Positions 1 through 64,000 of a DNA stretch of 64,000 nt are shown here, one piece after another. Source of the DNA: Cellulomonas fimi (GTDB lineage: Bacteria > Actinomycetota > Actinomycetes > Actinomycetales > Cellulomonadaceae); assembly GCF_028583725.1 (NCBI RefSeq), contig NZ_CP110680.1, forward strand, positions 2,356,001-2,420,000, written 5' to 3'. The notes beneath the pieces were generated by a model that saw only the letters and a list, made by a program, of their open reading frames with translations, did no database searches and was not told the DNA's origin. The position numbers and the translations under genes are program-made. Each line of letters opens with the position of its first letter. The stretch's first letter is position 1.

Positions 1-2
1 TC

Positions 3-305
3 GTGTGGGTCATCGGCGCGGGGCTCGCGGCGCTCGGCGGCGTGCTCGTCGGCCTCTACTTCGGCGCGACGTCGTGGTACTCGGGCGGCGCGATGCTGCT
101 GCTCATGTTCGCGGCCGTCACCCTGGGCGGCCTCGGTGCCGCGTTCGGGGCGCTCGCCGGATCGATCGTCATCGGCCTCGTCGTCGAGCTGTCGAGCCTC
201 TGGATCCCGACCGACATGCGCTACGCGTCGGCGCTCGTGATCCTCATCCTCGTCCTGCTGGTCCGGCCGCAGGGCATCCTCGGCCGCGCGACGCGCGTCG
301 GATAA
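3..305 (+). CDS. livH: Branched-chain amino-acid ABC transporter permease LivH, C-terminal part
   Basis: This is the last 100 codons of an inner-membrane permease whose 5' end lies outside the window. The peptide is almost entirely hydrophobic, with three helix-like stretches. It ends with RPQGILGR, a signature at the end of LivH/LivM-type permeases, and the next gene ends with the near-identical RPQGILGD. It is followed 12 bp later by livM, then livG and livF, the usual liv operon order. The GTG at base 3 is an internal codon, not a start. In the family, LivH and LivM form the membrane channel for leucine, isoleucine and valine. Related permeases take amides or urea, so the substrate is not certain. 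Confidence 0.9.
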   Translation: MWVIGAGLAALGGVLVGLYFGATSWYSGGAMLLLMFAAVTLGGLGAAFGALAGSIVIGLVVELSSLWIPTDMRYASALVILILVLLVRPQGILGRATRVG

Positions 306-317
306 CGGAGACACACC

Positions 318-1304
318 ATGGACTGGTCACGCATCCTCCCGATCGTCCTCGGCGAGTTCTTCGCGCCGACGACCGCCGCGTACGCGCTCGCCGCGATCGG
401 CCTCAACATCCACTTCGGCCTCACCGGCCTGCTCAACATGGGCCAGGCGGGCTTCATGCTCCTCGGCGCGTACGGCTTCGCGATCGCCACGATCGCGGGC
501 TGGCCGCTGTGGGCCGCCGTGCTCGTCGCCATCGCCGCCGCGACCGTGTTCGCGCTCATCCTCGGCATCCCCACGCTGAAGCTGCGCGGCGACTACCTCG
601 CGATCGTCACGATCGCGGCCGCCGAGATCGTGCGCCTCGTCGGGCGCTCCACGGCCCTGACGGACCTCACGGGCGCGTCGAGCGGCCTGCGCGGCAACCA
701 GTACAAGCACACGTTCCAGGACGCGTCACCGTTCCCCGACGGGAACTGGGCGATCGGGCCGTTCGAGTACGCGGTCAACGCGTCGAACAGCTGGTGGCTG
801 CGCATCGTCGGCTGGGCCGTCGTCCTGCTCGCCTGCCTGCTGGTGTGGCTGCTCATCCGCTCGCCGTGGGGTCGCGTGCTCAAGGGCATCCGCGAGGACG
901 AGGACGCCGTGCGCTCGCTCGGCAAGAACGTCTACAGCTACAAGATGCAGTCGCTCGTGCTCGGCGGCGTGATCGGTGCGGTCGCGGGCATCCTGTACGT
1001 GCTGCCACGCGCCGTCCAACCCGACTCGATGGGCCGTTCCATGACGTTCTTCGTCTGGACGATCCTGCTGCTCGGCGGCGCCGCGACCGTGTTCGGGCCC
1101 GTGCTCGGCTCGATCATCTTCTGGGCCGTGCTCGCGTTCATCAAGATCACGATGCGCGAGGTCGTCCCGACGACGGTCCTGCGCAACGAGCAGATCGAGC
1201 AGTTCGGATGGATCATCGTCGGCGTCACCCTGATGCTGCTGATCATCTTCCGACCACAAGGCATCCTCGGCGACAAGAAGGAGCTCGCGATCAATGCCCA
1301 CTGA
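318..1304 (+). CDS. livM: Branched-chain amino-acid ABC transporter permease LivM
   Basis: A 328-residue polytopic membrane protein, the second permease of the liv transporter. The N-terminal region carries LTGLLNMGQAGFMLLGAYG, the conserved LivM pattern. A cytoplasmic loop near residues 185-205 (PWGRVLKGIREDEDAVRSLG) is the EAA-like region that contacts the ATPases. The C-terminus ends FRPQGILGDKKELA. The ATG is preceded by GGAG. The stop overlaps the livG start by 11 bp, which implies translational coupling. Length and motif order are normal for the family. Confidence 0.95.
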   Translation: MDWSRILPIVLGEFFAPTTAAYALAAIGLNIHFGLTGLLNMGQAGFMLLGAYGFAIATIAGWPLWAAVLVAIAAATVFALILGIPTLKLRGDYLAIVTIAAAEIVRLVGRSTALTDLTGASSGLRGNQYKHTFQDASPFPDGNWAIGPFEYAVNASNSWWLRIVGWAVVLLACLLVWLLIRSPWGRVLKGIREDEDAVRSLGKNVYSYKMQSLVLGGVIGAVAGILYVLPRAVQPDSMGRSMTFFVWTILLLGGAATVFGPVLGSIIFWAVLAFIKITMREVVPTTVLRNEQIEQFGWIIVGVTLMLLIIFRPQGILGDKKELAINAH

Positions 1305-2250
1305 GCCTCCTGCCGCCGTGCCCTCCACCGCCACGCCGTCGACCGCTGCTCGCGACGCCGCGATCGCGGCGCTGCGCGACGTGCCGCACGAGCCCGGCGC
1401 CCGCAAGCCCGACCCGATCCTCGTCGCCGACGACGTCCGCCGGCACTTCGGTGGCGTCAACGCCGTCGACGTCGACCACGTCGAGATCCAGCGCGGCGCC
1501 ATCACGGCCCTCATCGGCCCGAACGGTGCCGGCAAGACGACCCTGTTCAACCTGCTCACCGGCTTCGACAAGCCGAACAGCGGGCGCTGGACGTTCGACG
1601 GGAAGTCGCTCGGCGGCGTCCCCGCCGCACGCGTCGCGCGGGCCGGCATGGTCCGCACGTTCCAGCTGACCAAGGCCCTCAACCGCATGACCGTCATCGA
1701 GAACATGCGGCTGGGCGCCACGCAGCAGCCCGGCGAGAACCTGTTCGCCGCGCTCGTCGCGCCGCTGTGGCGCGGACGCGAGCAGGAGATCACGGCGCAG
1801 GCCGAGGAGCTCCTCGCCCGGTTCAAGCTCGACACCAAGCGCGACGACTTCGCCGGCTCCCTGTCGGGCGGTCAGCGCAAGCTGCTCGAGATGGCGCGCG
1901 CACTCATGGCGAAGCCGCGGATGATCATGCTCGACGAGCCGATGGCCGGCGTGAACCCCGCGCTCACCCAGTCGCTGCTCGGGCACATCCAGGCGCTGCG
2001 CGACGACGGCACGACCGTGCTGTTCGTCGAGCACGACATGCACATGGTGCGGCACATCTCCGACTGGGTGATCGTCATGACCGAGGGCCGCATCGTCGCC
2101 GAGGGGCCGCCGGAGTCCGTCATGCAGAACCCTGCCGTGATCGACGCCTACCTCGGCGCGCACCACGACACCGACCTCGGGGACGACGCGCTCCTCGACG
2201 ACGCCGTGCTCGAGCAGCTCCGGGCCGAGGACGAGGAGGGGTCGCGATGA
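1294..2250 (+). CDS. livG: Branched-chain amino-acid ABC transporter ATP-binding protein LivG
   Basis: A 318-residue ABC ATPase that energises uptake through LivH/LivM. Walker A is GPNGAGKT (residues 75-82), the signature is LSGGQRKLLEMARAL, and Walker B is MIMLDEP followed by MAGVNPAL, a LivG hallmark. The H-loop is in FVEHDM. The first 40 residues are an Ala/Pro-rich extension ahead of the ABC domain, and a later in-frame start is possible. The final TGA overlaps the livF ATG (ATGA). LivG pairs with LivF as a heterodimer. Confidence 0.95.
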   Translation: MPTEPPAAVPSTATPSTAARDAAIAALRDVPHEPGARKPDPILVADDVRRHFGGVNAVDVDHVEIQRGAITALIGPNGAGKTTLFNLLTGFDKPNSGRWTFDGKSLGGVPAARVARAGMVRTFQLTKALNRMTVIENMRLGATQQPGENLFAALVAPLWRGREQEITAQAEELLARFKLDTKRDDFAGSLSGGQRKLLEMARALMAKPRMIMLDEPMAGVNPALTQSLLGHIQALRDDGTTVLFVEHDMHMVRHISDWVIVMTEGRIVAEGPPESVMQNPAVIDAYLGAHHDTDLGDDALLDDAVLEQLRAEDEEGSR

Positions 2251-3128
2251 GCGACGCGATGGACGCCGTCACCCGGGACGACCACGACGCCGCCCCGGCC
2301 GACACGGCGGTCGCCGTCGGCGACCGCGCCGCGCTGCACCGCGGAGCGCCTCCCGGCGAGCCGCTCCTGGCCGCGACCGACCTGGTCGCCGGCTACCTGC
2401 CCGGCGTCGACATCCTCAACGGGTGCAACCTCGTGCTGCACCCCGGCGAGCTCGTCGGCATCATCGGGCCGAACGGGGCGGGCAAGTCGACCCTGCTGAA
2501 GTCGCTGTTCGGGCTCGTCCCCGTCCGCTCCGGGTCGGTCACGCTCGGCGGCGAGGCCATCACGAACCTGCGCGCCGACCACCTCGTGCGGCGCGGCGTC
2601 GGGTTCGTGCCGCAGACGAACAACGTGTTCCCCTCGCTCACGATCGAGGAGAACCTCCAGATGGGGGCCTACCAGGCGCCCCGGAAGTTCAACGAGAGGT
2701 TCGCGTTCGTCGCGGACCTGTTCCCGACGCTCGGCGAGCGCCGCAAGCAGCGGGCAGGGTCCCTGTCGGGCGGCGAGCGGCAGATGGTCGCGATGGCGCG
2801 CGCGCTCATGATGGAACCGACCGTCCTGCTGCTCGACGAGCCGTCCGCGGGCCTGTCCCCGGTCAAGCAGGACGAGACGTTCCTGCGGACGCGGCGCATC
2901 AACAAGGCGGGCGTGTCGGTGGTCATCGTCGAGCAGAACGCCCGGCGCGCGCTGCAGATCTGCGACCGCGGCTACGTGCTCGACCAGGGCCGGAACGCCT
3001 ACTCCGGGCCGGGCCGGGACCTCATGCACGACCCGAAGGTGATCCAGCTGTACCTGGGCACGCTCGCGACGGACGTCGAGAGCGCGGCGCGCCGCACCGA
3101 CGACACGGGAACCGCGACGCCCGCCTGA
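2247..3128 (+). CDS. livF: Branched-chain amino-acid ABC transporter ATP-binding protein LivF
   Basis: A 293-residue ABC ATPase, the partner of LivG. It has Walker A GPNGAGKST near residue 75, Q-loop FVPQTNNVFPSLTIEENL, signature LSGGERQMVAMARAL, Walker B VLLLDEPSAGLSP and switch region VVIVEQNARRAL. The typical LivF end GPGRDLMHDPKVIQLYLG is followed by about 24 extra polar residues. The ATG chosen here overlaps the livG stop by 4 bp; longer readings would run through livG in another frame. It is the last gene of the operon, and a strong hairpin follows 17 bp downstream. Confidence 0.95.
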   Translation: MSDAMDAVTRDDHDAAPADTAVAVGDRAALHRGAPPGEPLLAATDLVAGYLPGVDILNGCNLVLHPGELVGIIGPNGAGKSTLLKSLFGLVPVRSGSVTLGGEAITNLRADHLVRRGVGFVPQTNNVFPSLTIEENLQMGAYQAPRKFNERFAFVADLFPTLGERRKQRAGSLSGGERQMVAMARALMMEPTVLLLDEPSAGLSPVKQDETFLRTRRINKAGVSVVIVEQNARRALQICDRGYVLDQGRNAYSGPGRDLMHDPKVIQLYLGTLATDVESAARRTDDTGTATPA

Positions 3129-3145
3129 CCCGGTCCCGCCGTGCT

Positions 3146-3183
3146 GCGGCCCGCGGGGCAGGACCTCCTCCCCCGCGGGCCGC
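3146..3183. terminator. Hairpin between livF and the convergent CBM2 gene
   Basis: A perfect 13-bp GC stem (3146-3158 with 3171-3183) with a 12-nt loop sits in the 61-bp gap between two convergent genes. It has no T-run. Its place and symmetry fit a bidirectional terminator for livF (plus) and the cellulose-binding protein (minus). Confidence 0.7.
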
Positions 3184-3189
3184 GGCGCG

Positions 3190-4512
3190 TCACAGCCCGT
3201 AGCGCGGCTTCAGGTGCCGCCACCAGTCCCGGAACATCCAGGCGTCGAACTCCGTGATGGCGGCGGCCGACCCCGCGCGCATCACGAACCGCTGCACGCC
3301 CGTCGGGGTCCAGTCGTAGAAGTCGTCCAGGCCGAACGTGTGCCCGATCTCGTGCTGCAGGATCGTCACGTCCGGGCTGTCGAGCGCGCCGAGGAAGTAC
3401 TCGGTGCCCATCCGCTGCCCCCAGTCCCCGCCCGCGCCACCGCCGAACCCGTCGCTCAGCCAGAACGACTGGTCGTAGTGCCGCTCCGCCCCGCCCGGGT
3501 ACCGGCCGTCCTGGTGGAAGAACCGCCCGAGCGACTCCGGGCACTGCGGCGCGTTCTCGCGGATGTCACCGACGTACACGTCGACCGACGCGTCGGTCCA
3601 CTGCAGCAGCGACCGGTCCCGCACCGCCCAACCGACGACCCGGATGTCGACCTCCGGGTACGGCCAGCCGTTCCAGCGCGTCCCGTCGGCGTTCAGGAGC
3701 GTCGCGAACCACTTCCGGTACTGCGCCTCGTACTGCGCGTGGATGCGGTCGCGCTGCGCCGCCGTGACCGTCTTCGTGGAGTCCCACCGCACGCAGATGT
3801 TCAGGTACCCGCCGTTGGCGACCACCTGGTCCCAGCCGTAGTTGCGGAAGCCGTAGAGGTTGCCGTTGTTGTAGGTCTGCTCCTGGTGCCGCCACACCTC
3901 GTCGAGCGGCGCGACGAGGGCGGCGGGCGGGTTCCAGGCGGTCGGCGCGGCCGTCGGGGTCGGCGTCGGCGTCGGCGTGGGCGTGGGGGTGGGCGTGACG
4001 GTCGGCGTCGGGGTGCGGGTGGCCGTCGGCGTGGGCGTCGGGGTGCGCGTCGGGGTGGGCGACGTGGTCGGGGTCGGCTGGCCGGCCACCGTGCACGCGA
4101 CCCCGTTCAGCCGGACGTCCGCCGGTGAGGGCGTGCGGCCGTTGTGCGTCGCGTTGAAGCCGACCGTCCACGTCTCGCCCGCCGTGAGGTGCTGCTTCCA
4201 CGCAGGGGCGCGGGCGGTGACCGCCGTGCCGCTCGTCGTGAGGTCGGCGTTCCACCCCTGCACGAGGTTCTCCCCGGCGGTGAACGTCCAGGTGAGCTGC
4301 CAGCCGTCGACGGGCTGGTCGACGGTGACGGCGAGGTTGCCGGTGAAGCCGGTGCTCCACGACGACACGACCGCGTAGCGGGCGGTGCAGCCCGCGGCGG
4401 CCGCGGCGGCGGTCCCGGGCACCGCGGCGCCCGCCGCGGCGAGCAGGGCGACGGCCCCGGCGGTGACGGCACGGGCTGTGGCCCGTCGGCGGGTGGGTCT
4501 CACGTGCGGCAT
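3190..4512 (-). CDS. Secreted CBM2 cellulose-binding protein with HEXXHXXGXXD metallopeptidase-like domain
   Basis: A 440-residue modular exoprotein. Residues 1-38 are an Arg-rich signal peptide with a hydrophobic core ending in an Ala run. Residues 41-141 are a family 2 carbohydrate-binding module with cysteines near both ends (C42, C140) and spaced surface Trp. Residues 145-190 are a Pro-Thr linker. The C-terminal 245 residues carry HEIGHTFGLDD at 387-397, which matches HEXXHXXGXXD: two His zinc ligands, catalytic Glu and a possible third ligand Asp397. That motif is known from snapalysin-like (M7) peptidases; membership here is inferred from the motif alone. It probably acts on or near plant cell-wall polysaccharide. 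A 10-bp palindrome upstream may be a sugar-responsive operator. Confidence 0.85.
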   Translation of the reverse strand: MPHVRPTRRRATARAVTAGAVALLAAAGAAVPGTAAAAAAGCTARYAVVSSWSTGFTGNLAVTVDQPVDGWQLTWTFTAGENLVQGWNADLTTSGTAVTARAPAWKQHLTAGETWTVGFNATHNGRTPSPADVRLNGVACTVAGQPTPTTSPTPTRTPTPTPTATRTPTPTVTPTPTPTPTPTPTPTAAPTAWNPPAALVAPLDEVWRHQEQTYNNGNLYGFRNYGWDQVVANGGYLNICVRWDSTKTVTAAQRDRIHAQYEAQYRKWFATLLNADGTRWNGWPYPEVDIRVVGWAVRDRSLLQWTDASVDVYVGDIRENAPQCPESLGRFFHQDGRYPGGAERHYDQSFWLSDGFGGGAGGDWGQRMGTEYFLGALDSPDVTILQHEIGHTFGLDDFYDWTPTGVQRFVMRAGSAAAITEFDAWMFRDWWRHLKPRYGL

Positions 4513-4588
4513 GGGCGCTCCAGACGTCGGGCGACCGGCGTCTCGCGTGCGGTCGCAGCGGGTGCAGGGGCGGCACGCTAGTGACGTC

Positions 4589-4598
4589 GAAGCGCTTC
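4589..4598. promoter_or_regulatory. Candidate LacI-family operator upstream of the CBM2 protein
   Basis: GAAGCGCTTC is a perfect palindrome 77 bp before the start of the minus-strand cellulose-binding protein. Actinobacterial cellulase genes carry a CelR/CebR operator with the same AGCGCT centre. The flanks here differ from the 14-bp TGGGAGCGCTCCCA consensus, so assignment to that regulator is inference. Confidence 0.4.
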
Positions 4599-4605
4599 CG
4601 TCTGC

Positions 4606-4625
4606 GGCCTGAACCCTTTCAGGCC
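4606..4625 (-). terminator. Hairpin after the nucleotidyltransferase-like gene
   Basis: A perfect 8-bp inverted repeat (GGCCTGAA / TTCAGGCC) with a 4-nt loop starts 25 bp beyond the stop of the minus-strand nucleotidyltransferase-like gene. It could end that transcript. It also lies just upstream of the candidate operator of the next minus-strand gene, so a regulatory role is possible. Confidence 0.4.
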
Positions 4626-4650
4626 TCGTTTCGTCGGCGTGCCCCGCGTG

Positions 4651-5292
4651 TCACCCGGGTCCCGGCGCCCCCGCCGCGTCCGTGCGTCCGGGCTCGACAT
4701 CGACGTCGCGGTGCGGCAGCCCGGTGATGCCCAGCTCGTCGGCGAGGAACAGAAACGCCTTGCCGTACGGGTGGTCGCGCACGTCGTGCCGCACCCGGTC
4801 CCAGTCGATCTGCTCCCGCAGGGCGCGGACGATCGCCAGCAGGCGGCCGAAGTCGCACGCGTGCTCGCCCAGCACCCGCATCTTCGCCGACACGATGTCC
4901 GTGGCACCGAGCACCGGCATCCGGACCGCGAGCACCTCGAGCTCGTCGCTGCGCGCCAGGAGCTCGCGCGTCACCGGCTGCCCGACCATCCGGAACAGCA
5001 CGTCGACCAGCTGCCCGTGGTGGAACGCCTTGAACAGCCAGTTCTCCGCCGGCTGCTCGACGACCAGCCCCGCCGCCGCGATCGCCGCCTTGGCCCGGTC
5101 GACGTCCTCCTCGGTCACGGCGAAGTCCGCGTCGTGGCTCGGCTCGGGTGCCCCGCGCGCCCACGACGCGTACCCGCCCACGAGCGCGAACGGGATCTGG
5201 GCGTCGGTCAGCGCCACCGCGACGAGTCGCAGGCCGTCCTGCAGCGCCGTCCGGTCGTCCGGCGGGTTCTCGAGGGCTCCCTGCACCGTCAT
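4651..5292 (-). CDS. Nucleotidyltransferase-like protein
   Basis: 213 residues. The N-terminal part has FALVGGYASWARG followed by SHDADFAV. This is the GG...R...DxD arrangement of small pol-beta-type nucleotidyltransferases such as the MNT/AbiEii-like families. The rest is helical, with a conserved-looking region after TDIVSAKM (metal-binding Asp candidates). Start ATG at 5292 has AAGGA 8 bases upstream; a second in-frame ATG lies 15 bp further out. I see no HEPN or antitoxin partner next to it, so a toxin-antitoxin role is not supported. The substrate is unknown. It is divergent from the phosphatase-family gene with 57 bp between them. Confidence 0.75.
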   Translation of the reverse strand: MTVQGALENPPDDRTALQDGLRLVAVALTDAQIPFALVGGYASWARGAPEPSHDADFAVTEEDVDRAKAAIAAAGLVVEQPAENWLFKAFHHGQLVDVLFRMVGQPVTRELLARSDELEVLAVRMPVLGATDIVSAKMRVLGEHACDFGRLLAIVRALREQIDWDRVRHDVRDHPYGKAFLFLADELGITGLPHRDVDVEPGRTDAAGAPGPG

Positions 5293-5349
5293 CCGGCCAT
5301 CCTTCATCCCGCCGAGCAGACCCGCAGGTCGACGACGACAATCGCGAGG

Positions 5350-6117
5350 GTGCGACTCGCGACCTTCAACATCCTGCACGGACGGTCCACGGTGGACGGC
5401 GAGGTGGATCTCGACCGGTTCGCCGCCGCGGTGCGCGGCCTCGACGCCGACGTGCTCGCCCTCCAGGAGGTCGACCGCGACCAGCCCCGCTCGCACGGCG
5501 CCGACCTGACCGTCGTCGCCGCCGACGCCATGGACGCCCCGCACCACCGGTTCGTGGCGACGCTGCACGGCGAGCCGGGCCTCTGGACGGCCGCCACGGG
5601 CGACCACGAGCCGGCGACCGCCCGGTACGGGATCGCGCTCCTGAGCCGTTACCCGGTCCGTGAGTGGCGCGTGCTGACGCTCCCGACGCTGCGCCGACGG
5701 GCGGCGGTGCGCTGGCCCGGCGAGCGCTGGCCGACCCTCGTGCGCGACGAGCCCCGCGCGGCCCTCGCCGCCGTCGTCGACGGGCCGGAGTTCACGGTCA
5801 CCGTCGTCGCCACGCACCTGACGTTCATCCCCGGCTGGAACGTCCGGCAGCTGCGGCACCTCGTCGGCCAGGTACAGCCGCTCCCCCGCCCCCTGGTGCT
5901 GCTCGGCGACCTCAACCTCGAGCCGGACCGACCGCAGCGTGCCACCGGCATGCGCCCGCTCGCGTCCGTCCCGACCTACCCCGTCGGGACCCCGGAGCGC
6001 CAGCTCGACCACGTGCTCGGCGACGGCCCGATCCGCGCCGCCACGCCCGCCGTCGCCGTGGACACCGGGCTGTCCGACCACCGCGCGATCGTGCTCGACG
6101 TCGAGGTGCCCGCCTGA
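5350..6117 (+). CDS. Endonuclease/exonuclease/phosphatase family protein
   Basis: 255 residues starting with GTG. The fold-defining motifs are in order: RLATFNILHGR at the N-terminus, ALQEVDRDQPRS (metal-binding Glu), TVVATHLTF, LLGDLNLEPD (Asp-x-Asn) and C-terminal LDHVLGD and SDHRAIV (catalytic Asp-His). All expected active-site residues are present. There is no signal peptide or membrane segment, so it is probably cytoplasmic. The family covers nucleases and phosphodiesterases, and the sequence alone does not fix the substrate. A weak GCGAGG precedes the GTG. Confidence 0.8.
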   Translation: MRLATFNILHGRSTVDGEVDLDRFAAAVRGLDADVLALQEVDRDQPRSHGADLTVVAADAMDAPHHRFVATLHGEPGLWTAATGDHEPATARYGIALLSRYPVREWRVLTLPTLRRRAAVRWPGERWPTLVRDEPRAALAAVVDGPEFTVTVVATHLTFIPGWNVRQLRHLVGQVQPLPRPLVLLGDLNLEPDRPQRATGMRPLASVPTYPVGTPERQLDHVLGDGPIRAATPAVAVDTGLSDHRAIVLDVEVPA

Positions 6118-6145
6118 GCGGCACGACGCCGCCCTCCGGGGGCGG

Positions 6146-6184
6146 CCGAGGGCCGGTGCGGCTCGTGCCGCACCGGCCCCTCGG
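6146..6184. terminator. Hairpin between convergent phosphatase-family gene and livK
   Basis: A 17-bp GC stem (6146-6162 with 6167-6184, one bulged C) with a TCGT loop lies between two convergent genes. It probably serves as a bidirectional terminator. Confidence 0.65.
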
Positions 6185-6221
6185 TGACGTCAGGCGGGCC
6201 GGAGGCCCGTCACTCGTCGGT

Positions 6222-7487
6222 TCAGCCGACCTCGCCGAACTCCGACTTCGTGAAGACGTACTTGTTGTCCGCGCCGAACGTGTAGACCCCGATGTACGCG
6301 GACGACGGGTCGTTGTCCGCGTTGAACGGACCGACACCCGACTGGGCCTCGTAGTCGATGTCCTTGCCGTCGTCGAGCAGGGCGACGCAGTCGGCGAACG
6401 TGTCGCACTTCTCGCCACCGTCGGCACCCGAGACCGCGGCCATGTTGGCCTGGATGGTCTCGCCGTCGGTGCCGCCGCCCTTCACCGCGGCGAGCGCGGC
6501 GAGGATCGTGGCGTCGTACGCCTCGGCGGCGTACGAGTAGTCGCTGAGCGAGTCGTTGACCTCGGCGAGCCGGGCCTGGAACTCCTCGCTCGGGAACGCG
6601 CCGGGCAGGGTGCCCTGGGCGCCCTCGAGCAGGCCGGCCTGGAACTCCTCGCCGAACTGCGTGAGGTTGCCGTCGACGAAGTAGACCTTCGACATGTCGT
6701 AGCCCTGGGCGGCGAGCTCCGACACGATGAGCGGCGTCTGCGTGGTGAACGCGATGATCGCGATCGCGTCGGGCTGCGCCGCCAGCGCGTTGCTGACGAT
6801 CGAGGTGTAGTTCGTCTCGTTCGGGTCGAACTCCTGGCCGGCGGAGCCGTAGGCGAGGGTGGCGCCCGAGTCGGTGACGACCTTCTCGACGACGTCGCGC
6901 AGCGAGGTGCCGTAGTCGTCGTTGAACACGAGGATTCCGGGGTTGACCGCGCCGTCACCGAGGATGAGGTTGGCGAGCGCGGAGCCCTGGACGGTGTCCG
7001 GCGGGGCGGTGCGGAAGTAGAAGTCGCTCGCGCCCGACAGGTCCGTGGCGGTGTTGGCGGGCGAGATCTGGACGATCTTGGCGCCGGTGATGTCGTCGAT
7101 GACGTTGCGGGTCACCGAGGAGGACGCGGCACCGACGATGACCGAGACGTCCTGGCTGATGAGGTCCTGGACCGACTGGGTGGCGACCTCGGCGTGCTCG
7201 GCGTCGGAGGAGTCGGTGTGGACGGCCTCGACGTCCGAGCCGAGGACCCCGCCTGCTTCGTTGATGTCCTTGACCGCGAGGTCGACGCCGGCGATCTCGG
7301 GCGGGCCGAGCTGCGCGAGCGAGCCGGTCTGCGGCAGGAGCGTGCCGACCTTGAGCGGGGCCGCGTCCGCGGTGCCGCCGTCGGTCTCGTCGTCGCCGCT
7401 GTCGCCCCCGCCGCTGCACGCGGCGAGGATCAGCGCGGCAGCGCCCGCCAGGGCTGCGGCCCTGACTGCGTGTGTCGAACGAATCAT
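6222..7487 (-). CDS. livK: Branched-chain amino-acid ABC transporter substrate-binding lipoprotein LivK
   Basis: 421 residues. The N-terminus is a lipoprotein signal with lipobox LILAAC followed by a Gly/Asp-rich linker. The mature part starts LKVGTLLPQTGSLAQLGPPE, typical of Leu/Ile/Val-binding (periplasmic-binding type I) proteins, and carries the usual motifs GAASSSVTRNV and FFRTAPPD-like. In Gram-positive bacteria it is anchored outside the membrane and delivers ligand to LivHM. The ATG at 7487 has AAGAGGGG upstream. It has its own transcript facing the rest of the liv genes, separated from them by three unrelated genes. Confidence 0.92.
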   Translation of the reverse strand: MIRSTHAVRAAALAGAAALILAACSGGGDSGDDETDGGTADAAPLKVGTLLPQTGSLAQLGPPEIAGVDLAVKDINEAGGVLGSDVEAVHTDSSDAEHAEVATQSVQDLISQDVSVIVGAASSSVTRNVIDDITGAKIVQISPANTATDLSGASDFYFRTAPPDTVQGSALANLILGDGAVNPGILVFNDDYGTSLRDVVEKVVTDSGATLAYGSAGQEFDPNETNYTSIVSNALAAQPDAIAIIAFTTQTPLIVSELAAQGYDMSKVYFVDGNLTQFGEEFQAGLLEGAQGTLPGAFPSEEFQARLAEVNDSLSDYSYAAEAYDATILAALAAVKGGGTDGETIQANMAAVSGADGGEKCDTFADCVALLDDGKDIDYEAQSGVGPFNADNDPSSAYIGVYTFGADNKYVFTKSEFGEVG

Positions 7488-7632
7488 GCGTGGTACCCCT
7501 CTTGTCGAGTACTGCGTCCCGCCGATCCCTGGTGAGGATCGGTGCAGTGTGGCGCGAAGGTAACCAGTCTTTGTATCCGGGATGTGAATGTCTCTGTCTC
7601 AGTACCTGTTTGTTGCAGAGTTGTGACAAAAG

Positions 7633-7667
7633 CGAGGCCGGTCGAGCAGCGTGCTCGACCGGCCTCG
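7633..7667 (-). terminator. Rho-independent terminator of pdtaR
   Basis: A perfect 16-bp stem (7633-7648 with 7652-7667) with a 3-nt loop lies 18 bp beyond the pdtaR stop. On the minus strand it is followed by CTTTTG, so it has both the stem and the T-tract. The adjacent 7560-7630 stretch is strikingly AT-rich for this window and probably holds the livK promoter. Confidence 0.85.
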
Positions 7668-7684
7668 TGACCGCGGGAGGGGCG

Positions 7685-8377
7685 TCAGGACGCGCCGCCG
7701 CCGACCTGCTCGATGACGGCGTCCGCGACCTCGCGCATGGTGAGGCGGCGGTCCATCGACGTCTTCTGGATCCACCGGAACGACTCGGGCTCGGTGAGGC
7801 CCATCTTGGTCATGAGCAGGCCCTTCGCGCGGTCCACGCGCTTGCGGGTCTCGAACCGCTCGGCCAGGTCGGCGACCTCGGACTCGAGCGCGCTGATCTG
7901 CGCGTAGCGCGAGATCGCGATCTCGACCGCGGGCAGCAGGTCCGCCGGGCTGAACGGCTTGACGACGTACGCCATGGCGCCGGCGTCGCGCGCGCGCTCG
8001 ACGAGCTCCGTCTGCGAGAACGCCGTCAGCAGGACGACCGGCGCCAGGTGCGCCTTGCCGATCCGCTCGGCCGCCGAGATGCCGTCGAGGACGGGCATCT
8101 TGACGTCCATCACGACGACGTCGGGCTTGAGCTCGGTCGCGAGGGCCACGGCCTGCTCGCCGTCGCCCGCCTCGCCCACGACGTCGAAGCCCGCGTCGCG
8201 GAGCGTCTCGACGACGTCCATGCGGATGAGGGCCTCGTCCTCGGCCACCACCGCGCGGCGGGCGGGACGCGCGGAGCCGGTGCTCGCAGGCTCCGGCGCG
8301 GGCTCGGCCGCGGGGGCCGCGCTCGGCAGGTCGAGGGGGGTCGCCTCGGTGGGCTCGGGGGTCTCGTCCGTGGTCAC
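7685..8377 (-). CDS. pdtaR: ANTAR-domain response regulator (PdtaR-type)
   Basis: 230 residues from a GTG start. Residues 1-40 are an acidic Ala/Pro-rich tail. The receiver domain follows, with acidic pocket AEDE (45-48), phosphoacceptor Asp91 in VVVMDVKMP and the conserved Lys in YVVKPF. The last 65 residues are an ANTAR domain (RVDRAKGLLMTKMGL, then TMREVADAVI). ANTAR proteins bind RNA hairpins and prevent transcription termination when phosphorylated. The family partner is the histidine kinase PdtaS, which is not in this window. A longer reading to 8470 would add an unlikely N-terminus. Confidence 0.9.
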   Translation of the reverse strand: MTTDETPEPTEATPLDLPSAAPAAEPAPEPASTGSARPARRAVVAEDEALIRMDVVETLRDAGFDVVGEAGDGEQAVALATELKPDVVVMDVKMPVLDGISAAERIGKAHLAPVVLLTAFSQTELVERARDAGAMAYVVKPFSPADLLPAVEIAISRYAQISALESEVADLAERFETRKRVDRAKGLLMTKMGLTEPESFRWIQKTSMDRRLTMREVADAVIEQVGGGAS

Positions 8378-8558
8378 GGTGCACAGCGTAGTCGCCGCGG
8401 GTGGGCGGGTTGCGGGCAACACGTGCTGTGACGTGCGCCGCTCGGCGAGCGGGAGCGTCGCCGGCACCACCGCCGGGACGCCGCGCCCGCGGGCGGAGCG
8501 TGGCGCGGACGGTGTCCGCGTGCTGGTGGCGCGGGGTCGGGCGGGTCCGGTTCGCGTC

Positions 8559-8564
8559 TATCCT
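8559..8564 (+). promoter_or_regulatory. Candidate -10 box of the tRNA gene
   Basis: TATCCT ends 9 bases before the first base of the tRNA, a spacing that would place the transcript start next to the mature 5' end. No convincing -35 element is visible. Confidence 0.4.
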
Positions 8565-8573
8565 GGCCGCCTG

Positions 8574-8647
8574 GCCCCGATAGCCCAACCGGCAGAGGCG
8601 TTCGGCTCAAACCCGATCCAGTGTGGGTTCGAATCCCACTCGGGGCA
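8574..8647 (+). tRNA. tRNA with CAA (Leu) anticodon and short variable arm
   Basis: A full cloverleaf folds by eye. The acceptor is 8574-8580 with 8640-8646. The D arm has G18-G19 and A14. The anticodon stem is 8601-8605 with 8613-8617 (outermost pair T-T, mismatched), around loop CTCAAAC. T arm is GTGGG-TTCGAAT-CCCAC. Discriminator is A, and no CCA is encoded. Anticodon CAA (8608-8610) reads the leucine codon UUG. The variable region is only 5 nt (8618-8622), whereas bacterial tRNA-Leu normally has a long variable arm. The three-pair D stem does resemble that of long-arm tRNAs. Amino-acid identity is therefore less certain than the fold. Confidence 0.8.
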
Positions 8648-8663
8648 CCGTCTCGTCCCGTCG

Positions 8664-10082
8664 TCAGCGACCCGCGCCGAGCCGGTCCAGCAGGCGCGCG
8701 GCGACCTTCCGCACGACGGACTCGTCGTCGGCCAGCAGCGGCCGCAGGTCGCGCACCAGCTGGTTCCTGAGCGACGGCTCGGCGTCGGCGAGCCGGGCGA
8801 TGGCGAGCATCGCCGACAGGCGCACCTTGTACGCCGAGCTCGTCAGCCCCGTGCGCACCGTCCGGAAGGACTGGATCGCCGTCTGGTCCGCGCGCGTCGC
8901 GGGCCCGAGGAGCGGGACCGAGAAGGTCACGCGCTTCGACGCGCTCGCCCCCGCGCCCACCTGGAACTTCGGCCCCTCGACCAGGACGTACTCGTCCGTC
9001 ACGGTCATGTCGACGAACCGCAGGTCGCGCAGGGACAGGTGGAGGTCTCCCCCGGACGTCGCCTGGACGCGGTACTCCGACTCGACGGTCACCGTCGCCC
9101 AGACCGACCGTCCGGGCCCGCCGGCCGCCAGCGCGTCGACGGCGGCCGCCTGCTGCGTGAGCGCCCGTTGCAGGGCAGGGGCGATCTTCTGGCTGCTGAG
9201 CGTGTCGTAGCCGTCGTTGTGGACGTGCACCCGCGGCGGGAACACCGCCATCAGGAGCGCCTGCAGCAGCAGTCCCGGCGCCGCCCTGGCCAGGAAGCGC
9301 CCGGCGGTCCTCAGGCGCGACACCTCGACACCGACGCCCGTCGCCGTCGGCCCGGTACCCGCACCGCCGGACGGCACGGTCTCCGCCTTCGGCGCCGTCC
9401 CCGGGGTCGGCGGTGCCACCGGCCCCTCCGGTGCGGGGGGCTTCGCAGCCGGACGCTCCGCGGGCGCGGGCGGTGCCGCCGGTGGTGGGGCGGCGGCGGT
9501 CGGCGCAGCGTTCGCCCGGACGTTGGTCACCGACATCGGGTGCTCGAGCGACGGCGGGCTCGCGAGGGCGATGTCGGCAGTCCCGCGGACGACCATGCCG
9601 TCGGGCCGGACGATGAGCACGGGCTTGCCCGTGCCGGGCTGGACGGAGCAGAGGACGACGTCCGCACCGACCGTCTCGCTGAACAGGCGCAGGCCGATCT
9701 CGCGGGTCGCGGACGCGGCCGCCCGCAGCGCGTCGGGCGCCGAGAGCCGGGCGTTGTTGATCCCGGCGACGATGAAGTCGAAGCGTGACGGCATGCCCTT
9801 GGACGCCGCCCCCAGCCGCGCGCCGAGGGCTTCCGGGGTCTCCTGCACCACCGTCGGGGGTGCGCCGCCGCCCGAGCCGCCACCCGGGGTGCGCTGGACG
9901 GCCAGCAGGTCGGCGACCGCCGCGTTGCCCGCGGCGCGCTGGAGGTGCACGACCGCGGCCGGTGCGAGACCGGCGGTTGCGGGCGCCGCCCGGTCGGCCC
10001 GCGCACGGGGCACGGCGGAGGGCGCGTGACGGGTCCGTGACTCGTCACCGGCGCCCGCTCGCACCCGGGTGCTTGCTCTCAC
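8664..10082 (-). CDS. Protein with contractile-injection-system cargo-type N-terminus and helical repeats
   Basis: 472 residues with no signal peptide. Residues 47-64 read LQRAAGNAAVADLLAVQR. This motif is common at the start of actinobacterial proteins linked to extracellular contractile injection systems (often beside DUF4157). Residues 70-180 form a domain I do not recognise. Residues 180-245 are a long Ala/Pro linker. A predicted beta-rich domain follows, then a C-terminal 80 residues that look like HEAT-type helical repeats (KVRLSAMLAIARLAD, then VVRKVAARLLDRLG). No sheath, tube or baseplate gene is nearby. GTG start at 10082 with a GAGATGG-like site upstream. Function unknown; a carrier or cargo role is inferred from the N-terminal motif. 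Confidence 0.65.
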   Translation of the reverse strand: MRASTRVRAGAGDESRTRHAPSAVPRARADRAAPATAGLAPAAVVHLQRAAGNAAVADLLAVQRTPGGGSGGGAPPTVVQETPEALGARLGAASKGMPSRFDFIVAGINNARLSAPDALRAAASATREIGLRLFSETVGADVVLCSVQPGTGKPVLIVRPDGMVVRGTADIALASPPSLEHPMSVTNVRANAAPTAAAPPPAAPPAPAERPAAKPPAPEGPVAPPTPGTAPKAETVPSGGAGTGPTATGVGVEVSRLRTAGRFLARAAPGLLLQALLMAVFPPRVHVHNDGYDTLSSQKIAPALQRALTQQAAAVDALAAGGPGRSVWATVTVESEYRVQATSGGDLHLSLRDLRFVDMTVTDEYVLVEGPKFQVGAGASASKRVTFSVPLLGPATRADQTAIQSFRTVRTGLTSSAYKVRLSAMLAIARLADAEPSLRNQLVRDLRPLLADDESVVRKVAARLLDRLGAGR

Positions 10083-10203
10083 GCGTCCATCTCACGCTCA
10101 CGACGGTGCTCGGCCTCGACCTCCCCACGAGACCGACCCGCGACGTGGGGAGCACGGACCCGCGGCCAACCCTTCGGGCAGTGCGCGTGCCCGTCCGGCC
10201 CGG

Positions 10204-11874
10204 TCAGGCCGGTTCGGTGCGGCGGTCGAGCGGCTGGAGCACGTCCAGGTCCTCCCCCGGCGCGGCCGGGCGGTGACGCTTGTGGGCCCCGTCGTGCTCG
10301 CGCAGCAGCACGTCGGCCGCGTGGTCCGCGAGCGCGAAGCCGGCGGACCCGTAGAGGTGGAAGACGGCGTCGGCGCCGTGGCGCTGGAGCTCGCTGACGT
10401 CGTCGTCGTAGCGCGCGACGGCGGCGACGCGGCCGGTGAAGCCGGCGGCCTGGAGGCGGGCGAGGGCGATGAGGTTGGCGTTGTGGAAGGGCATCGCGAG
10501 GACGGCGACCTTGACGCGTCCGGCGCGTTGCACGCGGTTCCAGAACTCGAGGTCGGTGGCGTCGGCGCGGACGACGTCGAAGCCTTCGTCCTCGAGGGCG
10601 GCGACGCGGGTGCGGTCGTGCTCGACGCCGACGACGTTGAGGCCGTACTCGTCGCGGAGGCGTGCGTAGGTGGCGGCGCCGACGCGGCCGAGCCCGAGGA
10701 CGAGGGCGTCGGCGGCGCCGATGTCGACGAGGCGGTCGTCGGGGTGCAGGCGGTCGCTGTCGCGTGCGGGCAGGAGGCGGGAGAGGCGGGACGCGAGCTC
10801 GACGCCGCGGCGGTTGACGATCGCGGAGAGGCCGAAGCTGAACGCGACGGCGAGCGAGACGACGACGACCCACTGGTCGTCGAGGAGTCCGGTGGACGCG
10901 CCGACGGCGACGACGATGATGCCGAACTCGGAGTAGTTCGACAGGACGAGGCCGGCGAGGAAGGACGTGCGCCGGCGCAGGCGCATGAGCCAGAGCATGA
11001 CGGCGTAGGCGGCGACCTGGAACGGCAGCAGGAGCAGGAGGAGGAGGGCGAGGCCGGCTTCGAGCGCGTGCGGGGTGCCGTGCAGGCCGATCTGCACGAA
11101 GAACGCGACGAGCATGAGGTCCTTGAACGTCATGAGGGATCGGGACAGCTCGCCGGCTTGCGGGTGTGACGCGAGGAGGACGCCGACGACGAGCGCGCCG
11201 ACGTCGCCGTCGATGCCGACCCACTCGAAGAGCCCGTAGCCGAGGACGACGGCGACGACGACGCCGAACAGGGCCTGGAGCTCGCCGTGGCCGACGCGGT
11301 CCCAGATCCGGTGCAGGACCCATCGGCCGGGCAGGAGCAGGAGCAGGGCGAAGGCCCAGGGGCTGGGGGCGTCGCCGCTGGACAGGGAGAGGAAGACGAC
11401 GGCGGCGACGTCCTGCATGACGAGGACGCCGACGGCGATGCGTCCGTAGAGGGACGTGGTGTCGGAGCGGTCGTCGAGGACCTTGACGACGAACACGGTC
11501 GAGGAGAACGACAGCGCGAAGCCGACGAGCGCGAGGGCACGGAAGGACTCGCCCGCGACGAGCCCGGTGCCGAGGACGGCGAGCAGGCCGAGGAACCCGA
11601 CGGCGAGGGCGACGCTGACGACCATGTGCACGGCGGTCGTGAGCCAGATCTCGCGGCGCAGGAGGGTGCGGACGTCGAGCTTGAGGCCGATGGCGAAGAG
11701 CAGGAGGACGACGCCGAGCTCGGCGACGGGTTCGAGGTAGGGCAGCTCGGGCGCGCCGGCGGCGCCGAGGGCGAAGCCTGCGGCGAGGAACCCGACGAGG
11801 GGTGGGAGGCGCAGCAGCACGGCGACGAGCCCACCGGCGAGGGCGGCTCCGAGGTACAGCGCCGCTGCTGCCAT
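10204..11874 (-). CDS. CPA2-family cation:proton antiporter with TrkA-N domain (KefB-like)
   Basis: 556 residues. Residues 1-390 hold about 12 hydrophobic helices with family motifs such as PPLVGFLAAGFALG at the N-terminus and GVLVMQDVAAVVFL. From about 410 a cytoplasmic Rossmann domain (ADALVLGLGRVGAATYARL, NVVGVEHDRTRV) is a TrkA-N/RCK-type nucleotide-binding regulator. Such proteins exchange K+ or Na+ for H+ at the membrane under ligand gating; which cation is not readable. The ATG at 11874 with AGGAAGG 9 bases upstream is preferred over a longer 5' reading. It is a single gene, divergent from phenylalanine hydroxylase. Confidence 0.88.
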   Translation of the reverse strand: MAAAALYLGAALAGGLVAVLLRLPPLVGFLAAGFALGAAGAPELPYLEPVAELGVVLLLFAIGLKLDVRTLLRREIWLTTAVHMVVSVALAVGFLGLLAVLGTGLVAGESFRALALVGFALSFSSTVFVVKVLDDRSDTTSLYGRIAVGVLVMQDVAAVVFLSLSSGDAPSPWAFALLLLLPGRWVLHRIWDRVGHGELQALFGVVVAVVLGYGLFEWVGIDGDVGALVVGVLLASHPQAGELSRSLMTFKDLMLVAFFVQIGLHGTPHALEAGLALLLLLLLPFQVAAYAVMLWLMRLRRRTSFLAGLVLSNYSEFGIIVVAVGASTGLLDDQWVVVVSLAVAFSFGLSAIVNRRGVELASRLSRLLPARDSDRLHPDDRLVDIGAADALVLGLGRVGAATYARLRDEYGLNVVGVEHDRTRVAALEDEGFDVVRADATDLEFWNRVQRAGRVKVAVLAMPFHNANLIALARLQAAGFTGRVAAVARYDDDVSELQRHGADAVFHLYGSAGFALADHAADVLLREHDGAHKRHRPAAPGEDLDVLQPLDRRTEPA

Positions 11875-12038
11875 CGACGGCCTTCCTGGTGGTGCGTGCG
11901 GGTCTCCATTCTGCCTCGCGGCGACGGCGCTGCCCGGGGGCGCCACGTCGGCGTCCGGGTGGTCGGTGCGGTGGCTTCGGCGGTGGGTGCGCGTCGAGGG
12001 GGATGCGCCGTCGGGGCATCGGGCGTAGAACGGGTCGC

Positions 12039-12932
12039 ATGTTCGAAGAGGGCCAGCTGTACGCCCCCGTCACCGCGGACGAGGACGGCAAGGCCAGGGT
12101 GCATCTCGCGGACGACCATCCGGGTGCGCAGGACGAGGAGTACCGGCGACGGCGCGACGAGATCGCGGCGCCGGCGCTCGCGTGGCGGCCGGGCGAGCCG
12201 GTGCCGCGCGTCGAGTACACGGACACCGAGAACGCGATCTGGGCGACGGTGTGCCGGGAGCTCGCGCCGAAGCACGAGCGGCTCGCGATCCGGGGCTACC
12301 TGGAGGGCAAGGAGGCTCTCGCGCTGCCGACGGACCACGTGCCGCAGCTCGACGAGGTGAGCGCGGGGCTGATGCCGTTGAGCGGGTTCCGGCTGCACCC
12401 GGCGGCGGGGCTCGTGCCGCTCGACGTGTTCTACGGGTCGCTCGCGGACGGGGTGTTCCACTCGACGCAGTACCTGCGGCACGCGTCGCAGCCGCTCTAC
12501 ACGCCGGAGCCCGACATCCTCCACGAGGTGGTGGGCCACTGCAATCTCCTGGCGAACCCGGCGATCGCGGAGGTCAAGCGGCGGGCGGGCGAGGCGGCGC
12601 GGCGGTGTGAGACGCCGGAGGGGCTGCAGTACGTGGCGGACGTCTTCTGGTTCACGATCGAGTTCGGGGTGATGTACGAGGGCGGCGAGCTGCGCGCGTA
12701 CGGCGCGGGGCTGCTGTCGTCGTACGGGGAGATCGAGGAGTTCCGCGGTGCGGACGTGCGGCCGGTGGACTTCCACCAGATGGCGACGCTCGCGTACGAC
12801 ATCAGCCACTACCAGCCGGTCCTGTTCGCGTGCGACGGCATGGGCGAGCTGACGGACCGGGTGGCGGGGTTCTTCGCGGAGTTCGACGACGAGACGCCGG
12901 CGCGGCTCGCGCGCGAGGCCGCCCGGGTGTGA
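12039..12932 (+). CDS. phhA: Phenylalanine 4-monooxygenase (pterin-dependent aromatic amino-acid hydroxylase)
   Basis: 297 residues, the usual bacterial length. The non-haem iron site is complete: His162 and His167 in DILHEVVGHCNL, and Glu208 in FWFTIEFGV. It converts phenylalanine to tyrosine with tetrahydropterin and O2. The ATG at 12039 (MFEEGQLYAPV) begins the family's normal N-terminus; a GTG/ATG further up would add Arg-rich residues. It meets the FAD monooxygenase tail-to-tail with 13 bp between them. Next to a homoprotocatechuate pathway, it suggests that phenylalanine and tyrosine are fed into that route (inference). Confidence 0.93.
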   Translation: MFEEGQLYAPVTADEDGKARVHLADDHPGAQDEEYRRRRDEIAAPALAWRPGEPVPRVEYTDTENAIWATVCRELAPKHERLAIRGYLEGKEALALPTDHVPQLDEVSAGLMPLSGFRLHPAAGLVPLDVFYGSLADGVFHSTQYLRHASQPLYTPEPDILHEVVGHCNLLANPAIAEVKRRAGEAARRCETPEGLQYVADVFWFTIEFGVMYEGGELRAYGAGLLSSYGEIEEFRGADVRPVDFHQMATLAYDISHYQPVLFACDGMGELTDRVAGFFAEFDDETPARLAREAARV

Positions 12933-12945
12933 CGGGCGGTCCGGG

Positions 12946-14850
12946 TCAGGCGACGGGTCGGCGTGCCTGGACGAGCAGGTGCTGCCGGAAGAACGCCGCG
13001 AGGTCGGCGGTCGCGTGGAGCGGGAGGACGGCGGCGACGTACTGGTCGGGGCGGACGACGACGACGCACCCGTCCCGGTCGACGCCGCGCAGGTCGAACA
13101 CGTCGTCGTCGGGGTGGACCGCGAACACCTTCTCGTAGTCGACCAGGTCGAACGGCCCGGTGCGGGGCAGGAACAGCGTCGGGACGCGGGTGATGTCGAC
13201 GTCGACGTGGCGCTGCTGGTAGACGACCTTGACGTCGAGCACGGCGTCGAGCGCGTCGCCGTCGCGCCGGTGCGCCTGGACCGGTGAGTCGGGCGACTCC
13301 GTCATCCAGGTGGCCCAGGCCGCGAGCGCGGACTCCTCCCCCGCGGCGGGCCGGTCGGCGAAGGCGTAGACGCGCCAGCGGCCGTCGGCGCGGTGCTGGT
13401 GGCCGAGGTGCAGGGGGTTGGCGTCGGCGACGCGGACGACGGGGGCGGACTTGAACCGCTTGCCGAGGGGGAACCCGGTGGCGAGGTGCTGGTGGGTGGG
13501 CTCGGTGACGAGCATGGACGGCGGGTACTGGGTCATGAAGCCGAAGAGGAACTCGGTGGTGCGGACGTAGAAGTCGGCGAGCTCGCCGGGGTCGAGCTCC
13601 TCGGGGCGGCGGGCCATGAGGGAGGACCATTCGCGGTCGAAGTCGATGAGGTTCTGGGCGATGACCTGGCGTTCGGCGGAGTAGGTCGCGAGGAGGGTGT
13701 CGGGGCTGCGGCCGGACAGGACGTGGCCGAGCTTCCAGGCGAGGTTGAAGCCGTCCTGCATGGAGACGTTCATGCCTTGCCCGGCTTTGGCGCTGTGGGT
13801 GTGGCAGGCGTCTCCGGCGATGAAGACGCGGGGGGTGCGGGTGCCGCGCTGGTCGAGGGGGACGTCGTCGAAGCGGTCGGTGACGCGGTGACCGACCTCG
13901 TAGACGCTGTGCCAGGCGACGGAGCGGACGTCGAGGGTGTAGGGCCGCAGGATGGTGTTGGCGTGCTCGACGATCTGGTCGATCGTGGTGGCGCGGACGG
14001 CGTCGCGGGTGTCGGGGTGGACCTCGCCGAGGTCGACGTACATGCGGAAGAGGTGGCCGCCCTCGCGGGGGATGAGCAGGATGCTGCCGCCGGTGCCGGA
14101 CTGGATGGCGCACTTGAGGCGGATGTCGGGGAAGTCGGTGACAGCGAGGACGTCCATGACGCCCCAGGCGTGGAAGGCGGAGTCGCCGCGGGGGACGCAG
14201 CCGATGGCGCGGCGGACCTCGCTGTGGGCGCCGTCGGCGCCGAGGACGTAGCGGGCGCGGACGGTCTTCTCGGTGCCGGTGTCGGGTCCGGCGGTGCGGA
14301 CGAGGCGGACGGTGACGGGGTGGTCGCCGTGGTCGGCGACGTGCAGGTCGCGGAAGTCGTAGCCGTAGTCGGGGCGCATGCGGGTGGGGGCGTTCGCCAT
14401 GTACTCGGCGAAGTGGTCGAGGACGCGGGCCTGGTTGACGATGAGGTGCGGGAACTCGCTGATGCCGGAGGGGTCGTCGGGCGGGCGTTCGCCGCGGACG
14501 ATGCGGGTGGGGTCGGCGGGGTCGGGGTGCCAGAAGCACATCTCGGTGATGCGGTAGGCCTCCTCGGCGATGCGTCCGGCGAACCCGAAGGCCTGGAAGG
14601 TCTCGACGCTGCGGGCCTGGATGCCGTCGGCCTGGCCGATGGCGAGGCGTCCGGGGCGGCGGTCGACGATGCGGGTGGTGACGTCGGGGAACTGGGAGAG
14701 CTGGGCGGCGGCGATCATCCCGGCGGGGCCGGTGCCGACGACGAGGACGTCGACCTCGTCGGGGAGGTCGTCGGGGCGGTCGAGCCCGACCCCGGCGGCG
14801 GGCTGGACGCGGGGGTCTCCCGAGACGTAGCCGTGGTGGTGGAACTGCAT
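12946..14850 (-). CDS. FAD-dependent aromatic monooxygenase (phenol hydroxylase / 3-hydroxybenzoate 4-monooxygenase type)
   Basis: 634 residues. The FAD site GTGPAGM is at 39-45, the DG motif is VLGADGAHSEVRR, and the second FAD motif is VFIAGDACHTHSAKAGQGMN. The C-terminal 170 residues match the thioredoxin-like domain of the phenol-hydroxylase family (VVYQQRHVDVDI, LPRTGPFDLVDYEKVF). It adds a hydroxyl ortho to an existing phenolic OH using NAD(P)H and O2. The neighbouring ring-cleavage genes make an hydroxyphenylacetate or similar acid a plausible substrate, but this is inference. It is divergent from the catabolic operon across a 227-bp region with a GntR-type palindrome. Confidence 0.88.
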   Translation of the reverse strand: MQFHHHGYVSGDPRVQPAAGVGLDRPDDLPDEVDVLVVGTGPAGMIAAAQLSQFPDVTTRIVDRRPGRLAIGQADGIQARSVETFQAFGFAGRIAEEAYRITEMCFWHPDPADPTRIVRGERPPDDPSGISEFPHLIVNQARVLDHFAEYMANAPTRMRPDYGYDFRDLHVADHGDHPVTVRLVRTAGPDTGTEKTVRARYVLGADGAHSEVRRAIGCVPRGDSAFHAWGVMDVLAVTDFPDIRLKCAIQSGTGGSILLIPREGGHLFRMYVDLGEVHPDTRDAVRATTIDQIVEHANTILRPYTLDVRSVAWHSVYEVGHRVTDRFDDVPLDQRGTRTPRVFIAGDACHTHSAKAGQGMNVSMQDGFNLAWKLGHVLSGRSPDTLLATYSAERQVIAQNLIDFDREWSSLMARRPEELDPGELADFYVRTTEFLFGFMTQYPPSMLVTEPTHQHLATGFPLGKRFKSAPVVRVADANPLHLGHQHRADGRWRVYAFADRPAAGEESALAAWATWMTESPDSPVQAHRRDGDALDAVLDVKVVYQQRHVDVDITRVPTLFLPRTGPFDLVDYEKVFAVHPDDDVFDLRGVDRDGCVVVVRPDQYVAAVLPLHATADLAAFFRQHLLVQARRPVA

Positions 14851-14935
14851 GGCGCGACTCCCCCGGACGTCGTTGTCGAGGTGGTGGGTGGTGCGTCGTG
14901 TGCCGGTCGGCCACGTCGACCTCCCTCGTGCGGAT

Positions 14936-14943
14936 CGTATACG
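14936..14943. promoter_or_regulatory. Candidate GntR (FCD-type) operator in the divergent catabolic promoter
   Basis: CGTATACG is a perfect palindrome in the 227 bp between the FAD monooxygenase and the ThDP decarboxylase. It has a GTATAC core of the kind often bound by FCD-subfamily GntR repressors, and such a regulator is encoded in the operon. A GATAGAGT sequence 10 bases downstream may be the -10 of the plus-strand promoter. I saw no other GTATAC in the cluster. Confidence 0.5.
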
Positions 14944-15077
14944 GCGGCGGATAGAGTGCCGAGCGGACGGTCCGTCGCGGGTGCCGGCCGGGCAGCGTCG
15001 CCCGGGTCCCGGTCCGCGGGGTGCGGGTCGCCCGTCGCACCACGCCGCAGGTCCGACGCTCGACGAGGAGGTCAGCG

Positions 15078-16733
15078 ATGCCCTCGGTCTCCGCGCACGC
15101 CGCGGTCACCCTGGCCGCGCACGTCGACCACGTGTTCGGCGTGATGGGCAACGGCAACGCGCACTTCCTGGACGCGCTCGCGCGGCAGACGTCCGCGTCG
15201 TTCACGCCCGTGCGGCACGAGTCGGGGGCGGTGGTCGCGGCGGACGCGCACCACCGGTCGTCGGGGCGCCTCGCTGCGGCGACGACGACGTACGGCGCGG
15301 GGTTCACGAACACGCTGACGGCGCTGGCGGAGGCGGTGCAGGCGCACGTACCGCTCGTGCTGGTGGTGGGCGACGAGCCGACGTCGGGGCCGCGGCCGTG
15401 GGACGTGGACCAGATCGCGATGGCGTCGGCGGTGGGGGCGCGCACGTACACGGTCGGCCGGGCGGACGCGGCGGCGACGACGCTCATCGCGGTCGAGCAC
15501 GCGCTGACGTACCGCGTCCCGACGGTGCTGGCGATCCCCTACGACGTCGCGACGCTCGACGCCGGTCCGGTGCCGGACGCGCCGCCGCCGCGTCTGCCGG
15601 GTCCGCTCGCGCCGCGCGGGCCGTTCGCGGAGGCGGGCGTGCGGGAGACGGCGCACGCGCTCGCGACGGCGCGCCGGCCGCTGCTGCTCGCGGGTCGGGG
15701 TGCGTGGCTCGCGGGGGCCGGGGAGACGCTCGGGAAGATCGCCGACGTGACGGGGGCGCTCACGGTGACGACCGCGCTCGGCCAGGGCGTGTTCCCCCGG
15801 CCCGAGTTCGACCTGGGCGTGGCGGGCGGCTTCGGCGCGCGTGGCGCGATGGAGCTCGTGCGCCGCGCGGACGTGGTGTGGGTCGTGGGGGCGTCGCTCA
15901 ACCAGTTCACGATGCGGTTCGGTGAGCTGTTCGCGCCCGGCACGCGCGTGCTCCAGGTCGACGTCGCTCCGGCCGCGACGCACCCGCACGTCGGCGGGTA
16001 CGTGCGCGGGGACGCCGCGACGGTCGCGGGCGCCGTGCTGGACGAGCTGCACGCGCACCCCGACCTGTCGCCGAGCGGGTGGCGCGAGTCGGTCGACGTG
16101 GCTGCCGCGCGCCGGCACGAGCCCGGCACGGGCACCGCGCCCGACGGGCGGCTCGACCCGCGCTCCGCGGCCGCGCGCATCGCCGAGCTGTTGCCGGCGG
16201 ACCGGGTCGTCGTCTCCGACGGGGGCCACTTCATCGCGTGGGCGAACATGTACTGGCCGGTCGCGTCGCCCGACCGGATGATCATGGTCGGCACCGCGTT
16301 CCAGTCGATCGGCCTGGGCTTCCCCAGCGTGGTCGGCGCGGCGCTCGCCCGGCCGGGGGCGACGGTCGTGCTGACGACGGGTGACGGCGGCGGGCTCATG
16401 GCGCTGGCCGACCTCGAGTCGGCCGTGCGCGTCGCCGGGGGGCGCGGGATGGCCGTCGTCTGGAACGACGCCGCGTACGGCGCCGAGGTGCACGTGTACG
16501 GGCGCAAGGGCCTCGTGCGCGAGCCCATGCTCATCCCCGCGGTCGACTTCGCGGGCCTCGCGACCGCGGTGGGTGCGCACGGTGTCACGGTGCGGACGGT
16601 CGACGACCTGGACGCGCTCGCCGCGTGGGCGGCGCGGCCCGCCGCCGAGCGCCCGTTCCTGCTGCTCGACCTGATCGTGTCGCCGGGCGTCGTGGCGCCG
16701 TACCAGGAGGAGATCGTGCGGGCGAACAGCTGA
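15078..16733 (+). CDS. Thiamine diphosphate-dependent decarboxylase (benzoylformate decarboxylase-like)
   Basis: 551 residues with the three-domain architecture of ThDP enzymes. The N-terminal catalytic Glu is in PVRHESGAVVAA. The C-terminal cofactor motif is TTGDGGGLMALADLE ending VVWNDAAYG (GDG...N, about 28 residues). The central domain is complete. ATG at 15078 follows AGGAGG by 7 bases; an upstream reading is unsupported. It is the first gene of the catabolic operon. Candidate substrates are aryl-2-oxo acids such as 4-hydroxyphenylpyruvate or benzoylformate. An arylpyruvate would link phenylalanine hydroxylase to homoprotocatechuate cleavage, but acetolactate-type relatives exist and the substrate is unproven. 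Confidence 0.8.
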   Translation: MPSVSAHAAVTLAAHVDHVFGVMGNGNAHFLDALARQTSASFTPVRHESGAVVAADAHHRSSGRLAAATTTYGAGFTNTLTALAEAVQAHVPLVLVVGDEPTSGPRPWDVDQIAMASAVGARTYTVGRADAAATTLIAVEHALTYRVPTVLAIPYDVATLDAGPVPDAPPPRLPGPLAPRGPFAEAGVRETAHALATARRPLLLAGRGAWLAGAGETLGKIADVTGALTVTTALGQGVFPRPEFDLGVAGGFGARGAMELVRRADVVWVVGASLNQFTMRFGELFAPGTRVLQVDVAPAATHPHVGGYVRGDAATVAGAVLDELHAHPDLSPSGWRESVDVAAARRHEPGTGTAPDGRLDPRSAAARIAELLPADRVVVSDGGHFIAWANMYWPVASPDRMIMVGTAFQSIGLGFPSVVGAALARPGATVVLTTGDGGGLMALADLESAVRVAGGRGMAVVWNDAAYGAEVHVYGRKGLVREPMLIPAVDFAGLATAVGAHGVTVRTVDDLDALAAWAARPAAERPFLLLDLIVSPGVVAPYQEEIVRANS

Positions 16734-16808
16734 GCAGCACCGGTCCGCGAGCGCCGACGCCCGTGGACCGCCGACGGTGTGCGGGACGACGAGGACGCGA
16801 GGGAGCGG

Positions 16809-18311
16809 ATGGTCGAGCAGGTCGGGGTCGACGCGGCGGACCCGAGGTTCGCGGCGCTGCCGTGCCGTCCGGGGAAGGTCGTCGCGGTGCACCTGAGCTA
16901 CGCGTCGCGTGCGGATCAGCGGGGTCGCCGGCCGGCGCAGCCGTCGTACTTCCTCAAGCCGTCGAGCTCGGTCGCGGCGTCGGGCGGGACGGTCGAGCGT
17001 CCGGCGGGGACGGAGCTGCTGGCGTTCGAGGGCGAGGTCGCGCTCGTGATCGGGACGGACGCGCGGCGGGTGCGTGTCGAGGACGCGTGGCGGCACGTCG
17101 GCTGGGTGACGGCGGCGAACGACCTGGGTCTGTACGACCTGCGCGCCGCGGACCGGGGATCGAACCTGCGCTCGAAGGGTGGCGACGGGTTCACGCCGCT
17201 GGGGCCGCGGCTGCTCGACGCGCGCGCGCTCGACCCGGCGGCGCTGCGGGTGCGGACGTGGGTCGACGGCGAGCTCCGGCAGGACGACACGACCGCGGGG
17301 CTGCTGTTCCCGCTCGCGCGGCTCGTCGCGGACCTGTCCCAGCACCTCACGCTCGAGCGCGGTGACGTGGTCCTCACGGGTACCCCGGCGGGCTCGTCGG
17401 TGCTGCGACCGGGCGAGGTGGTGGAGGTCGAGGTCGACGCGCCCGACGCGCCGGGTGCCCCGACGACGGGCCGTTTGGTGACGACGGTCGTGGAGGGCAC
17501 GCACCCGTTCGACGCGGCGCTCGGGTCGACGCCGGCGGTCGACGACCACCAGCGCGCCGAGGCGTGGGGCTCGCGCGAGGCCGCCGGCCTCGACGACGCC
17601 GAGCCCGGGGCGACCGGCCTGACGCCCGAGCTGCGCGAGAAGCTGCTGCGCGTCCCCGTCGCCGCGCTCAGCGGCCAGCTGCGCCGGCGGGGCCTGGACG
17701 GGGTGTCGATCGACGGCGTCCGGCCGCTGCACCCCGCGACGAGGCTCGTGGGCACGGCGCGCACGCTGCGGCTCGTGCCCGGCCGCGAGGACCTGTTCGC
17801 GCGGCACGGCGGCGGTCAGAACGCGCAGAAGCGCGCGTTCGACGCGCTCGGCCCGGGCGAGGTGCTCGTCATCGAGGCGCGTGGTCGGGCCGATGCGGGG
17901 ACGTTCGGCGACGTCCTGGCGCTGCGGGCGCACGCGCGCGGTGCCGCGGGGATCGTCACCGACGGCGCCGTGCGGGACCACGACGCGGTCGCCGCGGTCG
18001 GGATCCCCGTGTACGCGGCGGGCGCGCACCCCGCGGTGCTCGGGCGTCTGCACGTGCCGTGGGACACCGACGTCGCGGTCGCGTGCGGCGGGACGACGGT
18101 CGAGCCGGGCGACGTGCTCGTCGGGGACGCGGACGGCGTCGTCGTGATCCCGCCCGCGCTCGTCGCGGAGGTCGTCGACGCCGCGCTCGCGCAGGAGGAG
18201 GAGGACGCCTGGGTCGCCGAGCAGGTGGCCGCCGGGCACCCGGTCGACGGGTTGTTCCCGATGGACGCCGCGTGGAGAGCGAGGTTCGACGCGTGGCGCC
18301 GCACCCGGTGA
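16809..18311 (+). CDS. Fumarylacetoacetate hydrolase-family / RraA-like fusion protein (HpaG-like role)
   Basis: 500 residues in two domains. The first 230 are FAH-fold: FEGEVALVIG with metal-binding Glu residues, then the AANDLGLYDLRAAD segment and KGGDGFTPLGP. This fold performs the decarboxylation/isomerisation step (HpaG/HpcE) of homoprotocatechuate degradation. The last 220 are RraA-like: GDVLALRAHARGAAGIVTDG followed by AVRD, the conserved Arg-Asp of 4-hydroxy-4-methyl-2-oxoglutarate aldolase-like enzymes. Classical HpcE instead has two FAH halves. ATG at 16809 has GAGGGAG upstream; a GTG at 16779 is an alternative. It overlaps the GntR gene by 4 bp. The role of the RraA half is unknown. 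Confidence 0.8.
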   Translation: MVEQVGVDAADPRFAALPCRPGKVVAVHLSYASRADQRGRRPAQPSYFLKPSSSVAASGGTVERPAGTELLAFEGEVALVIGTDARRVRVEDAWRHVGWVTAANDLGLYDLRAADRGSNLRSKGGDGFTPLGPRLLDARALDPAALRVRTWVDGELRQDDTTAGLLFPLARLVADLSQHLTLERGDVVLTGTPAGSSVLRPGEVVEVEVDAPDAPGAPTTGRLVTTVVEGTHPFDAALGSTPAVDDHQRAEAWGSREAAGLDDAEPGATGLTPELREKLLRVPVAALSGQLRRRGLDGVSIDGVRPLHPATRLVGTARTLRLVPGREDLFARHGGGQNAQKRAFDALGPGEVLVIEARGRADAGTFGDVLALRAHARGAAGIVTDGAVRDHDAVAAVGIPVYAAGAHPAVLGRLHVPWDTDVAVACGGTTVEPGDVLVGDADGVVVIPPALVAEVVDAALAQEEEDAWVAEQVAAGHPVDGLFPMDAAWRARFDAWRRTR

Positions 18312-19063
18312 GCCTGTCCCCCGTCGAGCCCGCCGGGTCGGGGGTCCCGTCTGCGCCGGACCCGGCCGGTCAGGCGGTCGCCGCGGGCAAGTCCGAGCAG
18401 GCGTACCTGTGGCTGCGGGAGCGCATCGCCGGCGAGGACTTCACGCCCGGCTACCGGCTGGTCCTCGCGACGATCGCGGGCGAGCTGGACATGAGCGTCG
18501 TGCCCGTGCGCGAGGCGATCCGCCGGCTCGAGGCGGAGGGCCTCGTCACGTTCGAGCGGCACGTGGGCGCGCGCGTGTCGATGATCGACGACTCGCAGTA
18601 CCGGCAGAGCATGGAGACGCTCGCCGTGCTGGAGGGCACCGCGACGGCGCTCGCCGCACCGCACCTCACACCCGAGCACCTCGCGCAGGCGCGGCGTGTC
18701 AACCGGCGGCTCGTCGAGCAGCTCGACGACTTCGACCCCCGCCGGTTCACCGCGCTCAACCACCGGTTCCACGCCGTCCTGTTCGCCGCGTGCCCCAACG
18801 CGCGCCTGCTCGCGCTCGTCGACGCCGAGTGGGCCCGCCTCGGCCACCTGCGGCACTCCACGTTCGCGTTCGTGCCGGACCGTGCGCGCGAGTCGGTCCG
18901 GGAGCACGACGCGCTGCTCGACCTGATCGCGTCCGGTGCCCCGCCGGCCGACGTCGAGCGCGCCGCGCGCGGCCACCGGTCCGCGACCCTCGCCGCCTAC
19001 CTGGACCGCGAGCACCCCGACCCCGCACCGGCCGCGACCGGCGCGACGCCCCCGGAGAGGTGA
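18308..19063 (+). CDS. GntR-family transcriptional regulator (FCD-type)
   Basis: 251 residues. A winged helix-turn-helix at about 35-100 (EQAYLWLRERIAGEDFTPG, VPVREAIRRLEAEGLV) matches GntR. The C-terminal all-helical effector domain has acidic and His residues typical of metal-dependent FCD sensors (NHRFHAVLF, EHDALLDLI). The GTG start overlaps the preceding stop (GTGA), so it is translationally coupled to the fusion gene. It probably represses the aromatic operon in which it sits, with a pathway intermediate as inducer; the CGTATACG palindrome at 14936 is the candidate site. Confidence 0.85.
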   Translation: MSLSPVEPAGSGVPSAPDPAGQAVAAGKSEQAYLWLRERIAGEDFTPGYRLVLATIAGELDMSVVPVREAIRRLEAEGLVTFERHVGARVSMIDDSQYRQSMETLAVLEGTATALAAPHLTPEHLAQARRVNRRLVEQLDDFDPRRFTALNHRFHAVLFAACPNARLLALVDAEWARLGHLRHSTFAFVPDRARESVREHDALLDLIASGAPPADVERAARGHRSATLAAYLDREHPDPAPAATGATPPER

Positions 19064-19066
19064 GCG

Positions 19067-20635
19067 ATGGCCCCCACGGACGACCGCACCGGCCCGCCGG
19101 CCGCACCCCACGTCCCCGCGGACCTGCCCGCGCAGGTCCGGCACCACATCGGCGGCGACGACGTCGACTCGGTCGACGGCGCGACGTTCGACGTCCTCGA
19201 TCCCGTCTCCAACCGCACCTACCTGCGCGCCGCGCGCGGCACCGCCGCCGACGTGGACCGCGCGGTCGCCGCCGCGCGCCACGCCTTCGAGCACGGGCCC
19301 TGGCCGCGCATGGTGCCGCGCGAGCGCTCGCGCGTCCTGCACCGCGTCGCGGACGTGGTCGAGTCGCGCGACGCACGTCTCGCCGAGCTGGAGAGCTTCG
19401 ACTCGGGCCTGCCGATCACGCAGGCGCTCGGGCAGGCACGGCGGGCGGCGGAGAACTTCCGGTTCTTCGCGGACCTCGTGGTCGCGCAGGCCGACGACGC
19501 GTTCAAGGTGCCGGGCCGGCAGCTGAACTACGTCAACCGCAAGCCCATCGGGGTGGCGGGCCTCATCACCCCGTGGAACACGCCGTTCATGCTCGAGTCG
19601 TGGAAGCTCGGCCCGGCGCTCGCGACGGGCAACACGGTCGTGCTCAAGCCCGCCGAGCTCACGCCGCTGTCCGCGTCGCTGTGGGCCGGGATCTTCACCG
19701 AGGCGGGCGTGCCGCCCGGCGTGTTCAACCTCGTGCACGGGATCGGCGAGGAGGCCGGCGACGCGCTCGTGCGGCACCCCGACGTGCCGCTCATCTCGTT
19801 CACCGGCGAGAGCCGGACGGGCGAGCTGATCTTCGCGAACGCGGCCCCGCACCTCAAGGGCCTGTCGATGGAGCTCGGCGGGAAGTCGCCCGCGGTGGTC
19901 TTCGCGGACACGGACCTGGAGGCGGCCGTCGACGCGACGATCTTCGGGGTGTTCTCCCTCAACGGCGAGCGGTGCACCGCGGGCAGCCGGATCCTCGTCG
20001 AGCGGTCCGTGTACGACGAGTTCGTCGAGCGGTTCGCGGCGCAGGCGTCCCGCGTCGTCGTGGGGCCGCCGCACGACCCGGCGACCGAGGTCGGGGCGCT
20101 CGTGCACCCCGACCACTTCGCCAAGGTCATGCGGTACGTCGAGATCGGGAAGGGCGAGGGCCGGCTGGTCGCCGGCGGCGGGCGGCCCGAGGGCTTCCCG
20201 ACGGGCAACTACGTCGCGCCCACCGTGTTCGCGGACGTCCCGCCCGACGCGCGGATCTTCCAGGAGGAGATCTTCGGGCCGGTCGTCGCGATCACCCCGT
20301 TCGACACCGACGCCGAGGCGCTCGCGCTGGCGAACGGCGTCCGGTACGGGCTCGCGGCCTACGTGTGGACGAACGACCTGCGGCGCGCGCACACCTTCGC
20401 GCAGGCCGTCGACGCGGGCATGGTCTGGCTCAACAGCAACAACGTGCGGGACCTGCGCACCCCGTTCGGCGGCGTCAAGGCGTCCGGGCTCGGCCACGAG
20501 GGCGGGTACCGGTCGATCGACTTCTACACGCACCAGCAGGCCGTGCACGTGACGCTCGGCCCGGTGCACAACCCCACGTTCGGCAAGGTCGCGACGCACC
20601 GGCCGAGCGACCTCGACGACCCCGACCCGCGCTGA
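19067..20635 (+). CDS. hpaE: 5-carboxymethyl-2-hydroxymuconate semialdehyde dehydrogenase
   Basis: 522 residues, an NAD-dependent aldehyde dehydrogenase. Seen: PIGVAGLITPWNTPFML (cofactor region), LSMELGGKSP (catalytic Glu), GERCTAGSRI (catalytic Cys) and EIFGPVVAITPF. It starts 3 bp after the GntR stop and precedes the ring-cleavage dioxygenase. In the pathway it oxidises the semialdehyde formed by HpaD. ALDH specificity cannot be read from motifs alone; the assignment rests on the HpaD, HpaH and HpaI neighbours and on close resemblance to HpaE. The first 25 residues are a Pro/Asp-rich extension. Confidence 0.88.
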   Translation: MAPTDDRTGPPAAPHVPADLPAQVRHHIGGDDVDSVDGATFDVLDPVSNRTYLRAARGTAADVDRAVAAARHAFEHGPWPRMVPRERSRVLHRVADVVESRDARLAELESFDSGLPITQALGQARRAAENFRFFADLVVAQADDAFKVPGRQLNYVNRKPIGVAGLITPWNTPFMLESWKLGPALATGNTVVLKPAELTPLSASLWAGIFTEAGVPPGVFNLVHGIGEEAGDALVRHPDVPLISFTGESRTGELIFANAAPHLKGLSMELGGKSPAVVFADTDLEAAVDATIFGVFSLNGERCTAGSRILVERSVYDEFVERFAAQASRVVVGPPHDPATEVGALVHPDHFAKVMRYVEIGKGEGRLVAGGGRPEGFPTGNYVAPTVFADVPPDARIFQEEIFGPVVAITPFDTDAEALALANGVRYGLAAYVWTNDLRRAHTFAQAVDAGMVWLNSNNVRDLRTPFGGVKASGLGHEGGYRSIDFYTHQQAVHVTLGPVHNPTFGKVATHRPSDLDDPDPR

Positions 20636-20656
20636 CGACGCCGAGAGGTGGAGCAC

Positions 20657-21787
20657 GTGAACGCCAGCCCCCAGCCGCCGGCCGGTCACCCGGCCCGCTT
20701 CATCCCGACGCCGACCGTGCCCCCGCCGGACGTGCTGCGCTGCGCCTACCTCGAGCTCGTCGTCACCGACCTCGCGGCGTCGCGGCACTTCTACGTCGAC
20801 GTCCTCGGGCTCGTCGTGACGGCGGAGGACGCCGGGACCGTGCACCTGCGCGCGTTCGACGAGTTCATCCACCACAACCTCGTCCTGCGGCAGGGCCCCG
20901 TCGCGGCGGCCGCCGCGTTCTCCTACCGGGTGCGCGCACCGCAGGACCTCGACCGCGCGGCCGCGTTCTACGCCGAGCTCGGCTGCCGCGTCGAGCGCCG
21001 CACCGACGGCTTCACGGCGGGCGTGGGCGACTCCGTGCGCGTGCAGGACCCGCTGGGCTTCCCGTACGAGTTCTTCCACGACGTCGCGCACGTCGACCGG
21101 CTGTCGTGGCGGTACGACCTGCAGCCGCCCGGCCCGCTCGTCCGGCTGGACCACTTCAACCAGGTCACGCCCGACGTGCCGCGCGCGGTGCGGTACATGG
21201 AGGACCTCGGCTTCCGCGTGACCGAGGACATCCAGGACGCCGAGGGGACGACGTACGCGGCGTGGATGCGCCGCAAGTCGACCGTGCACGACACCGCGAT
21301 GACCGGCGGTGACGGGCCGCGCCTGCACCACGTCGCGTTCGCGACGCACGAGAAGCACGACGTCCTCGCGATCTGCGACCGGCTCGGCGCGCTGCGCCTG
21401 TCCGACCGGATCGAGCGCGGCCCGGGCCGGCACGGGGTGTCGAACGCGTTCTACCTGTACCTGCGCGACCCCGACGGGCACCGCGTCGAGATCTACACGC
21501 AGGACTACTACACGGGCGACCCCGACAACCCGGTCGTCACGTGGGACGTGCACGACAACCAGCGCCGCGACTGGTGGGGCAACCCCGTCGTCCCGTCCTG
21601 GTACACCGAGGCGTCGCTCGTGCTCGACCTCGACGGCGAGCCGCAGCCCGTCGTCGTGCGCACCGACTCCAGCGAGATGGCGGTGACGATCGGCGCCGAC
21701 GGGTTCTCCTACACGCGGCCGGGCGACTCCACCGACGACCTGCCCGAGTGGAAGCAGGGCGAGTACAAGCTGGGGCACCAGCTGTGA
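20657..21787 (+). CDS. hpaD: 3,4-dihydroxyphenylacetate 2,3-dioxygenase (type I extradiol)
   Basis: 376 residues, with two tandem vicinal-oxygen-chelate domains. The metal ligands expected from the Brevibacterium and Arthrobacter enzymes are visible: His in VRLDHFNQV, His in RLHHVAFAT and Glu in HRVEIYTQDYY. It cleaves the ring of homoprotocatechuate next to the hydroxyls with Fe(II) or Mn(II) and O2. This type I form is unrelated to the LigB-type HpaD of enterobacteria. The start is taken as GTG 20657, which has GAGAGGTGGAG upstream; GTG 20648 is possible. Confidence 0.93.
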   Translation: MNASPQPPAGHPARFIPTPTVPPPDVLRCAYLELVVTDLAASRHFYVDVLGLVVTAEDAGTVHLRAFDEFIHHNLVLRQGPVAAAAAFSYRVRAPQDLDRAAAFYAELGCRVERRTDGFTAGVGDSVRVQDPLGFPYEFFHDVAHVDRLSWRYDLQPPGPLVRLDHFNQVTPDVPRAVRYMEDLGFRVTEDIQDAEGTTYAAWMRRKSTVHDTAMTGGDGPRLHHVAFATHEKHDVLAICDRLGALRLSDRIERGPGRHGVSNAFYLYLRDPDGHRVEIYTQDYYTGDPDNPVVTWDVHDNQRRDWWGNPVVPSWYTEASLVLDLDGEPQPVVVRTDSSEMAVTIGADGFSYTRPGDSTDDLPEWKQGEYKLGHQL

Positions 21788-21827
21788 GCGCGGACCAGCC
21801 CCGCGGCCCGGGCGACGGGACGCTGCC

Positions 21828-22613
21828 GTGCTGACGCGCGAGACGGTCGCCGCGATCGCCGACGAGCTCGCGGACGCCGAGCGCGACCGCACGACCGTCC
21901 CCCTGCTGACGGCCCGCCACCCCGGCATGACGGTCGACGACGCGTACGCGGTGCAGGGCGAGTGGCGGCGCCGCGCGCTCGCCGCGGGTCGCCGGCACGT
22001 CGGCCGCAAGATCGGCCTGACGTCGAAGGTCATGCAGGCGGCGACCGGCATCGACGAGCCCGACTACGGCGCGATCCTCGCCGACATGGTCCACGAGGAC
22101 GGTGCCGTCCTCGAGCACGGCCGGTTCTCGAACGTGCGCGTCGAGGTCGAGCTCGCGTTCCTGCTCGCCGAGCCGGTCGACGGCCCCGACGCGACGGTCT
22201 TCGACGTGCTGCGCGCGACCGAGTACGTCGTGCCCGCGCTCGAGATCCTGTCGTCGCGCATCGCGCTCGAGGGCCGCACCATCGTCGACACGATCAGCGA
22301 CAACGCGGCGATGGGCGCGATGGTGCACGGCGGCACGCCCGTGCGGCCCGACGACGTCGACCTGCGCTGGGTCGCGGCGCTGCTGCACCGCAACGGCACG
22401 ATCGAGGAGTCCGGCGTCGCCGGCGCCGTGCTCGGGCACCCCGCGCGCGGCGTCGCGTGGCTCGCCAACAAGCTCGCGCAGCACGGCGAGCGTCTCGACG
22501 CCGGCGAGCTCGTCCTCGCCGGGTCCTTCACGCGCCCGATGTGGGTGCACCGGGGCGACACCGTCCTGGCCGACTTCCACGACCTGGGGACGATCTCGTG
22601 CCGCTTCGACTGA
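21828..22613 (+). CDS. hpaH: 2-oxo-hept-4-ene-1,7-dioate hydratase
   Basis: 261 residues of the FAH-fold hydratase family, which includes MhpD and HpaH. Conserved segments are VGRKIGLTSKVMQAATGIDEPDYG near residues 50-75, VEVELAFLLAEPV with metal-binding Glu residues, and a C-terminal GELVLAGSFTRPM. It adds water to the oxo-diene product of the HpaG step. It starts with GTG 40 bp after hpaD and overlaps the aldolase gene by 16 bp, so it is part of the same operon. Confidence 0.92.
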   Translation: MLTRETVAAIADELADAERDRTTVPLLTARHPGMTVDDAYAVQGEWRRRALAAGRRHVGRKIGLTSKVMQAATGIDEPDYGAILADMVHEDGAVLEHGRFSNVRVEVELAFLLAEPVDGPDATVFDVLRATEYVVPALEILSSRIALEGRTIVDTISDNAAMGAMVHGGTPVRPDDVDLRWVAALLHRNGTIEESGVAGAVLGHPARGVAWLANKLAQHGERLDAGELVLAGSFTRPMWVHRGDTVLADFHDLGTISCRFD

Positions 22614-23413
22614 GCCCCACGTTCCGTGACGCCCTCGCGACCGAGCGCGCCCGCGGCGAGGCCGCCCGGCCGCTCGTCGGCATGTGGGTGTGCTCCGGCA
22701 GCCCGCTCGTCGCCGAGATCTGCGCGGGCGCGGGGCACGACTGGCTGCTCGTCGACATGGAGCACTCCCCCAACGGGCTCGAGTCGGTGCTCGCGCAGCT
22801 GCAGGCCGTCGCCGCCTACCCCGTCACGCCCGTCGTGCGTGTGCCCGTCGGCGACGTCGTGACGATCAAGCAGGTCCTCGACCTCGGCGCGCAGAACCTC
22901 CTCGTGCCCATGGTGTCCTCCGCGGACGAGGCGCGGGCCGTCGTCGAGGCCGTGCGCTACCCGCCGCGCGGGCGGCGCGGCGTCGGCGGGGGTCTCGCGC
23001 GCTCGACCCGGTGGAGCCGCGTCGACGACTACGCGCAGGACGCCGACCGGCACGTGTCCGTCGTCGTGCAGGTCGAGACCGTCGAGGGCGTCGACGCCGC
23101 CGGCGAGATCGCGGCCGTCGACGGCGTCGACGGCGTTTTCGTCGGGCCGTCCGACCTCGCCGCGTCGATGGGCCTGCTCGGTCGCCAGGACCACCCCGAC
23201 GTCGTCGACGCCGTGCACCGCACCTTCGCGGCCGTCCGGGCGGCCGGCGTCCCCGTCGGCGTCAACGCGTTCGACCTCACGCTCGCGCGCGCCTACGCCG
23301 ACGCCGGGGCGTCGTTCGTCGCGGTCGGCGCCGACGTCCAGCTCCTCGCGCGCGGGTCCGAGCAGCTCGCCGCGGTCCTCGCACCCCCACCCGGGGACGC
23401 TCCGGCCCCGTGA
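22598..23413 (+). CDS. hpaI: 4-hydroxy-2-oxoheptanedioate aldolase
   Basis: 271 residues of the HpcH/HpaI class II aldolase family. Seen: LLVDMEHSPNG near the N-terminus, GAQNLLVPMVSSADEA, VQVETVEGVD (metal-binding Glu), VFVGPSDLAASMG (metal-binding Asp) and a conserved C-terminal FVAVGADVQLLARG. It splits 4-hydroxy-2-oxoheptanedioate into pyruvate and succinate semialdehyde, the last pathway step. The GTG at 22598 lies inside the end of hpaH. The pathway's isomerase HpaF is not visible nearby. Confidence 0.92.
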   Translation: MPLRLSPTFRDALATERARGEAARPLVGMWVCSGSPLVAEICAGAGHDWLLVDMEHSPNGLESVLAQLQAVAAYPVTPVVRVPVGDVVTIKQVLDLGAQNLLVPMVSSADEARAVVEAVRYPPRGRRGVGGGLARSTRWSRVDDYAQDADRHVSVVVQVETVEGVDAAGEIAAVDGVDGVFVGPSDLAASMGLLGRQDHPDVVDAVHRTFAAVRAAGVPVGVNAFDLTLARAYADAGASFVAVGADVQLLARGSEQLAAVLAPPPGDAPAP

Positions 23414-23529
23414 CCGACCGGCAGGTGGGACCGCACCGCCGCACCCCTCGACTCCCGCCCCCGGGTGCCGCACCATCGACGTAGCGCCGGACCGGCGGCG
23501 GCCCACCAAGCCGAGGTGGAGGTCCCTCG

Positions 23530-23805
23530 ATGACGTACCCGACTCCCCAGCTGGTCGCCTCCGGCGTCCCCTACGCCGTCCGCACCGTCAACGACCGGTC
23601 CCCGTCGAGCATCGGCGACTTCGACGGGCTCGTCGCCGTCGCCGTCGAAGGAGTCACGGGAGCGCACGTCATCCACGGCGTCAGCACCCACGCGGGCGGG
23701 GCCGTGCGCCTCTACGAGAAGGGCGAGGACGGCGTCGGCAAGGACATCCGCACCTGGGACATCCACGCCGGCACGCCCGAGGGCTTCACCGCGACCCCGC
23801 GGTAG
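23530..23805 (+). CDS. Small protein of unknown function
   Basis: 91 residues, ATG with GGTGGAGG ten bases upstream. The sequence is soluble and beta-rich in appearance (AVAVEGVTGAHVIHGVSTHAGGAVRL) with no signal or membrane segment. I do not recognise it. It lacks the N-terminal proline of tautomerases, so it is not an obvious substitute for the missing HpaF isomerase. It lies 116 bp after hpaI, probably as a separate unit, and faces the zinc-ribbon gene. Confidence 0.65.
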   Translation: MTYPTPQLVASGVPYAVRTVNDRSPSSIGDFDGLVAVAVEGVTGAHVIHGVSTHAGGAVRLYEKGEDGVGKDIRTWDIHAGTPEGFTATPR

Positions 23806-23903
23806 GCGCACGGACGACGCTGGAAGGGTGTCGCTTCTCGGTGGAGCTCACCTGGCTCGCCGACCGGCGCGCCGGCGCCGCGCATCCCGCCGCGTGCTGC
23901 GGG

Positions 23904-25292
23904 TCAGCGCCGCAGGAACGTGAGCTCGGCGATCGAGACCGTCCCGCCGTCCCCCGTCACGGGCGCCGCGACGTCGACCACCGTCAGGCGGGCCGTCGTG
24001 ACGCCGTCGACCTCGAGCGGGACCTCGTGCACCGGCTCCGTCCCGTCCAGCGTCAGCCGCTCGCAGTCACCGTTCGACAGCTGCAGGTCGACGACCCGCG
24101 GGACGTGCTGCGTGGACCACGCGGACGAGTCCCGGGTCAGACCCGCGTAGACGCGGACGGCGTCGAGCCGCACGGGCCCGTCGAACTCGACCACGAGCGC
24201 GGGCGCGGGCGACGCCCCGCACTCGTCGGGCAGCGCTGCCGCCGGGTCGGCCTGCCACGGCGCCGACCACGCGCGAGTCTCCTGCCCGTCGACGGCCCAC
24301 GGTGCGGTGTCCTGCGCCGGCGGTGCGGGCACCGGGTCGGTCACCGCGGACGTGACCGGGACGGCGACGAGCGGTCCGAGCACGAGCTTGCCGCCCTCGC
24401 GCCAGAGCCACGCGCCCGGTGCCTGCGTGAGGGCGCCGAGCACCACCGCCACGAGCGCGACGCCCAGCACGCGCGTCGCGGTCGTGCGGCCGGACACGGG
24501 GCGGTCGAAGCGCACCCGACGACGCCCGCCGACGGTGCGCGCGGCCCGCCGGAACGCGGCGCGCGAGGTGGGACGCGGTGGTGCGGCGGGCGGTCGCCCG
24601 ACGGGTGTCGTGCGCTCGACGGCGCCCAGCCGGGCACCGCAGTCGCAGAACCGACGCCCCGCCACGGGAAGACGCCCGCAGACGACGCACCCGCCCTCGA
24701 CGGCCGTGACCGCCGCGGTGCGACGGGCGGGCGTCGCGTGCACCGGGGACCGTGCGCGGGCCGGGAGCACGGGCTCGACACGGGCGTCGGTCGCCGGCGA
24801 CGCGGCATCGCGGCGCGAGGGGGGTCGGGGGGTGAGCCTGGCCGGGCCGAGGTCGCGCACCGACGTCGGGATGCGGTGCACGGGTGCGGCGACGGGCCGC
24901 CCGCGCGCAGGCTGGTCCGTCGCCGGGAGCACCGGTCGCACGATCGGGACGCCGGCCGGTGCGGACGCCGCCGCGGCGGGACCCGACGTCCGCGCGCTGC
25001 TCCCCGGCGGGACCGGGGCATCCCCGCCCGCCCCCGTCACCGGCGTGCGGTCGACGCGGTCTCCCGGCGTCACGGGCCGCCCCTGGGGATGGTCGGCGAG
25101 GTTCGAGGCTCGCCCCGCCGGCGGGTTCGGCCGCAAGGGGACCGCACCACCGGTGCCGGCGCTGCCGGTCGCCCGGTGGACGGGGGTGGGCTCCTCGGTC
25201 GCCGACCACTCGAGGTAGTCCCCGCAGGTGCCGCAGAACCGCTCTCCCACCTGGTACTCCGCACCGCACGCGGGGCACCGGGCGGTGCTCAC
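23904..25292 (-). CDS. Zinc-ribbon membrane protein with C-terminal discoidin/glycan-binding-like domain
   Basis: 462 residues. An N-terminal zinc ribbon has C6, C9, C20 and C23. A Pro/Ala-rich spacer follows. A second Cys cluster (GGCVVCGRLP, RRFCDCGARLG) looks like a degenerate ribbon. One membrane span (VLGVALVAVVLGALT) is near residue 300. The outer 150 residues (WAVDGQETRAWSAPW, VEFDGPVRLDAVRVYAGL) resemble the NADase-type glycan-binding/discoidin fold seen after zinc ribbons in other actinobacterial proteins. The GTG start overlaps the upstream gene's stop (GTGA). Inside-out topology, with ribbons in the cytoplasm and the discoidin outside, is inferred. Confidence 0.75.
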   Translation of the reverse strand: MSTARCPACGAEYQVGERFCGTCGDYLEWSATEEPTPVHRATGSAGTGGAVPLRPNPPAGRASNLADHPQGRPVTPGDRVDRTPVTGAGGDAPVPPGSSARTSGPAAAASAPAGVPIVRPVLPATDQPARGRPVAAPVHRIPTSVRDLGPARLTPRPPSRRDAASPATDARVEPVLPARARSPVHATPARRTAAVTAVEGGCVVCGRLPVAGRRFCDCGARLGAVERTTPVGRPPAAPPRPTSRAAFRRAARTVGGRRRVRFDRPVSGRTTATRVLGVALVAVVLGALTQAPGAWLWREGGKLVLGPLVAVPVTSAVTDPVPAPPAQDTAPWAVDGQETRAWSAPWQADPAAALPDECGASPAPALVVEFDGPVRLDAVRVYAGLTRDSSAWSTQHVPRVVDLQLSNGDCERLTLDGTEPVHEVPLEVDGVTTARLTVVDVAAPVTGDGGTVSIAELTFLRR

Positions 25293-25774
25293 GGGACCCG
25301 CCCCTCGGAGAGCGCGAGGGCACGGTCCCCGTCGTCGGGGTCGGTGCCCGGGGCCTGACCGGAGGCGCGGTCGGGAACCGTCGGCGTGACCGCGCGCAGG
25401 AGCGCCGAGCGGACGTCGACGGGCAGCCCGCCCTCGTCGACCGCCGCGAGCGTCAGGATGCGCGGCCCCGGGCCGTCCGTGACGCGTCCGACGACATCTC
25501 CGGCAGCGACCTGCTCCCCGTCGAGCCCGGGGTCGGGTGCCAGCGCTCGGTACGACCACGTGGTGCCGTCGGCGGCACGCAGCTCGCAGCGGGCGAGCGC
25601 CTCGTCGGTGCGCAGGACGCCCGCGACGACGGCGTGCACGCGCGTGCCGGGTCGCGCGGCGAGGTGGGCGTCCGGCGGGCTGGCCGGCCCGTCGACGGGC
25701 ACGACGTGGTGCATCGGCGCGACGACCGTCCCTGCTGCCTCGGGGCCGCGCCCCGGCGTGCGACTCTCCCCCAT
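25289..25774 (-). CDS. Degenerate M23/LytM-like small protein
   Basis: 161 residues with no signal peptide. The core (GTRVHAVVAGVLRTDE, then DGTTWSYRALAPDPGLDGEQ, VAAGDVVGRV) follows the beta-strand pattern of peptidase M23 folds, where dG...Y.hL...v..G..V..G..iG..v is typical. The zinc ligands of active M23 enzymes (H...D and HxH) are absent. If it belongs there, it is a binding module and not a peptidase. ATG at 25774 has GAGGGAGG 7 bases upstream. It is coupled by GTGA to the zinc-ribbon gene and divergent from the NlpC/P60-dynamin operon. Confidence 0.6.
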   Translation of the reverse strand: MGESRTPGRGPEAAGTVVAPMHHVVPVDGPASPPDAHLAARPGTRVHAVVAGVLRTDEALARCELRAADGTTWSYRALAPDPGLDGEQVAAGDVVGRVTDGPGPRILTLAAVDEGGLPVDVRSALLRAVTPTVPDRASGQAPGTDPDDGDRALALSEGRVP

Positions 25775-25905
25775 GAGCGCCTCCCTCACCAGTGCACCGC
25801 GAGCGGCAGGCCCGCGTCAATTGCCCCCTTCGTCCCGACCTCACCGGCGCAGGTAGCATCACGGTGTGGCCTGGCTCACACGGCCGCACGCGGGGGGATC
25901 GCAGC

Positions 25906-26892
25906 ATGACGGCGACGCACGGCCCGGCATCGGGTGCCGCACGGGCCTTCCTCGACGCTGCCGTCGCGCAGACCGGCGACACGTACGTGTTCGCGACCAA
26001 CACCGCGCCGGACGACCCCGACCCGGAGGTCTTCGACTGCTCCGAGCTCGTGCGCTGGGCGGCCCGCCGGGCCGGTGTCACCGTCCCCGACGGGTCGTGG
26101 CTGCAGTACCTCTCGCTGTCCGAGCAGGGTGGGGAGATCAGCGTGGAGGAGGCGCTGCAGACGCCCGGCGCGCTGCTCTTCTCGTTCTCGTCCAAGCCGA
26201 CCCCGACGAGCGGTCGACCCGACCAGGCACACGTCGCCATCAGTCTCGGGAACGGGCAGACGATCGAGGCGCGCGGACCCCGGTGGGGTGTCGGCTCGTG
26301 GGACGCGGCCGGCCGGTTCCAGTACGCCGCGGTGATCCCGGGACTCGGGCTCGCGGTGCCCGACGGCGCGTCGCCGGACGCGGGCCTGTCGCCGGAGGCG
26401 GGGACGGACCCGCCGTCGGGCGAGCCGGTCGACCCCGAGGGTGACGGTCTCACGACCGAGCTCGAGATGATGCTCCGCACCGACCCCGCCGACGCCGACA
26501 CGGACGGCGACGGGCTGTCGGACGGGTTCGAGATGACCCGGAGCGGGACCGACCCGTTGTCGGGCGACATGGACGACGACGACGTCCCCGACGCCGTGGA
26601 GCTGCTCCTCGGCACGGACCCGCGGGCGCCGGCCGGAGCCGGTGGGGCCGGGTCCCTGAGCGCGGAGCTGGACGCGCTGATGCAGGCACCGGGAGCGACG
26701 GGGGACAGTGACGGCGACGGCTTCGTCGACTGGCAGGAGCAGAGCGCCGGTACCGACCCCGTCGACGCCACGAGCTCCCCTCTCGCGCAGGCGCCGGGCC
26801 CGGACCTGGACGAGTCGCGGTCCGCGGGGTCGGCGAGCACCGTCGTCGGCACGGACGTGGACGTCGACCTCGACGCCGACCCGGCGACGTGA
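25906..26892 (+). CDS. NlpC/P60-family protein with thrombospondin type 3-like calcium repeats
   Basis: 328 residues. Residues 5-150 look like a C40 (NlpC/P60) domain: nucleophile Cys45 in EVFDCSELVRW and His109 in DQAHVAISLGNG. Residues 176-288 hold acidic DxDxDGxxD repeats (ADTDGDGLSDGFE, GDSDGDGFVDWQE) of the calcium-binding thrombospondin type 3 or EF-hand-like kind. The tail is Asp-rich. No signal peptide precedes the enzyme domain, which is odd for a cell-wall hydrolase with calcium sites. ATG at 25906 has GGGGGAT upstream. Its stop overlaps the first dynamin-like gene (GTGA), so it is made with them. Confidence 0.75.
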   Translation: MTATHGPASGAARAFLDAAVAQTGDTYVFATNTAPDDPDPEVFDCSELVRWAARRAGVTVPDGSWLQYLSLSEQGGEISVEEALQTPGALLFSFSSKPTPTSGRPDQAHVAISLGNGQTIEARGPRWGVGSWDAAGRFQYAAVIPGLGLAVPDGASPDAGLSPEAGTDPPSGEPVDPEGDGLTTELEMMLRTDPADADTDGDGLSDGFEMTRSGTDPLSGDMDDDDVPDAVELLLGTDPRAPAGAGGAGSLSAELDALMQAPGATGDSDGDGFVDWQEQSAGTDPVDATSSPLAQAPGPDLDESRSAGSASTVVGTDVDVDLDADPAT

Positions 26893-28745
26893 GCGACGCC
26901 GAGGTCACCGCCGCGGCGGCCGCCGAGCTCCTGGGCGAGGCGGCCCGCGAGCTGTCCCGGTGGGGACTGACCGACCTCGCCGACGACCTGCGCCGTGCGG
27001 CCCGTCGCCGTGGCGACGACCCCGCCGTGGTGCTCGTGGTCGGGCCGCCGCGCAGCGGGAAGAGCTCGCTGGTCGACGCGCTGCTGGGGGTCCGTCTGCT
27101 CGCGGGCGACCCGGTGGTGCCCACGGCCGTGCCGGTCGTCGTCGGCTGGGGGGCACGCCCGTCCGCACGGTTCGTCCCGGCGGACGGCACCTCGCAGGTC
27201 GGCCCCCGGCCCGTCCTGCCGCGGGTGCCGCCGGACGCGGTCGCGACCGCGGCCGGGGCGCCGCCGGCCGGCGTGGCGTCCGTCGAGGTCGAGCTCCCGC
27301 GAGCGCTGCTCGCCGCGGGCCTCGTCCTCGTCGACACGCCCGGCAGCGGCGGTGGGATCGCCGGGCCGAGAGCCGCGGCGGTGCTGCGTGCCGCGGCCGA
27401 CGCGGACGCGGTCGTGTACGCCGTCGACCCGGCCCGCGAGCTCGGCGAGCAGGACGTCGGACTGCTGCGGGCCGTCGTCGACCTCTGCCCGGAGGTCGTC
27501 GTCGTCCTGACGAAGACCGACGCCTACCGCGAGTGGCGGCGCATCCAGGCGCTCGACTCGTTGCACCTGGGCGAGGCGGGTCTGCCGGTCCAGGTGCTGG
27601 CGACGTCCGCACCGCTGCGCGTGCACGGCCTCGCCACGGCGGACGACGACGCGCTCCGTGCGTCCGGCTTCCCGCAGCTCGCCGACCACCTGCGACGACG
27701 CGTCCTCGGGACCAGGGCCGCCGCGCGGGACCGGCAGGCCGCACGCCTCGTCCAGCACGCGCTGCGCCACCTGCTCGCCGAGGCGCGCACGCGCCGCGAG
27801 GCACTCGCGGGCCCCGGGGACCCCACGCTCGTCGCACGGTGGCGCGCCGCACGCGAGGAGGCGGAACGCCTGCGGACGCGGTCGGCGCGGTGGCAGCAGA
27901 CCCTCGCCGACCAGGTCGCCGAGCTGGCCGCGCAGGCGGACGCCGACCTCACCGCGAGACTCGTCGACGTCCGGCACGAGTCGGCCCGGCGCCTCGAGTC
28001 GGGCGACCCGACGGCGGGGTGGCGCGAGTTCGAGCCGTGGCTGTACGAACGGACGAACGACGAGCTGCTGGGGCATGCGACGCACGTGCGGGCGCTCGCC
28101 GACCGGGTGGTCGCCGACGTCGCGGCGCTCTTCGACGCGCAGGTCGTGGAGCTCTCGCGCACCCTCGACCTCGCTGTCAGCGCCCAGCCGGTGTCGTCCG
28201 CGCTGCTGCGTGCGCCGGCGGCGCGGCGTGGCGAGCGCGCCGACCTGGGACTGCACGCCGTGCGCGGCGTCTCGCTCGGGGCGTCGCTCGGGGTGGCGCT
28301 GGCGCACGGGGCGACGCTCCTCGCGGGCGCGGCGATCTCCGGACCCCTGCTCCCCGTGACCGCCGGCGTCGCGGCGGTCCTCGTCGGCGGGCGCATGCTG
28401 CGCTCCGCCCGCGAGGCGCAGCGCAGGGCGCGTCGCACCGAGGCGCAGCGCGCTGTCACGGCCTACCTCGACGAGGTCGAGGTGGCGGCGCGGCGGGCGA
28501 CGCGCGACACCGTCCGCCGCGTGCAGCAGGAGGTGCGGGACCACTTCACGGACGTCGCGGGCGAGATGGTCCGCTCCGCGGACCGGTCGCTCCGTGCCGT
28601 CGAGCGGGCGGTCCGCGGCGCGCGCACCGAACGGGCCGGCGAGCTGCGACGTCTCGACGACGACCTGCGGCGGCTGCGCCCGCTCGTGGCGGCCGCCGAC
28701 GGGCTGCTCGCCGCGACCGCCGGAGCCACGGTGGCGGGGACGTGA
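26889..28745 (+). CDS. Dynamin-like GTPase 1 with membrane-inserting segment
   Basis: 618 residues. GTPase motifs: G1 GPPRSGKSS (52-60), G3 DTPG (149-152) and G4 TKTD (208-211). Long helical regions follow (about 260-420 and 500-600, many charged heptads). Between them a hydrophobic pair (GVSLGASLGVALAHGATLLAG, then LLPVTAGVAAVLVGG) near 455-500 could insert in the membrane as in bacterial dynamins. Such proteins oligomerise and fuse or remodel membranes. It is coupled by GTGA overlaps to the gene before and after. The pair with the next GTPase recalls tandem bacterial dynamins such as IniA/IniC and DynA/DynB. Confidence 0.82.
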   Translation: MSDAEVTAAAAAELLGEAARELSRWGLTDLADDLRRAARRRGDDPAVVLVVGPPRSGKSSLVDALLGVRLLAGDPVVPTAVPVVVGWGARPSARFVPADGTSQVGPRPVLPRVPPDAVATAAGAPPAGVASVEVELPRALLAAGLVLVDTPGSGGGIAGPRAAAVLRAAADADAVVYAVDPARELGEQDVGLLRAVVDLCPEVVVVLTKTDAYREWRRIQALDSLHLGEAGLPVQVLATSAPLRVHGLATADDDALRASGFPQLADHLRRRVLGTRAAARDRQAARLVQHALRHLLAEARTRREALAGPGDPTLVARWRAAREEAERLRTRSARWQQTLADQVAELAAQADADLTARLVDVRHESARRLESGDPTAGWREFEPWLYERTNDELLGHATHVRALADRVVADVAALFDAQVVELSRTLDLAVSAQPVSSALLRAPAARRGERADLGLHAVRGVSLGASLGVALAHGATLLAGAAISGPLLPVTAGVAAVLVGGRMLRSAREAQRRARRTEAQRAVTAYLDEVEVAARRATRDTVRRVQQEVRDHFTDVAGEMVRSADRSLRAVERAVRGARTERAGELRRLDDDLRRLRPLVAAADGLLAATAGATVAGT

Positions 28746-30226
28746 CCTCCTCCCCCGTCACGCTGACCGACCGGGTCCGGGCGCTGGTCCTCGACGCGGC
28801 GGCGGCGTGCGCCGGGACGAGCACCTCGGCGAGGCTGCTCGCGCAGGCCGCGCGGCTCGACGAGCCGTTGCGGGTGGCGCTGGTCGGCGCGACGAAGGCC
28901 GGCAAGTCGACCCTCGTCAACGCCCTCGTCGGCGAGCGTGTCGCGGCCACGGACGCGGCGGAGTGCACCCGGGTCGTCACGACGTACGAGCACGGTCGTG
29001 CCGCGCAGGCGTGGGCGCACCCGCTCGTCGGGTCCGCGTTCCAGGTCCCCTTCCGGCACGAGGAGGGCCGGACGACGCTCGACCTGGGCGGCGCCGACGC
29101 GACCGGGCTGCGCAGCATCGCGGTGACCGTGCCGAGCGCCGCGCTGCAGGTGGTGACGCTGGTCGACACCCCGGGTGTCGGGTCGCTGTCCGCCGGCACG
29201 TCGCAGCGCACGCTCGACTACGTCGCCGGGACGGACACCGACCGTCCCGATGCGGTCGTCGTCCTGCTGCGGCACCTCGACGACGCCGACGTCGGCTTCC
29301 TCGACCCGTTCCACGACGCGGCGGCGACGCCCGCGAGCGCCGTGAACGCCGTGGGGGTGCTGTCGCGTGCCGACGAGCTGGCGCCGGGTCGTACGGACTC
29401 GTCGTCGGTCGCGGAGGCCGTCGCCGCGCGGCACCGGGACCACCCCGCGCTGCGGGCGCGTGTGTCGGGAGTCCTGCCGGTGTCCGGGCTGCTCGCCGAG
29501 ACGGGTGCCACCGTCCGTGAGGACGAGTTCGCCGCGGTGGCCCGGCTGGCTGCGCTCGACGTGGACGACGCGGACCGGCTGCTGCGGTCCGTCGACGACC
29601 TGCTCGTGCCGCGACCGGTGGGCGACCCGGACGTCGACCCGGTCGCGGTCCGGTCCGCGCTGCTCGACCGGTTCGGCCTCGGAGGGCTGCGGCTGTGCGT
29701 GGTGCTCGTCGGTTCCGGCGTGTGCCCGGACGCGGCCGCCCTGGCGGCCGAGCTGGTGCGGCGCAGCGGGATCGACGCGCTGCGGTCCGTCGTCGTGGAC
29801 CAGTTCGCCGGCCGCGCGGAGGTGCTGCGGGCGGCCACGGCGCTCGACCTCGTCGCGGGAGCGCTCGACGGGCTCGCTCCGGGCGACGTCGAACGGGTGC
29901 GGCTGCGCGCCGAGCAGATCACGGTGTCCGCGCACGAGTTCGCCGAGCTGCGCCTCCTGGAGGCGATCCGGACGGGGACGCTCGGTGCCGCCGACGACGG
30001 CACGCTCGCCTGTGCCGACACCGTCCTCGGCGGTCGCGGCACGGAGGTCCGCAGCCGGCTCGGGCTCGCGCCTGACGCAGGTGACGAGGAGGTCGACGCC
30101 GCGCTCTGGGAGCAGCTGCAGCGATGGCGCCGCGTCGCCGAGCACCCGTTCGTCCGGCCGGACGTGCGTCGGGCTGCGCAGGTCCTGCGGCGGACGTGCG
30201 AGGGGCTGGCCGCGGCGCGGCGGTGA
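28742..30226 (+). CDS. Dynamin-like GTPase 2
   Basis: 494 residues. G1 is GATKAGKST (49-57), G2 threonines lie in ECTRVVTTY, G3 is DTPG (142-145), and G4 is a weak SRAD instead of N/TKxD. The C-terminal 250 residues are helical with no membrane segment, ending in a basic helix. This asymmetry with GTPase 1 (one partner with and one without a membrane insert) is usual for tandem bacterial dynamins, which often act as heteromers. It is the last gene of the three-gene operon and is convergent with the propeller gene. Confidence 0.8.
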   Translation: MTSSPVTLTDRVRALVLDAAAACAGTSTSARLLAQAARLDEPLRVALVGATKAGKSTLVNALVGERVAATDAAECTRVVTTYEHGRAAQAWAHPLVGSAFQVPFRHEEGRTTLDLGGADATGLRSIAVTVPSAALQVVTLVDTPGVGSLSAGTSQRTLDYVAGTDTDRPDAVVVLLRHLDDADVGFLDPFHDAAATPASAVNAVGVLSRADELAPGRTDSSSVAEAVAARHRDHPALRARVSGVLPVSGLLAETGATVREDEFAAVARLAALDVDDADRLLRSVDDLLVPRPVGDPDVDPVAVRSALLDRFGLGGLRLCVVLVGSGVCPDAAALAAELVRRSGIDALRSVVVDQFAGRAEVLRAATALDLVAGALDGLAPGDVERVRLRAEQITVSAHEFAELRLLEAIRTGTLGAADDGTLACADTVLGGRGTEVRSRLGLAPDAGDEEVDAALWEQLQRWRRVAEHPFVRPDVRRAAQVLRRTCEGLAAARR

Positions 30227-30228
30227 GG

Positions 30229-30257
30229 CCCGCACGCGTCACGGTGCGACGCGCGGG
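30229..30257. terminator. Imperfect hairpin between convergent operons
   Basis: A GC-rich inverted repeat with a 2-nt bulge lies in the 45-bp gap between the second GTPase and the propeller gene. It is a likely but weak bidirectional terminator. Confidence 0.35.
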
Positions 30258-30271
30258 CGGACCGCCCGCCG

Positions 30272-32641
30272 TCACGCGAAGACGTCGACGGCGACCCCGT
30301 TGGAGGGCAGGACCTGGCCGTCGTCCACGTGCACCGTGGCGAGGAGGGTGCCGCGGTAGTACGAGAGGACGTCGACGTCGAACTCCAGGACGGTGTCGCC
30401 GGTCCGGACGTCGTACCAGCAGACGAGCGACCACCCCCCGGTCTGGTTGGTGTGGACCGTGCAGTCCCCCGGCGCGACGATCCGGAAGGCGTCCGGGAAC
30501 GGCACCACGATGCGGTACCCGAGCTGACCGGCCCCCGTGACGGAGACGGTGACGTGTGCCGTGCTGCTCAGCAGCGGCATCGCGGTCTCGGTCGAGCCGT
30601 TGATGGTGAGCGTCGACGTGACGACGGCCGGGGTGCCGCGGACCACCGTGATCGGCGCCTCGACCGAGGCCGCCGAGGCCCCCGCGTCCTGGCGGTAGTC
30701 GACGCTCACCGTCACGGCGCCGCTGCCGGCGCCCACTGCGACGAAGGTGATCGTCAGGTCGGCCCGGTCCGCCGCGGTGAACGGACAGGCGAACTCACCG
30801 CTGCCTCCACCGGGACCGCACGACGGCGGCATCTCGGCGATCCCGAGCGGGACGAGCGCAACCAGGTAGAGCACGAAGTCGCCCGACTCGGCCAGCGTGT
30901 CGGCGCTCACCGTCAGCGTCGTGCTCTCCCCCACCGCGACGTTCGGAGGGCTGAACTGTGCCGCCACGGTCGTCACGTCGCTGACCACGGCCCGGAACGT
31001 CGCGCGCACGGTGCGGTCGGACGCGACGACCGCGCACGTGGTCGTCCCGTCCGCGGTGGTGAGGCCGTCGCAGCCGTCCCAGCCGAGGAGCTCGACCGTG
31101 TCCGTCGAGCGCCAGGCGACCAGCAGGGTGCTGGCGCGCGCGACGGTGTACCGGCAGGGTGCGGCCGCGTCGCACGTCGGCGGACCGGAACGCGGCGCGA
31201 CGTTCTCGACGTCGCCGACCGTGACGGTCCCCGGGCCCACGACGACGACGGTGACCGTCACGAGACCGCCCTCCACCGGGGGTGCCGACGGCGGCTCCTG
31301 CGGCAGAGCCGGAGGGTCCGTCCGCGGTGCTGCGCGCGGGCTCGCCGTCGTCGGGCCGCCCTGAGGAGCCGGGCCGGCGCGTGGTGTCGGCGTGGACTCG
31401 GCGGTCGGTGCGGGTGTCGGCGGCGGCGCGTTCGTGGGGGGCTCGACGGGTGGCCCGGGCGCCGGGAGCCGGCCGGGCTCGTCGGTGGCGCCGGGCTCGA
31501 AGAGCCCTTCGTCGGGCGCGGCGACGTCGTACTTGGCGATCTCGGTGGCGTCTCCGTCGAGGTCGATCACGCCGGCCCGCTCGCTCGACGGGTCGTTGTA
31601 GAACGCGAACCCGTCCCTCGCCGCGAGCTGGAACGGCATGTTCGGGTCGAGCACGTCGGCGCGTCCGACGACGGCCCGCGACGCCACGTCGACCACGACG
31701 ACCTCACCCGTCGAGTAGTTGGGCACGAACGCACGACCGTGCACCTCGACGGGCGCGCCGAGGTCCTGCCCAGGTTCGGCGACGCCGGGCACGACGCCGT
31801 CGCACCCGTCGCTGCGGTCGGCGACGTCCGTGAGGTGCAGCACGCCGCGGGCGCCGGACGCCGTGAGGACGACGGTCCCGGAGGTGGAGCGGCCGACGCG
31901 CAGGGTGTCGTCGGCACGGTCCACGGCCAGGCAGGTGACGCGTGACGTGCCGCGGTCGCCGAGGAGCCGGACGCGGTCCCGGCTCGGGTCGGCGACGGCG
32001 GCGGTGCCGCCGACGAGGACGAGGGTGCCCGCCCCGGGCTCGGCGACGGCGGGCCACTCGTCGGTGCTGCCGTCGGCGAAGCGCACGAGGTCGCCGGTGG
32101 TGCTGTCGAGCAGCCACAGCGTGCCGTCGTCGTCGACGACCGACGCCCCGTCGGCGACGGACCCGACCAGGCTGGCGGGCCGGTCCCGGGGGCGCAGTGT
32201 GTCGGGGTCGGCCTCGACGACGACGCCGGAGCGCCCGTCGACCGCGAACACCGCCTGCCGACCCGCGGCGACGGTCAGGCCTTGCGCGGCGCCGTCGAGG
32301 GGGCTCGCCGTGAGCGTCTGCCACGAGACGGGGTCGACGCGGGTCACGGTGCCGGTCGTCCGGTTCACCGCGTAGCCGGTCTCGCCGGCCTGGACCGCGG
32401 TGAGGTCCTGGTCGGCGTCGGCGACCTTCACCTGCGCCGCGAGCGCGCCCGACGGGCCGCTGAGCAGCGCGAGCTGCCCGACCTTGGCCGACGCGACCCA
32501 CACCGAGCCCCCGCCGACGTCCACGACGTCGGTCGGATACCCCTCGTCGCGCGCGACGACGCCGAGCGCGCCGAGCGCCAGCACCGCGGCGATGAGCCCG
32601 ACGACGTGCCGCCGGAACCATCTCGCCGCACGCCGGCTCAC
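30272..32641 (-). CDS. Membrane-anchored beta-propeller/Ig-like surface protein
   Basis: 789 residues. One span at about 12-30 (VVGLIAAVLALGALGV) is followed by an external region to residue 400 with repeated blade-like units (GGGSVWVAS, DDGTLWLLDSTTGDLVRF, GRAFVPNYSTGEVVVVD), read as a propeller. A Pro/Thr/Ala linker spans about 405-480. The last 300 residues are beta-rich, with cysteine pairs (CDAAAPCRYTV, CDGLTTADGTTTC) and Ig-like strands. The GTG start overlaps the stop of the transglutaminase-like gene. It is last in the MoxR-DUF58-transglutaminase operon, where FN3 or Ig proteins are often found in actinobacteria (from memory). Ligand unknown. Confidence 0.7.
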   Translation of the reverse strand: MSRRAARWFRRHVVGLIAAVLALGALGVVARDEGYPTDVVDVGGGSVWVASAKVGQLALLSGPSGALAAQVKVADADQDLTAVQAGETGYAVNRTTGTVTRVDPVSWQTLTASPLDGAAQGLTVAAGRQAVFAVDGRSGVVVEADPDTLRPRDRPASLVGSVADGASVVDDDGTLWLLDSTTGDLVRFADGSTDEWPAVAEPGAGTLVLVGGTAAVADPSRDRVRLLGDRGTSRVTCLAVDRADDTLRVGRSTSGTVVLTASGARGVLHLTDVADRSDGCDGVVPGVAEPGQDLGAPVEVHGRAFVPNYSTGEVVVVDVASRAVVGRADVLDPNMPFQLAARDGFAFYNDPSSERAGVIDLDGDATEIAKYDVAAPDEGLFEPGATDEPGRLPAPGPPVEPPTNAPPPTPAPTAESTPTPRAGPAPQGGPTTASPRAAPRTDPPALPQEPPSAPPVEGGLVTVTVVVVGPGTVTVGDVENVAPRSGPPTCDAAAPCRYTVARASTLLVAWRSTDTVELLGWDGCDGLTTADGTTTCAVVASDRTVRATFRAVVSDVTTVAAQFSPPNVAVGESTTLTVSADTLAESGDFVLYLVALVPLGIAEMPPSCGPGGGSGEFACPFTAADRADLTITFVAVGAGSGAVTVSVDYRQDAGASAASVEAPITVVRGTPAVVTSTLTINGSTETAMPLLSSTAHVTVSVTGAGQLGYRIVVPFPDAFRIVAPGDCTVHTNQTGGWSLVCWYDVRTGDTVLEFDVDVLSYYRGTLLATVHVDDGQVLPSNGVAVDVFA

Positions 32642-34971
32642 GAGGGCCCACCCCGGTCCCGGTGCCAGTCGCGGTCGCCGTACCGCGGGACCCGGTGCGG
32701 GAGCAGGGGCCGCGGGTCGAGCCACGCCCGGGCGCGGTGCCACCAGGACCGGTCGGCGTCGAGCAGCTGCCGGAGCTCGGCCTCCAGGTCCCACGCCTGC
32801 TCGGCGGCGGCGTCCTCGGGCTCGTCCTGCGCGAACACGGCGGTCGACACGAGCGGTGCGAGGACCGCGACGGCGGTCCCTGCCGGTCCGCCGAAGCGGT
32901 CGGCTGCGTCGGCGGCGACCTCCTCGGTCGTGCGGACGGGTGACACGTCCAGGCCGCGTTCGCGGAACCGGTCCGTGGTCTCGTGCCACGCGGCGACGAC
33001 GCGGTCGGCGGGCGCGCCCGACAGGCGGCGGCGCCGGCGGCGCCACCACTTCGCCACGACGACGCCCGCGAGGACGGCAGGGACGAGGGCGAGAAGCCCG
33101 AGCGCCCACGGCAGGACGCGTTCGACGAGACCGCCCAGCAGCCCGCGTGGGCCCTCGTCCCCGGGTTGGGCGTCGACCCGGGGGGCGGTCTCGTCCGCGG
33201 TCGTCTCCTCCTGGTCGCCCGTCTCCGGCTCCGGCTCCTCCGGGGCGGTGGCGCGCTCGCCCGTGACGTCGAAGTGGACCCAGCCGGCGTCGTCGGTCGC
33301 GACCTCGGGCCACGCGGCGGCCCGCAGGGTCGTGACCGTGTAGACGTCGCCGTCCCGCTCCGACTCGTCGAGCATGTACCCGGTGGCGACCCGGGCGGGG
33401 TACCCGAGCGAGCGGGCCATGACGACGAAGGCGGCGGCGGTCTGCTCGTCGGTGACGCGCCCGACGCCCGTGGCGACACGTTGCAGCGCCGCGTAGGAGT
33501 GGCCGGGCAGGGCGTTGAGGTCCGCGGGCAGCGTGCGCAGGTACGTGGCGAGCGCCTCCAGCTGGGCCCACGGCTCGGGGACGGCGGCGGTGAGCTCGGT
33601 CGCGAGGCCCGCCAGCGTGGGCGCGGGGGTCCCGTCGTCCGCGGGAGGCAGGTCGGGTGGTGCGGGGACGAGCAGGAGGGGGTCGCCCGGAGGGACGCGC
33701 GCGGGGCCCGTGGTCGCGAGCGCGGCGAGGGTCGACGGCGCCGGGACGGTCGCGTCGACCGTGTAGGTGTAGCCACGGAACGGCTCCGCGGTGGTCACCA
33801 GGAGCCCCGAGCCGGCGTCGACCGCGACGTCGTCCCCGTCGACCGCGAACGGGGCGCCCACATGGGGCAGGTAGGGCGGCTCGAGCCCGGTGATCGTGAC
33901 GTCGAGATGGACGACGTCACCGACGACGTTCCGGGCGGGCAGGACGGGTCCGGTGCGGACGAAGCGCGCCGAGCTCGTCCACAGCGCCCCGTCGTAGCGG
34001 TCGAGCGCGGCGACCCGGAGCCGGTCGACCCCGGTCCCGCGGGGCCGCACCTCGACCGTGAACACGTCGTACGGCGAGTGGCGTCGACCGTCCTGCTGAC
34101 GCCGGACGTCGGAGAGCGGGCTGATGCGCGCGTCGAGCTCGACCGGGCCGGTGTAGTGGTCCCGGGGGTCGAACCGCGCGGCCCCGTTCGCGACCGGCGC
34201 GAGCGCAGCACCGACGACCGCGACGGCACCGACGGCCGCGGTGACGGGCAGACCGAGGACGAGCCTGCCCGCGCGGCTGTGGGTCCAGACCCGTTCGGCG
34301 TGCGTGCCGGGTTGCGCGTCGGCGGCGCCCGCCACGGTGGCGCCCGGAGGCAGCGCGGGATCGCTGCGGTCGGCTCGCAGCAGGAGGACGGTGAGCGCCG
34401 CCGCCAGGTAGGCGAGCGTCACGGGCCAGCGGGGCGTGAGGACGTCCGCGGTGAGGAGCAGGCCGGTCAGCAGCGTGACGAGGGACGGCAGCAACGGCGC
34501 GAGCGCCGCGGGCCTGCGCACGAGCAGGGCCGTCGCGAACCCTCCGGCGTAGGCGAGCAGCACGGGGAGCGCCACGACCCGGCCGTCCGGCTCGACGGGC
34601 GGCACGACGGTGAGCATCCGCTTGAGGCCGCCGGCGATCGTGTCCGCGGCGCCGCTGAGGGCCGGCACCCCGGGAAGGCCGACCTGCGTCAGGCCGGGCA
34701 CGAGCAGGTACACCGCGAGCGGGACGAAGAGGACGGTCGCGGCGAGCGTGGCGACGCCCGCGGACCACCGCAGCAGGCCGGTGCCGACGCCGACGGCCGT
34801 GCCGACCACGAGCGCGATCGCGACCGTGAGCACCCAGCCGTCGTCGCTGTAGAACGGGGCGAACGACCACAGCGCGACAGCCGTCGCCGCGACGCACAGC
34901 GCGAGGTCCGCGGCCGCCCACGCCCAGGAGGGCGAGCGCGTCCGGGCGGGGTCGGCGGCCGGTCCGCTCAT
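32638..34971 (-). CDS. TgpA-type transglutaminase-like membrane protein lacking catalytic Cys and His
   Basis: 777 residues. About six N-terminal helices (20-260) precede an external region with a transglutaminase-core domain at 455-570. The block [20 protein letters not shown] is intact. The nucleophile position before EQ is Thr507-Asp508 instead of Cys. The usual HAW is AAW (Ala552). Only Asp568 of the triad remains in WVHFDVT. A last span at 615-640 is followed by a cytoplasmic DUF4129-like tail. It is therefore probably a binding or scaffold pseudoenzyme. ATGA and GTGA overlaps tie it to DUF58 and the propeller gene. Confidence 0.85.
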
Positions 34972-36107
34972 CTGCGGACCTTGGCGTTCCATGCGCTCGC
35001 GAACTGCTCGCTGGTCCTCACGTTCAGGCAGAACACGCCGCGCACCGGTGCTGCGGGCCGACCGAGCCGCTCTCCGACCTGCACCATGCTCGCCATCGTG
35101 AAACGCGGCCGCACGACGCCGACGACGGCCCGGTGCCCGTCCTCGGGCTGTCCGGTGACGACGCCGAGCGACACGCCCTCGTGGTCGGGCCTCATCCCCG
35201 CGAGTGCGCGCAGGCCCGGGTCCTGCGCGGACGGCTGCACGGCCGCCAGCAGGTCGAGCAGGGCGGTCGGCGACCGCCCGTCGGCGACCGCCGTGTCGCC
35301 CCCGGTGGTGCGGAGCGTGAACGGGAAGCCGGCCTCGCACCCGGACACCGCGAGCGACGCCGCGACCCGGACGGCGTCCTCGAACGACTCCTCGTCGTAC
35401 GCGGCGGCGCTGGTGTCCAGCACGACCATCAGCTGCGGCTCGTTCGGCACGACGTTGTCGCGCACCATGAGCTGGCCCACGCGTGCGGTCGAGCGCCAGT
35501 GCACCTGCCGCGGGTCGTCACCCGGCTCGTAGGGGCGCAGCGCGTGGAACGCGACGCCGCCTCGTGGCGCGCCCGCGGTCGTCGCGCCGTCCTGGTCGCG
35601 CGAGCGCCCCGTGGGGACAGGGGCGACGCGGTGGGTCCGCGGGTGCACCGTGAGGACCGAGCGGGTCGCGAAGTCGCGCGACGTGTGCATGAGCCGGAAC
35701 GGGTCGGACACCCCCAGCGTCAGGGGGCCGACGCGGTAGACCCCGCGACGGTCGGTGGGCAGGGGGTAGGCCGACCGGTGGGTGGCCCCCGCGGGCAGGC
35801 TGGGGAGCGGCACGACCACGGTGCGGTCGCCGACGTGCTCGACGGCGAGCACCGGGAGGCTGCGACGGCTGCCGATGTTCGTGAGGGCGATCACGCTCCG
35901 TGCACCCTCGCCCTCGGCGACGCGGGTGGGCTCCAGCGTCCGCACCGCCTCGACGCTCGGGCGGACGAGGATGCACGCCGCGGCGACGGCGAGCGCGGCC
36001 GCGCAGGCGAGCCCGAGCGCGACCACCTCGGGGTAGTCGAGCAGTGCGCCGGCGACGAGGAGCAGCACCGCGACTACGCCGAGCACCCGCCCTGACGAGG
36101 TCAGCAC
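34968..36107 (-). CDS. DUF58 domain membrane protein
   Basis: 379 residues from a GTG. Two hydrophobic helices at 8-48 are followed by a beta-rich region and the DUF58 core [20 protein letters not shown], then a vWA-like segment ([20 protein letters not shown]). The Asp-x-Ser-type metal site is partial (DTSAA). DUF58 proteins nearly always accompany MoxR ATPases, which are thought to act on them as chaperones. It starts 3 bp after moxR and overlaps the transglutaminase-like gene by 4 bp. Confidence 0.88.
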
Positions 36108-36110
36108 GTG

Positions 36111-37094
36111 TCACGCCTCGACGCGCTGCTGCGGTACCGGGATGGACGCGAGGAGCGTGCGGACCAGCTCGTCGGCGGTGTGGCCCTGCAGCTCCGCGTC
36201 CGGTTGCAGGACCATGCGGTGCGCGAGCACGGCCGGGGCGGCCGCCTTGACGTCCTGCGCGGTCACGAACGCCCGGCCCTGCGAGGCGGCCTGCGCGCGT
36301 GCCACCATCAGCAACCCGACGGCGCCACGTGGGCTCACGCCGAGCACGAGCTCGGACATGGTGCGCGTCGCGGACACGAGGGTGACGACGTAGTCGACGA
36401 CGGCGGGCGCCGCGTAGACGACCCGCGACGCGATCTCGATCATCTGCACGAGGTCGGCGGCGGACAGCACGGGCTGCAGGTGCTCCGGGGTCTCGCCGCT
36501 CGCCCGGCTGATGAGGACGTCGCGCTCCGCCTCGTGCCCCGGGTACCCCATCGTCACGCGCATCTGGAACCGGTCGACCTGCGCCTGCGGCAGTGCGTAG
36601 GTGCCGCCGTCCCCGAGGGGGTTGAGCGTGGCGAGGACGATGAACGGGCGGGGCACCGCGTAGGGCACGCCGTCGACCGTCACCTGACGCTCCTCCATGC
36701 ACTCGAGGAGCGCGGACTGCGTCTTGGGCGAGGCGCGGTTGATCTCGTCGCCGATGACGATGTTCGCGAACACCGCGCCGGGATGGAACGTGAACTCCCC
36801 ACGCGCCGTGTCGTAGACCTGGACGCCGAGGACGTCCGACGGCAGCAGGTCGGGCGTGAACTGGATGCGGCGCATGCTGCCCTCGAACGAGCTGGACAGC
36901 GCCCGCGCGAGCGACGTCTTGCCGACGCCGGGCACGTCCTCGATGAGCAGGTGCCCCTCGGAGCACAGGCACAGGACCGCCTTGCGGACGACGTCGTCCT
37001 TGCCTCGGATGAACGAGGTCACGTTGCCGACCAGCGCCTCGAAGCGCTCGGCGAACCACTCGACGCGACCTGCTTCGCTGGTGTCCCCTGCCAC
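36111..37094 (-). CDS. MoxR-family AAA ATPase
   Basis: 327 residues. Walker A EDVPGVGKTSLARAL, the MoxR motif FTPDLLPSDVLGVQVYD, Walker B NIVIGDEINRASPKTQSALLECMEERQVTVDG, sensor 1 VLATLNP, and C-terminal lid residues. It is the full family length. It starts with GTG preceded by GGGGGA and is the first gene of the operon with DUF58, the transglutaminase-like protein and the propeller protein. MoxR proteins are thought to assemble or activate partner complexes. The divergent promoter contains a 9-bp inverted repeat. Confidence 0.93.
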   Translation of the reverse strand: MAGDTSEAGRVEWFAERFEALVGNVTSFIRGKDDVVRKAVLCLCSEGHLLIEDVPGVGKTSLARALSSSFEGSMRRIQFTPDLLPSDVLGVQVYDTARGEFTFHPGAVFANIVIGDEINRASPKTQSALLECMEERQVTVDGVPYAVPRPFIVLATLNPLGDGGTYALPQAQVDRFQMRVTMGYPGHEAERDVLISRASGETPEHLQPVLSAADLVQMIEIASRVVYAAPAVVDYVVTLVSATRTMSELVLGVSPRGAVGLLMVARAQAASQGRAFVTAQDVKAAAPAVLAHRMVLQPDAELQGHTADELVRTLLASIPVPQQRVEA

Positions 37095-37110
37095 CGTTCC
37101 CCCACGACCA

Positions 37111-37135
37111 CGTCACGAATGTCGAGTTCGTGACG
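37111..37135. promoter_or_regulatory. Inverted repeat in the moxR / Ig-Hsp70 divergent promoter
   Basis: CGTCACGAA and TTCGTGACG form a perfect 9-bp inverted repeat with a 7-nt centre, 17 bp upstream of the moxR GTG. Its position between two operons that appear to work together makes it a candidate operator for a dimeric regulator controlling both. Confidence 0.45.
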
Positions 37136-37201
37136 ATACCCGCGGCGTTCGGCGGCGGGAATCACCCGTGCACGACTCGTCCCTTTCGTGCAGCCGCGCC
37201 C

Positions 37202-37207
37202 TATGAT
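37202..37207 (+). promoter_or_regulatory. Candidate -10 box for the Ig/FN3-Hsp70 operon
   Basis: TATGAT lies 39 bp before the ATG of the Ig/FN3 membrane protein and differs from TATAAT by one base. No clear -35 is seen. Confidence 0.35.
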
Positions 37208-37245
37208 CCGAGAGCCAGGACCTTCGGGGGCTCAGGGGGTGGCCC

Positions 37246-38580
37246 ATGGTGCGGCCAGACGTCGTCGTCCGCGACACGCGCGTCGAGGTCGCCCCCGGCG
37301 AGGTCGTCGAGGTGGCCGCCTCGGTGCACAACCCCTCCACGACGGTCGAGGACTACGAGCTCTCCGTCGTCGGTGTGCCCGGTGCCTGGTCGAGCGTCGC
37401 GCCACCCCTGGTCGCGCTGATGCCCGACGAGCAGCGCGACGTGACGGTGGTCCTGCGGCCCGGGACCGGCTGGTCCGCGCCCGTCGGCGAGCTCGCGTTC
37501 GGCCTCCGGTGCCGGTCCACGGTCGACCCTGCCGTGTCCGCCGTCGCGGAGGCCGACGTCGTCGTGACGGCCCAGCACGGCGCGTCCGTGCGTCTCCTGA
37601 CCGTGTCGGGGACGGGACGCTGGCGGGGCCGCTACCGCGTCGACGTGACCAACACCGGCTCGGTCCCCGCGCAGGTGCAGCTCGAGGTGACGCAGCCCGA
37701 GGACGAGCTGGCGTTCGCGCTCCGCGACGCCACGCTCGAGGTCCGGCCCGGCGCGACGGCGAGCGCCTACCTCGTCGTGCGTCCACGCCGCCCGGGCGGC
37801 CCGGTACGCCGGCACGCGTTCTCGGTGGCGTGGCGCCTGGACCCGCCGACGGCCGAGGGCGTCGTCGAGGGGGCGTTCACGCAGCGTCCCGTCGTCCCGC
37901 GGCGTCCGGTGGTGACGGGTGCGGCGATCGCGGTGGTGGCCGTCGCGGCCCTCGCCGGGTACCGCGCGTGGCAGCCCGCTCCCGACCCCGCACCGGTGGC
38001 CGCGCCCGCCCCGGTGCTGATCTCCGCGGACGCGGTGCCGGGCGGGGTGCGGGCCGAGTGGCAGGCCGTGCCCGGCGTCGAGGGCTACCAGCTCCGCCGG
38101 ACCGTCGGGGACGGTGGGGCCGTCGAGGGCACGCGCGACGTGGACGCGGCACAGACGGCCGACGTGTGGCCGGACCTGCCTGCCGGCGAGCACTGCCTCA
38201 CCGTCGTGGCCGTGACCGGGGGCGAGGCGAGCGACCCGAGCGACCCGCTGTGCGCGACCGTCGCCGCCGCCGAGCCCGTGTCGGGCGTCGTCGTGGTGCA
38301 CTACGTGGCGCCCATCGCCGACGTGGGCGCGTACGACCGCACGCGTGAGCAGGCCACGCTGCTCGCCGACGCTGGCGTCACGGTGGAGATCGCCAGGAGC
38401 GCCGAGGTCCCGGCCCTCGCGGCGCGGGGTGAGCCGTCGTACGTGCTGTACCACGGCGGCTTCGCAGACCGCGCCCAGGCCGACGCGTACTGCGCGCTGC
38501 TCGCGGACGCGGTCGCGATGTGCGAGCCCGTCGAGCCGTTGCCGGCGGACGAGGCGTCGCCGGCCGGCGGCGGCGGATGA
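37246..38580 (+). CDS. Ig-like/FN3 single-pass membrane protein
   Basis: 444 residues. Two N-terminal Ig-like beta domains (1-110 and 111-205; VNPSTTVEDYELSV-type and VDVTNTGSVPAQVQLEV motifs) resemble NEW/COG1470-type domains. They precede one span at 221-239. After it comes an FN3-like domain (255-340, VPGVEGYQLRR, AGEHCLTVVAV), then a SPOR-like C-terminus (SYVLYHGGFADRAQADAYC). There is no signal peptide, so the N-terminal half should be cytoplasmic and the FN3/SPOR-like half outside (inference). ATG has a GGGGGT-rich leader. It overlaps the Hsp70 gene by 4 bp (ATGA). Confidence 0.7.
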   Translation: MVRPDVVVRDTRVEVAPGEVVEVAASVHNPSTTVEDYELSVVGVPGAWSSVAPPLVALMPDEQRDVTVVLRPGTGWSAPVGELAFGLRCRSTVDPAVSAVAEADVVVTAQHGASVRLLTVSGTGRWRGRYRVDVTNTGSVPAQVQLEVTQPEDELAFALRDATLEVRPGATASAYLVVRPRRPGGPVRRHAFSVAWRLDPPTAEGVVEGAFTQRPVVPRRPVVTGAAIAVVAVAALAGYRAWQPAPDPAPVAAPAPVLISADAVPGGVRAEWQAVPGVEGYQLRRTVGDGGAVEGTRDVDAAQTADVWPDLPAGEHCLTVVAVTGGEASDPSDPLCATVAAAEPVSGVVVVHYVAPIADVGAYDRTREQATLLADAGVTVEIARSAEVPALAARGEPSYVLYHGGFADRAQADAYCALLADAVAMCEPVEPLPADEASPAGGGG

Positions 38581-40022
38581 GCTACTCGCTGAGCATCGAC
38601 GCGGGCACGACGTTCACGTCGGCGGCGACCTGGCGGGACGGGCGCGCGACGACGGTCACGCTCGGCGCCCGGTCCGACGCCGTCCCGTCGGTCCTGTTCC
38701 TGCGGGACGACGACGTGATGCTCGTCGGGGAGGCGGCCGAGCGCCGCGCGGCCGGCGACCCGACACGGGTCGCGCGCGAGTTCAAGCGGCGGCTCGGCGA
38801 CGACGTCGGGTACCGCCTCGGCGACCGGTCGTTCTCGGCGGCCGACCTCACCGGCACCCTCGTGCACTGGGTGCTGGACCAGGTCAGCGAGCGCGAGGGC
38901 GAGGCACCGGCGCACACCGTGCTCACGTGCCCGGCATCGTGGGGCTCCTTCCGCAGGGACGAGCTGGTCCGGGCCGCAGGGCGCGCGGGGCTGGCTCGGG
39001 TGGGTCTGCTCGACGAGCCCACCGCGGCGGCCGCCTACTACGCGACGCTGCGCCGCGTCGACGCCGGTGCGCTCGTCGCGGTGTACGACTTCGGGGGCGG
39101 GACGTTCGACGCGGCGGTCCTGCGCAAGACGGGCGACGGGTTCGAGAGGTGCGGCGAGCCCGGCGGCGACGACGAGGTCGGCGGTGTGGACTTCGACGTC
39201 GCGCTGCTGCGTCACGTCGCGGCCGTCGCGGGCGTGGACCTCGCGTCGATCGACCTCGAGGACCCGGACGTGCGCGCCGCCGTCGCGGAGCTGCGGGCCG
39301 CGTGCGTCGCGGCGAAGGAGGCGTTGTCGTCCGACGTGGTCGCCGACGTGCACGTCGTGCTACCGGGGACGGACCGTCGGGTCCGGGTGACGCGCGCGGA
39401 GCTGGAGGACCTCGAGGATGTGCGCGAGCCGGTCCGGCGGACGGTCGAGTGCCTGGCACGGACGCTCGACGGTGCGGGTGTGCGGCCCGCGGAGCTCGAC
39501 GGTGTGCTGCTCGTGGGCGGGAGCAGCCGGATCCCGCTGGTCGCGCGCACGATCGCCGCGGAGCTGGGCGCCCCGACGCTGGTCGACGTCCATCCCAAGC
39601 ACGCGGTGTGCCTCGGCGGAGCGGTCGGCGTGGGAGGGCGGACGCGTGCCCCCGCCGCTGCGCGGGCGTCCCGGAGCCCGGACGTCGGCCCGCGGGACGC
39701 CCCGCCGGTGCCGGAGCCGGTGGAGCCGGCCGACGCAGCCGTCGCGCGCCGGATGTTCGCGCAGCTCCCCGCGGAGCCGCCGGGCTCGCTGGACGTGGAC
39801 CTCGCGCGGACCGGGCTCGTCGCGCCGCTGGACGTGGTCACGGACGCGCCACGGCCGCGCGTGGCGACCACCTGGCGCGTGACCGACCGGGACGAGCCGG
39901 TGGTGGCACGCCTCGACGCGGCGGCGCCGGCCGTGGCACGGCGTCAGTGGGTACCGGCGGCGGCGCTGCTCGTCGGCATCGGCGTGCTCGTCGCCGTGCT
40001 CAGCGTCCTCGGCGGCCGCTGA
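38577..40022 (+). CDS. Membrane-anchored Hsp70-family ATPase without substrate-binding domain
   Basis: 481 residues. The actin/Hsp70 ATPase motifs are present: phosphate 1 SIDAGTTFTSAA, connect 1 DEPTAAAAYYATL, phosphate 2 YDFGGGTFDAAVL and adenosine VLLVGGSSRIPLVAR. After about residue 370 a Pro-rich linker leads to a single C-terminal span (VPAAALLVGIGVLVAVLSVL). The beta-sandwich substrate-binding domain of DnaK is missing. It is therefore a tail-anchored, cytoplasm-facing ATPase. Hsp70-like proteins of this kind are known beside bacterial dynamin genes in actinobacteria (from memory). It is coupled to the Ig/FN3 gene. Confidence 0.85.
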   Translation: MSYSLSIDAGTTFTSAATWRDGRATTVTLGARSDAVPSVLFLRDDDVMLVGEAAERRAAGDPTRVAREFKRRLGDDVGYRLGDRSFSAADLTGTLVHWVLDQVSEREGEAPAHTVLTCPASWGSFRRDELVRAAGRAGLARVGLLDEPTAAAAYYATLRRVDAGALVAVYDFGGGTFDAAVLRKTGDGFERCGEPGGDDEVGGVDFDVALLRHVAAVAGVDLASIDLEDPDVRAAVAELRAACVAAKEALSSDVVADVHVVLPGTDRRVRVTRAELEDLEDVREPVRRTVECLARTLDGAGVRPAELDGVLLVGGSSRIPLVARTIAAELGAPTLVDVHPKHAVCLGGAVGVGGRTRAPAAARASRSPDVGPRDAPPVPEPVEPADAAVARRMFAQLPAEPPGSLDVDLARTGLVAPLDVVTDAPRPRVATTWRVTDRDEPVVARLDAAAPAVARRQWVPAAALLVGIGVLVAVLSVLGGR

Positions 40023-40048
40023 GCACGACGCGCGTTCAGGAGGACGAC

Positions 40049-41554
40049 ATGGCACTGCGCAACCAGGTCCAGCTCATCACCTACGCCGACCGGCTCGCGG
40101 GCGACCTGCCCGGGCTCGCGCGCCTGCTGCGCTCCCCCGCGCTCGACGGCGTCTTCGGCGGCGTGCACGTGCTGCCGTTCTTCACGCCGTTCGACGGCGC
40201 CGACGCGGGCTTCGACCCCGTGGACCACACGCAGGTCGACCCGCGGCTCGGCACCTGGGACGACGTGCGCGACCTCGCGACGACGCACGACGTCGTCGTC
40301 GACCTCATCGTCAACCACGTCTCGGCCGACTCCCCCGCGTTCCGCGACGTCCGCGAGCGCGGTGACGCGTCCCCGTACGCGTCGATGTTCCTCACGATGT
40401 CGTCGGTGTTCCCCGCGGGCGCGACGGAGGACGACCTGACGCGGATCTACCGGCCGCGGCCCGGCCTGCCCTTCACCCCGGTGCGGCTGGGCGACCGGCT
40501 GCGGTACGTGTGGACGACGTTCACGCCGCAGCAGGTGGACGTCGACGTGCACGCGGAGGCGGGGCGCGCGTACCTGACCTCGATCCTGGACGCGGTGGCC
40601 GGGGCCGGCGTGCGGCTGGTGCGGCTGGACGCGGTCGGGTACGCGGTGAAGACGCCGGGGACCACGTGCTTCATGACGCCGGAGACGTTCGCGTTCATCG
40701 AGGACTTCACGGCGCAGGCGCGCGAGCGCGGCGTGGACGTGCTGGTCGAGGTGCATGCGTACTACGAGCGGCAGGTGCAGATCGGGCGGTCGGTGGACCT
40801 GGTGTACGACTTCGCGCTGCCGCCGCTGGTGCTGCACGCGCTGTACACGGGCGACGGGACCGCGCTCGTGCGGTGGCTGGGGATGCGGCCGGCGAACGCG
40901 GTGACGGTGCTGGACACGCACGACGGGATCGGGGTGATCGACGTCGGTCGTGACCAGACCGTCGAGCCGGGCGACCCGGAGCGTCCGGGGCTGCTGACGC
41001 CCGCGCAGGTCGACGAGCTCGTCGAGGGGATCCACGCGCGCACGGGGGGCGCGTCGGCGCGGGCGACGGGTGCGGCGGCGTCGAACCTCGACCTGTACCA
41101 GGTGAACTCGACCTTCTACGACGCGCTGGGCCGTGACGACCGGCGGTACCTGGCGGCGCGGGCGCTGCAGCTGTTCACGCCGGGGGTCCCGCAGGTCTAC
41201 TACGTGGGTGCGCTGGCGGGCGGCAACGACGTGGACCTGCTGGCGCGCACGGGGGTCGGCCGGGACGTGAACCGGCACCACTACGCGCCGGACGAGGTCG
41301 CCGAGGCGCTGGCGCGCCCGGTGGTGCGGGCGCAGCTCGCGCTGTGCCGGTTCCGCAACACGCACCCCGCGTTCGACGGCGACGTCGAGGCCGGGCTCGA
41401 CGGGTCGCGGCTCACCCTGGCGCGGCGCTCGGGCGGCGCGGTCGCGACGCTCGACGTGGACCTCGCGTCCGGGGACGCGCGGGTGACGTGGACGGACGCG
41501 GAGGGTGCGGTGGGGTGGTGCGACGACCTGCTGCGCCCCCCGACGGGCTGGTGA
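40049..41554 (+). CDS. Sucrose phosphorylase (GH13 subfamily 18)
   Basis: 501 residues, closely following the Bifidobacterium enzyme (504). Catalytic residues by eye: nucleophile Asp194 in VRLDAVGY, acid/base Glu234 in VLVEVHAYY, and stabiliser Asp292 in LDTHDGIGV. FTPFDGADAGFDPVDHTQVD and ATGAAASNLDLYQVNST are sucrose-phosphorylase signatures. It splits sucrose with phosphate into glucose 1-phosphate and fructose in the cytoplasm. ATG has AGGAGG 5 bases upstream. Glucosylglycerate-type relatives exist, but the loop sequences favour sucrose. It appears to be a separate unit from the Hsp70 operon, 26 bp upstream. Confidence 0.9.
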   Translation: MALRNQVQLITYADRLAGDLPGLARLLRSPALDGVFGGVHVLPFFTPFDGADAGFDPVDHTQVDPRLGTWDDVRDLATTHDVVVDLIVNHVSADSPAFRDVRERGDASPYASMFLTMSSVFPAGATEDDLTRIYRPRPGLPFTPVRLGDRLRYVWTTFTPQQVDVDVHAEAGRAYLTSILDAVAGAGVRLVRLDAVGYAVKTPGTTCFMTPETFAFIEDFTAQARERGVDVLVEVHAYYERQVQIGRSVDLVYDFALPPLVLHALYTGDGTALVRWLGMRPANAVTVLDTHDGIGVIDVGRDQTVEPGDPERPGLLTPAQVDELVEGIHARTGGASARATGAAASNLDLYQVNSTFYDALGRDDRRYLAARALQLFTPGVPQVYYVGALAGGNDVDLLARTGVGRDVNRHHYAPDEVAEALARPVVRAQLALCRFRNTHPAFDGDVEAGLDGSRLTLARRSGGAVATLDVDLASGDARVTWTDAEGAVGWCDDLLRPPTGW

Positions 41555-41634
41555 GCGGTCGGTGGCGGGGACCTTCGCCCCTCGCCGCGCACGCGCCGGT
41601 GCGGTGTGCTGGTGGCGGGAGGACGGAGAGGACC

Positions 41635-41898
41635 ATGGCGGCACACGGACGGGACGAGGCGGCGTTCGTCGCGGCGCACGACGCGCTCGTGACCGCGCGT
41701 CGCGCGCAGGCACGGCTCTGCGCCGCCCTGCGCGGGCGGCGCGGAGTGTGCGGTGTCGGGCTGACGCGGCGGGGCGACGGCTACGCGCTGCGCGTGAACG
41801 TGGTGCACCCGGGGGTGCACGTGCCCGCCGTGGTCGACGGCGTGCCGGTCGAGGTCCGCACGACGGGCCGCTTGACGGCGCACGCCGTGACGGGCTGA
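41635..41898 (+). CDS. Small conserved-type protein of unknown function
   Basis: 87 residues. A helical N-terminus is followed by a beta-rich module (GVCGVGLTRRGDGYALRVNV, then VPAVVDGVPVEVRTTGRL). This module resembles a small domain at the start of some hypothetical trypsin-like proteins, but no protease domain follows. ATG has GGAGAGG upstream. It lies between sucrose phosphorylase and the universal stress gene. Confidence 0.65.
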   Translation: MAAHGRDEAAFVAAHDALVTARRAQARLCAALRGRRGVCGVGLTRRGDGYALRVNVVHPGVHVPAVVDGVPVEVRTTGRLTAHAVTG

Positions 41899-42051
41899 GC
41901 CCGCCCGCACCGGGTGCGGAACCGCCCGGACCACCACATCCGGGACCCAGGTCCCAACCGGCGCGCTCCCGACCGGCGCACGCTGGGAGGGACGCGGCAC
42001 CGAGGCCGACGGACAGCCGGCCCCGCCGCCGCCGGAGCGGAGGAGGCAGCG

Positions 42052-42927
42052 ATGCGTGCCGACGGACCGGTGGTCGTCGCCCTGGACGGCTCACCCCACA
42101 GTGCACTGACCCTGGACTGGGCGGCCCACGAGGCCGAGCGGCGCCGTGCCGCGCTCCTGCTGGTGCGCGTGCTCGACGACACGTGGCAGACGATGGCGTG
42201 GAGCTGGTACCCGGTCGTCGACCTCGGGGACCTCGCGACCGAGGTCAAGGAGTACCTCGACGTGCAGGCGCACCTCGTCGAGGAGCGCCACCCGGACCTC
42301 ACGGTCGAGACGCGGGCGCTGCACGGGCGGGTCGTCCCGTGCCTGCGTGACGTCAGCGACGACGCCGTGCTGCTCGTCGTCGGGGCGCGCGTGCGCTCGG
42401 GCGGCGCGCGCACCGGGTCGACGGGCGTGCACGTCGCCGCGCACGCCCGGTGCCCGGTGGCGGTGGTCCGCTCGGACCCGCAGCGCCCGACCGCACCCGA
42501 CGCCGCGGTCGTCGTCGGCGTCGACGGGTCGCCGGCGTCGCTCGTCGCGGCGCGGCTCGCGGCCCGCGAGGCGGTGCTGCGGGGGCGGCCGCTGCGGGTC
42601 GTGCACGCGCGCCCGACGATCCCCGACCCGTTCGGCCGCGGCAGCGTCCCGCCCGTCGCGACGGACGACGAGGACCACCCGACGCACCGCGCGGCGGCGG
42701 CCGTGACCGACACGCTGCGCGCGGAGAACGACGGACTGGCGGTCGACCTGGCGCTCGTCGACGACGACCCGGCCGACGCGCTCGTGAACCTCGGCACCGG
42801 CGCCGCGCTGCTCGTCGTCGGGTCGCGAGGGTTGGGCAGCTTCCGCGGGATGCTGCTGGGCTCCGTCAGCAGCGCGGTGCTCCGCGAGGCGACGGTGCCG
42901 GTGGTCGTCGTGCACGACGACGGCTGA
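42052..42927 (+). CDS. Tandem universal stress protein
   Basis: 291 residues with two UspA domains (about 1-140 and 150-291). Each begins with a VVVALDGSPHS or VVVGVDGSPAS strand and an ATP-type Asp. The second has a complete GSRGLGSFRGMLLGSVSSAVL nucleotide-binding loop. The first has only GARVRSGGARTGSTGVHVA, so ATP binding is more likely in the second half. ATG with AGGAGG upstream. It probably acts in stress or dormancy; actinobacterial paralogues are many. Confidence 0.88.
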   Translation: MRADGPVVVALDGSPHSALTLDWAAHEAERRRAALLLVRVLDDTWQTMAWSWYPVVDLGDLATEVKEYLDVQAHLVEERHPDLTVETRALHGRVVPCLRDVSDDAVLLVVGARVRSGGARTGSTGVHVAAHARCPVAVVRSDPQRPTAPDAAVVVGVDGSPASLVAARLAAREAVLRGRPLRVVHARPTIPDPFGRGSVPPVATDDEDHPTHRAAAAVTDTLRAENDGLAVDLALVDDDPADALVNLGTGAALLVVGSRGLGSFRGMLLGSVSSAVLREATVPVVVVHDDG

Positions 42928-43031
42928 CGAGCGAGTACGGGGCGGCCGGTGCCGGTGGGCTGCAGGTGACCGGCCGCTCCCCGCGGCGACCGACAGGTCC
43001 GTGGACGATCGCCACGGCCCGCCGGTCGCCG

Positions 43032-43079
43032 GCACGCGAGGACCCGGGACCGCGAACGGCCCCGGGTCCTCCCGCGTGC
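43032..43079. terminator. Bidirectional terminator between universal stress gene and DUF1876 gene
   Basis: A 10-bp inner stem (AGGACCCGGG / CCCGGGTCCT) is extended by 7 more pairs across a 2-nt bulge, with a 12-nt loop. It lies between two convergent genes. Confidence 0.65.
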
Positions 43080-43127
43080 GTGTCCGGCCGGCACGCGTGC
43101 GCCCACCCGCCCGAGCGGGGTGGTCCG

Positions 43128-43403
43128 TCAGCAGGCGGTGAGCAGCTCGTCACGCTCGAGCCCGGACACCTCGCCGGCCTCCAGCACGAGCCGGCGCGCG
43201 AGGTCGCGCAGCGCTCCGGCGACCGCGAGCGCGTGCCGCGTGGACGTCGGGTCGTCGTCGGTCTCCGGTGCGCGCGAGCGGCCGTAGCCGTCGACGGTCG
43301 TGCCGTCGGCGGCGGCCAGCACGGCGTGGGCCCTCGTGAGGGGACCGCGGGCGTCGTCGGGCGTCTCGACCAGGTAGACGGTTACTTCCCAGGGGTGCGA
43401 CAT
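43128..43403 (-). CDS. DUF1876 (dsRBD-fold) protein
   Basis: 91 residues. WEVTVYLVETPDD at the start, a central ATG-like acidic region and HALAVAGALRDLARRLV match the small DUF1876 family, which is common in actinobacteria and has a double-stranded-RNA-binding-like alpha/beta fold. No biochemical role is established. ATG has GGAGAGGAG upstream. It lies 112 bp after the TerD-vWA gene on the same strand. Confidence 0.8.
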   Translation of the reverse strand: MSHPWEVTVYLVETPDDARGPLTRAHAVLAAADGTTVDGYGRSRAPETDDDPTSTRHALAVAGALRDLARRLVLEAGEVSGLERDELLTAC

Positions 43404-43515
43404 GGCCTGCTCCTCTCCGTCGGCGGGGCGCCGCCGGGGTGGAGGCGCCTGGCGATGACTCCATCGTCCCCGGTCGGGGGCCGCCTGCCGTGGTCCGGAG
43501 GTCCCGGGTGGTGCG

Positions 43516-44763
43516 TCAGCGGGTGCCCACGAGCGCCGGGTGCCCGGCCGGGTAGTAGGCCCGGACCCAGTCGGGGAACTCGTGCACCAGGCGGTCGTAC
43601 AGCTCGCTGTCCGCGACGGCGTCGATGTCGTCGAGCGCGAAGAACCCGGTGTTGTCGACCGCGCGGCCCCGGAGGTCGTCGAGCCGCGCGAGGATCCCGT
43701 AGCTCGAGCGGCCGAGGCCGATGAACTGCCAGAACACCGCGGCCGGGACGGCGGCGCGGATCGCGGCCTCGGTACCGCGGTTGTCGGTGACGCCGCCGTC
43801 GTGGAAGAACAGCACGAGCGTGGGCACGTCCGACGACTGGGTGGCGACGTAGCGGAGCACCTCGTCGATGGCGGCACGCTCGTTGTTGACGCCGCCCGCC
43901 TCGACGGGCCGCTTCGACGTCCAGCGCTCGAGCCACTGCGGCAGGTCCCCGACCTGGAGGTCGTCGACGCGGACGCCGCGTGCGCCCATGAGGAACATCT
44001 GCATCTCGGCGTCGTCGTCGAGCGCCGCGGCGACGGGCATGATCCGCTCGACGGCGCGCGTGAAGACGCCGTGCCGGTAGAGGCCGGCGGTCGAGCCGCT
44101 GACGTCGAGCACGCCGATGACGCGGGCGCGCAGCCCGGACGCGCCCTTCTTCTCGAGGGAGACCGTCACGAGCTTCTTGCGCAGGTCGAGCGTCTCGCGC
44201 ATCTGCGGGGGCAGCTTCTCGGCGCCCTTCGTCAGGGACACGGCGGGCTCGGGCGTCGGTGCGGGGGCGGCGGGGGCCGACGGCTCGTCGGCCACGTCGA
44301 CGCCGAAGTCGCGGGCGAGACCCGCGAGGCCGTCGGCGTAGCCCTGGCCGACGGCGCGGACCTTCCACGCGTCGCCGCGCCGGTAGACCTCGCACAGGAC
44401 GAGCGCGGTCTCGGTGGACAGGCCGTCGGGCGCGTAGTGCGCGACGAGGGGCCCGGCGGTGAGCGTGAGGCTCACGCCGCCGACCGTGGCGAACGTGTGC
44501 CCGTCGGTCGCGGGCGACGCGACGAGGACGACGCGGTCGGCGCCCGGGCGCAGCGACCCGAGCGTGAGGTCGAGGGTGCGGCCCGTCAGCCGGGCCCCCG
44601 GTGCCTCGGTCTGGTTGTAGAACACCATGTCGGCGTCGCTGCTGACCGTGCCCGACGCGTCGAGCACGAGCGCGGTGAGGTCGACCGCCCCGGCCACCTC
44701 GACGCGGACGGCGGTGCCGGGCAGTGGGACGTTCTGGCCGGCGGACAGCGTGGTGTCGGACAT
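43516..44763 (-). CDS. TerD-vWA fusion protein (TerF-like)
   Basis: 415 residues. An N-terminal TerD-type domain (1-165: LDASGTVSSDADMVFYNQ, ALVLCEVYRRGDAWKVRAVGQG) has calcium-binding Asp clusters. After an Ala/Pro linker comes a C-terminal vWA domain (215-410) with the MIDAS motif VLDVSGSTAG and the TerF-type segments VFWQFIGLGRSSYGIL and FFALDDID. TerD proteins belong to tellurite and envelope-stress systems. No other ter gene is visible, so it stands alone here. ATG at 44763. Confidence 0.87.
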   Translation of the reverse strand: MSDTTLSAGQNVPLPGTAVRVEVAGAVDLTALVLDASGTVSSDADMVFYNQTEAPGARLTGRTLDLTLGSLRPGADRVVLVASPATDGHTFATVGGVSLTLTAGPLVAHYAPDGLSTETALVLCEVYRRGDAWKVRAVGQGYADGLAGLARDFGVDVADEPSAPAAPAPTPEPAVSLTKGAEKLPPQMRETLDLRKKLVTVSLEKKGASGLRARVIGVLDVSGSTAGLYRHGVFTRAVERIMPVAAALDDDAEMQMFLMGARGVRVDDLQVGDLPQWLERWTSKRPVEAGGVNNERAAIDEVLRYVATQSSDVPTLVLFFHDGGVTDNRGTEAAIRAAVPAAVFWQFIGLGRSSYGILARLDDLRGRAVDNTGFFALDDIDAVADSELYDRLVHEFPDWVRAYYPAGHPALVGTR

Positions 44764-44902
44764 GGGGTCCTCTCGGTCGTCGACGGTCGTGCGCTGCGGC
44801 ACGGGGGCCGGGCACGCCCCCGAGGGTAGGGCGCGCACGTGCCCGACCAGCGGTGTTCCGTGGCGCGTCACCCGTGCCGCGCGCGTCGGGTGGCACCGCG
44901 AC

Positions 44903-44932
44903 GGGCCGGGCGGGAGGAGTCCCGCCCGGCCC
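44903..44932 (-). terminator. Hairpin after the small secreted protein gene
   Basis: A perfect 13-bp stem (44903-44915 with 44920-44932) with a 4-nt loop lies 12 bp beyond the stop of the minus-strand secreted protein gene. It has no T-run. Confidence 0.6.
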
Positions 44933-44944
44933 GGGGTCGTCGGC

Positions 44945-45352
44945 TCAGGCCCCGCAGTGCGTCCGGACGTAGATCGGCCAGTGGTGGTCGTAGGTGACCG
45001 GGCCGTCGTCCCAGTTGACGTCGAAGGCGATCGAGCCGGTGTACTCGTCGGCGAGCAGTCGCTGCTCGCCGGTGATCGTCCCGCCCGGCGGGAGCCGGTT
45101 CGGCAGCCCGACGAGCGGCCTGCCGGCCGGTTCGACGCGGACGTTGCCGATCGTCCCGGCGACGTCGGCGTGGCTGGTGAGCTCCCACGTGACGACCCAC
45201 CGTTCGGCGACGGGGTCGCACACGGCGAGACCGCGAACGGCGACGAAGCGGCTGCCGTCGGCGGCCGCGGGTGACGCGGCGAGCCCGGCGATCATGAGGA
45301 GGGTGACGAGTGCGACCCCGGCGCGGCGGGCGCGGGTCGGTGCGTGACGCAT
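44945..45352 (-). CDS. Small secreted protein of unknown function
   Basis: 135 residues. An Arg-rich N-terminus and hydrophobic core (AGVALVTLLMIAGLAASPAAA) form a signal peptide, with cleavage likely near residue 32. The mature beta-rich part has two cysteines, one near the start (LAVCDPV) and one near the end (RTHCGA), suggesting a disulfide. I recognise no family. ATG is preceded by GGGAGAC-like sequence. It is divergent from the GNAT gene across 255 bp in which I see no clear motif. Confidence 0.7.
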   Translation of the reverse strand: MRHAPTRARRAGVALVTLLMIAGLAASPAAADGSRFVAVRGLAVCDPVAERWVVTWELTSHADVAGTIGNVRVEPAGRPLVGLPNRLPPGGTITGEQRLLADEYTGSIAFDVNWDDGPVTYDHHWPIYVRTHCGA

Positions 45353-45607
45353 GGACGTGTCTCCCTGGACGGTGGTGTGGAGGTGGGTGTGCCGGCCGCT
45401 CGCGATCGGCCGGCACCGTGGTGGGAGCGCGCTCACGGTGCTCTTGGATGCTGGCGCCCGGACGCGCGGGGGTCAAGGTGTCCGGTGCGACCGGTCTCAC
45501 TGCGCGGGACGCACCGGCCGCGCGCGTCGGGATCGTCGCAGCACGGGCTACGGTCCTGCGGCGGGTTCCCCGGGACCGCTGGACGACGACGAGGAGGACG
45601 AGCAGCC

Positions 45608-46333
45608 GTGACGGTCGAGCCGACGACTCCCCCGCAGGCCGACGAGCACGTGCTCGACAACCCGGCCTGGCACTCGCTGGTCGGCCGGCACGCCGCGCTG
45701 TCCGAGGGGAACGCGCTGGCCCGCCGCTTCCTGCCGGACGTGTCGGTCTTCGCGGGAGTCCGGTCCTGGGAGCACCCCGACGTGTGGGACGCCGTGCTCG
45801 ACCTGGTCGGGCCCGGGGCGCTGTTCCCGTTCTCCGGCGCCGACCCGGTGCTCCCGCCGGGCTGGGAGGTCGCGAGCCGCGGGGAGGGCGTCCAGCTCGT
45901 CGAGTCCGACCGCCTGGAGACGCTCCCGGACGACGAGGCTGTCGTCCTCGGCGCGCACGACGTGCCGGAGATGCTCGACCTGGTCGCGCGGACCCAGCCC
46001 GGACCGTTCGCGCCACGCACCCACGAGCTCGGCCGGTACGTCGGTGTCCGTCGTGACGGCCGGCTCGTCGCGATGGCGGGCGAGCGGCTTCAGCCGGACG
46101 GCTGGACCGAGATCAGCGCCGTGTGCACGGACCCCGCGTTCCGCGGTCAGGGGCTCGCGACGCGCCTCGTGCTCGACGTCGCGCACCACGTCCGGGCGCG
46201 GGGCGAGCGGGCGCTGCTGCACGCGGCCGCCACGAACACCGGAGCGATCCGCATCTACGAGCGCCTCGGGTTCGACCTGCGTCGCCGGACCGCGTTCGGC
46301 GCCCTGCGCACCCCGGACCGCACGACCCGTTGA
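45608..46333 (+). CDS. GNAT-family N-acetyltransferase
   Basis: 241 residues with a GTG start. The C-terminal half has the acetyl-CoA site VCTDPAFRGQGLATRLVLDV (RxxGxG/A) and the following ATNTGAIRIYERLGFDLRRRTAF helix and strand, characteristic of FR47-type GNAT proteins. The N-terminal 110 residues are a helper domain of unknown specificity. Substrate unknown. Confidence 0.85.
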   Translation: MTVEPTTPPQADEHVLDNPAWHSLVGRHAALSEGNALARRFLPDVSVFAGVRSWEHPDVWDAVLDLVGPGALFPFSGADPVLPPGWEVASRGEGVQLVESDRLETLPDDEAVVLGAHDVPEMLDLVARTQPGPFAPRTHELGRYVGVRRDGRLVAMAGERLQPDGWTEISAVCTDPAFRGQGLATRLVLDVAHHVRARGERALLHAAATNTGAIRIYERLGFDLRRRTAFGALRTPDRTTR

Positions 46334-46381
46334 CGGCACCCGAGCACCGTCGGGCGTCCCGGCCGCGGCGCCGCCGACGGC

Positions 46382-47329
<948 letters not shown>

Positions 47330-47478
47330 CAGACCTCCTTCACCGGCCCGGTGGCCGTCCGTCGGGGCGCCGGGTGTGTGGTCGCCTCGCGCAAGGCTAG
47401 GCCGCGACGGGCGTGGCGGCGCGTCGCGTCCGCCGGCACGGCCGGGTCGGCGGGTGACGGGGCCTGTCGTGCCGCAGC

Positions 47479-48363
47479 ATGGGGCGCATGCCCGAGTCCA
47501 CGATCCACGAGCTCGAGCTCGACGTCCCGGTGCCCGGCGGGGTGCTGCACGCCTACGACACGGGTCCGGCGACCGCGCCCGACGGCCGCGCCGCGCTCCC
47601 GCTGGTGTGGTGCCACGGCACGCCGAACATCGGCGCCCCACCGCGGCCGCTCCTCGGTCCGGCGGCGCGCCTGGGCCTGCGTCTCGTCTCGTACGACCGG
47701 CCCGGCTACGGCGGTTCCACGCCGCGGCCCGATCGCACCGTCGGTTCCGCCGCGGGCGACGTCGCCGCGGTCCTCGACGCGCTCGGGCTCGACCGGTGCG
47801 CGGTCGTCGGCCACTCGGGCGGCGGCCCGCACGCGCTGGCCTGCGCGGCGCTGCTGCCGGGACGCGTGGTCGCGGCGGTCAGCGGTGCCGGGCTCGCCCC
47901 GGCCGACGCCGACGGGATCGACTGGTTCGACGGCATGGCCGCGTCGGGAGTCGCGTCGCTGCGCGCGGCCGCCGCAGGCCGGGCGGCGAAGGAGCACCAC
48001 GAGCGCACCGCTCCCCCGTACGACCCGGAGTTCACCGCGTCCGACCTCGAGGCGCTGCACGGCCACTGGGCGTGGTTCGACGAGGTCGTGGGGCCTGCCG
48101 CGGCGCAGGGACCCGCGCCGCTCGTCGACGACGACCTCGCGTACGTGACGCCGTGGGGCTTCGACCCGCGTGACGTGCACGTGCCCGTCCTCCTGCTGCA
48201 CGGGGCCGACGACCGCGTCGTGCCCGTCGCGCACGCCCGCTGGCTCGCCGACCGGCTGCCGGACGCCGAGCTGCGCGTCGTGTCCGGCGCCGGGCACATC
48301 GCGGTGCTCACGGCCGCACCGGACGCGCTGCGCTGGGTCGCGGACCACCGTCCCGCCGGCTGA
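47479..48363 (+). CDS. Alpha/beta hydrolase
   Basis: 294 residues. Oxyanion-region HGTPN, nucleophile Ser in VVGHSGGGPHAL, acid Asp in HGADDRVVPVAHA and His in GAGHIAVLTA complete the triad. A helical cap lies between. It has no signal peptide. The substrate cannot be told from sequence. Either ATG at 47479 or 47488 could be the start; neither has a strong ribosome site. Confidence 0.82.
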   Translation: MGRMPESTIHELELDVPVPGGVLHAYDTGPATAPDGRAALPLVWCHGTPNIGAPPRPLLGPAARLGLRLVSYDRPGYGGSTPRPDRTVGSAAGDVAAVLDALGLDRCAVVGHSGGGPHALACAALLPGRVVAAVSGAGLAPADADGIDWFDGMAASGVASLRAAAAGRAAKEHHERTAPPYDPEFTASDLEALHGHWAWFDEVVGPAAAQGPAPLVDDDLAYVTPWGFDPRDVHVPVLLLHGADDRVVPVAHARWLADRLPDAELRVVSGAGHIAVLTAAPDALRWVADHRPAG

Positions 48364-48457
48364 CGCGGCACCGTCGCCGCGCTCGGGCGCCTCGCCGGGC
48401 GCGGGTCCGCCCCGCCAGGCACGCACGGCCTGCCGGGGCGGCGTCCGCGGACCGGGC

Positions 48458-49360
48458 TCAGGCCGCGGTCGTGGTGCCCCCGGGCGGGGCGATGGTGAAC
48501 GGCTGCTGCCCGACGAACGCGTCGTCACGCGCGCCCATCGGGAAGAAGTTCGGCTGCTGCCGGGACGGCATCTGGTCGAGGACCTTGCGGTGCAGGTCGG
48601 CGTACGTGCCGGAGAAGCTGCCCTCGTCCCACACGCGCAGCAGCGTCCCGGTGAACTCGCCGTTGACGGGACCGTCGTACGAGTACTGGTCGTCCTGGCA
48701 GCCGGAGATGAGCAGCACCGACGCGGCGACGTCCTCGTCGGTGGTCGGGCCCGCGAGCGACTGCACGAACTCGTACGTGGTGCGGCGTGTCTTGTCGTCC
48801 TTCTCCGCGACGCCCCGCGGCATGACGCGCGCGACGGCCTCCGGCGGCAGCACGGCGGGCGGGCCCCCGCGGGCGCCCGGCTCCAGGCCGAGGTCGCGCT
48901 CACGTTCCTGCTGCAGCAGCGCGTCGCGCTCGACGTCCCGGACCACCGAACCGCTGTGGCAGCTGTCGCTGAGCACGAGCACCCGGACGCCCGGCGCGAA
49001 CTGCGCGTACATGCGCCGCAGCTCGTCGTCGAGGACCTGGCGGTCGAACAGGACCCACGTCTCGTCCTGCTGGTCCGGCTCGTCGCCGTCGATGTCGGCC
49101 ACCTGGCCGCCGTGGCCCGAGTACGTGAACAGGACGAGATCGCCGGCGACGGCCTTGCGCGCGTACGCGCCCATCTGCGTGATCACGGCCTGCGACGTCG
49201 CGGCCGCGTCGAGCAGCTGCACGGGCTCGAACCCCGTGGCGGTCGCGAGCCGCAGCATCGCGTTCGCGTCGTTCACGCACCCGTTGAGCTTGCCGTCCCA
49301 GCCGCCGTAGGCGTCGGGGTCCACCCGGTTGAGCCCGATGTGCAGCGAGTAGCCGGTCAT
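48458..49360 (-). CDS. Caspase-like (peptidase C14, metacaspase-type) protein
   Basis: 300 residues consisting of a single caspase-fold domain. It begins YSLHIGLNRVDP and LNGCVNDANAM. Catalytic His83 is in LFTYSGHGGQVAD and Cys134 in VLVLSDSCHSGS. A C-terminal strand LLISGCQDDQ is also typical. It has no signal peptide, death-fold, WD40, TIR or membrane region, so it is a stand-alone orthocaspase-like enzyme. Metacaspases cut after Arg or Lys; the acidic pocket expected for that is not verified here. It is divergent from a secreted HAF-repeat gene. No neighbouring sensor is evident. Confidence 0.85.
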   Translation of the reverse strand: MTGYSLHIGLNRVDPDAYGGWDGKLNGCVNDANAMLRLATATGFEPVQLLDAAATSQAVITQMGAYARKAVAGDLVLFTYSGHGGQVADIDGDEPDQQDETWVLFDRQVLDDELRRMYAQFAPGVRVLVLSDSCHSGSVVRDVERDALLQQERERDLGLEPGARGGPPAVLPPEAVARVMPRGVAEKDDKTRRTTYEFVQSLAGPTTDEDVAASVLLISGCQDDQYSYDGPVNGEFTGTLLRVWDEGSFSGTYADLHRKVLDQMPSRQQPNFFPMGARDDAFVGQQPFTIAPPGGTTTAA

Positions 49361-49591
49361 GGTCGTCGTCCCCCTCGTCGAGTTCCTGCACCGGCCAGCG
49401 TCCCACCGTCGCCGGGGCGGGTCCAGACGCTTTGTCCCGATTTCGCCCACTTCTCGCCCGCCCTCGGCCACGACCAGGTGAACTTTCGTCGTGACGGTTG
49501 TGCAGGCCCCGCTGACCCGCGCAGCATTCGGGGTGCGCCCGGCAACCCGGAGGACACCGGCGGCTCCGTGGCGCCCACGTCAGGGGGAACG

Positions 49592-50578
49592 ATGCCTCAG
49601 CCGCAGCGCACCACGCTGCCCGCGCCACCCGCCCGCCGCCGGCGCGCCCGCGGGGCGCTCGCCGCGCTCGCCGCCGCGTCCGCGCTGGCCGTGACGCTTC
49701 CGGCACCCGCCGGCGCGTCCTCGCCCGAGGTCCGCCCGCTCGGCGTCGACGAGTGCGCCGTCGACGTCAACGCCCACGGCGTCGTGCTCACCGACACCCA
49801 CCTCGTCGACCGCGGCCGGGTCCTCCCCCTCCCCGGCGGCCTCACGTCCGGCGTCGCCCTCAACGACCGCGGCCAGGTGGCCGGGCTCGTCGACGGGCAC
49901 GCCGCGTTCTGGGACGGGCGGCGCCTGCACCGCATCGGCGTGGTCGACCCCGCCGACACGTTCGAGGCCGTCTCCTCGGTCAGCGGTCGCGGCGAGGTGG
50001 TCGGCACCTCCGGGACGTTCGGCGGCGAGCGGCACGCGTGGCGGTGGCGCGACGGCGTGCTCACCCCGCTCCCCGGCCTCGGGGGCTCGACCGGCGCGAA
50101 CGACGTCAACGACGCCGGGCAGGTCGTCGGCGACGCATGGCTCGGGGCCCGGCAGGTGCCGGTCCGCTGGGAGCCCGACGGCACGCTCACCACGCTCCCG
50201 ACGCTCGGCGACGGCACCGGTGACGCGCTCGCCGCGGCGCTCGACTCCAAGGGCCGCTCCGCGGGGTACTCCTACACCGACGGCGCCATGCACGCCGCGC
50301 GCTGGTCCGCGGACACCGCCGTGACGGACGTCTCCGTCCCCGGCCACGGGTTCAGCATCGTCGCCGACCTCAACGACCGCGGGGTCGCGGTCGGCAGCAC
50401 CGTCCCGCCCGGCCTGCCCCAGCACGGGTTCGTGCAGCAGCCCGGAGCCCCGGTCCGGCTCGTCAGCCCGCCCGACGGCGCCGACGCGCTCGTGCTGTCG
50501 GCCGTCAACGAGCTCGGCCTGGCCGTCGGGTGCGTCGTCGACGACGACGGCCTCCACGCCGTGAGCTGGCGCGGCTGA
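49592..50578 (+). CDS. Secreted HAF-repeat beta-propeller-like protein
   Basis: 328 residues. It has a twin-Arg/Arg-rich signal peptide (residues 1-43, core GALAALAAASALAVTLP, end GASS). The rest is made of about six repeats of the type INxxGQVVG...xHAxxW, e.g. ALNDRGQVAGLVDGHAAFW and DVNDAGQVVGDAW. This is the HAF family of extracellular repeats. Two cysteines may bridge the first and last blade. Ligand unknown. ATG with AGGGGGAAC upstream. Confidence 0.8.
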   Translation: MPQPQRTTLPAPPARRRRARGALAALAAASALAVTLPAPAGASSPEVRPLGVDECAVDVNAHGVVLTDTHLVDRGRVLPLPGGLTSGVALNDRGQVAGLVDGHAAFWDGRRLHRIGVVDPADTFEAVSSVSGRGEVVGTSGTFGGERHAWRWRDGVLTPLPGLGGSTGANDVNDAGQVVGDAWLGARQVPVRWEPDGTLTTLPTLGDGTGDALAAALDSKGRSAGYSYTDGAMHAARWSADTAVTDVSVPGHGFSIVADLNDRGVAVGSTVPPGLPQHGFVQQPGAPVRLVSPPDGADALVLSAVNELGLAVGCVVDDDGLHAVSWRG

Positions 50579-50589
50579 CCGCACCCGCG

Positions 50590-51498
50590 TCAGCGGACCC
50601 GGCGGCGAGGCGGGAGCGGCACACGGTCGAGGTCGTCCACCGCCAACACCGCGGTGCCGCCAGGACGGTGCGACGTCGCCGCGGCGGCCCGCGCCTGCTC
50701 GACCAGCCGCGTCACGTCCGTGTACCGCGACGAGAAGTGCGTGAGGACCAGCGTCCCCACCCCGGCCGCCCCGCCGAGCGCGCCCGCCTGCCCCGCGGTC
50801 AGGTGGAGGTGCTCGCGCGCGAGCGCGACGTCCTCGTCCGCGTACGTCGACTCGGCGACGAGCAGGTCGACACCCTGCGCGAGGGCGAGCGCGCCGTCGC
50901 ACGGCGCCGTGTCCATGACGAACGCGAACGACTGCCCGCGCCGCGGGACGCTCACGTCCTCGACCCGCACGTCCCCGAGCCGCCCTCGCTCGAGCAGCAC
51001 GCCGACGTCGGGGCCGCGCACCCCGGCCGCAGCGAGCCTGGCCGGCAGCAGCGTCCGCCCGTCCGGCTCCGTCAGCCGGTACCCGAACGTGTCCACGCGG
51101 TGCCGCAGCGGCTCGACCCGCAGACCGGGCGCCACCTCCCCTGCCGCGCGGTGCGGGCGCAGCCGCACGTCCACCCCGGGGCGCGCCAGCGCGACCAGCG
51201 CGCGCACCACCGGGTCCGCCGACGCCGGGTAGTGCACCGGCACCGGGTGCCCGACACCGTCCAGCGACATCCGCGACAGGATGCCGGGAAGCCCGAACGT
51301 GTGGTCGCCGTGCGCGTGCGTCAGGCAGATGCGGGTGACGGCCGACGACGCCACCCCGGCGAGCAGCAGCTGCCGCTGCGTGCCCTCGCCCGGGTCGAGC
51401 AGGAGACCCTGGTCGTCCCAGCGCAGCAGGTAGCCGTTGTGGTTCCGCGTGCGCGTCGGCGCCTGCGACGCCGTCCCCAGCACCACGAGCTCGCGCAC
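50590..51498 (-). CDS. rnz: Ribonuclease Z (tRNA 3'-processing, metallo-beta-lactamase fold)
   Basis: 302 residues. LGTASQAPTRTRNHNGYLL at the start and the zinc motif LTHAHGDHTFGLPG are diagnostic of the RNase Z group. DTAPCDGAL, AESTYADED, HLTAGQAG and VLTHFSSRY supply later zinc ligands. The enzyme trims tRNA precursors after the discriminator base, which fits a genome whose tRNA here lacks encoded CCA. GTG start with GAGAGGAG upstream. A 16-bp hairpin separates it from pyk. Confidence 0.92.
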   Translation of the reverse strand: MRELVVLGTASQAPTRTRNHNGYLLRWDDQGLLLDPGEGTQRQLLLAGVASSAVTRICLTHAHGDHTFGLPGILSRMSLDGVGHPVPVHYPASADPVVRALVALARPGVDVRLRPHRAAGEVAPGLRVEPLRHRVDTFGYRLTEPDGRTLLPARLAAAGVRGPDVGVLLERGRLGDVRVEDVSVPRRGQSFAFVMDTAPCDGALALAQGVDLLVAESTYADEDVALAREHLHLTAGQAGALGGAAGVGTLVLTHFSSRYTDVTRLVEQARAAAATSHRPGGTAVLAVDDLDRVPLPPRRRVR

Positions 51499-51518
51499 CG
51501 CGCTCCTCTCGCCAGGAC

Positions 51519-51554
51519 GACGAACGGGCCCCGGATCACCGGGGCCCGTTCGTC
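51519..51554 (-). terminator. Terminator of pyk
   Basis: A perfect 16-bp stem (51519-51534 with 51539-51554) with loop ATCA begins 40 bp beyond the pyk stop, between pyk and rnz. It has no T-run on the minus strand. Confidence 0.7.
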
Positions 51555-51593
51555 CAGCTCCTCGGCACCTCGGGTGCCGTCGGACGTCGTGCG

Positions 51594-53030
51594 TCAGGCG
51601 ACGCGACCGCCCGGGTTCTCCTCGTCGCCGATCTTGTGCACGACGATCGAGTTCGTCGACCCGACGACGCCGACCGGCGCACCCGAGACCACGACGACGT
51701 AGTCGCCGACCTCGGCCAGGCCGTTCGCGCGGAGCGTCTGGTCCACCTGCGCGACCATGTGGTCCGTGCTCTCGACCGTGGGCACCTGGTAGGTCTGCGT
51801 GCCCCAGCTCAGCGACAGGACGTTGCGCACCGACTCGACCGGCGTGAACGCGAGCAGCGGGATCGACGAGCGCAGCCGCGACATGCGGCGGGCCGAGTCA
51901 CCGGACTGCGTGAACGTCACGAGGTACTTCACGCCGAGCGTCTCGCCGATCTCGGCGGCCGCGCGCGTGATCGCACCGCCGCGCGTGTGCGGGGTCGACC
52001 CGAGCGGCGCGATGCGCTCCCGGCCGAGCTCCTCGGTCGCCTCGATGATGCGGGCCATCGTGCGGACCGTCTCGATCGGGTAGTCGCCGACGCTCGTCTC
52101 GCCCGAGAGCATGACCGCGTCCGCGCCGTCGAGCACCGCGTTCGCGCAGTCCGAGGTCTCGGCGCGCGTCGGGCGGGGGTTCGTCGTCATCGACTCGAGG
52201 ACCTGCGTCGCGACGATGACCGGCTTCGCGTTGCGGCGGGCCAGCTCGACCGCGCGCTTCTGCACGAGCGGCACCTGCTCGAGCGGCAGCTCGACGCCCA
52301 GGTCGCCGCGGGCGACCATGATGCCGTCGAACGCCGCGACGATCTCGGCGAGGTTGTCGACGGCCTGCGGCTTCTCGATCTTGGCGACGACCGGGACGAC
52401 CCGGCCCTCCTCCTCCATGATCCGGCGGACGTCGTCGTAGTCCTTGGCGTTGCGCACGAAGGACAGCGCGATGATGTCGGCGCCGATCTGGATCGCCCAG
52501 CGCAGGTCGGCCTCGTCCTTGTCGCTCATCGCGGGGACGGACACCGCGACGCCCGGCAGGTTCAGGCCCTTGTTGTTCGAGACCGGACCCGGGACCTCGA
52601 CGCGCGTGATGACGTCGTTGCCCTCGACCGCCGTGACGCGGACGAGGACCTTGCCGTCGTCGATGAGGATCGGGTCGCCGGGCGAGACGTCGCCCACGAG
52701 GCCCTTGAACGTCGTCGAGACGCGGTCCTTGGTGCCCTCGATGTCGTCCGTCGTGATCGTGAACACGTCGCCGACGGCCAGGTCGTGGCGACCCTCGATG
52801 AAGCGGCCGAGACGGATCTTCGGGCCCTGCAGGTCGACGAGGACCGCGACCGAGCGACCCGAGGCCTTCGACGCCGCGCGCACGTTGTCGTAGACCTTCT
52901 TGTGCGCCTCGGTGTCGCCGTGGCTGCGGTTGATCCGTGCGACGTCCATCCCGGCGTCGACGAGGGCCTGGATCTGCTCGGCGGACTCCGTCGCGGGTCC
53001 GATGGTGCAGACGATCTTTGCTCTACGCAT
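51594..53030 (-). CDS. pyk: Pyruvate kinase
   Basis: 478 residues, full family length. RRAKIVCTIGPATES at the start, NRSHGD, DLQGPKIRLG, the active-site block VVAKIEKPQAVDN, GIMVARGDLGVELP, VIVATQVLESM and AVMLSGETSVGDYP are all present. The C-terminal allosteric domain (TRGGAITRAAAEIGE) is complete. It converts phosphoenolpyruvate and ADP to pyruvate and ATP. It is transcribed alone, 95 bp after gltD's end on the same strand orientation. Confidence 0.97.
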   Translation of the reverse strand: MRRAKIVCTIGPATESAEQIQALVDAGMDVARINRSHGDTEAHKKVYDNVRAASKASGRSVAVLVDLQGPKIRLGRFIEGRHDLAVGDVFTITTDDIEGTKDRVSTTFKGLVGDVSPGDPILIDDGKVLVRVTAVEGNDVITRVEVPGPVSNNKGLNLPGVAVSVPAMSDKDEADLRWAIQIGADIIALSFVRNAKDYDDVRRIMEEEGRVVPVVAKIEKPQAVDNLAEIVAAFDGIMVARGDLGVELPLEQVPLVQKRAVELARRNAKPVIVATQVLESMTTNPRPTRAETSDCANAVLDGADAVMLSGETSVGDYPIETVRTMARIIEATEELGRERIAPLGSTPHTRGGAITRAAAEIGETLGVKYLVTFTQSGDSARRMSRLRSSIPLLAFTPVESVRNVLSLSWGTQTYQVPTVESTDHMVAQVDQTLRANGLAEVGDYVVVVSGAPVGVVGSTNSIVVHKIGDEENPGGRVA

Positions 53031-53125
53031 GGCTCGAGCCTATGCCTTCCTGGTGGGCGTGGTCGGACCAACGTCCCGGTGGAGGCACTGGCGCCGACCG
53101 GTACAACGTGGCGGTCCTGGTGGGG

Positions 53126-54592
53126 TCAGGGGCGCAGCGCCACGGTGCTGGCCGTGACCGGTGAGGGCAGCTCGGTGCCGCCCGACAGATAGGTGTCCAC
53201 GGCGGCCGCGGCAGCACGGCCCTCGGCGATCGCCCAGACGACGAGCGACTGCCCGCGACCGGCGTCGCCGGCCACGAACACGCCGGGCACCGTCGTGGAG
53301 AAGTCGTCCGACCGGGTGACGAGGCCGCGCGCGGTGAGCTGGACGCCCAGCTGCTCCGTGAGCGGCGCGGTCTCCGGCCCGGTGAAGCCCATCGCGACGA
53401 GCACGAGCTCGGCCGGGATCTCCCGCTCGGTGCCGGGCGTCGGGACGCGACGACCGTCGGGCAGGTACTCGGTGGTCGCGAGGCGCAGCCGCGCCACGGC
53501 GCCGTCCTCGCCCGGGAGGAACTCGACGGTCGACGCGAGGTACGCGCGCTCGCCGCCCTCCTCGTGCGACGACGACACCTCGAAGAGGATCGGGTCGGTC
53601 GGCCACGGCTGGTGCGCGGGGCGCTCCTCGGGCGGGCGCTTGCCGATCGCGAGCGTCGTGACGGACGCCGCGCCCTGGCGCAGCGCGGTGCCGAGGCAGT
53701 CCGAGCCGGTGTCGCCGCCGCCGATGATGACGACGTGCTTGCCGGTCGCGGTGATCTGGTCGGGCACCTCGCGGCCGGCCGCGACGGCGTTGGCCTGGTG
53801 CAGGAAGTCCATCGCGACGTGCACGCCGCCGAGCTCCTTGCCCGGCACCTGCAGCTCGCGCGGGACGGTCGCGCCGGTCGCGATGACGATCGCGTCGTAG
53901 CGGGCCTGCAGCTGCTCCCACGTGATGTCGCGGCCGATCTCGACGCCCGGGCGGAACCGCGTGCCCTCGGCCTCCATCTGCGCCAGGCGGCGGTCGATGT
54001 GGACCTTCTCGAGCTTGAAGTCCGGCACGCCGTAGCGGAGCAGACCGCCGATCGCGTCGTCCCGCTCGTACACGGCGACCGTGTGGCCGGCACGCGTGAG
54101 CTGCTGCGCGGCCGCGAGCCCGGCGGGGCCCGAGCCGACGACCGCGACCGTGTGCCCCGTGAGGCGCTGCGGCACCTGCGGCGTGACGTACCCGCGCTCG
54201 AACGCCTCGTCGATGATCGAGACCTCGACGTTCTTGATCGTCACCGGCGGCTGGTTGATGCCGAGCACGCAGCTCGACTCGCACGGCGCCGGGCAGATCC
54301 GCCCGGTGAACTCCGGGAAGTTGTTCGTCGCGTGCAGGCGGTCGATCGCGTCCGACCACTGCCCGCGCCACACCAGGTCGTTCCACTCGGGGATGAGGTT
54401 CCCGAGCGGGCAGCCGTTGTGGCAGAACGGGATGCCGCAGTCCATGCAGCGGCCCGCCTGCTCCTTGAGGTACGGCTGGCCGTCCTGCCGGTGGGCGTGG
54501 ACGTCCTTCCAGTCGCGCAGACGCACCTCGACCGGGCGGTTGGGCGGGAGCTCGCGCTCCCGCACCTTCAGGAAGCCGCGGGGGTCAGCCAC
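53126..54592 (-). CDS. gltD: Glutamate synthase [NADPH] small subunit
   Basis: 488 residues from GTG. The N-terminal Cys motifs for iron-sulfur binding are [16 protein letters not shown] and [12 protein letters not shown]. The FAD site is [17 protein letters not shown] and the NADPH site [15 protein letters not shown]. The C-terminal FAD motif is [19 protein letters not shown]. It passes electrons from NADPH to GltB. Its start overlaps the gltB stop by 8 bp, so the two are translationally coupled. Confidence 0.96.
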
Positions 54593-57500
54593 GGGCCACC
54601 TCCAGGATCTGGTCCCACACGCCGGGCGCGGCGGGGTCGAGGCCGTCGGCCTCGGCCTGCGCGAGCGCACGACGGACGCGGGCGTACTCGGTGGGCAGGA
54701 GGCGCGTGAACCGCGCCCGGGTCGCCGTCGGGTCCTCGAGCAGCTGCGCGGCGACCGGCGAGCCGGTCTCCTCCAGGTGGGTGCGCAGCAGGCCCACGAC
54801 GAGCGCGGCGTCCTCGTCGTCGAGCGGGTCGAGCGACAGCTCGCCGGAGCGGACCGCCTCGAGGTTGACGAGCGGCACGTCGAGGTCGAGCACGTACGCC
54901 GTGCCGCCCGACATGCCGGCGCCGAGGTTGCGGCCGGTGCGGCCGAGGATCACCACGGTGCCGCCGGTCATGTACTCGAGGCCGTGGTCGCCCACGCCCT
55001 CGACGACGAGCGTCGCGCCCGAGTTGCGGACGCCGAACCGCTCGCCGACGCGGCCGCGCAGGAAGACCTGCCCGGACGTCGCGCCGTAGCCGATGACGTT
55101 GCCCGCGACCACGTCGTGCTGCGAGAGCACGGCGCTGCGGTCGGGGCGCACGACGATCCGGCCGCCCGACAGGCCCTTCGCGACGTAGTCGTTCGCGTCG
55201 CCGAACAGCCGCAGCGTGATGCCGCGCGGCAGGAACGCACCGAACGACTGGCCGGCCGAGCCGGTGACGGTCACGTCGATCGTGTCGTCGGGCAGGCCCG
55301 CGCCGCCGTACCGCTTGGTCACCTCGTGGCCGAGCATCGTGCCGACCGTGCGGTTGACGTTGCGGATCGGCAGCGCGATGCGCACGGGCTCCTGCCGCTC
55401 GAGCGCGTCCTGCGCGAGCGAGATGAGCTGGTTGTCGAGCGCGCGGTCGAGGCCGTGGTCCTGCGACGCCGAGTGGTGCAGCGTCGAGCCCGGCACCGGG
55501 TCCGGGACCGCGAGCACCGGCGTCAGGTCGAGGCCCTCGGCCTTCCAGTGGTCGATCGCGGCGCGCGTGTCGAGCAGCTCGACGTGGCCCACGGCCTCCT
55601 CGAGCGTGCGGAACCCGAGCTGCGCGAGGAGCTCACGGACCTCCTGCGCGATGAACTCGAAGAACGTGACGACGAACTCCGGCTTGCCGGTGAACCGCGA
55701 CCGCAGCTCGGGGTTCTGCGTCGCGACGCCGACCGGGCAGGTGTCCAGGTGGCAGACGCGCATCATGATGCAGCCCGACACGACGAGCGGCGCGGTCGCG
55801 AAACCGAACTCCTCGGCGCCGAGCAGCGCGCCGACCACGACGTCGCGACCGGTCTTGAGCTGGCCGTCGACCTGCACCACGACACGGTCGCGCAGGTTGT
55901 TGAGCACGAGCGTCTGCTGCGTCTCGGCGAGCCCGATCTCCCACGGGGTGCCCGCGTGCTTGAGCGACGTCAGCGGGCTCGCGCCCGTGCCGCCGTCGTG
56001 GCCCGAGATGAGCACGACGTCGGAGTGCGCCTTGGCCACGCCCGCGGCGATCGTGCCCACGCCGAACTCGGAGACGAGCTTGGTGTGGATCCGCGCCGAC
56101 GGGTTCGCGTTCTTCGCGTCGTGGATGAGCTGCGCGAGGTCCTCGATCGAGTAGATGTCGTGGTGCGGCGGCGGCGAGATGAGACCGACGCCCGGCGTCG
56201 AGTGCCGCGTCTTGGCGACCCACGGGTACACCTTGTGACCGGGCAGCTGACCGCCCTCGCCGGGCTTGGCGCCCTGGGCGAGCTTGATCTGGATGTCGTC
56301 GGCGTGCGTGAGGTACTCGCTGGTCACGCCGAACCGGCCCGACGCGATCTGCTTGATCGCCGAGCGCCGCTCGGGGTCGTACAGCCGCTCGGGGTCCTCG
56401 CCGCCCTCCCCCGTGTTCGACTTGCCGCCGAGGCGGTTCATCGCGATCGCGAGCGTCTCGTGCGCCTCGGCGGAGATCGACCCGTACGACATGGCGCCGG
56501 TGTTGAACCGCTTGACGATCTCGCTGACCGGCTCGACCTCGTCGACCGGGATCGGCTCGCGCACGCCGTCCTTGAACGCGAGCAGGCCGCGCAGCGTCAT
56601 CAGGCGCGACGACTGCTCGTCGACCCGGTGCGTGTACTCGCGGAACACGTCCATCTGGCGCGTGCGCGTCGAGTGCTGCAGGCGGAACACCGTCTCGGGG
56701 TCGAACAGGTGGTCCTCGCCGTCGCGACGCCACTGGTACTCGCCGCCCACCGCGAGCCGCTGGTGCGGCTGCCGGTTGCCCGACGCGGGGTACGCGTCCT
56801 CGTGCCGCGCCGCGACCTCGGCCGCGATCACGTCGAGGCCGATGCCGCCCAGCCGGCTCGTGGTGCCCGTGAAGTACCGGTCGACGAGCGGCTGCGACAG
56901 GCCGATCGCCTCGAACACCTGGGCACCGCGGTACGACGCGATCGTCGAGATGCCCATCTTCGACATGACCTTGAGGACGCCCTTGCCGAGCGCCTTGATG
57001 AGGTTCGCGACCGCCTTCTCGGGCGAGACGCCCGGCAGGTAGCCGTTGCGCGCGAGGTCCTCGACCGACTCCATGGCGAGGTACGGGTTGACGGCGGCCG
57101 CGCCGTAGCCGATGAGCAGCGCGACGTGGTGGACCTCGCGGACGTCGCCGGCCTCGACGACGAGCGAGATCTGCGTGCGGGTGTGCCGGCGCAGCGTGTG
57201 GTGGTGCACCGCGGACAGCAGCAGCAGCGACGGGATCGGCGCGAGCTCGGCGTCCGAGTTGCGGTCCGACAGCACGAGGAAGCTCACGCCGTCGGCGACC
57301 GCGCGGTCGACCTCGGCGAAGATCTCCTCGAGGCGCGCCTCGAGGGCCGCTCCCCCGCCGGCCGCCCGGTACAGGCCCCGGATCGTCGTCGCGCGGAAGC
57401 CGAGCGACGGCTCCTTCTGGACGTGCACGATCTTCGCGAGCTGGTCGTTGTCGAGCACGGGGAAGGGCAGGACGAGCTTGCGCGCGTGCCCCGGGCCGTC

Positions 57501-59156
57501 CTCCAGCAGGTTCGGCTCCGGGCCGATCGCCCCGCCGATCGCGGTCACGAGCTCCTCGCGGATCGCGTCGAGCGGCGGGTTCGTCACCTGCGCGAACATC
57601 TGCGTGAAGTAGTCGAACAGCATGCGCGGCCGGTTCGACAGCACCGCGACGGGTGTGTCGGAGCCCATGGCGCCCAGCGGCTCCGCACCCGTCGCCGCCA
57701 TGGGCGAGAGGAGGACCTTGAGCTCCTCCTCGGTGTAGCCGAACGTGCGCTGACGGCGGCGGACCGACGCGGCCGAGTGCGCGACGTGCTCGCGCTCGGG
57801 CAGCTGCTGGAGGTAGACGGAGTGGTCGCGGACCCACTCGGCGTACGGTCGCTGCGCCGCGAGCTGCGCCTTGATCTCGTCGTCCTCGACGATCCGGCCC
57901 TTGCCGGTGTCGACGAGGAACATGCGGCCCGGCTCGAGGCGGCCCTTCGCGACGACCGTCGCCGGGTCGAGGTCGAGCACGCCGGCCTCCGACGCGCACA
58001 CGACCAGGCCGTCCTCCGTGACCCAGTACCGGCCGGGGCGCAGGCCGTTGCGGTCCTGCACCGAGCCGATGAGCGTGCCGTCGGTGAACGTCATCGCCGC
58101 GGGGCCGTCCCACGGCTCCATGAGCGTCGAGTGGTACTCGTAGAACGCGCGGCGCGCGGGGTCCATCTGCGCGTGGTTCTCCCACGCCTCCGGGATCATC
58201 ATCATGACCGCGTGCGGCAGCGACCGGCCGGACAGGTGCAGCAGCTCGAGCACCTCGTCGAAGCTGCCCGAGTCCGACCCGCCGGGGGTGCAGACGGGCA
58301 GCAGCGGCGCGAGGTCGCCGAGCGCCTCGCTCGCGAGCGTGCCCTCGCGGGCGGCCATCCAGTTGCGGTTGCCGCGCACCGTGTTGATCTCGCCGTTGTG
58401 CGCGATCAGCCGGAACGGCTGCGCGAGCGGCCAGGACGGGAAGGTGTTGGTCGAGAACCGCGAGTGCACGAGCGCGATCTCGGTCGCGTAACGCGGGTCG
58501 GACAGGTCGGCGAAGAACGGCTCGAGCTGACCGGTCGTGAGCATGCCCTTGTAGGCGAGCGTGCGCGCCGACAGCGACGCGAAGTACAGGCCGAGCTCGC
58601 GCTCGGCGCGCTTGCGCAGGCGGTACGCGCGCCGGTCGAGGTCGATCCCCGCGAGCTCGCGCGACGGGTCGGCCACGACGAGCTGGCGGAACACCGGCAT
58701 CGACGCGCGCGCCGTGGGGCCGACCAGGTCGGCCGTGACGACGACGTCGCGCCAGGCGAGCACGTCGAGCTTCTCCTCGGCGGCGATGGCCTCGACCGCG
58801 GCGACGACCGTGCGCTGCTCGGTCTCCTCGACCGGCAGGAAGGCCATGCCGATCGCGTAGAACCCGGCGGGCGGGAGCTCGGCGTCGACGACGTCGCGCA
58901 GGAACGCGTCGGGGATCTGGGTGAGGATGCCTGCACCGTCACCGCTGTCCTCCTCGGCGCCGACGGCACCGCGGTGGTCGAGGTTGAGCAGCGCCGTCAG
59001 GCCGGCGTCGACGATGTCGCGACCGGGGGTGCCACGCAGGGTGGCGACGAAGGCGAAGCCGCAGGCGTCGTGCTCGGCGGCCGGGTCGTACAGACCCTGC
59101 TGCGCCGCGCCCGACCGCGTGACGAGCGCATCAGGGCTCACGTGCGACGTCGACAT
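54585..59156 (-). CDS. gltB: Glutamate synthase [NADPH] large subunit
   Basis: 1523 residues. After a short propeptide of about 32 residues, Cys in [11 protein letters not shown] is the N-terminal nucleophile of the class II amidotransferase. The FMN/TIM-barrel region has [22 protein letters not shown] and [19 protein letters not shown]. The 3Fe-4S Cys cluster is [15 protein letters not shown]. The C-terminal beta-helix ([21 protein letters not shown]) is complete. It makes two glutamates from glutamine and 2-oxoglutarate. ATG at 59156 (MSTSHV) is chosen because the longer reading adds 31 Pro/Arg-rich residues. No GlnR box is obvious upstream. Confidence 0.96.
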
Positions 59157-59298
59157 CTGCACCGTCCTCACGATCCCCGGGGGCCGGGGTTTGACGAACA
59201 TGGGGGGAACGCGGGACGTCGTCGGCCCAGACGTGGGGTGACGATACAACCCGGAAACATTGCGAGCCGCATCGCCACTTTGTGAGGTGGGTCACACC

Positions 59299-59319
59299 CC
59301 GCTCGCGGTCAGCGAGCGG
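59299..59319 (-). terminator. Hairpin at the end of lgt
   Basis: CCGCTCGC and GCGAGCGG form an 8-bp stem with a 5-nt loop that contains the lgt stop codon. It may end the trp-lgt transcript ahead of gltB. There is no T-run, so this is tentative. Confidence 0.35.
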
Positions 59320-60190
59320 CCTCGGACGTGCTCTCCTCGTCGTCCTGCGCGGTCGGGGGTGCCAGCAGGAGGGTCGTGTCGCGCCCTGGATGACGGCGCC
59401 CGACCATCACGAACGCTACCAGCGCGCCGAGGCCCACGATGATGGACGTCCAGACGTTGACCCGGAGCCCCAGGATCGTGCTCGCCGGGTCGATCCGCAC
59501 GAGCTCGATCCACAGGCGCCCGGTCGTGTAGATCACGACGTAGAGCCAGAACACGCGGCCGTGCCCGAGCTTGAACCGGCGGTCGGCCCAGATCAGCACC
59601 GCGGCACCCGCGAGGTTCCAGAGCATCTCGTACAGGAACGTGGGGTGGAACAGCGTGCCCGAGTCGAACCCGGCCGGCAGGTGCGCGTCGTCGATCTGCA
59701 GTCCCCACGGCAGCGTCGTCGGACCGCCGAACAGCTCCTGGTTGAACCAGTTGCCGAGCCGGCCGATCGCCTGCGCGACGAGCAGCCCGGGCGCGAGCGC
59801 GTCGGCGAACGGCGCGAGCCGCACGCCCTGACGGCGGCAGCCGATCCACGCACCGACCGCGCCGAACGCGACCGCGCCCCAGATGCCGAGCCCGCCCTCC
59901 CAGATGAACAGCGCGCGGACCGGGTCGCCGCCCTCGCCGAAGTACGCCTGCGGCGACGTGATGACGTGGTAGATGCGCCCGCCGACGATGCCGAACGGCA
60001 CCGCCCAGAACGAGATCTCCAGCACCGTGTCGGGGTCACCGCCGCGCTCGGCCCAGCGCCGCCGCGTGAGCCACAGCGCCGCGACGATGCCCAGCAGGAT
60101 CGCGATCGCGTACGCGCGCACCGGGAAGGGCCCGAGGTGCCAGACGCCCTGCGACGGGCTCGGGATCGACGCGAGCACGGCGGCGCTCAC
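59309..60190 (-). CDS. lgt: Prolipoprotein diacylglyceryl transferase
   Basis: 293 residues with seven hydrophobic helices. Family motifs: WHLGPFPVRAYAIAILLGI at the N-terminus, GGRIYHVITS, the Lgt signature AIGRLGNWFNQELFGGPT and HPTFLYEMLWNL. The C-terminus is a polar cytoplasmic tail rich in Asp/Glu. It moves diacylglycerol from phosphatidylglycerol to the lipobox Cys of lipoproteins such as LivK. The GTG start overlaps the trpA stop (GTGA). Confidence 0.96.
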   Translation of the reverse strand: MSAAVLASIPSPSQGVWHLGPFPVRAYAIAILLGIVAALWLTRRRWAERGGDPDTVLEISFWAVPFGIVGGRIYHVITSPQAYFGEGGDPVRALFIWEGGLGIWGAVAFGAVGAWIGCRRQGVRLAPFADALAPGLLVAQAIGRLGNWFNQELFGGPTTLPWGLQIDDAHLPAGFDSGTLFHPTFLYEMLWNLAGAAVLIWADRRFKLGHGRVFWLYVVIYTTGRLWIELVRIDPASTILGLRVNVWTSIIVGLGALVAFVMVGRRHPGRDTTLLLAPPTAQDDEESTSEAAR

Positions 60191-61041
60191 CGGTCGCCCC
60201 GCACCGCCGAGCGGACGCCGTCGGCGAGGTCCGCCGTGACGCGCGCCAGCGCGTCGATGCCGCCCGCGACGTCGCCCGACTCGTGCGCGTCGAGGAGCGG
60301 CCGGACGAAGGCCGACCCGACGATGACGCCGTCGGCGTAGCCGGCGACCTCGGCCGCCTGCTCGCGCCGCGACACCCCGAGACCCACGCACACGCGCTGC
60401 GCACCGGCCGCGCGGGTGTCCGCCACGAGCTGCTCGGCACGCGAGCCGACCGTCGCCCGCTCCCCCGTCACGCCCATGGTCGACGCCGCGTACACGAACC
60501 CGCGCGACGCGGCGCTCGTCGAGGCGAGGCGCTCCGGCGTGGAGCTCGGCGCGACGAGGAACACGCGGTCCAGGCCGTGCACGTCCGAGGCGAGGATCCA
60601 GTCGTCGGCCTCGTCCGGGATGAGGTCCGGCGTGATGAGGCCCGCGCCACCCGCGGCCGCCAGGTCACGCGCGAACGCCTCGACGCCGTAGCGCAGGACG
60701 AGGTTCCAGTACGACATGACCAGCACCGGCGCACCGCGACCCGCGACCTGCTCGACCGCCGTGAGCGTGTCGCGCACGCGCGTGCCGCCCGCGAGCGCCA
60801 CGTCGACCGCGCGCTGGATCACCGGGCCGTCCATGACGGGGTCGGTGTACGGGACGCCGAGCTCGACGACGTCGACGCCCGCGTCGACCATCGCGCGCAC
60901 GGCGTCGACCGAGCCCGGCAGCGTCGGGAAGCCGACGGGCAGGTAGCCGACCAGGGCCGCGCGTCCCCGCGCCTCGCCGTCACCCGCGCGCAGGGCGTCG
61001 AGACGCTCCCCCGTGGCCGACCGGACGTCCACCGTGCTCAC
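60187..61041 (-). CDS. trpA: Tryptophan synthase alpha subunit
   Basis: 284 residues. LVGYLPVGFPTL at the start; catalytic Glu in VDVVELGVPYTDPVMDGP and Asp in GLITPDLIPDEADDW; phosphate-binding VGLGVSRREQAAEVAGYADGVIVGSAFV. It cleaves indole-3-glycerol phosphate to indole and glyceraldehyde 3-phosphate. It starts with GTG 67 bp after trpB and is coupled to lgt. Confidence 0.96.
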   Translation of the reverse strand: MSTVDVRSATGERLDALRAGDGEARGRAALVGYLPVGFPTLPGSVDAVRAMVDAGVDVVELGVPYTDPVMDGPVIQRAVDVALAGGTRVRDTLTAVEQVAGRGAPVLVMSYWNLVLRYGVEAFARDLAAAGGAGLITPDLIPDEADDWILASDVHGLDRVFLVAPSSTPERLASTSAASRGFVYAASTMGVTGERATVGSRAEQLVADTRAAGAQRVCVGLGVSRREQAAEVAGYADGVIVGSAFVRPLLDAHESGDVAGGIDALARVTADLADGVRSAVRGDR

Positions 61042-61108
61042 TGGCCCTCCTCGTCACTCGACCCGCGGCCGCGCCGCGTCGTCGTCGCCCCGCCGCGCGG
61101 CGGCAGGG

Positions 61109-62425
61109 TCACAGCTGCTCGTTCTCGTCGGCCAGCACGACCGGCTCGTCCTCGAGGAGCCCGAACCACGCGGCCGCGGTCGCGACGTCCTTGTCCCCGC
61201 GACCCGACAGGTTGACGAGCAGCACCGGGTCGTGGCCGTCGTCCCCGCGCCACGACGCGGCCTCGCGGCCGAGCTGGATCGCGCCCGCGAGGGCGTGCGC
61301 GGACTCGATCGCGGGGATGATCCCCTCGGTCCGGCACAGCAGGCGGAACGCCTCCATCGCCTCGTCGTCGGTCACGGGCCGGTACTGCGCGCGGCCGATG
61401 TCGTGGAGCCACGCGTGCTCGGGACCGACGCTCGGGTAGTCCAGGCCCGCCGACACCGAGTGGCTGGGCAGCGTCTGCCCGTCCTCGTCCTGCAGGAGGT
61501 ACGACTTCGCGCCGTGCAGGACGCCCGGCAGGCCGCCCGAGAACCGCGCCGCGTGCCGACCCGACGAGATGCCCGCACCGCCGGCCTCGAAGCCGAACAG
61601 CCGGACGTCGGCGTCGTCGAGGAAGGCGTTGAAGATGCCCATCGCGTTCGACCCGCCGCCGACGCACGCCGCGACCGCGTCGGGCAGGCGGCCGATCTCC
61701 TCGAGGAGCTGGGCGCGGGCCTCCTCGCCGATGATCTTGTGGAAGTCGCGGACCATCTCGGGGAACGGGTGCGGTCCCGTCACCGTGCCGAGCAGGTAGT
61801 GCGTCGACTCGACGTTGGCGACCCAGTCGCGCAGCGCCTCGTTGATCGCGTCCTTGAGCGTGCGCGACCCGATCGTCACGGGCACGACCGTCGCGCCGAG
61901 GAGCTGCATGCGCGCGACGTTGAGCGCCTGGCGCTGCGTGTCCTCCTCGCCCATGTAGACGACGCACTCGAGGTCGAGCAACGCCGCCGCGGTCGCGGTC
62001 GCGACGCCGTGCTGGCCCGCGCCCGTCTCGGCGATGACGCGCGTCTTGCCCATGCGCTTCACGAGCAGCGCCTGGCCGAGCACGTTGTTGATCTTGTGCG
62101 AGCCCGTGTGGTTGAGGTCCTCGCGCTTGAGGAAGACGCGGACGCCGTCGGCGACGTGCCGCGCGAACCGCGGGACCTCCGTCAGCGGGCTGGGACGCCC
62201 CGTGTAGGTGCGGTGCAGGCGCGCAAGCTCGCGGCCGAACGCCGGGTCGGTGAGCGCCTTGTGGTACTCGGTGTCGAGCTCGTCGAGCGCCGCGATCAGC
62301 GCCTCGGGCACGTACCGCCCGCCGAAGTCCCCGAAGTACGGCCCGGCGTGCGTCGCGAGCGGTCCGCCCGCGGTGTCGACCTGCAGCGGGGTCTGCGTCG
62401 GACCGGCTCCGCGTCGTGCGGTCAC
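61109..62425 (-). CDS. trpB: Tryptophan synthase beta subunit
   Basis: 438 residues. The PLP lysine is in [19 protein letters not shown] and the serine site in [17 protein letters not shown]. The phosphate-binding [13 protein letters not shown] and C-terminal LSGRGDKD are also present. It joins indole and serine to make tryptophan. The GTG start overlaps the trpC stop by 4 bp. The first 25 residues are a short polar extension ahead of the conserved [15 protein letters not shown]. Confidence 0.97.
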
Positions 62426-63234
62426 TGGCGCACCGCCCGCAGGGACGGGTGCGACCCGGCGGCCACGAGGTCCGCGACGGACTGGCGGGGCGCGTCGTCG
62501 GTCACGAGCGCCTCGCCGACCAGCACCGTGTCCGCACCGGCGCGTGCGTAGTCCATGACGTCGTGCGGCCCGCGCACGCCCGACTCGGCGATCTTGACGA
62601 CGTCGGACGGGATCGACGGGGCGACCCGGGAGAACGTCGTGCGGTCCACGTCGAGGGTCTTGAGGTTGCGCGCGTTGACGCCGATGACGCGGGCACCGGC
62701 ATCCACCGCGCGGGCCACCTCCTCGGTGTCGTGCACCTCGACCAGGGCCGTCATGCCGAGCGAGTGCACGCGGTCGACGAGCGACTCGAGCACGGTCTGC
62801 TCGAGCGCCGCGACGATCAGCAGCACGAGGTCGGCGCCGTGCGCGCGCGCCTCCCAGACCTGGTACGGGCTGACGACGAAGTCCTTGCGCAGCACCGGGA
62901 TGTCGACGCGCGCGCGCACCGCGTCCAGGTCCGCGAGCGACCCGTTGAACCGCCGCTGCTCGGTGAGCACGGAGATCGCGGTCGCGCCGCCCTTCTCGTA
63001 CTCCGTCGCGAGCGCCGCGGGGTCGGTGATGGTCGCGAGCGCGCCCTTGCTCGGGCTCGACCGCTTGACCTCGGCGATGACCGTCACGGCGTCCTCGACG
63101 CGCAGGCGCCCGAGGCACTCGATCGCCGACGGCCGCTTCGCCGCGAGCTCCTTGACGGCGGCGAGCGGCGTCGCCGCCTCCCGGACAGCAAGGTCCTCCC
63201 TGACGCCTGCGACGATGTCGTCGAGCACGGTCAT
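62422..63234 (-). CDS. trpC: Indole-3-glycerol phosphate synthase
   Basis: 270 residues. Catalytic residues in [39 protein letters not shown] and [15 protein letters not shown] are present, as is the phosphate site [11 protein letters not shown]. It forms indole-3-glycerol phosphate, the substrate of TrpA. It is the first gene of a trpC-trpB-trpA-lgt unit. ATG at 63234; no attenuator or leader peptide is evident in the 150 bp before it. Confidence 0.96.
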
Positions 63235-63384
63235 CGAAGCCTCACCCCTTCCCCCGGTCGGCCCAGTCCGCTCGCGCCGTGGTGACGGGCGGGTCTGACC
63301 TGGCCATGGTACGGGGACCGTCGGGTGACCCCGACCACAGGCCGCAGGGTGGACCGGGCGGCGCGGTGGCGGGGTCGCACGGGG

Positions 63385-63912
63385 TCAGGTCGACGGGGTC
63401 GTCGCGACCATCGCGACCGCGAAGACGATCCAGACGAGGTAGACGAGCAGGCCCACGGCCGACAGGGCCGTGCCGATCCACCCGAGCACGACGCCCGCGG
63501 TGGCCATCCCGGGGTTGTCCGCCTCGCCGACCGCGGCGGCCTTCTTGGCGTTGTTGCCGACGATGATCGCGGGGATGCCCGTGAGGAACCCGCACGAGAC
63601 GAGCGACAGGATGCCGAGGACGAGGGCCCAGACGGCGTAGCTGTTCTTCGGGTACCCGTACCCGTACCCGTACGCGGGCGCGTACCCGCCCGGGGCCGGG
63701 TACTGCGGGGCGCCGTAGGCCGGCGCCGGCGGGTAGGCGGGGCCGGACCCGTACGGGCTCACGGCCCCGGGCGGCACCGACGCCGGGGGCTCCGCCGGAC
63801 CGTACCCCGGAGCCGCCGGGCCCGGTCCCGCGGCGCCGGGGGCGCCGCCCGTCTCGGGCTTGCGCCAGGGGTCGCCGCCGGACGCGGACGGCTGGGGGTC
63901 GGTGCTGCTCAT
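63385..63912 (-). CDS. DUF4190-type membrane protein with Pro/Gly/Tyr-rich N-terminus
   Basis: 175 residues. The first 85 are a disordered Pro/Gly/Ala/Tyr-rich tail ending in a short tandem GYGYGYGYP. The last 90 carry two membrane spans (YAVWALVLGILSLVSCGFLTGIPAIIVG and ATAGVVLGWIGTALSAVGLLVYLVWI), the DUF4190 layout. Function unknown. It lies upstream of trpC on the same strand, where small membrane proteins are common in actinobacterial trp clusters. Confidence 0.82.
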   Translation of the reverse strand: MSSTDPQPSASGGDPWRKPETGGAPGAAGPGPAAPGYGPAEPPASVPPGAVSPYGSGPAYPPAPAYGAPQYPAPGGYAPAYGYGYGYPKNSYAVWALVLGILSLVSCGFLTGIPAIIVGNNAKKAAAVGEADNPGMATAGVVLGWIGTALSAVGLLVYLVWIVFAVAMVATTPST

Positions 63913-63964
63913 CGTCGGGCTCTCCGGGTGGGGTGGCCGCGCGCACGGGGTGCGGCGGGGGGCG

Positions 63965-64000
63965 TCAGGGGGCGAGGAACGGCGCGAACGGCGGGAGGTT
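63965..64000 (-). CDS. C-terminal end of a gene continuing beyond the window
   Basis: Reading the minus strand in from the right edge, eleven codons (NLPPFAPFLAP) run to a TGA at 63965-63967, 52 bp before the next gene's ATG. The position in a trp cluster makes the tail of another small membrane protein plausible, but the fragment is too short to assign. Confidence 0.35.
   Translation of the reverse strand, partial: NLPPFAPFLAP

Follow-up and report, generated by a model that had tools for sequence, protein, structure and literature searches.

The eleven genes at positions 23904-40022 of the window (the whole 64-kb stretch of DNA that was analysed) are probably an accessory module, for the envelope interface, of a contractile injection system (CIS) of the actinobacterial type, parted from its injector and acting alone or in trans. 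The first-pass annotation, which proposed an envelope system of unknown function, was right that these genes are one unit, but it missed the context that lies beyond the window, an extracellular contractile injection system (eCIS). No description of the eleven-gene set was found in open-licence papers.

Gene content of the block

GC3 and codon scoring resolved the block into genes A and B (minus strand), C, D and E (plus strand), I, H, G and F (minus strand), and J and K (plus strand); for A, codon scoring gave the last 203 residues only and the full open frame was taken instead. The genes are arranged in four divergent operons with exact 4-bp overlaps at six of the seven same-strand junctions and a 3-bp gap at the seventh (G/F), so that the coding frames and junctions confirm the layout described from the sequence at first reading. 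A promoter and terminator scan found no sites. The NTPase motifs of the block are intact.

A (23904..25292, minus strand) encodes zinc ribbons, a hydrophobic helix (residues 275-293) and a discoidin-like C-terminal domain; the discoidin-like match (to the 'NADase-type glycan-binding' model) falls below its cut-off (30.5 versus 38 bits). B (25289..25789, minus strand), which overlaps A by 4 bp, was annotated as an M23/lipoyl-like protein; its counterpart in congener G018 matches Peptidase_M23 under the cut-off (E 0.0033), and B itself lacks H-x-H, has no Pfam or NCBIfam match and has no PDB match better than E 0.29. C (25792..26892, plus strand, with 25906 more likely than 25792 as its start) contains the expected NlpC/P60 domain and calcium repeats, the latter matching TSP3 in Pfam. 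Missing from it is the SLT_3 lysozyme-like N-terminal domain that its G022 counterpart has and that also aligns in further congeners.

Two dynamin-like GTPases had been predicted, and both were recovered. D (26889..28745, plus strand) matches Dynamin_N of Pfam and aligns with the IniA structure 6j72 over 582 residues (E 9.8e-61), full-length homology and intact GTPase motifs identifying it as an IniA-type dynamin. E (28742..30226, plus strand) is a second GTPase with intact motifs, which we take to be IniC-like from its position and length.

The MoxR and DUF58 proteins are likewise present. F (36111..37094, minus strand) is a MoxR-type AAA+ ATPase (AAA_3 of Pfam, 191 bits) with intact Walker A and B motifs, and G (34968..36107, minus strand) is a DUF58 protein by Pfam with two hydrophobic helices. 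H (32638..34971, minus strand) is a TgpA-like membrane protein with TgpA_N and transglutaminase core domains in Pfam. In none of the twelve H proteins compared does the active-site stretch, where we presume the catalytic Cys would be placed, contain a Cys, and the catalytic His is lost in two of them (the window and G095); without the Cys-His-Asp triad of an active enzyme, H is aptly called a pseudo-transglutaminase. I (30272..32641, minus strand) has an N-terminal hydrophobic helix, a beta-propeller and then more domains. It has no NCBIfam match; a search with its profile gave the foreseen propeller fold, with 1l0q at 1.6e-7 and YncE chains scoring 0.012 or worse. One to three copies of I stand at the same place in relatives.

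J (37246..38580, plus strand) agrees with its description as an Ig/FN3 protein: its N-terminal half is Ig-like (FixG_C of Pfam) and is accompanied by a hydrophobic helix (221-239), FN3 and a weak SPOR match (E 0.061). K (38577..40022, plus strand) matches Hsp70 in Pfam and ends in a hydrophobic helix (461-479), which bears out a tail-anchored Hsp70, and it aligns with the ATPase part of Hsp70 only (profile positions 3-370 of 599), the substrate-binding domain being missing.

Conservation of the block around an eCIS

A close relative, G721, lacks exactly positions 23807-40037 (16.2 kb), and its flanks are 88% identical to those of the window and approximately 20 bp apart. The two edges of the unit (160 and 120 bp) share one inverted 8-mer and no exact direct repeat of at least 8 bp. 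Among 81 genomes, all ten other block-bearing congeners have the same genes in the same order around an eCIS, whose genes are bordered by A on the far side and by C to K on the near side, with Pvc16 and eCIS_core genes adjoining the block; the eCIS genes were named by Pfam in G022 and G018. There are exceptions to this layout: G022 and G732 each carry one additional plus-strand I, G095 has a further I past K, and in G747 and G728 a large additional gene separates C from the LuxR gene. A first tblastn search without matches had suggested that A and B were private to the window, an idea rejected when their counterparts were found on the far side of the eCIS: a counterpart of A lies at the outer end of the cluster in all ten congeners (in G728, on a separate contig end), eight having been found by A itself and those of G022 and G095 through reading of the gene order, and a counterpart of B was called beside A in six of the ten.

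The empty site and the order conserved in ten of ten congeners support the four operons being one unit; the gene-neighbourhood comparison that could have shown them to be separate units gave co-occurrence within the genus, although D-E, D-E-K, J and MoxR-DUF58 also occur apart elsewhere. The cytoplasmic NTPases may be physically linked to the surface domains.

In other families, linkage of the block to an eCIS was found in G942, G897, G114 and Kibdelosporangium (in family f106, which gave five strong matches to C, G942 and G897 were read and the weaker matches in G944 and G822 were left out), and J, K, D and E are embedded in eCIS clusters in G210 and G156 and neighbour AAA/Pvc16 in Kribbella. 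J-like proteins occur in 29 of 297 genomes of the order and 30 of 396 of the phylum, and 27 of the 34 stretches fetched around the better matches contain another clear eCIS gene, the J family being present in many actinobacterial eCIS loci. A protein search with J had found the window's own protein as the sole match among 8000 candidates scored.

Trees of D (rows scoring above 300 bits and longer than 450 residues, which excludes the L261 copy because it is broken), E (above 400 bits and about 420 residues) and K (above 250 bits and 330 residues), built by a quick method, each place the window copy in a clade with SH-aLRT 99: for D, all 14 other rows are eCIS-linked; for E, the clade holds 12 eCIS-linked rows and L261; and for K, 10 eCIS-linked rows, G114 and L261. 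The label 'eCIS without C' in these trees also covers the J-alone loci (L261 and the J-K stretch of G114), which have no eCIS gene on the stretches read; L261, on a 9.6-kb contig, has B next to C. The window rows are long branches (1.16 for E, 1.14 for D), so their exact placement is unsure. It is well supported that D, E and K of the window share their origin with eCIS-linked copies and that the block comes from an eCIS island.

The missing injector

The window contains the accessory block in the order and strands of the layout A, B / C / D-E / I-H-G-F / J-K, and a profile search of its called genes found no eCIS gene anywhere in the 64 kb; the tube, sheath, baseplate, Pvc16 and AAA genes of a complete eCIS are missing from the locus. 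The eCIS core and the LuxR gene, both at the block in relatives, are absent; genes of the LuxR/GerE type are known to accompany eCISs (PMC8213781). Two unlinked eCIS loci lie elsewhere in the host genome, more than 1 Mb from the block. A block-type eCIS at another place in the genome was considered and rejected, the matches being two Pvc16 and two sheaths only, the sheaths 53% and 38% identical to the block-type sheath. Because there is no eCIS in the window and both distant loci have other sheath types, the present function of the block may have changed. On grounds of parsimony, the core would have been lost rather than inserted later, although L261 has B next to C with no eCIS on its contig. 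The window copy has also lost the lysozyme-like domain of C and the His of H.

Comparison with known systems and alternative explanations

Chance proximity of four unrelated operons is highly improbable: D-E, D-E-K, J and MoxR-DUF58 are each found without the rest in other genomes, but the single empty site in G721 and the synteny of ten congeners refute it for the window locus. It is unlikely that the block works by itself in phage defence or conflict, as a system of the MoxR-vWA-propeller or GTPase-HSP70-FN3 type. Such systems, described from gene neighbourhoods (PMC7159879), resemble the block in having MoxR, a propeller, a GTPase and, next to FN3 proteins, an Hsp70 without a peptide-binding domain; F matches bpMoxR (30.6 bits, cut-off 27 bits), and D and E match the PADLOC Leo dynamin models (7.8e-17 and 7e-15), other PADLOC matches being weak. 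However, F scores far higher as AAA_3, the Leo models represent single dynamin proteins, and the propeller, fused to vWA in those systems, is a separate gene here, and its companions include DUF58 and GTPases of the dynamin type, whereas that text has 0 mentions of 'dynamin' or 'DUF58'. Because relatives consistently have an eCIS next to the block, the Leo matches were set aside and the block was not taken as defence. The PFNA cluster of bifidobacteria (Pkb2, FN3, MoxR AAA, DUF58 and transglutaminase, as described in PMC12067865) shares with the block MoxR, DUF58, a transglutaminase and an Ig/FN3-type protein, but the block has no kinase among its eleven genes, a transglutaminase without Cys, and the propeller I in up to three copies in relatives.

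It is less improbable, though still doubtful, that the block is a stand-alone iniBAC-type envelope-stress module in which the two dynamins and Hsp70 protect membrane integrity when the wall is stressed, with the eCIS of relatives as one client. D is IniA by sequence, and IniA binds and cuts membranes (PMC6715688); the tandem dynamin pair is common to both. In G014 and G005, homologues of D-E come after an IniB protein whose N-terminal domain passes the NCBIfam cut-off; in G733 and G024-C5 they come after an IniB-like protein (by a profile partly built from these loci). Among the best 80 of 501 E loci, where D-E-K without eCIS is common, K was called in 47, an IniB-like gene in 30 (many with weak scores) and eCIS genes of any kind in 5, including two loci with a single weak match; the window copy, too, has no nearby eCIS. 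Against this, the genes called in the window include no IniB-like one, and D is preceded by C; the window copies of D, E and K belong to eCIS-linked clades; the fetched iniB loci yielded no call of C, J, H or I (in G178, F and a weak G lie close by); and the block is tied to C, J, F-I and, in relatives, the eCIS.

Among known systems, the block is also close to the actinobacterial eCISs and the cytoplasmic CIS of Streptomyces (CIS-Sc; PMC10066040, PMC12237407): in relatives it abuts tube, sheath, baseplate, AAA, eCIS_core and Pvc16 genes, unlike the window locus, which has no tail genes. J has the reported plan of Sco4256-4258 (conserved N-terminus, single transmembrane segment, variable C-terminus), a likeness of plan and position rather than alignment, and the J copies of G517 and G687, with ricin domains at the end and placed between sheath and AAA, match the description of those proteins, which in S. 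coelicolor are reported to fill the tube lumen and to be needed for stress-induced death (PMC10066040). CisA, one membrane factor shown to matter in Streptomyces, is single-pass, as is J. Neither paper mentions dynamin, Hsp70, MoxR, DUF58, propeller or transglutaminase in its main text.

Proposed function of the accessory module

From gene context, we infer that the block genes may take part in CIS firing, with roles in docking, membrane remodelling, wall opening and sensing. The core of the injector, from the regulator to Pvc16 and with the LuxR gene in addition, would have been lost or shed and the accessory module left behind. J, as a single-pass Ig protein of the CIS effector or adaptor type, and K, as a membrane-anchored Hsp70 ATPase, would hold the particle or its cargo at the membrane and release it; D and E, the pair resembling IniA and IniC, would remodel or reseal the membrane at that place; C would cut peptidoglycan; and F-G-H-I (MoxR, DUF58, pseudo-transglutaminase and propeller) with A-B could make up a wall-facing platform, driven by ATP, for sensing or assembly. 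In its host genome the module might work by itself, damaging or remodelling the envelope, or it might serve the two unlinked eCISs in trans. A tentative extension is that the docking, membrane-remodelling and wall-opening half is now an independent envelope device (for self-lysis, cargo release or membrane repair), an injector-less CIS derivative mobile as a 16-kb unit.

For the docking and firing of CISs in Gram-positive bacteria and their exit through membrane and wall, the conserved eleven-gene set supplies named candidates for each step, namely the dynamins, the membrane-anchored Hsp70 ATPase, the MoxR-DUF58 pair and the wall hydrolase. A genome that has kept the module but not the injector offers a natural test of the envelope-side share of CIS biology.

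Organization of the eleven-gene block

The eleven genes at 23904-40022 lie on alternating strands: A-B (zinc-ribbon/discoidin-like, M23/lipoyl-like) on the minus strand, C-D-E (NlpC/P60 with TSP3 repeats, IniA-type dynamin, second dynamin-like GTPase) on the plus strand, I-H-G-F (propeller, pseudo-transglutaminase, DUF58, MoxR) on the minus strand and J-K (Ig/FN3 membrane protein, Hsp70 ATPase) on the plus strand. The first-pass annotation described nearly all as joined by 4-bp overlaps; exactly that overlap occurs at six of the seven same-strand junctions, G/F being a 3-bp gap. Its proposal that the four operons are one unit holds: in the close relative G721, DNA 88% identical to 21161-23806 and 40038-42851 places these flanks about 20 bp apart, and the missing stretch is precisely the eleven genes. 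Because a close relative lacks exactly this stretch, the block is one unit. The E search of 81 genomes of the genus found no match in G721; that genome has a single short match (35 residues) to the zinc ribbon of A, at a contig start.

Pfam assigns domains to C, D, F, G, H, J and K. E is a GTPase from its motifs and profile, and I, as first annotated, is a propeller, its profile matching 1l0q. The C-terminal domain of A has a discoidin-like match under the cut-off. The M23-like reading of B is weak, the sole M23 match being that of its counterpart in the congener G018 (E 0.0033). K has an Hsp70 ATPase domain and a C-terminal hydrophobic helix, as expected of the tail-anchored Hsp70 originally proposed, and no substrate-binding domain. 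The transglutaminase cysteine of H is lost in all 12 copies examined, in agreement with its description as a pseudo-transglutaminase; a structural or binding role is therefore likely.

Linkage to extracellular contractile injection systems (eCIS)

E-type matches (1e-10) are present in 17 of 81 genomes of the genus, and the block in 11, including the window genome. A gene-neighbourhood comparison had been suggested at first; within the genus it finds C to K together and in the same order in all ten other block-bearing congeners, with I in one to three copies. Strands also match, except for one extra I copy on the plus strand in G022 and G732; G095 has an additional I copy past K. All ten have Pvc16 and eCIS_core genes upstream of C and a LuxR/GerE gene separating C from D. 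In the islands of G747 and G728, an additional gene of ~1600 aa is inserted before LuxR, next to C. All ten congeners carry a counterpart of A at the opposite end of the eCIS (eight identified via A itself, those of G022 and G095 via similarity to the gene of G018; that of G728 is on a separate contig end), and an adjoining B counterpart was called in six. Pfam identifies gp19 tube, sheath, AAA, eCIS_core and Pvc16 in G022, and baseplate J, gp25, PAAR, GPD/base_V, CIS_tube+LysM and gp19 in G018; gene calling overlooked one sheath (G747) and one AAA (G019).

Within the class, the C profile matched 8 of 394 genomes, window genome included; five matches were strong, and two of those loci were examined. 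Outside the genus, the order in one genome of family f106 (G942) is tube, sheath, eCIS_core, AAA, Pvc16, C, LuxR, D, E, I, H, and a shorter stretch in another (G897) reads eCIS_core, AAA, Pvc16, C, LuxR, D, E. In G114, one contig reads Pvc16, LuxR, C, D, E, F, G, H, I, I, and a second holds J and K; the Kibdelosporangium locus, close to a contig end, comprises Pvc16, AAA, C, D, E. In G210 and G156, K, J, D and E are placed between sheath/tube and AAA, and the order in Kribbella is K, AAA, Pvc16, J, D, E. The Kribbella D carries an N-terminal zinc ribbon (locus L315, 7750-9996).

eCIS genes adjoin 14 of 16 C-D-E loci examined, a part of those available (ten congeners, G114, Kibdelosporangium, G942, G897, the Pseudonocardia locus L261 and the window); the exceptions are L261 and the window. 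L261 carries B, C, D, E, J and K and, over the 9.6 kb of its contig, shows no eCIS; as far as a contig of that length can tell, it is a possible second injector-less case. At ~872-1500 of L261 a zinc ribbon precedes the B-like domain, in an uncertain reading frame. Having an eCIS does not in itself imply having the block: most of the 22 genomes with Pvc16 among 58 sampled lack it.

Probable origin of the dynamin pair and possible loss of the injector

D belongs to the IniA dynamins (9.8e-61 to 6j72, 582 residues aligned); Mycobacterium smegmatis IniA binds membranes and cuts them in a GTP-dependent manner (PMC6715688). D-E pairs of other clades lie downstream of IniB, which NCBIfam confirms for G014 and G005, or alongside K. 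Of the best 80 E loci, 47 had K called, and a weak four-row profile picked out an IniB-like gene in 30; D-E-K sets with no eCIS are common. The dynamin pair and Hsp70 are thus probably an older actinobacterial unit adopted by one eCIS lineage. The window genome has a distinct dynamin-family cluster at ~2.889-2.899 Mb (L134, 5529-15362), with at least three GTPase genes and an ABC-type ATPase between them.

No eCIS gene was called across the whole 64-kb window, and a contig break is not the cause because the window genome is one contig. Two eCIS loci of different types are present elsewhere in it, at 3.78 and 4.29 Mb; the sheath match at 3.775-3.784 Mb contains one TAG, and the locus at 4.282-4.305 Mb includes a J-like gene and a LuxR gene of its own. 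The E tree (96 rows) groups the window in one clade with L261 and 12 eCIS-block rows (SH-aLRT 99). In the D tree (94 rows) the window groups with 14 eCIS-block rows (99) and is next to the ten congeners (93), and in the K tree (64 rows) its companions are G114, L261 and ten block rows (99); the method was quick and the window branches are long, making exact placement unsure. Because eCIS-linked lineages surround the window copy, injector loss would be the simpler history.

Acid-degradation-type genes (TPP enzyme, FAA hydrolases, aldehyde dehydrogenase, dioxygenase, HpcH aldolase) occupy 15021-23413. Three genes from this stretch have homologues ~9-13 kb away from iniB-D-E in G005, which raises the possibility that both dynamin loci use a common integration neighbourhood. 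A TerD/TerF-vWA tellurite-type stress gene (43516-44802) is close to the block.

Proposed function

J comprises Ig-like domains, a hydrophobic helix and FN3, conserved mostly across the N-terminal ~250 residues. Searches recovered J-like proteins from 29 of 297 genomes at order level and 30 of 396 at phylum level, and another clear eCIS gene is present in 27 of the 34 stretches retrieved for the better matches (the others are from G258, G267, G114, G507, G559, G449 and G569). In G517 and G687 the J copy is located between sheath and AAA and has ricin domains at its C-terminal end. By its plan, and by the position of its family members in eCIS loci, J may belong with Sco4256-4258; when those proteins are lost, most tubes are empty and stress-induced death no longer occurs (PMC10066040). 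The F-G-H-I set resembles the PFNA cluster as described in PMC12067865. No description of this gene set was found in the open-licence PMC papers searched, in part among the matches listed; dynamin, DUF58, transglutaminase, Hsp70, MoxR and propeller do not occur in the three eCIS papers searched by word.

In the proposed mechanism, C would open the wall, D-E would remodel or reseal the membrane, J-K would hold or release the particle or its cargo at the membrane, and F-I and A-B would serve in sensing and assembly on the outer side. Among tested proteins the nearest parallel is the single-pass membrane protein CisA, which is required for CIS contraction in S. coelicolor (PMC12237407). In the window genome the module would act alone or in trans. 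Its NTPase motifs, intact after long divergence, argue for continued function, and loss of the lysozyme-like domain of C (its profile match begins at 102 of 449) and of the histidine of H suggests that this function may have shifted.
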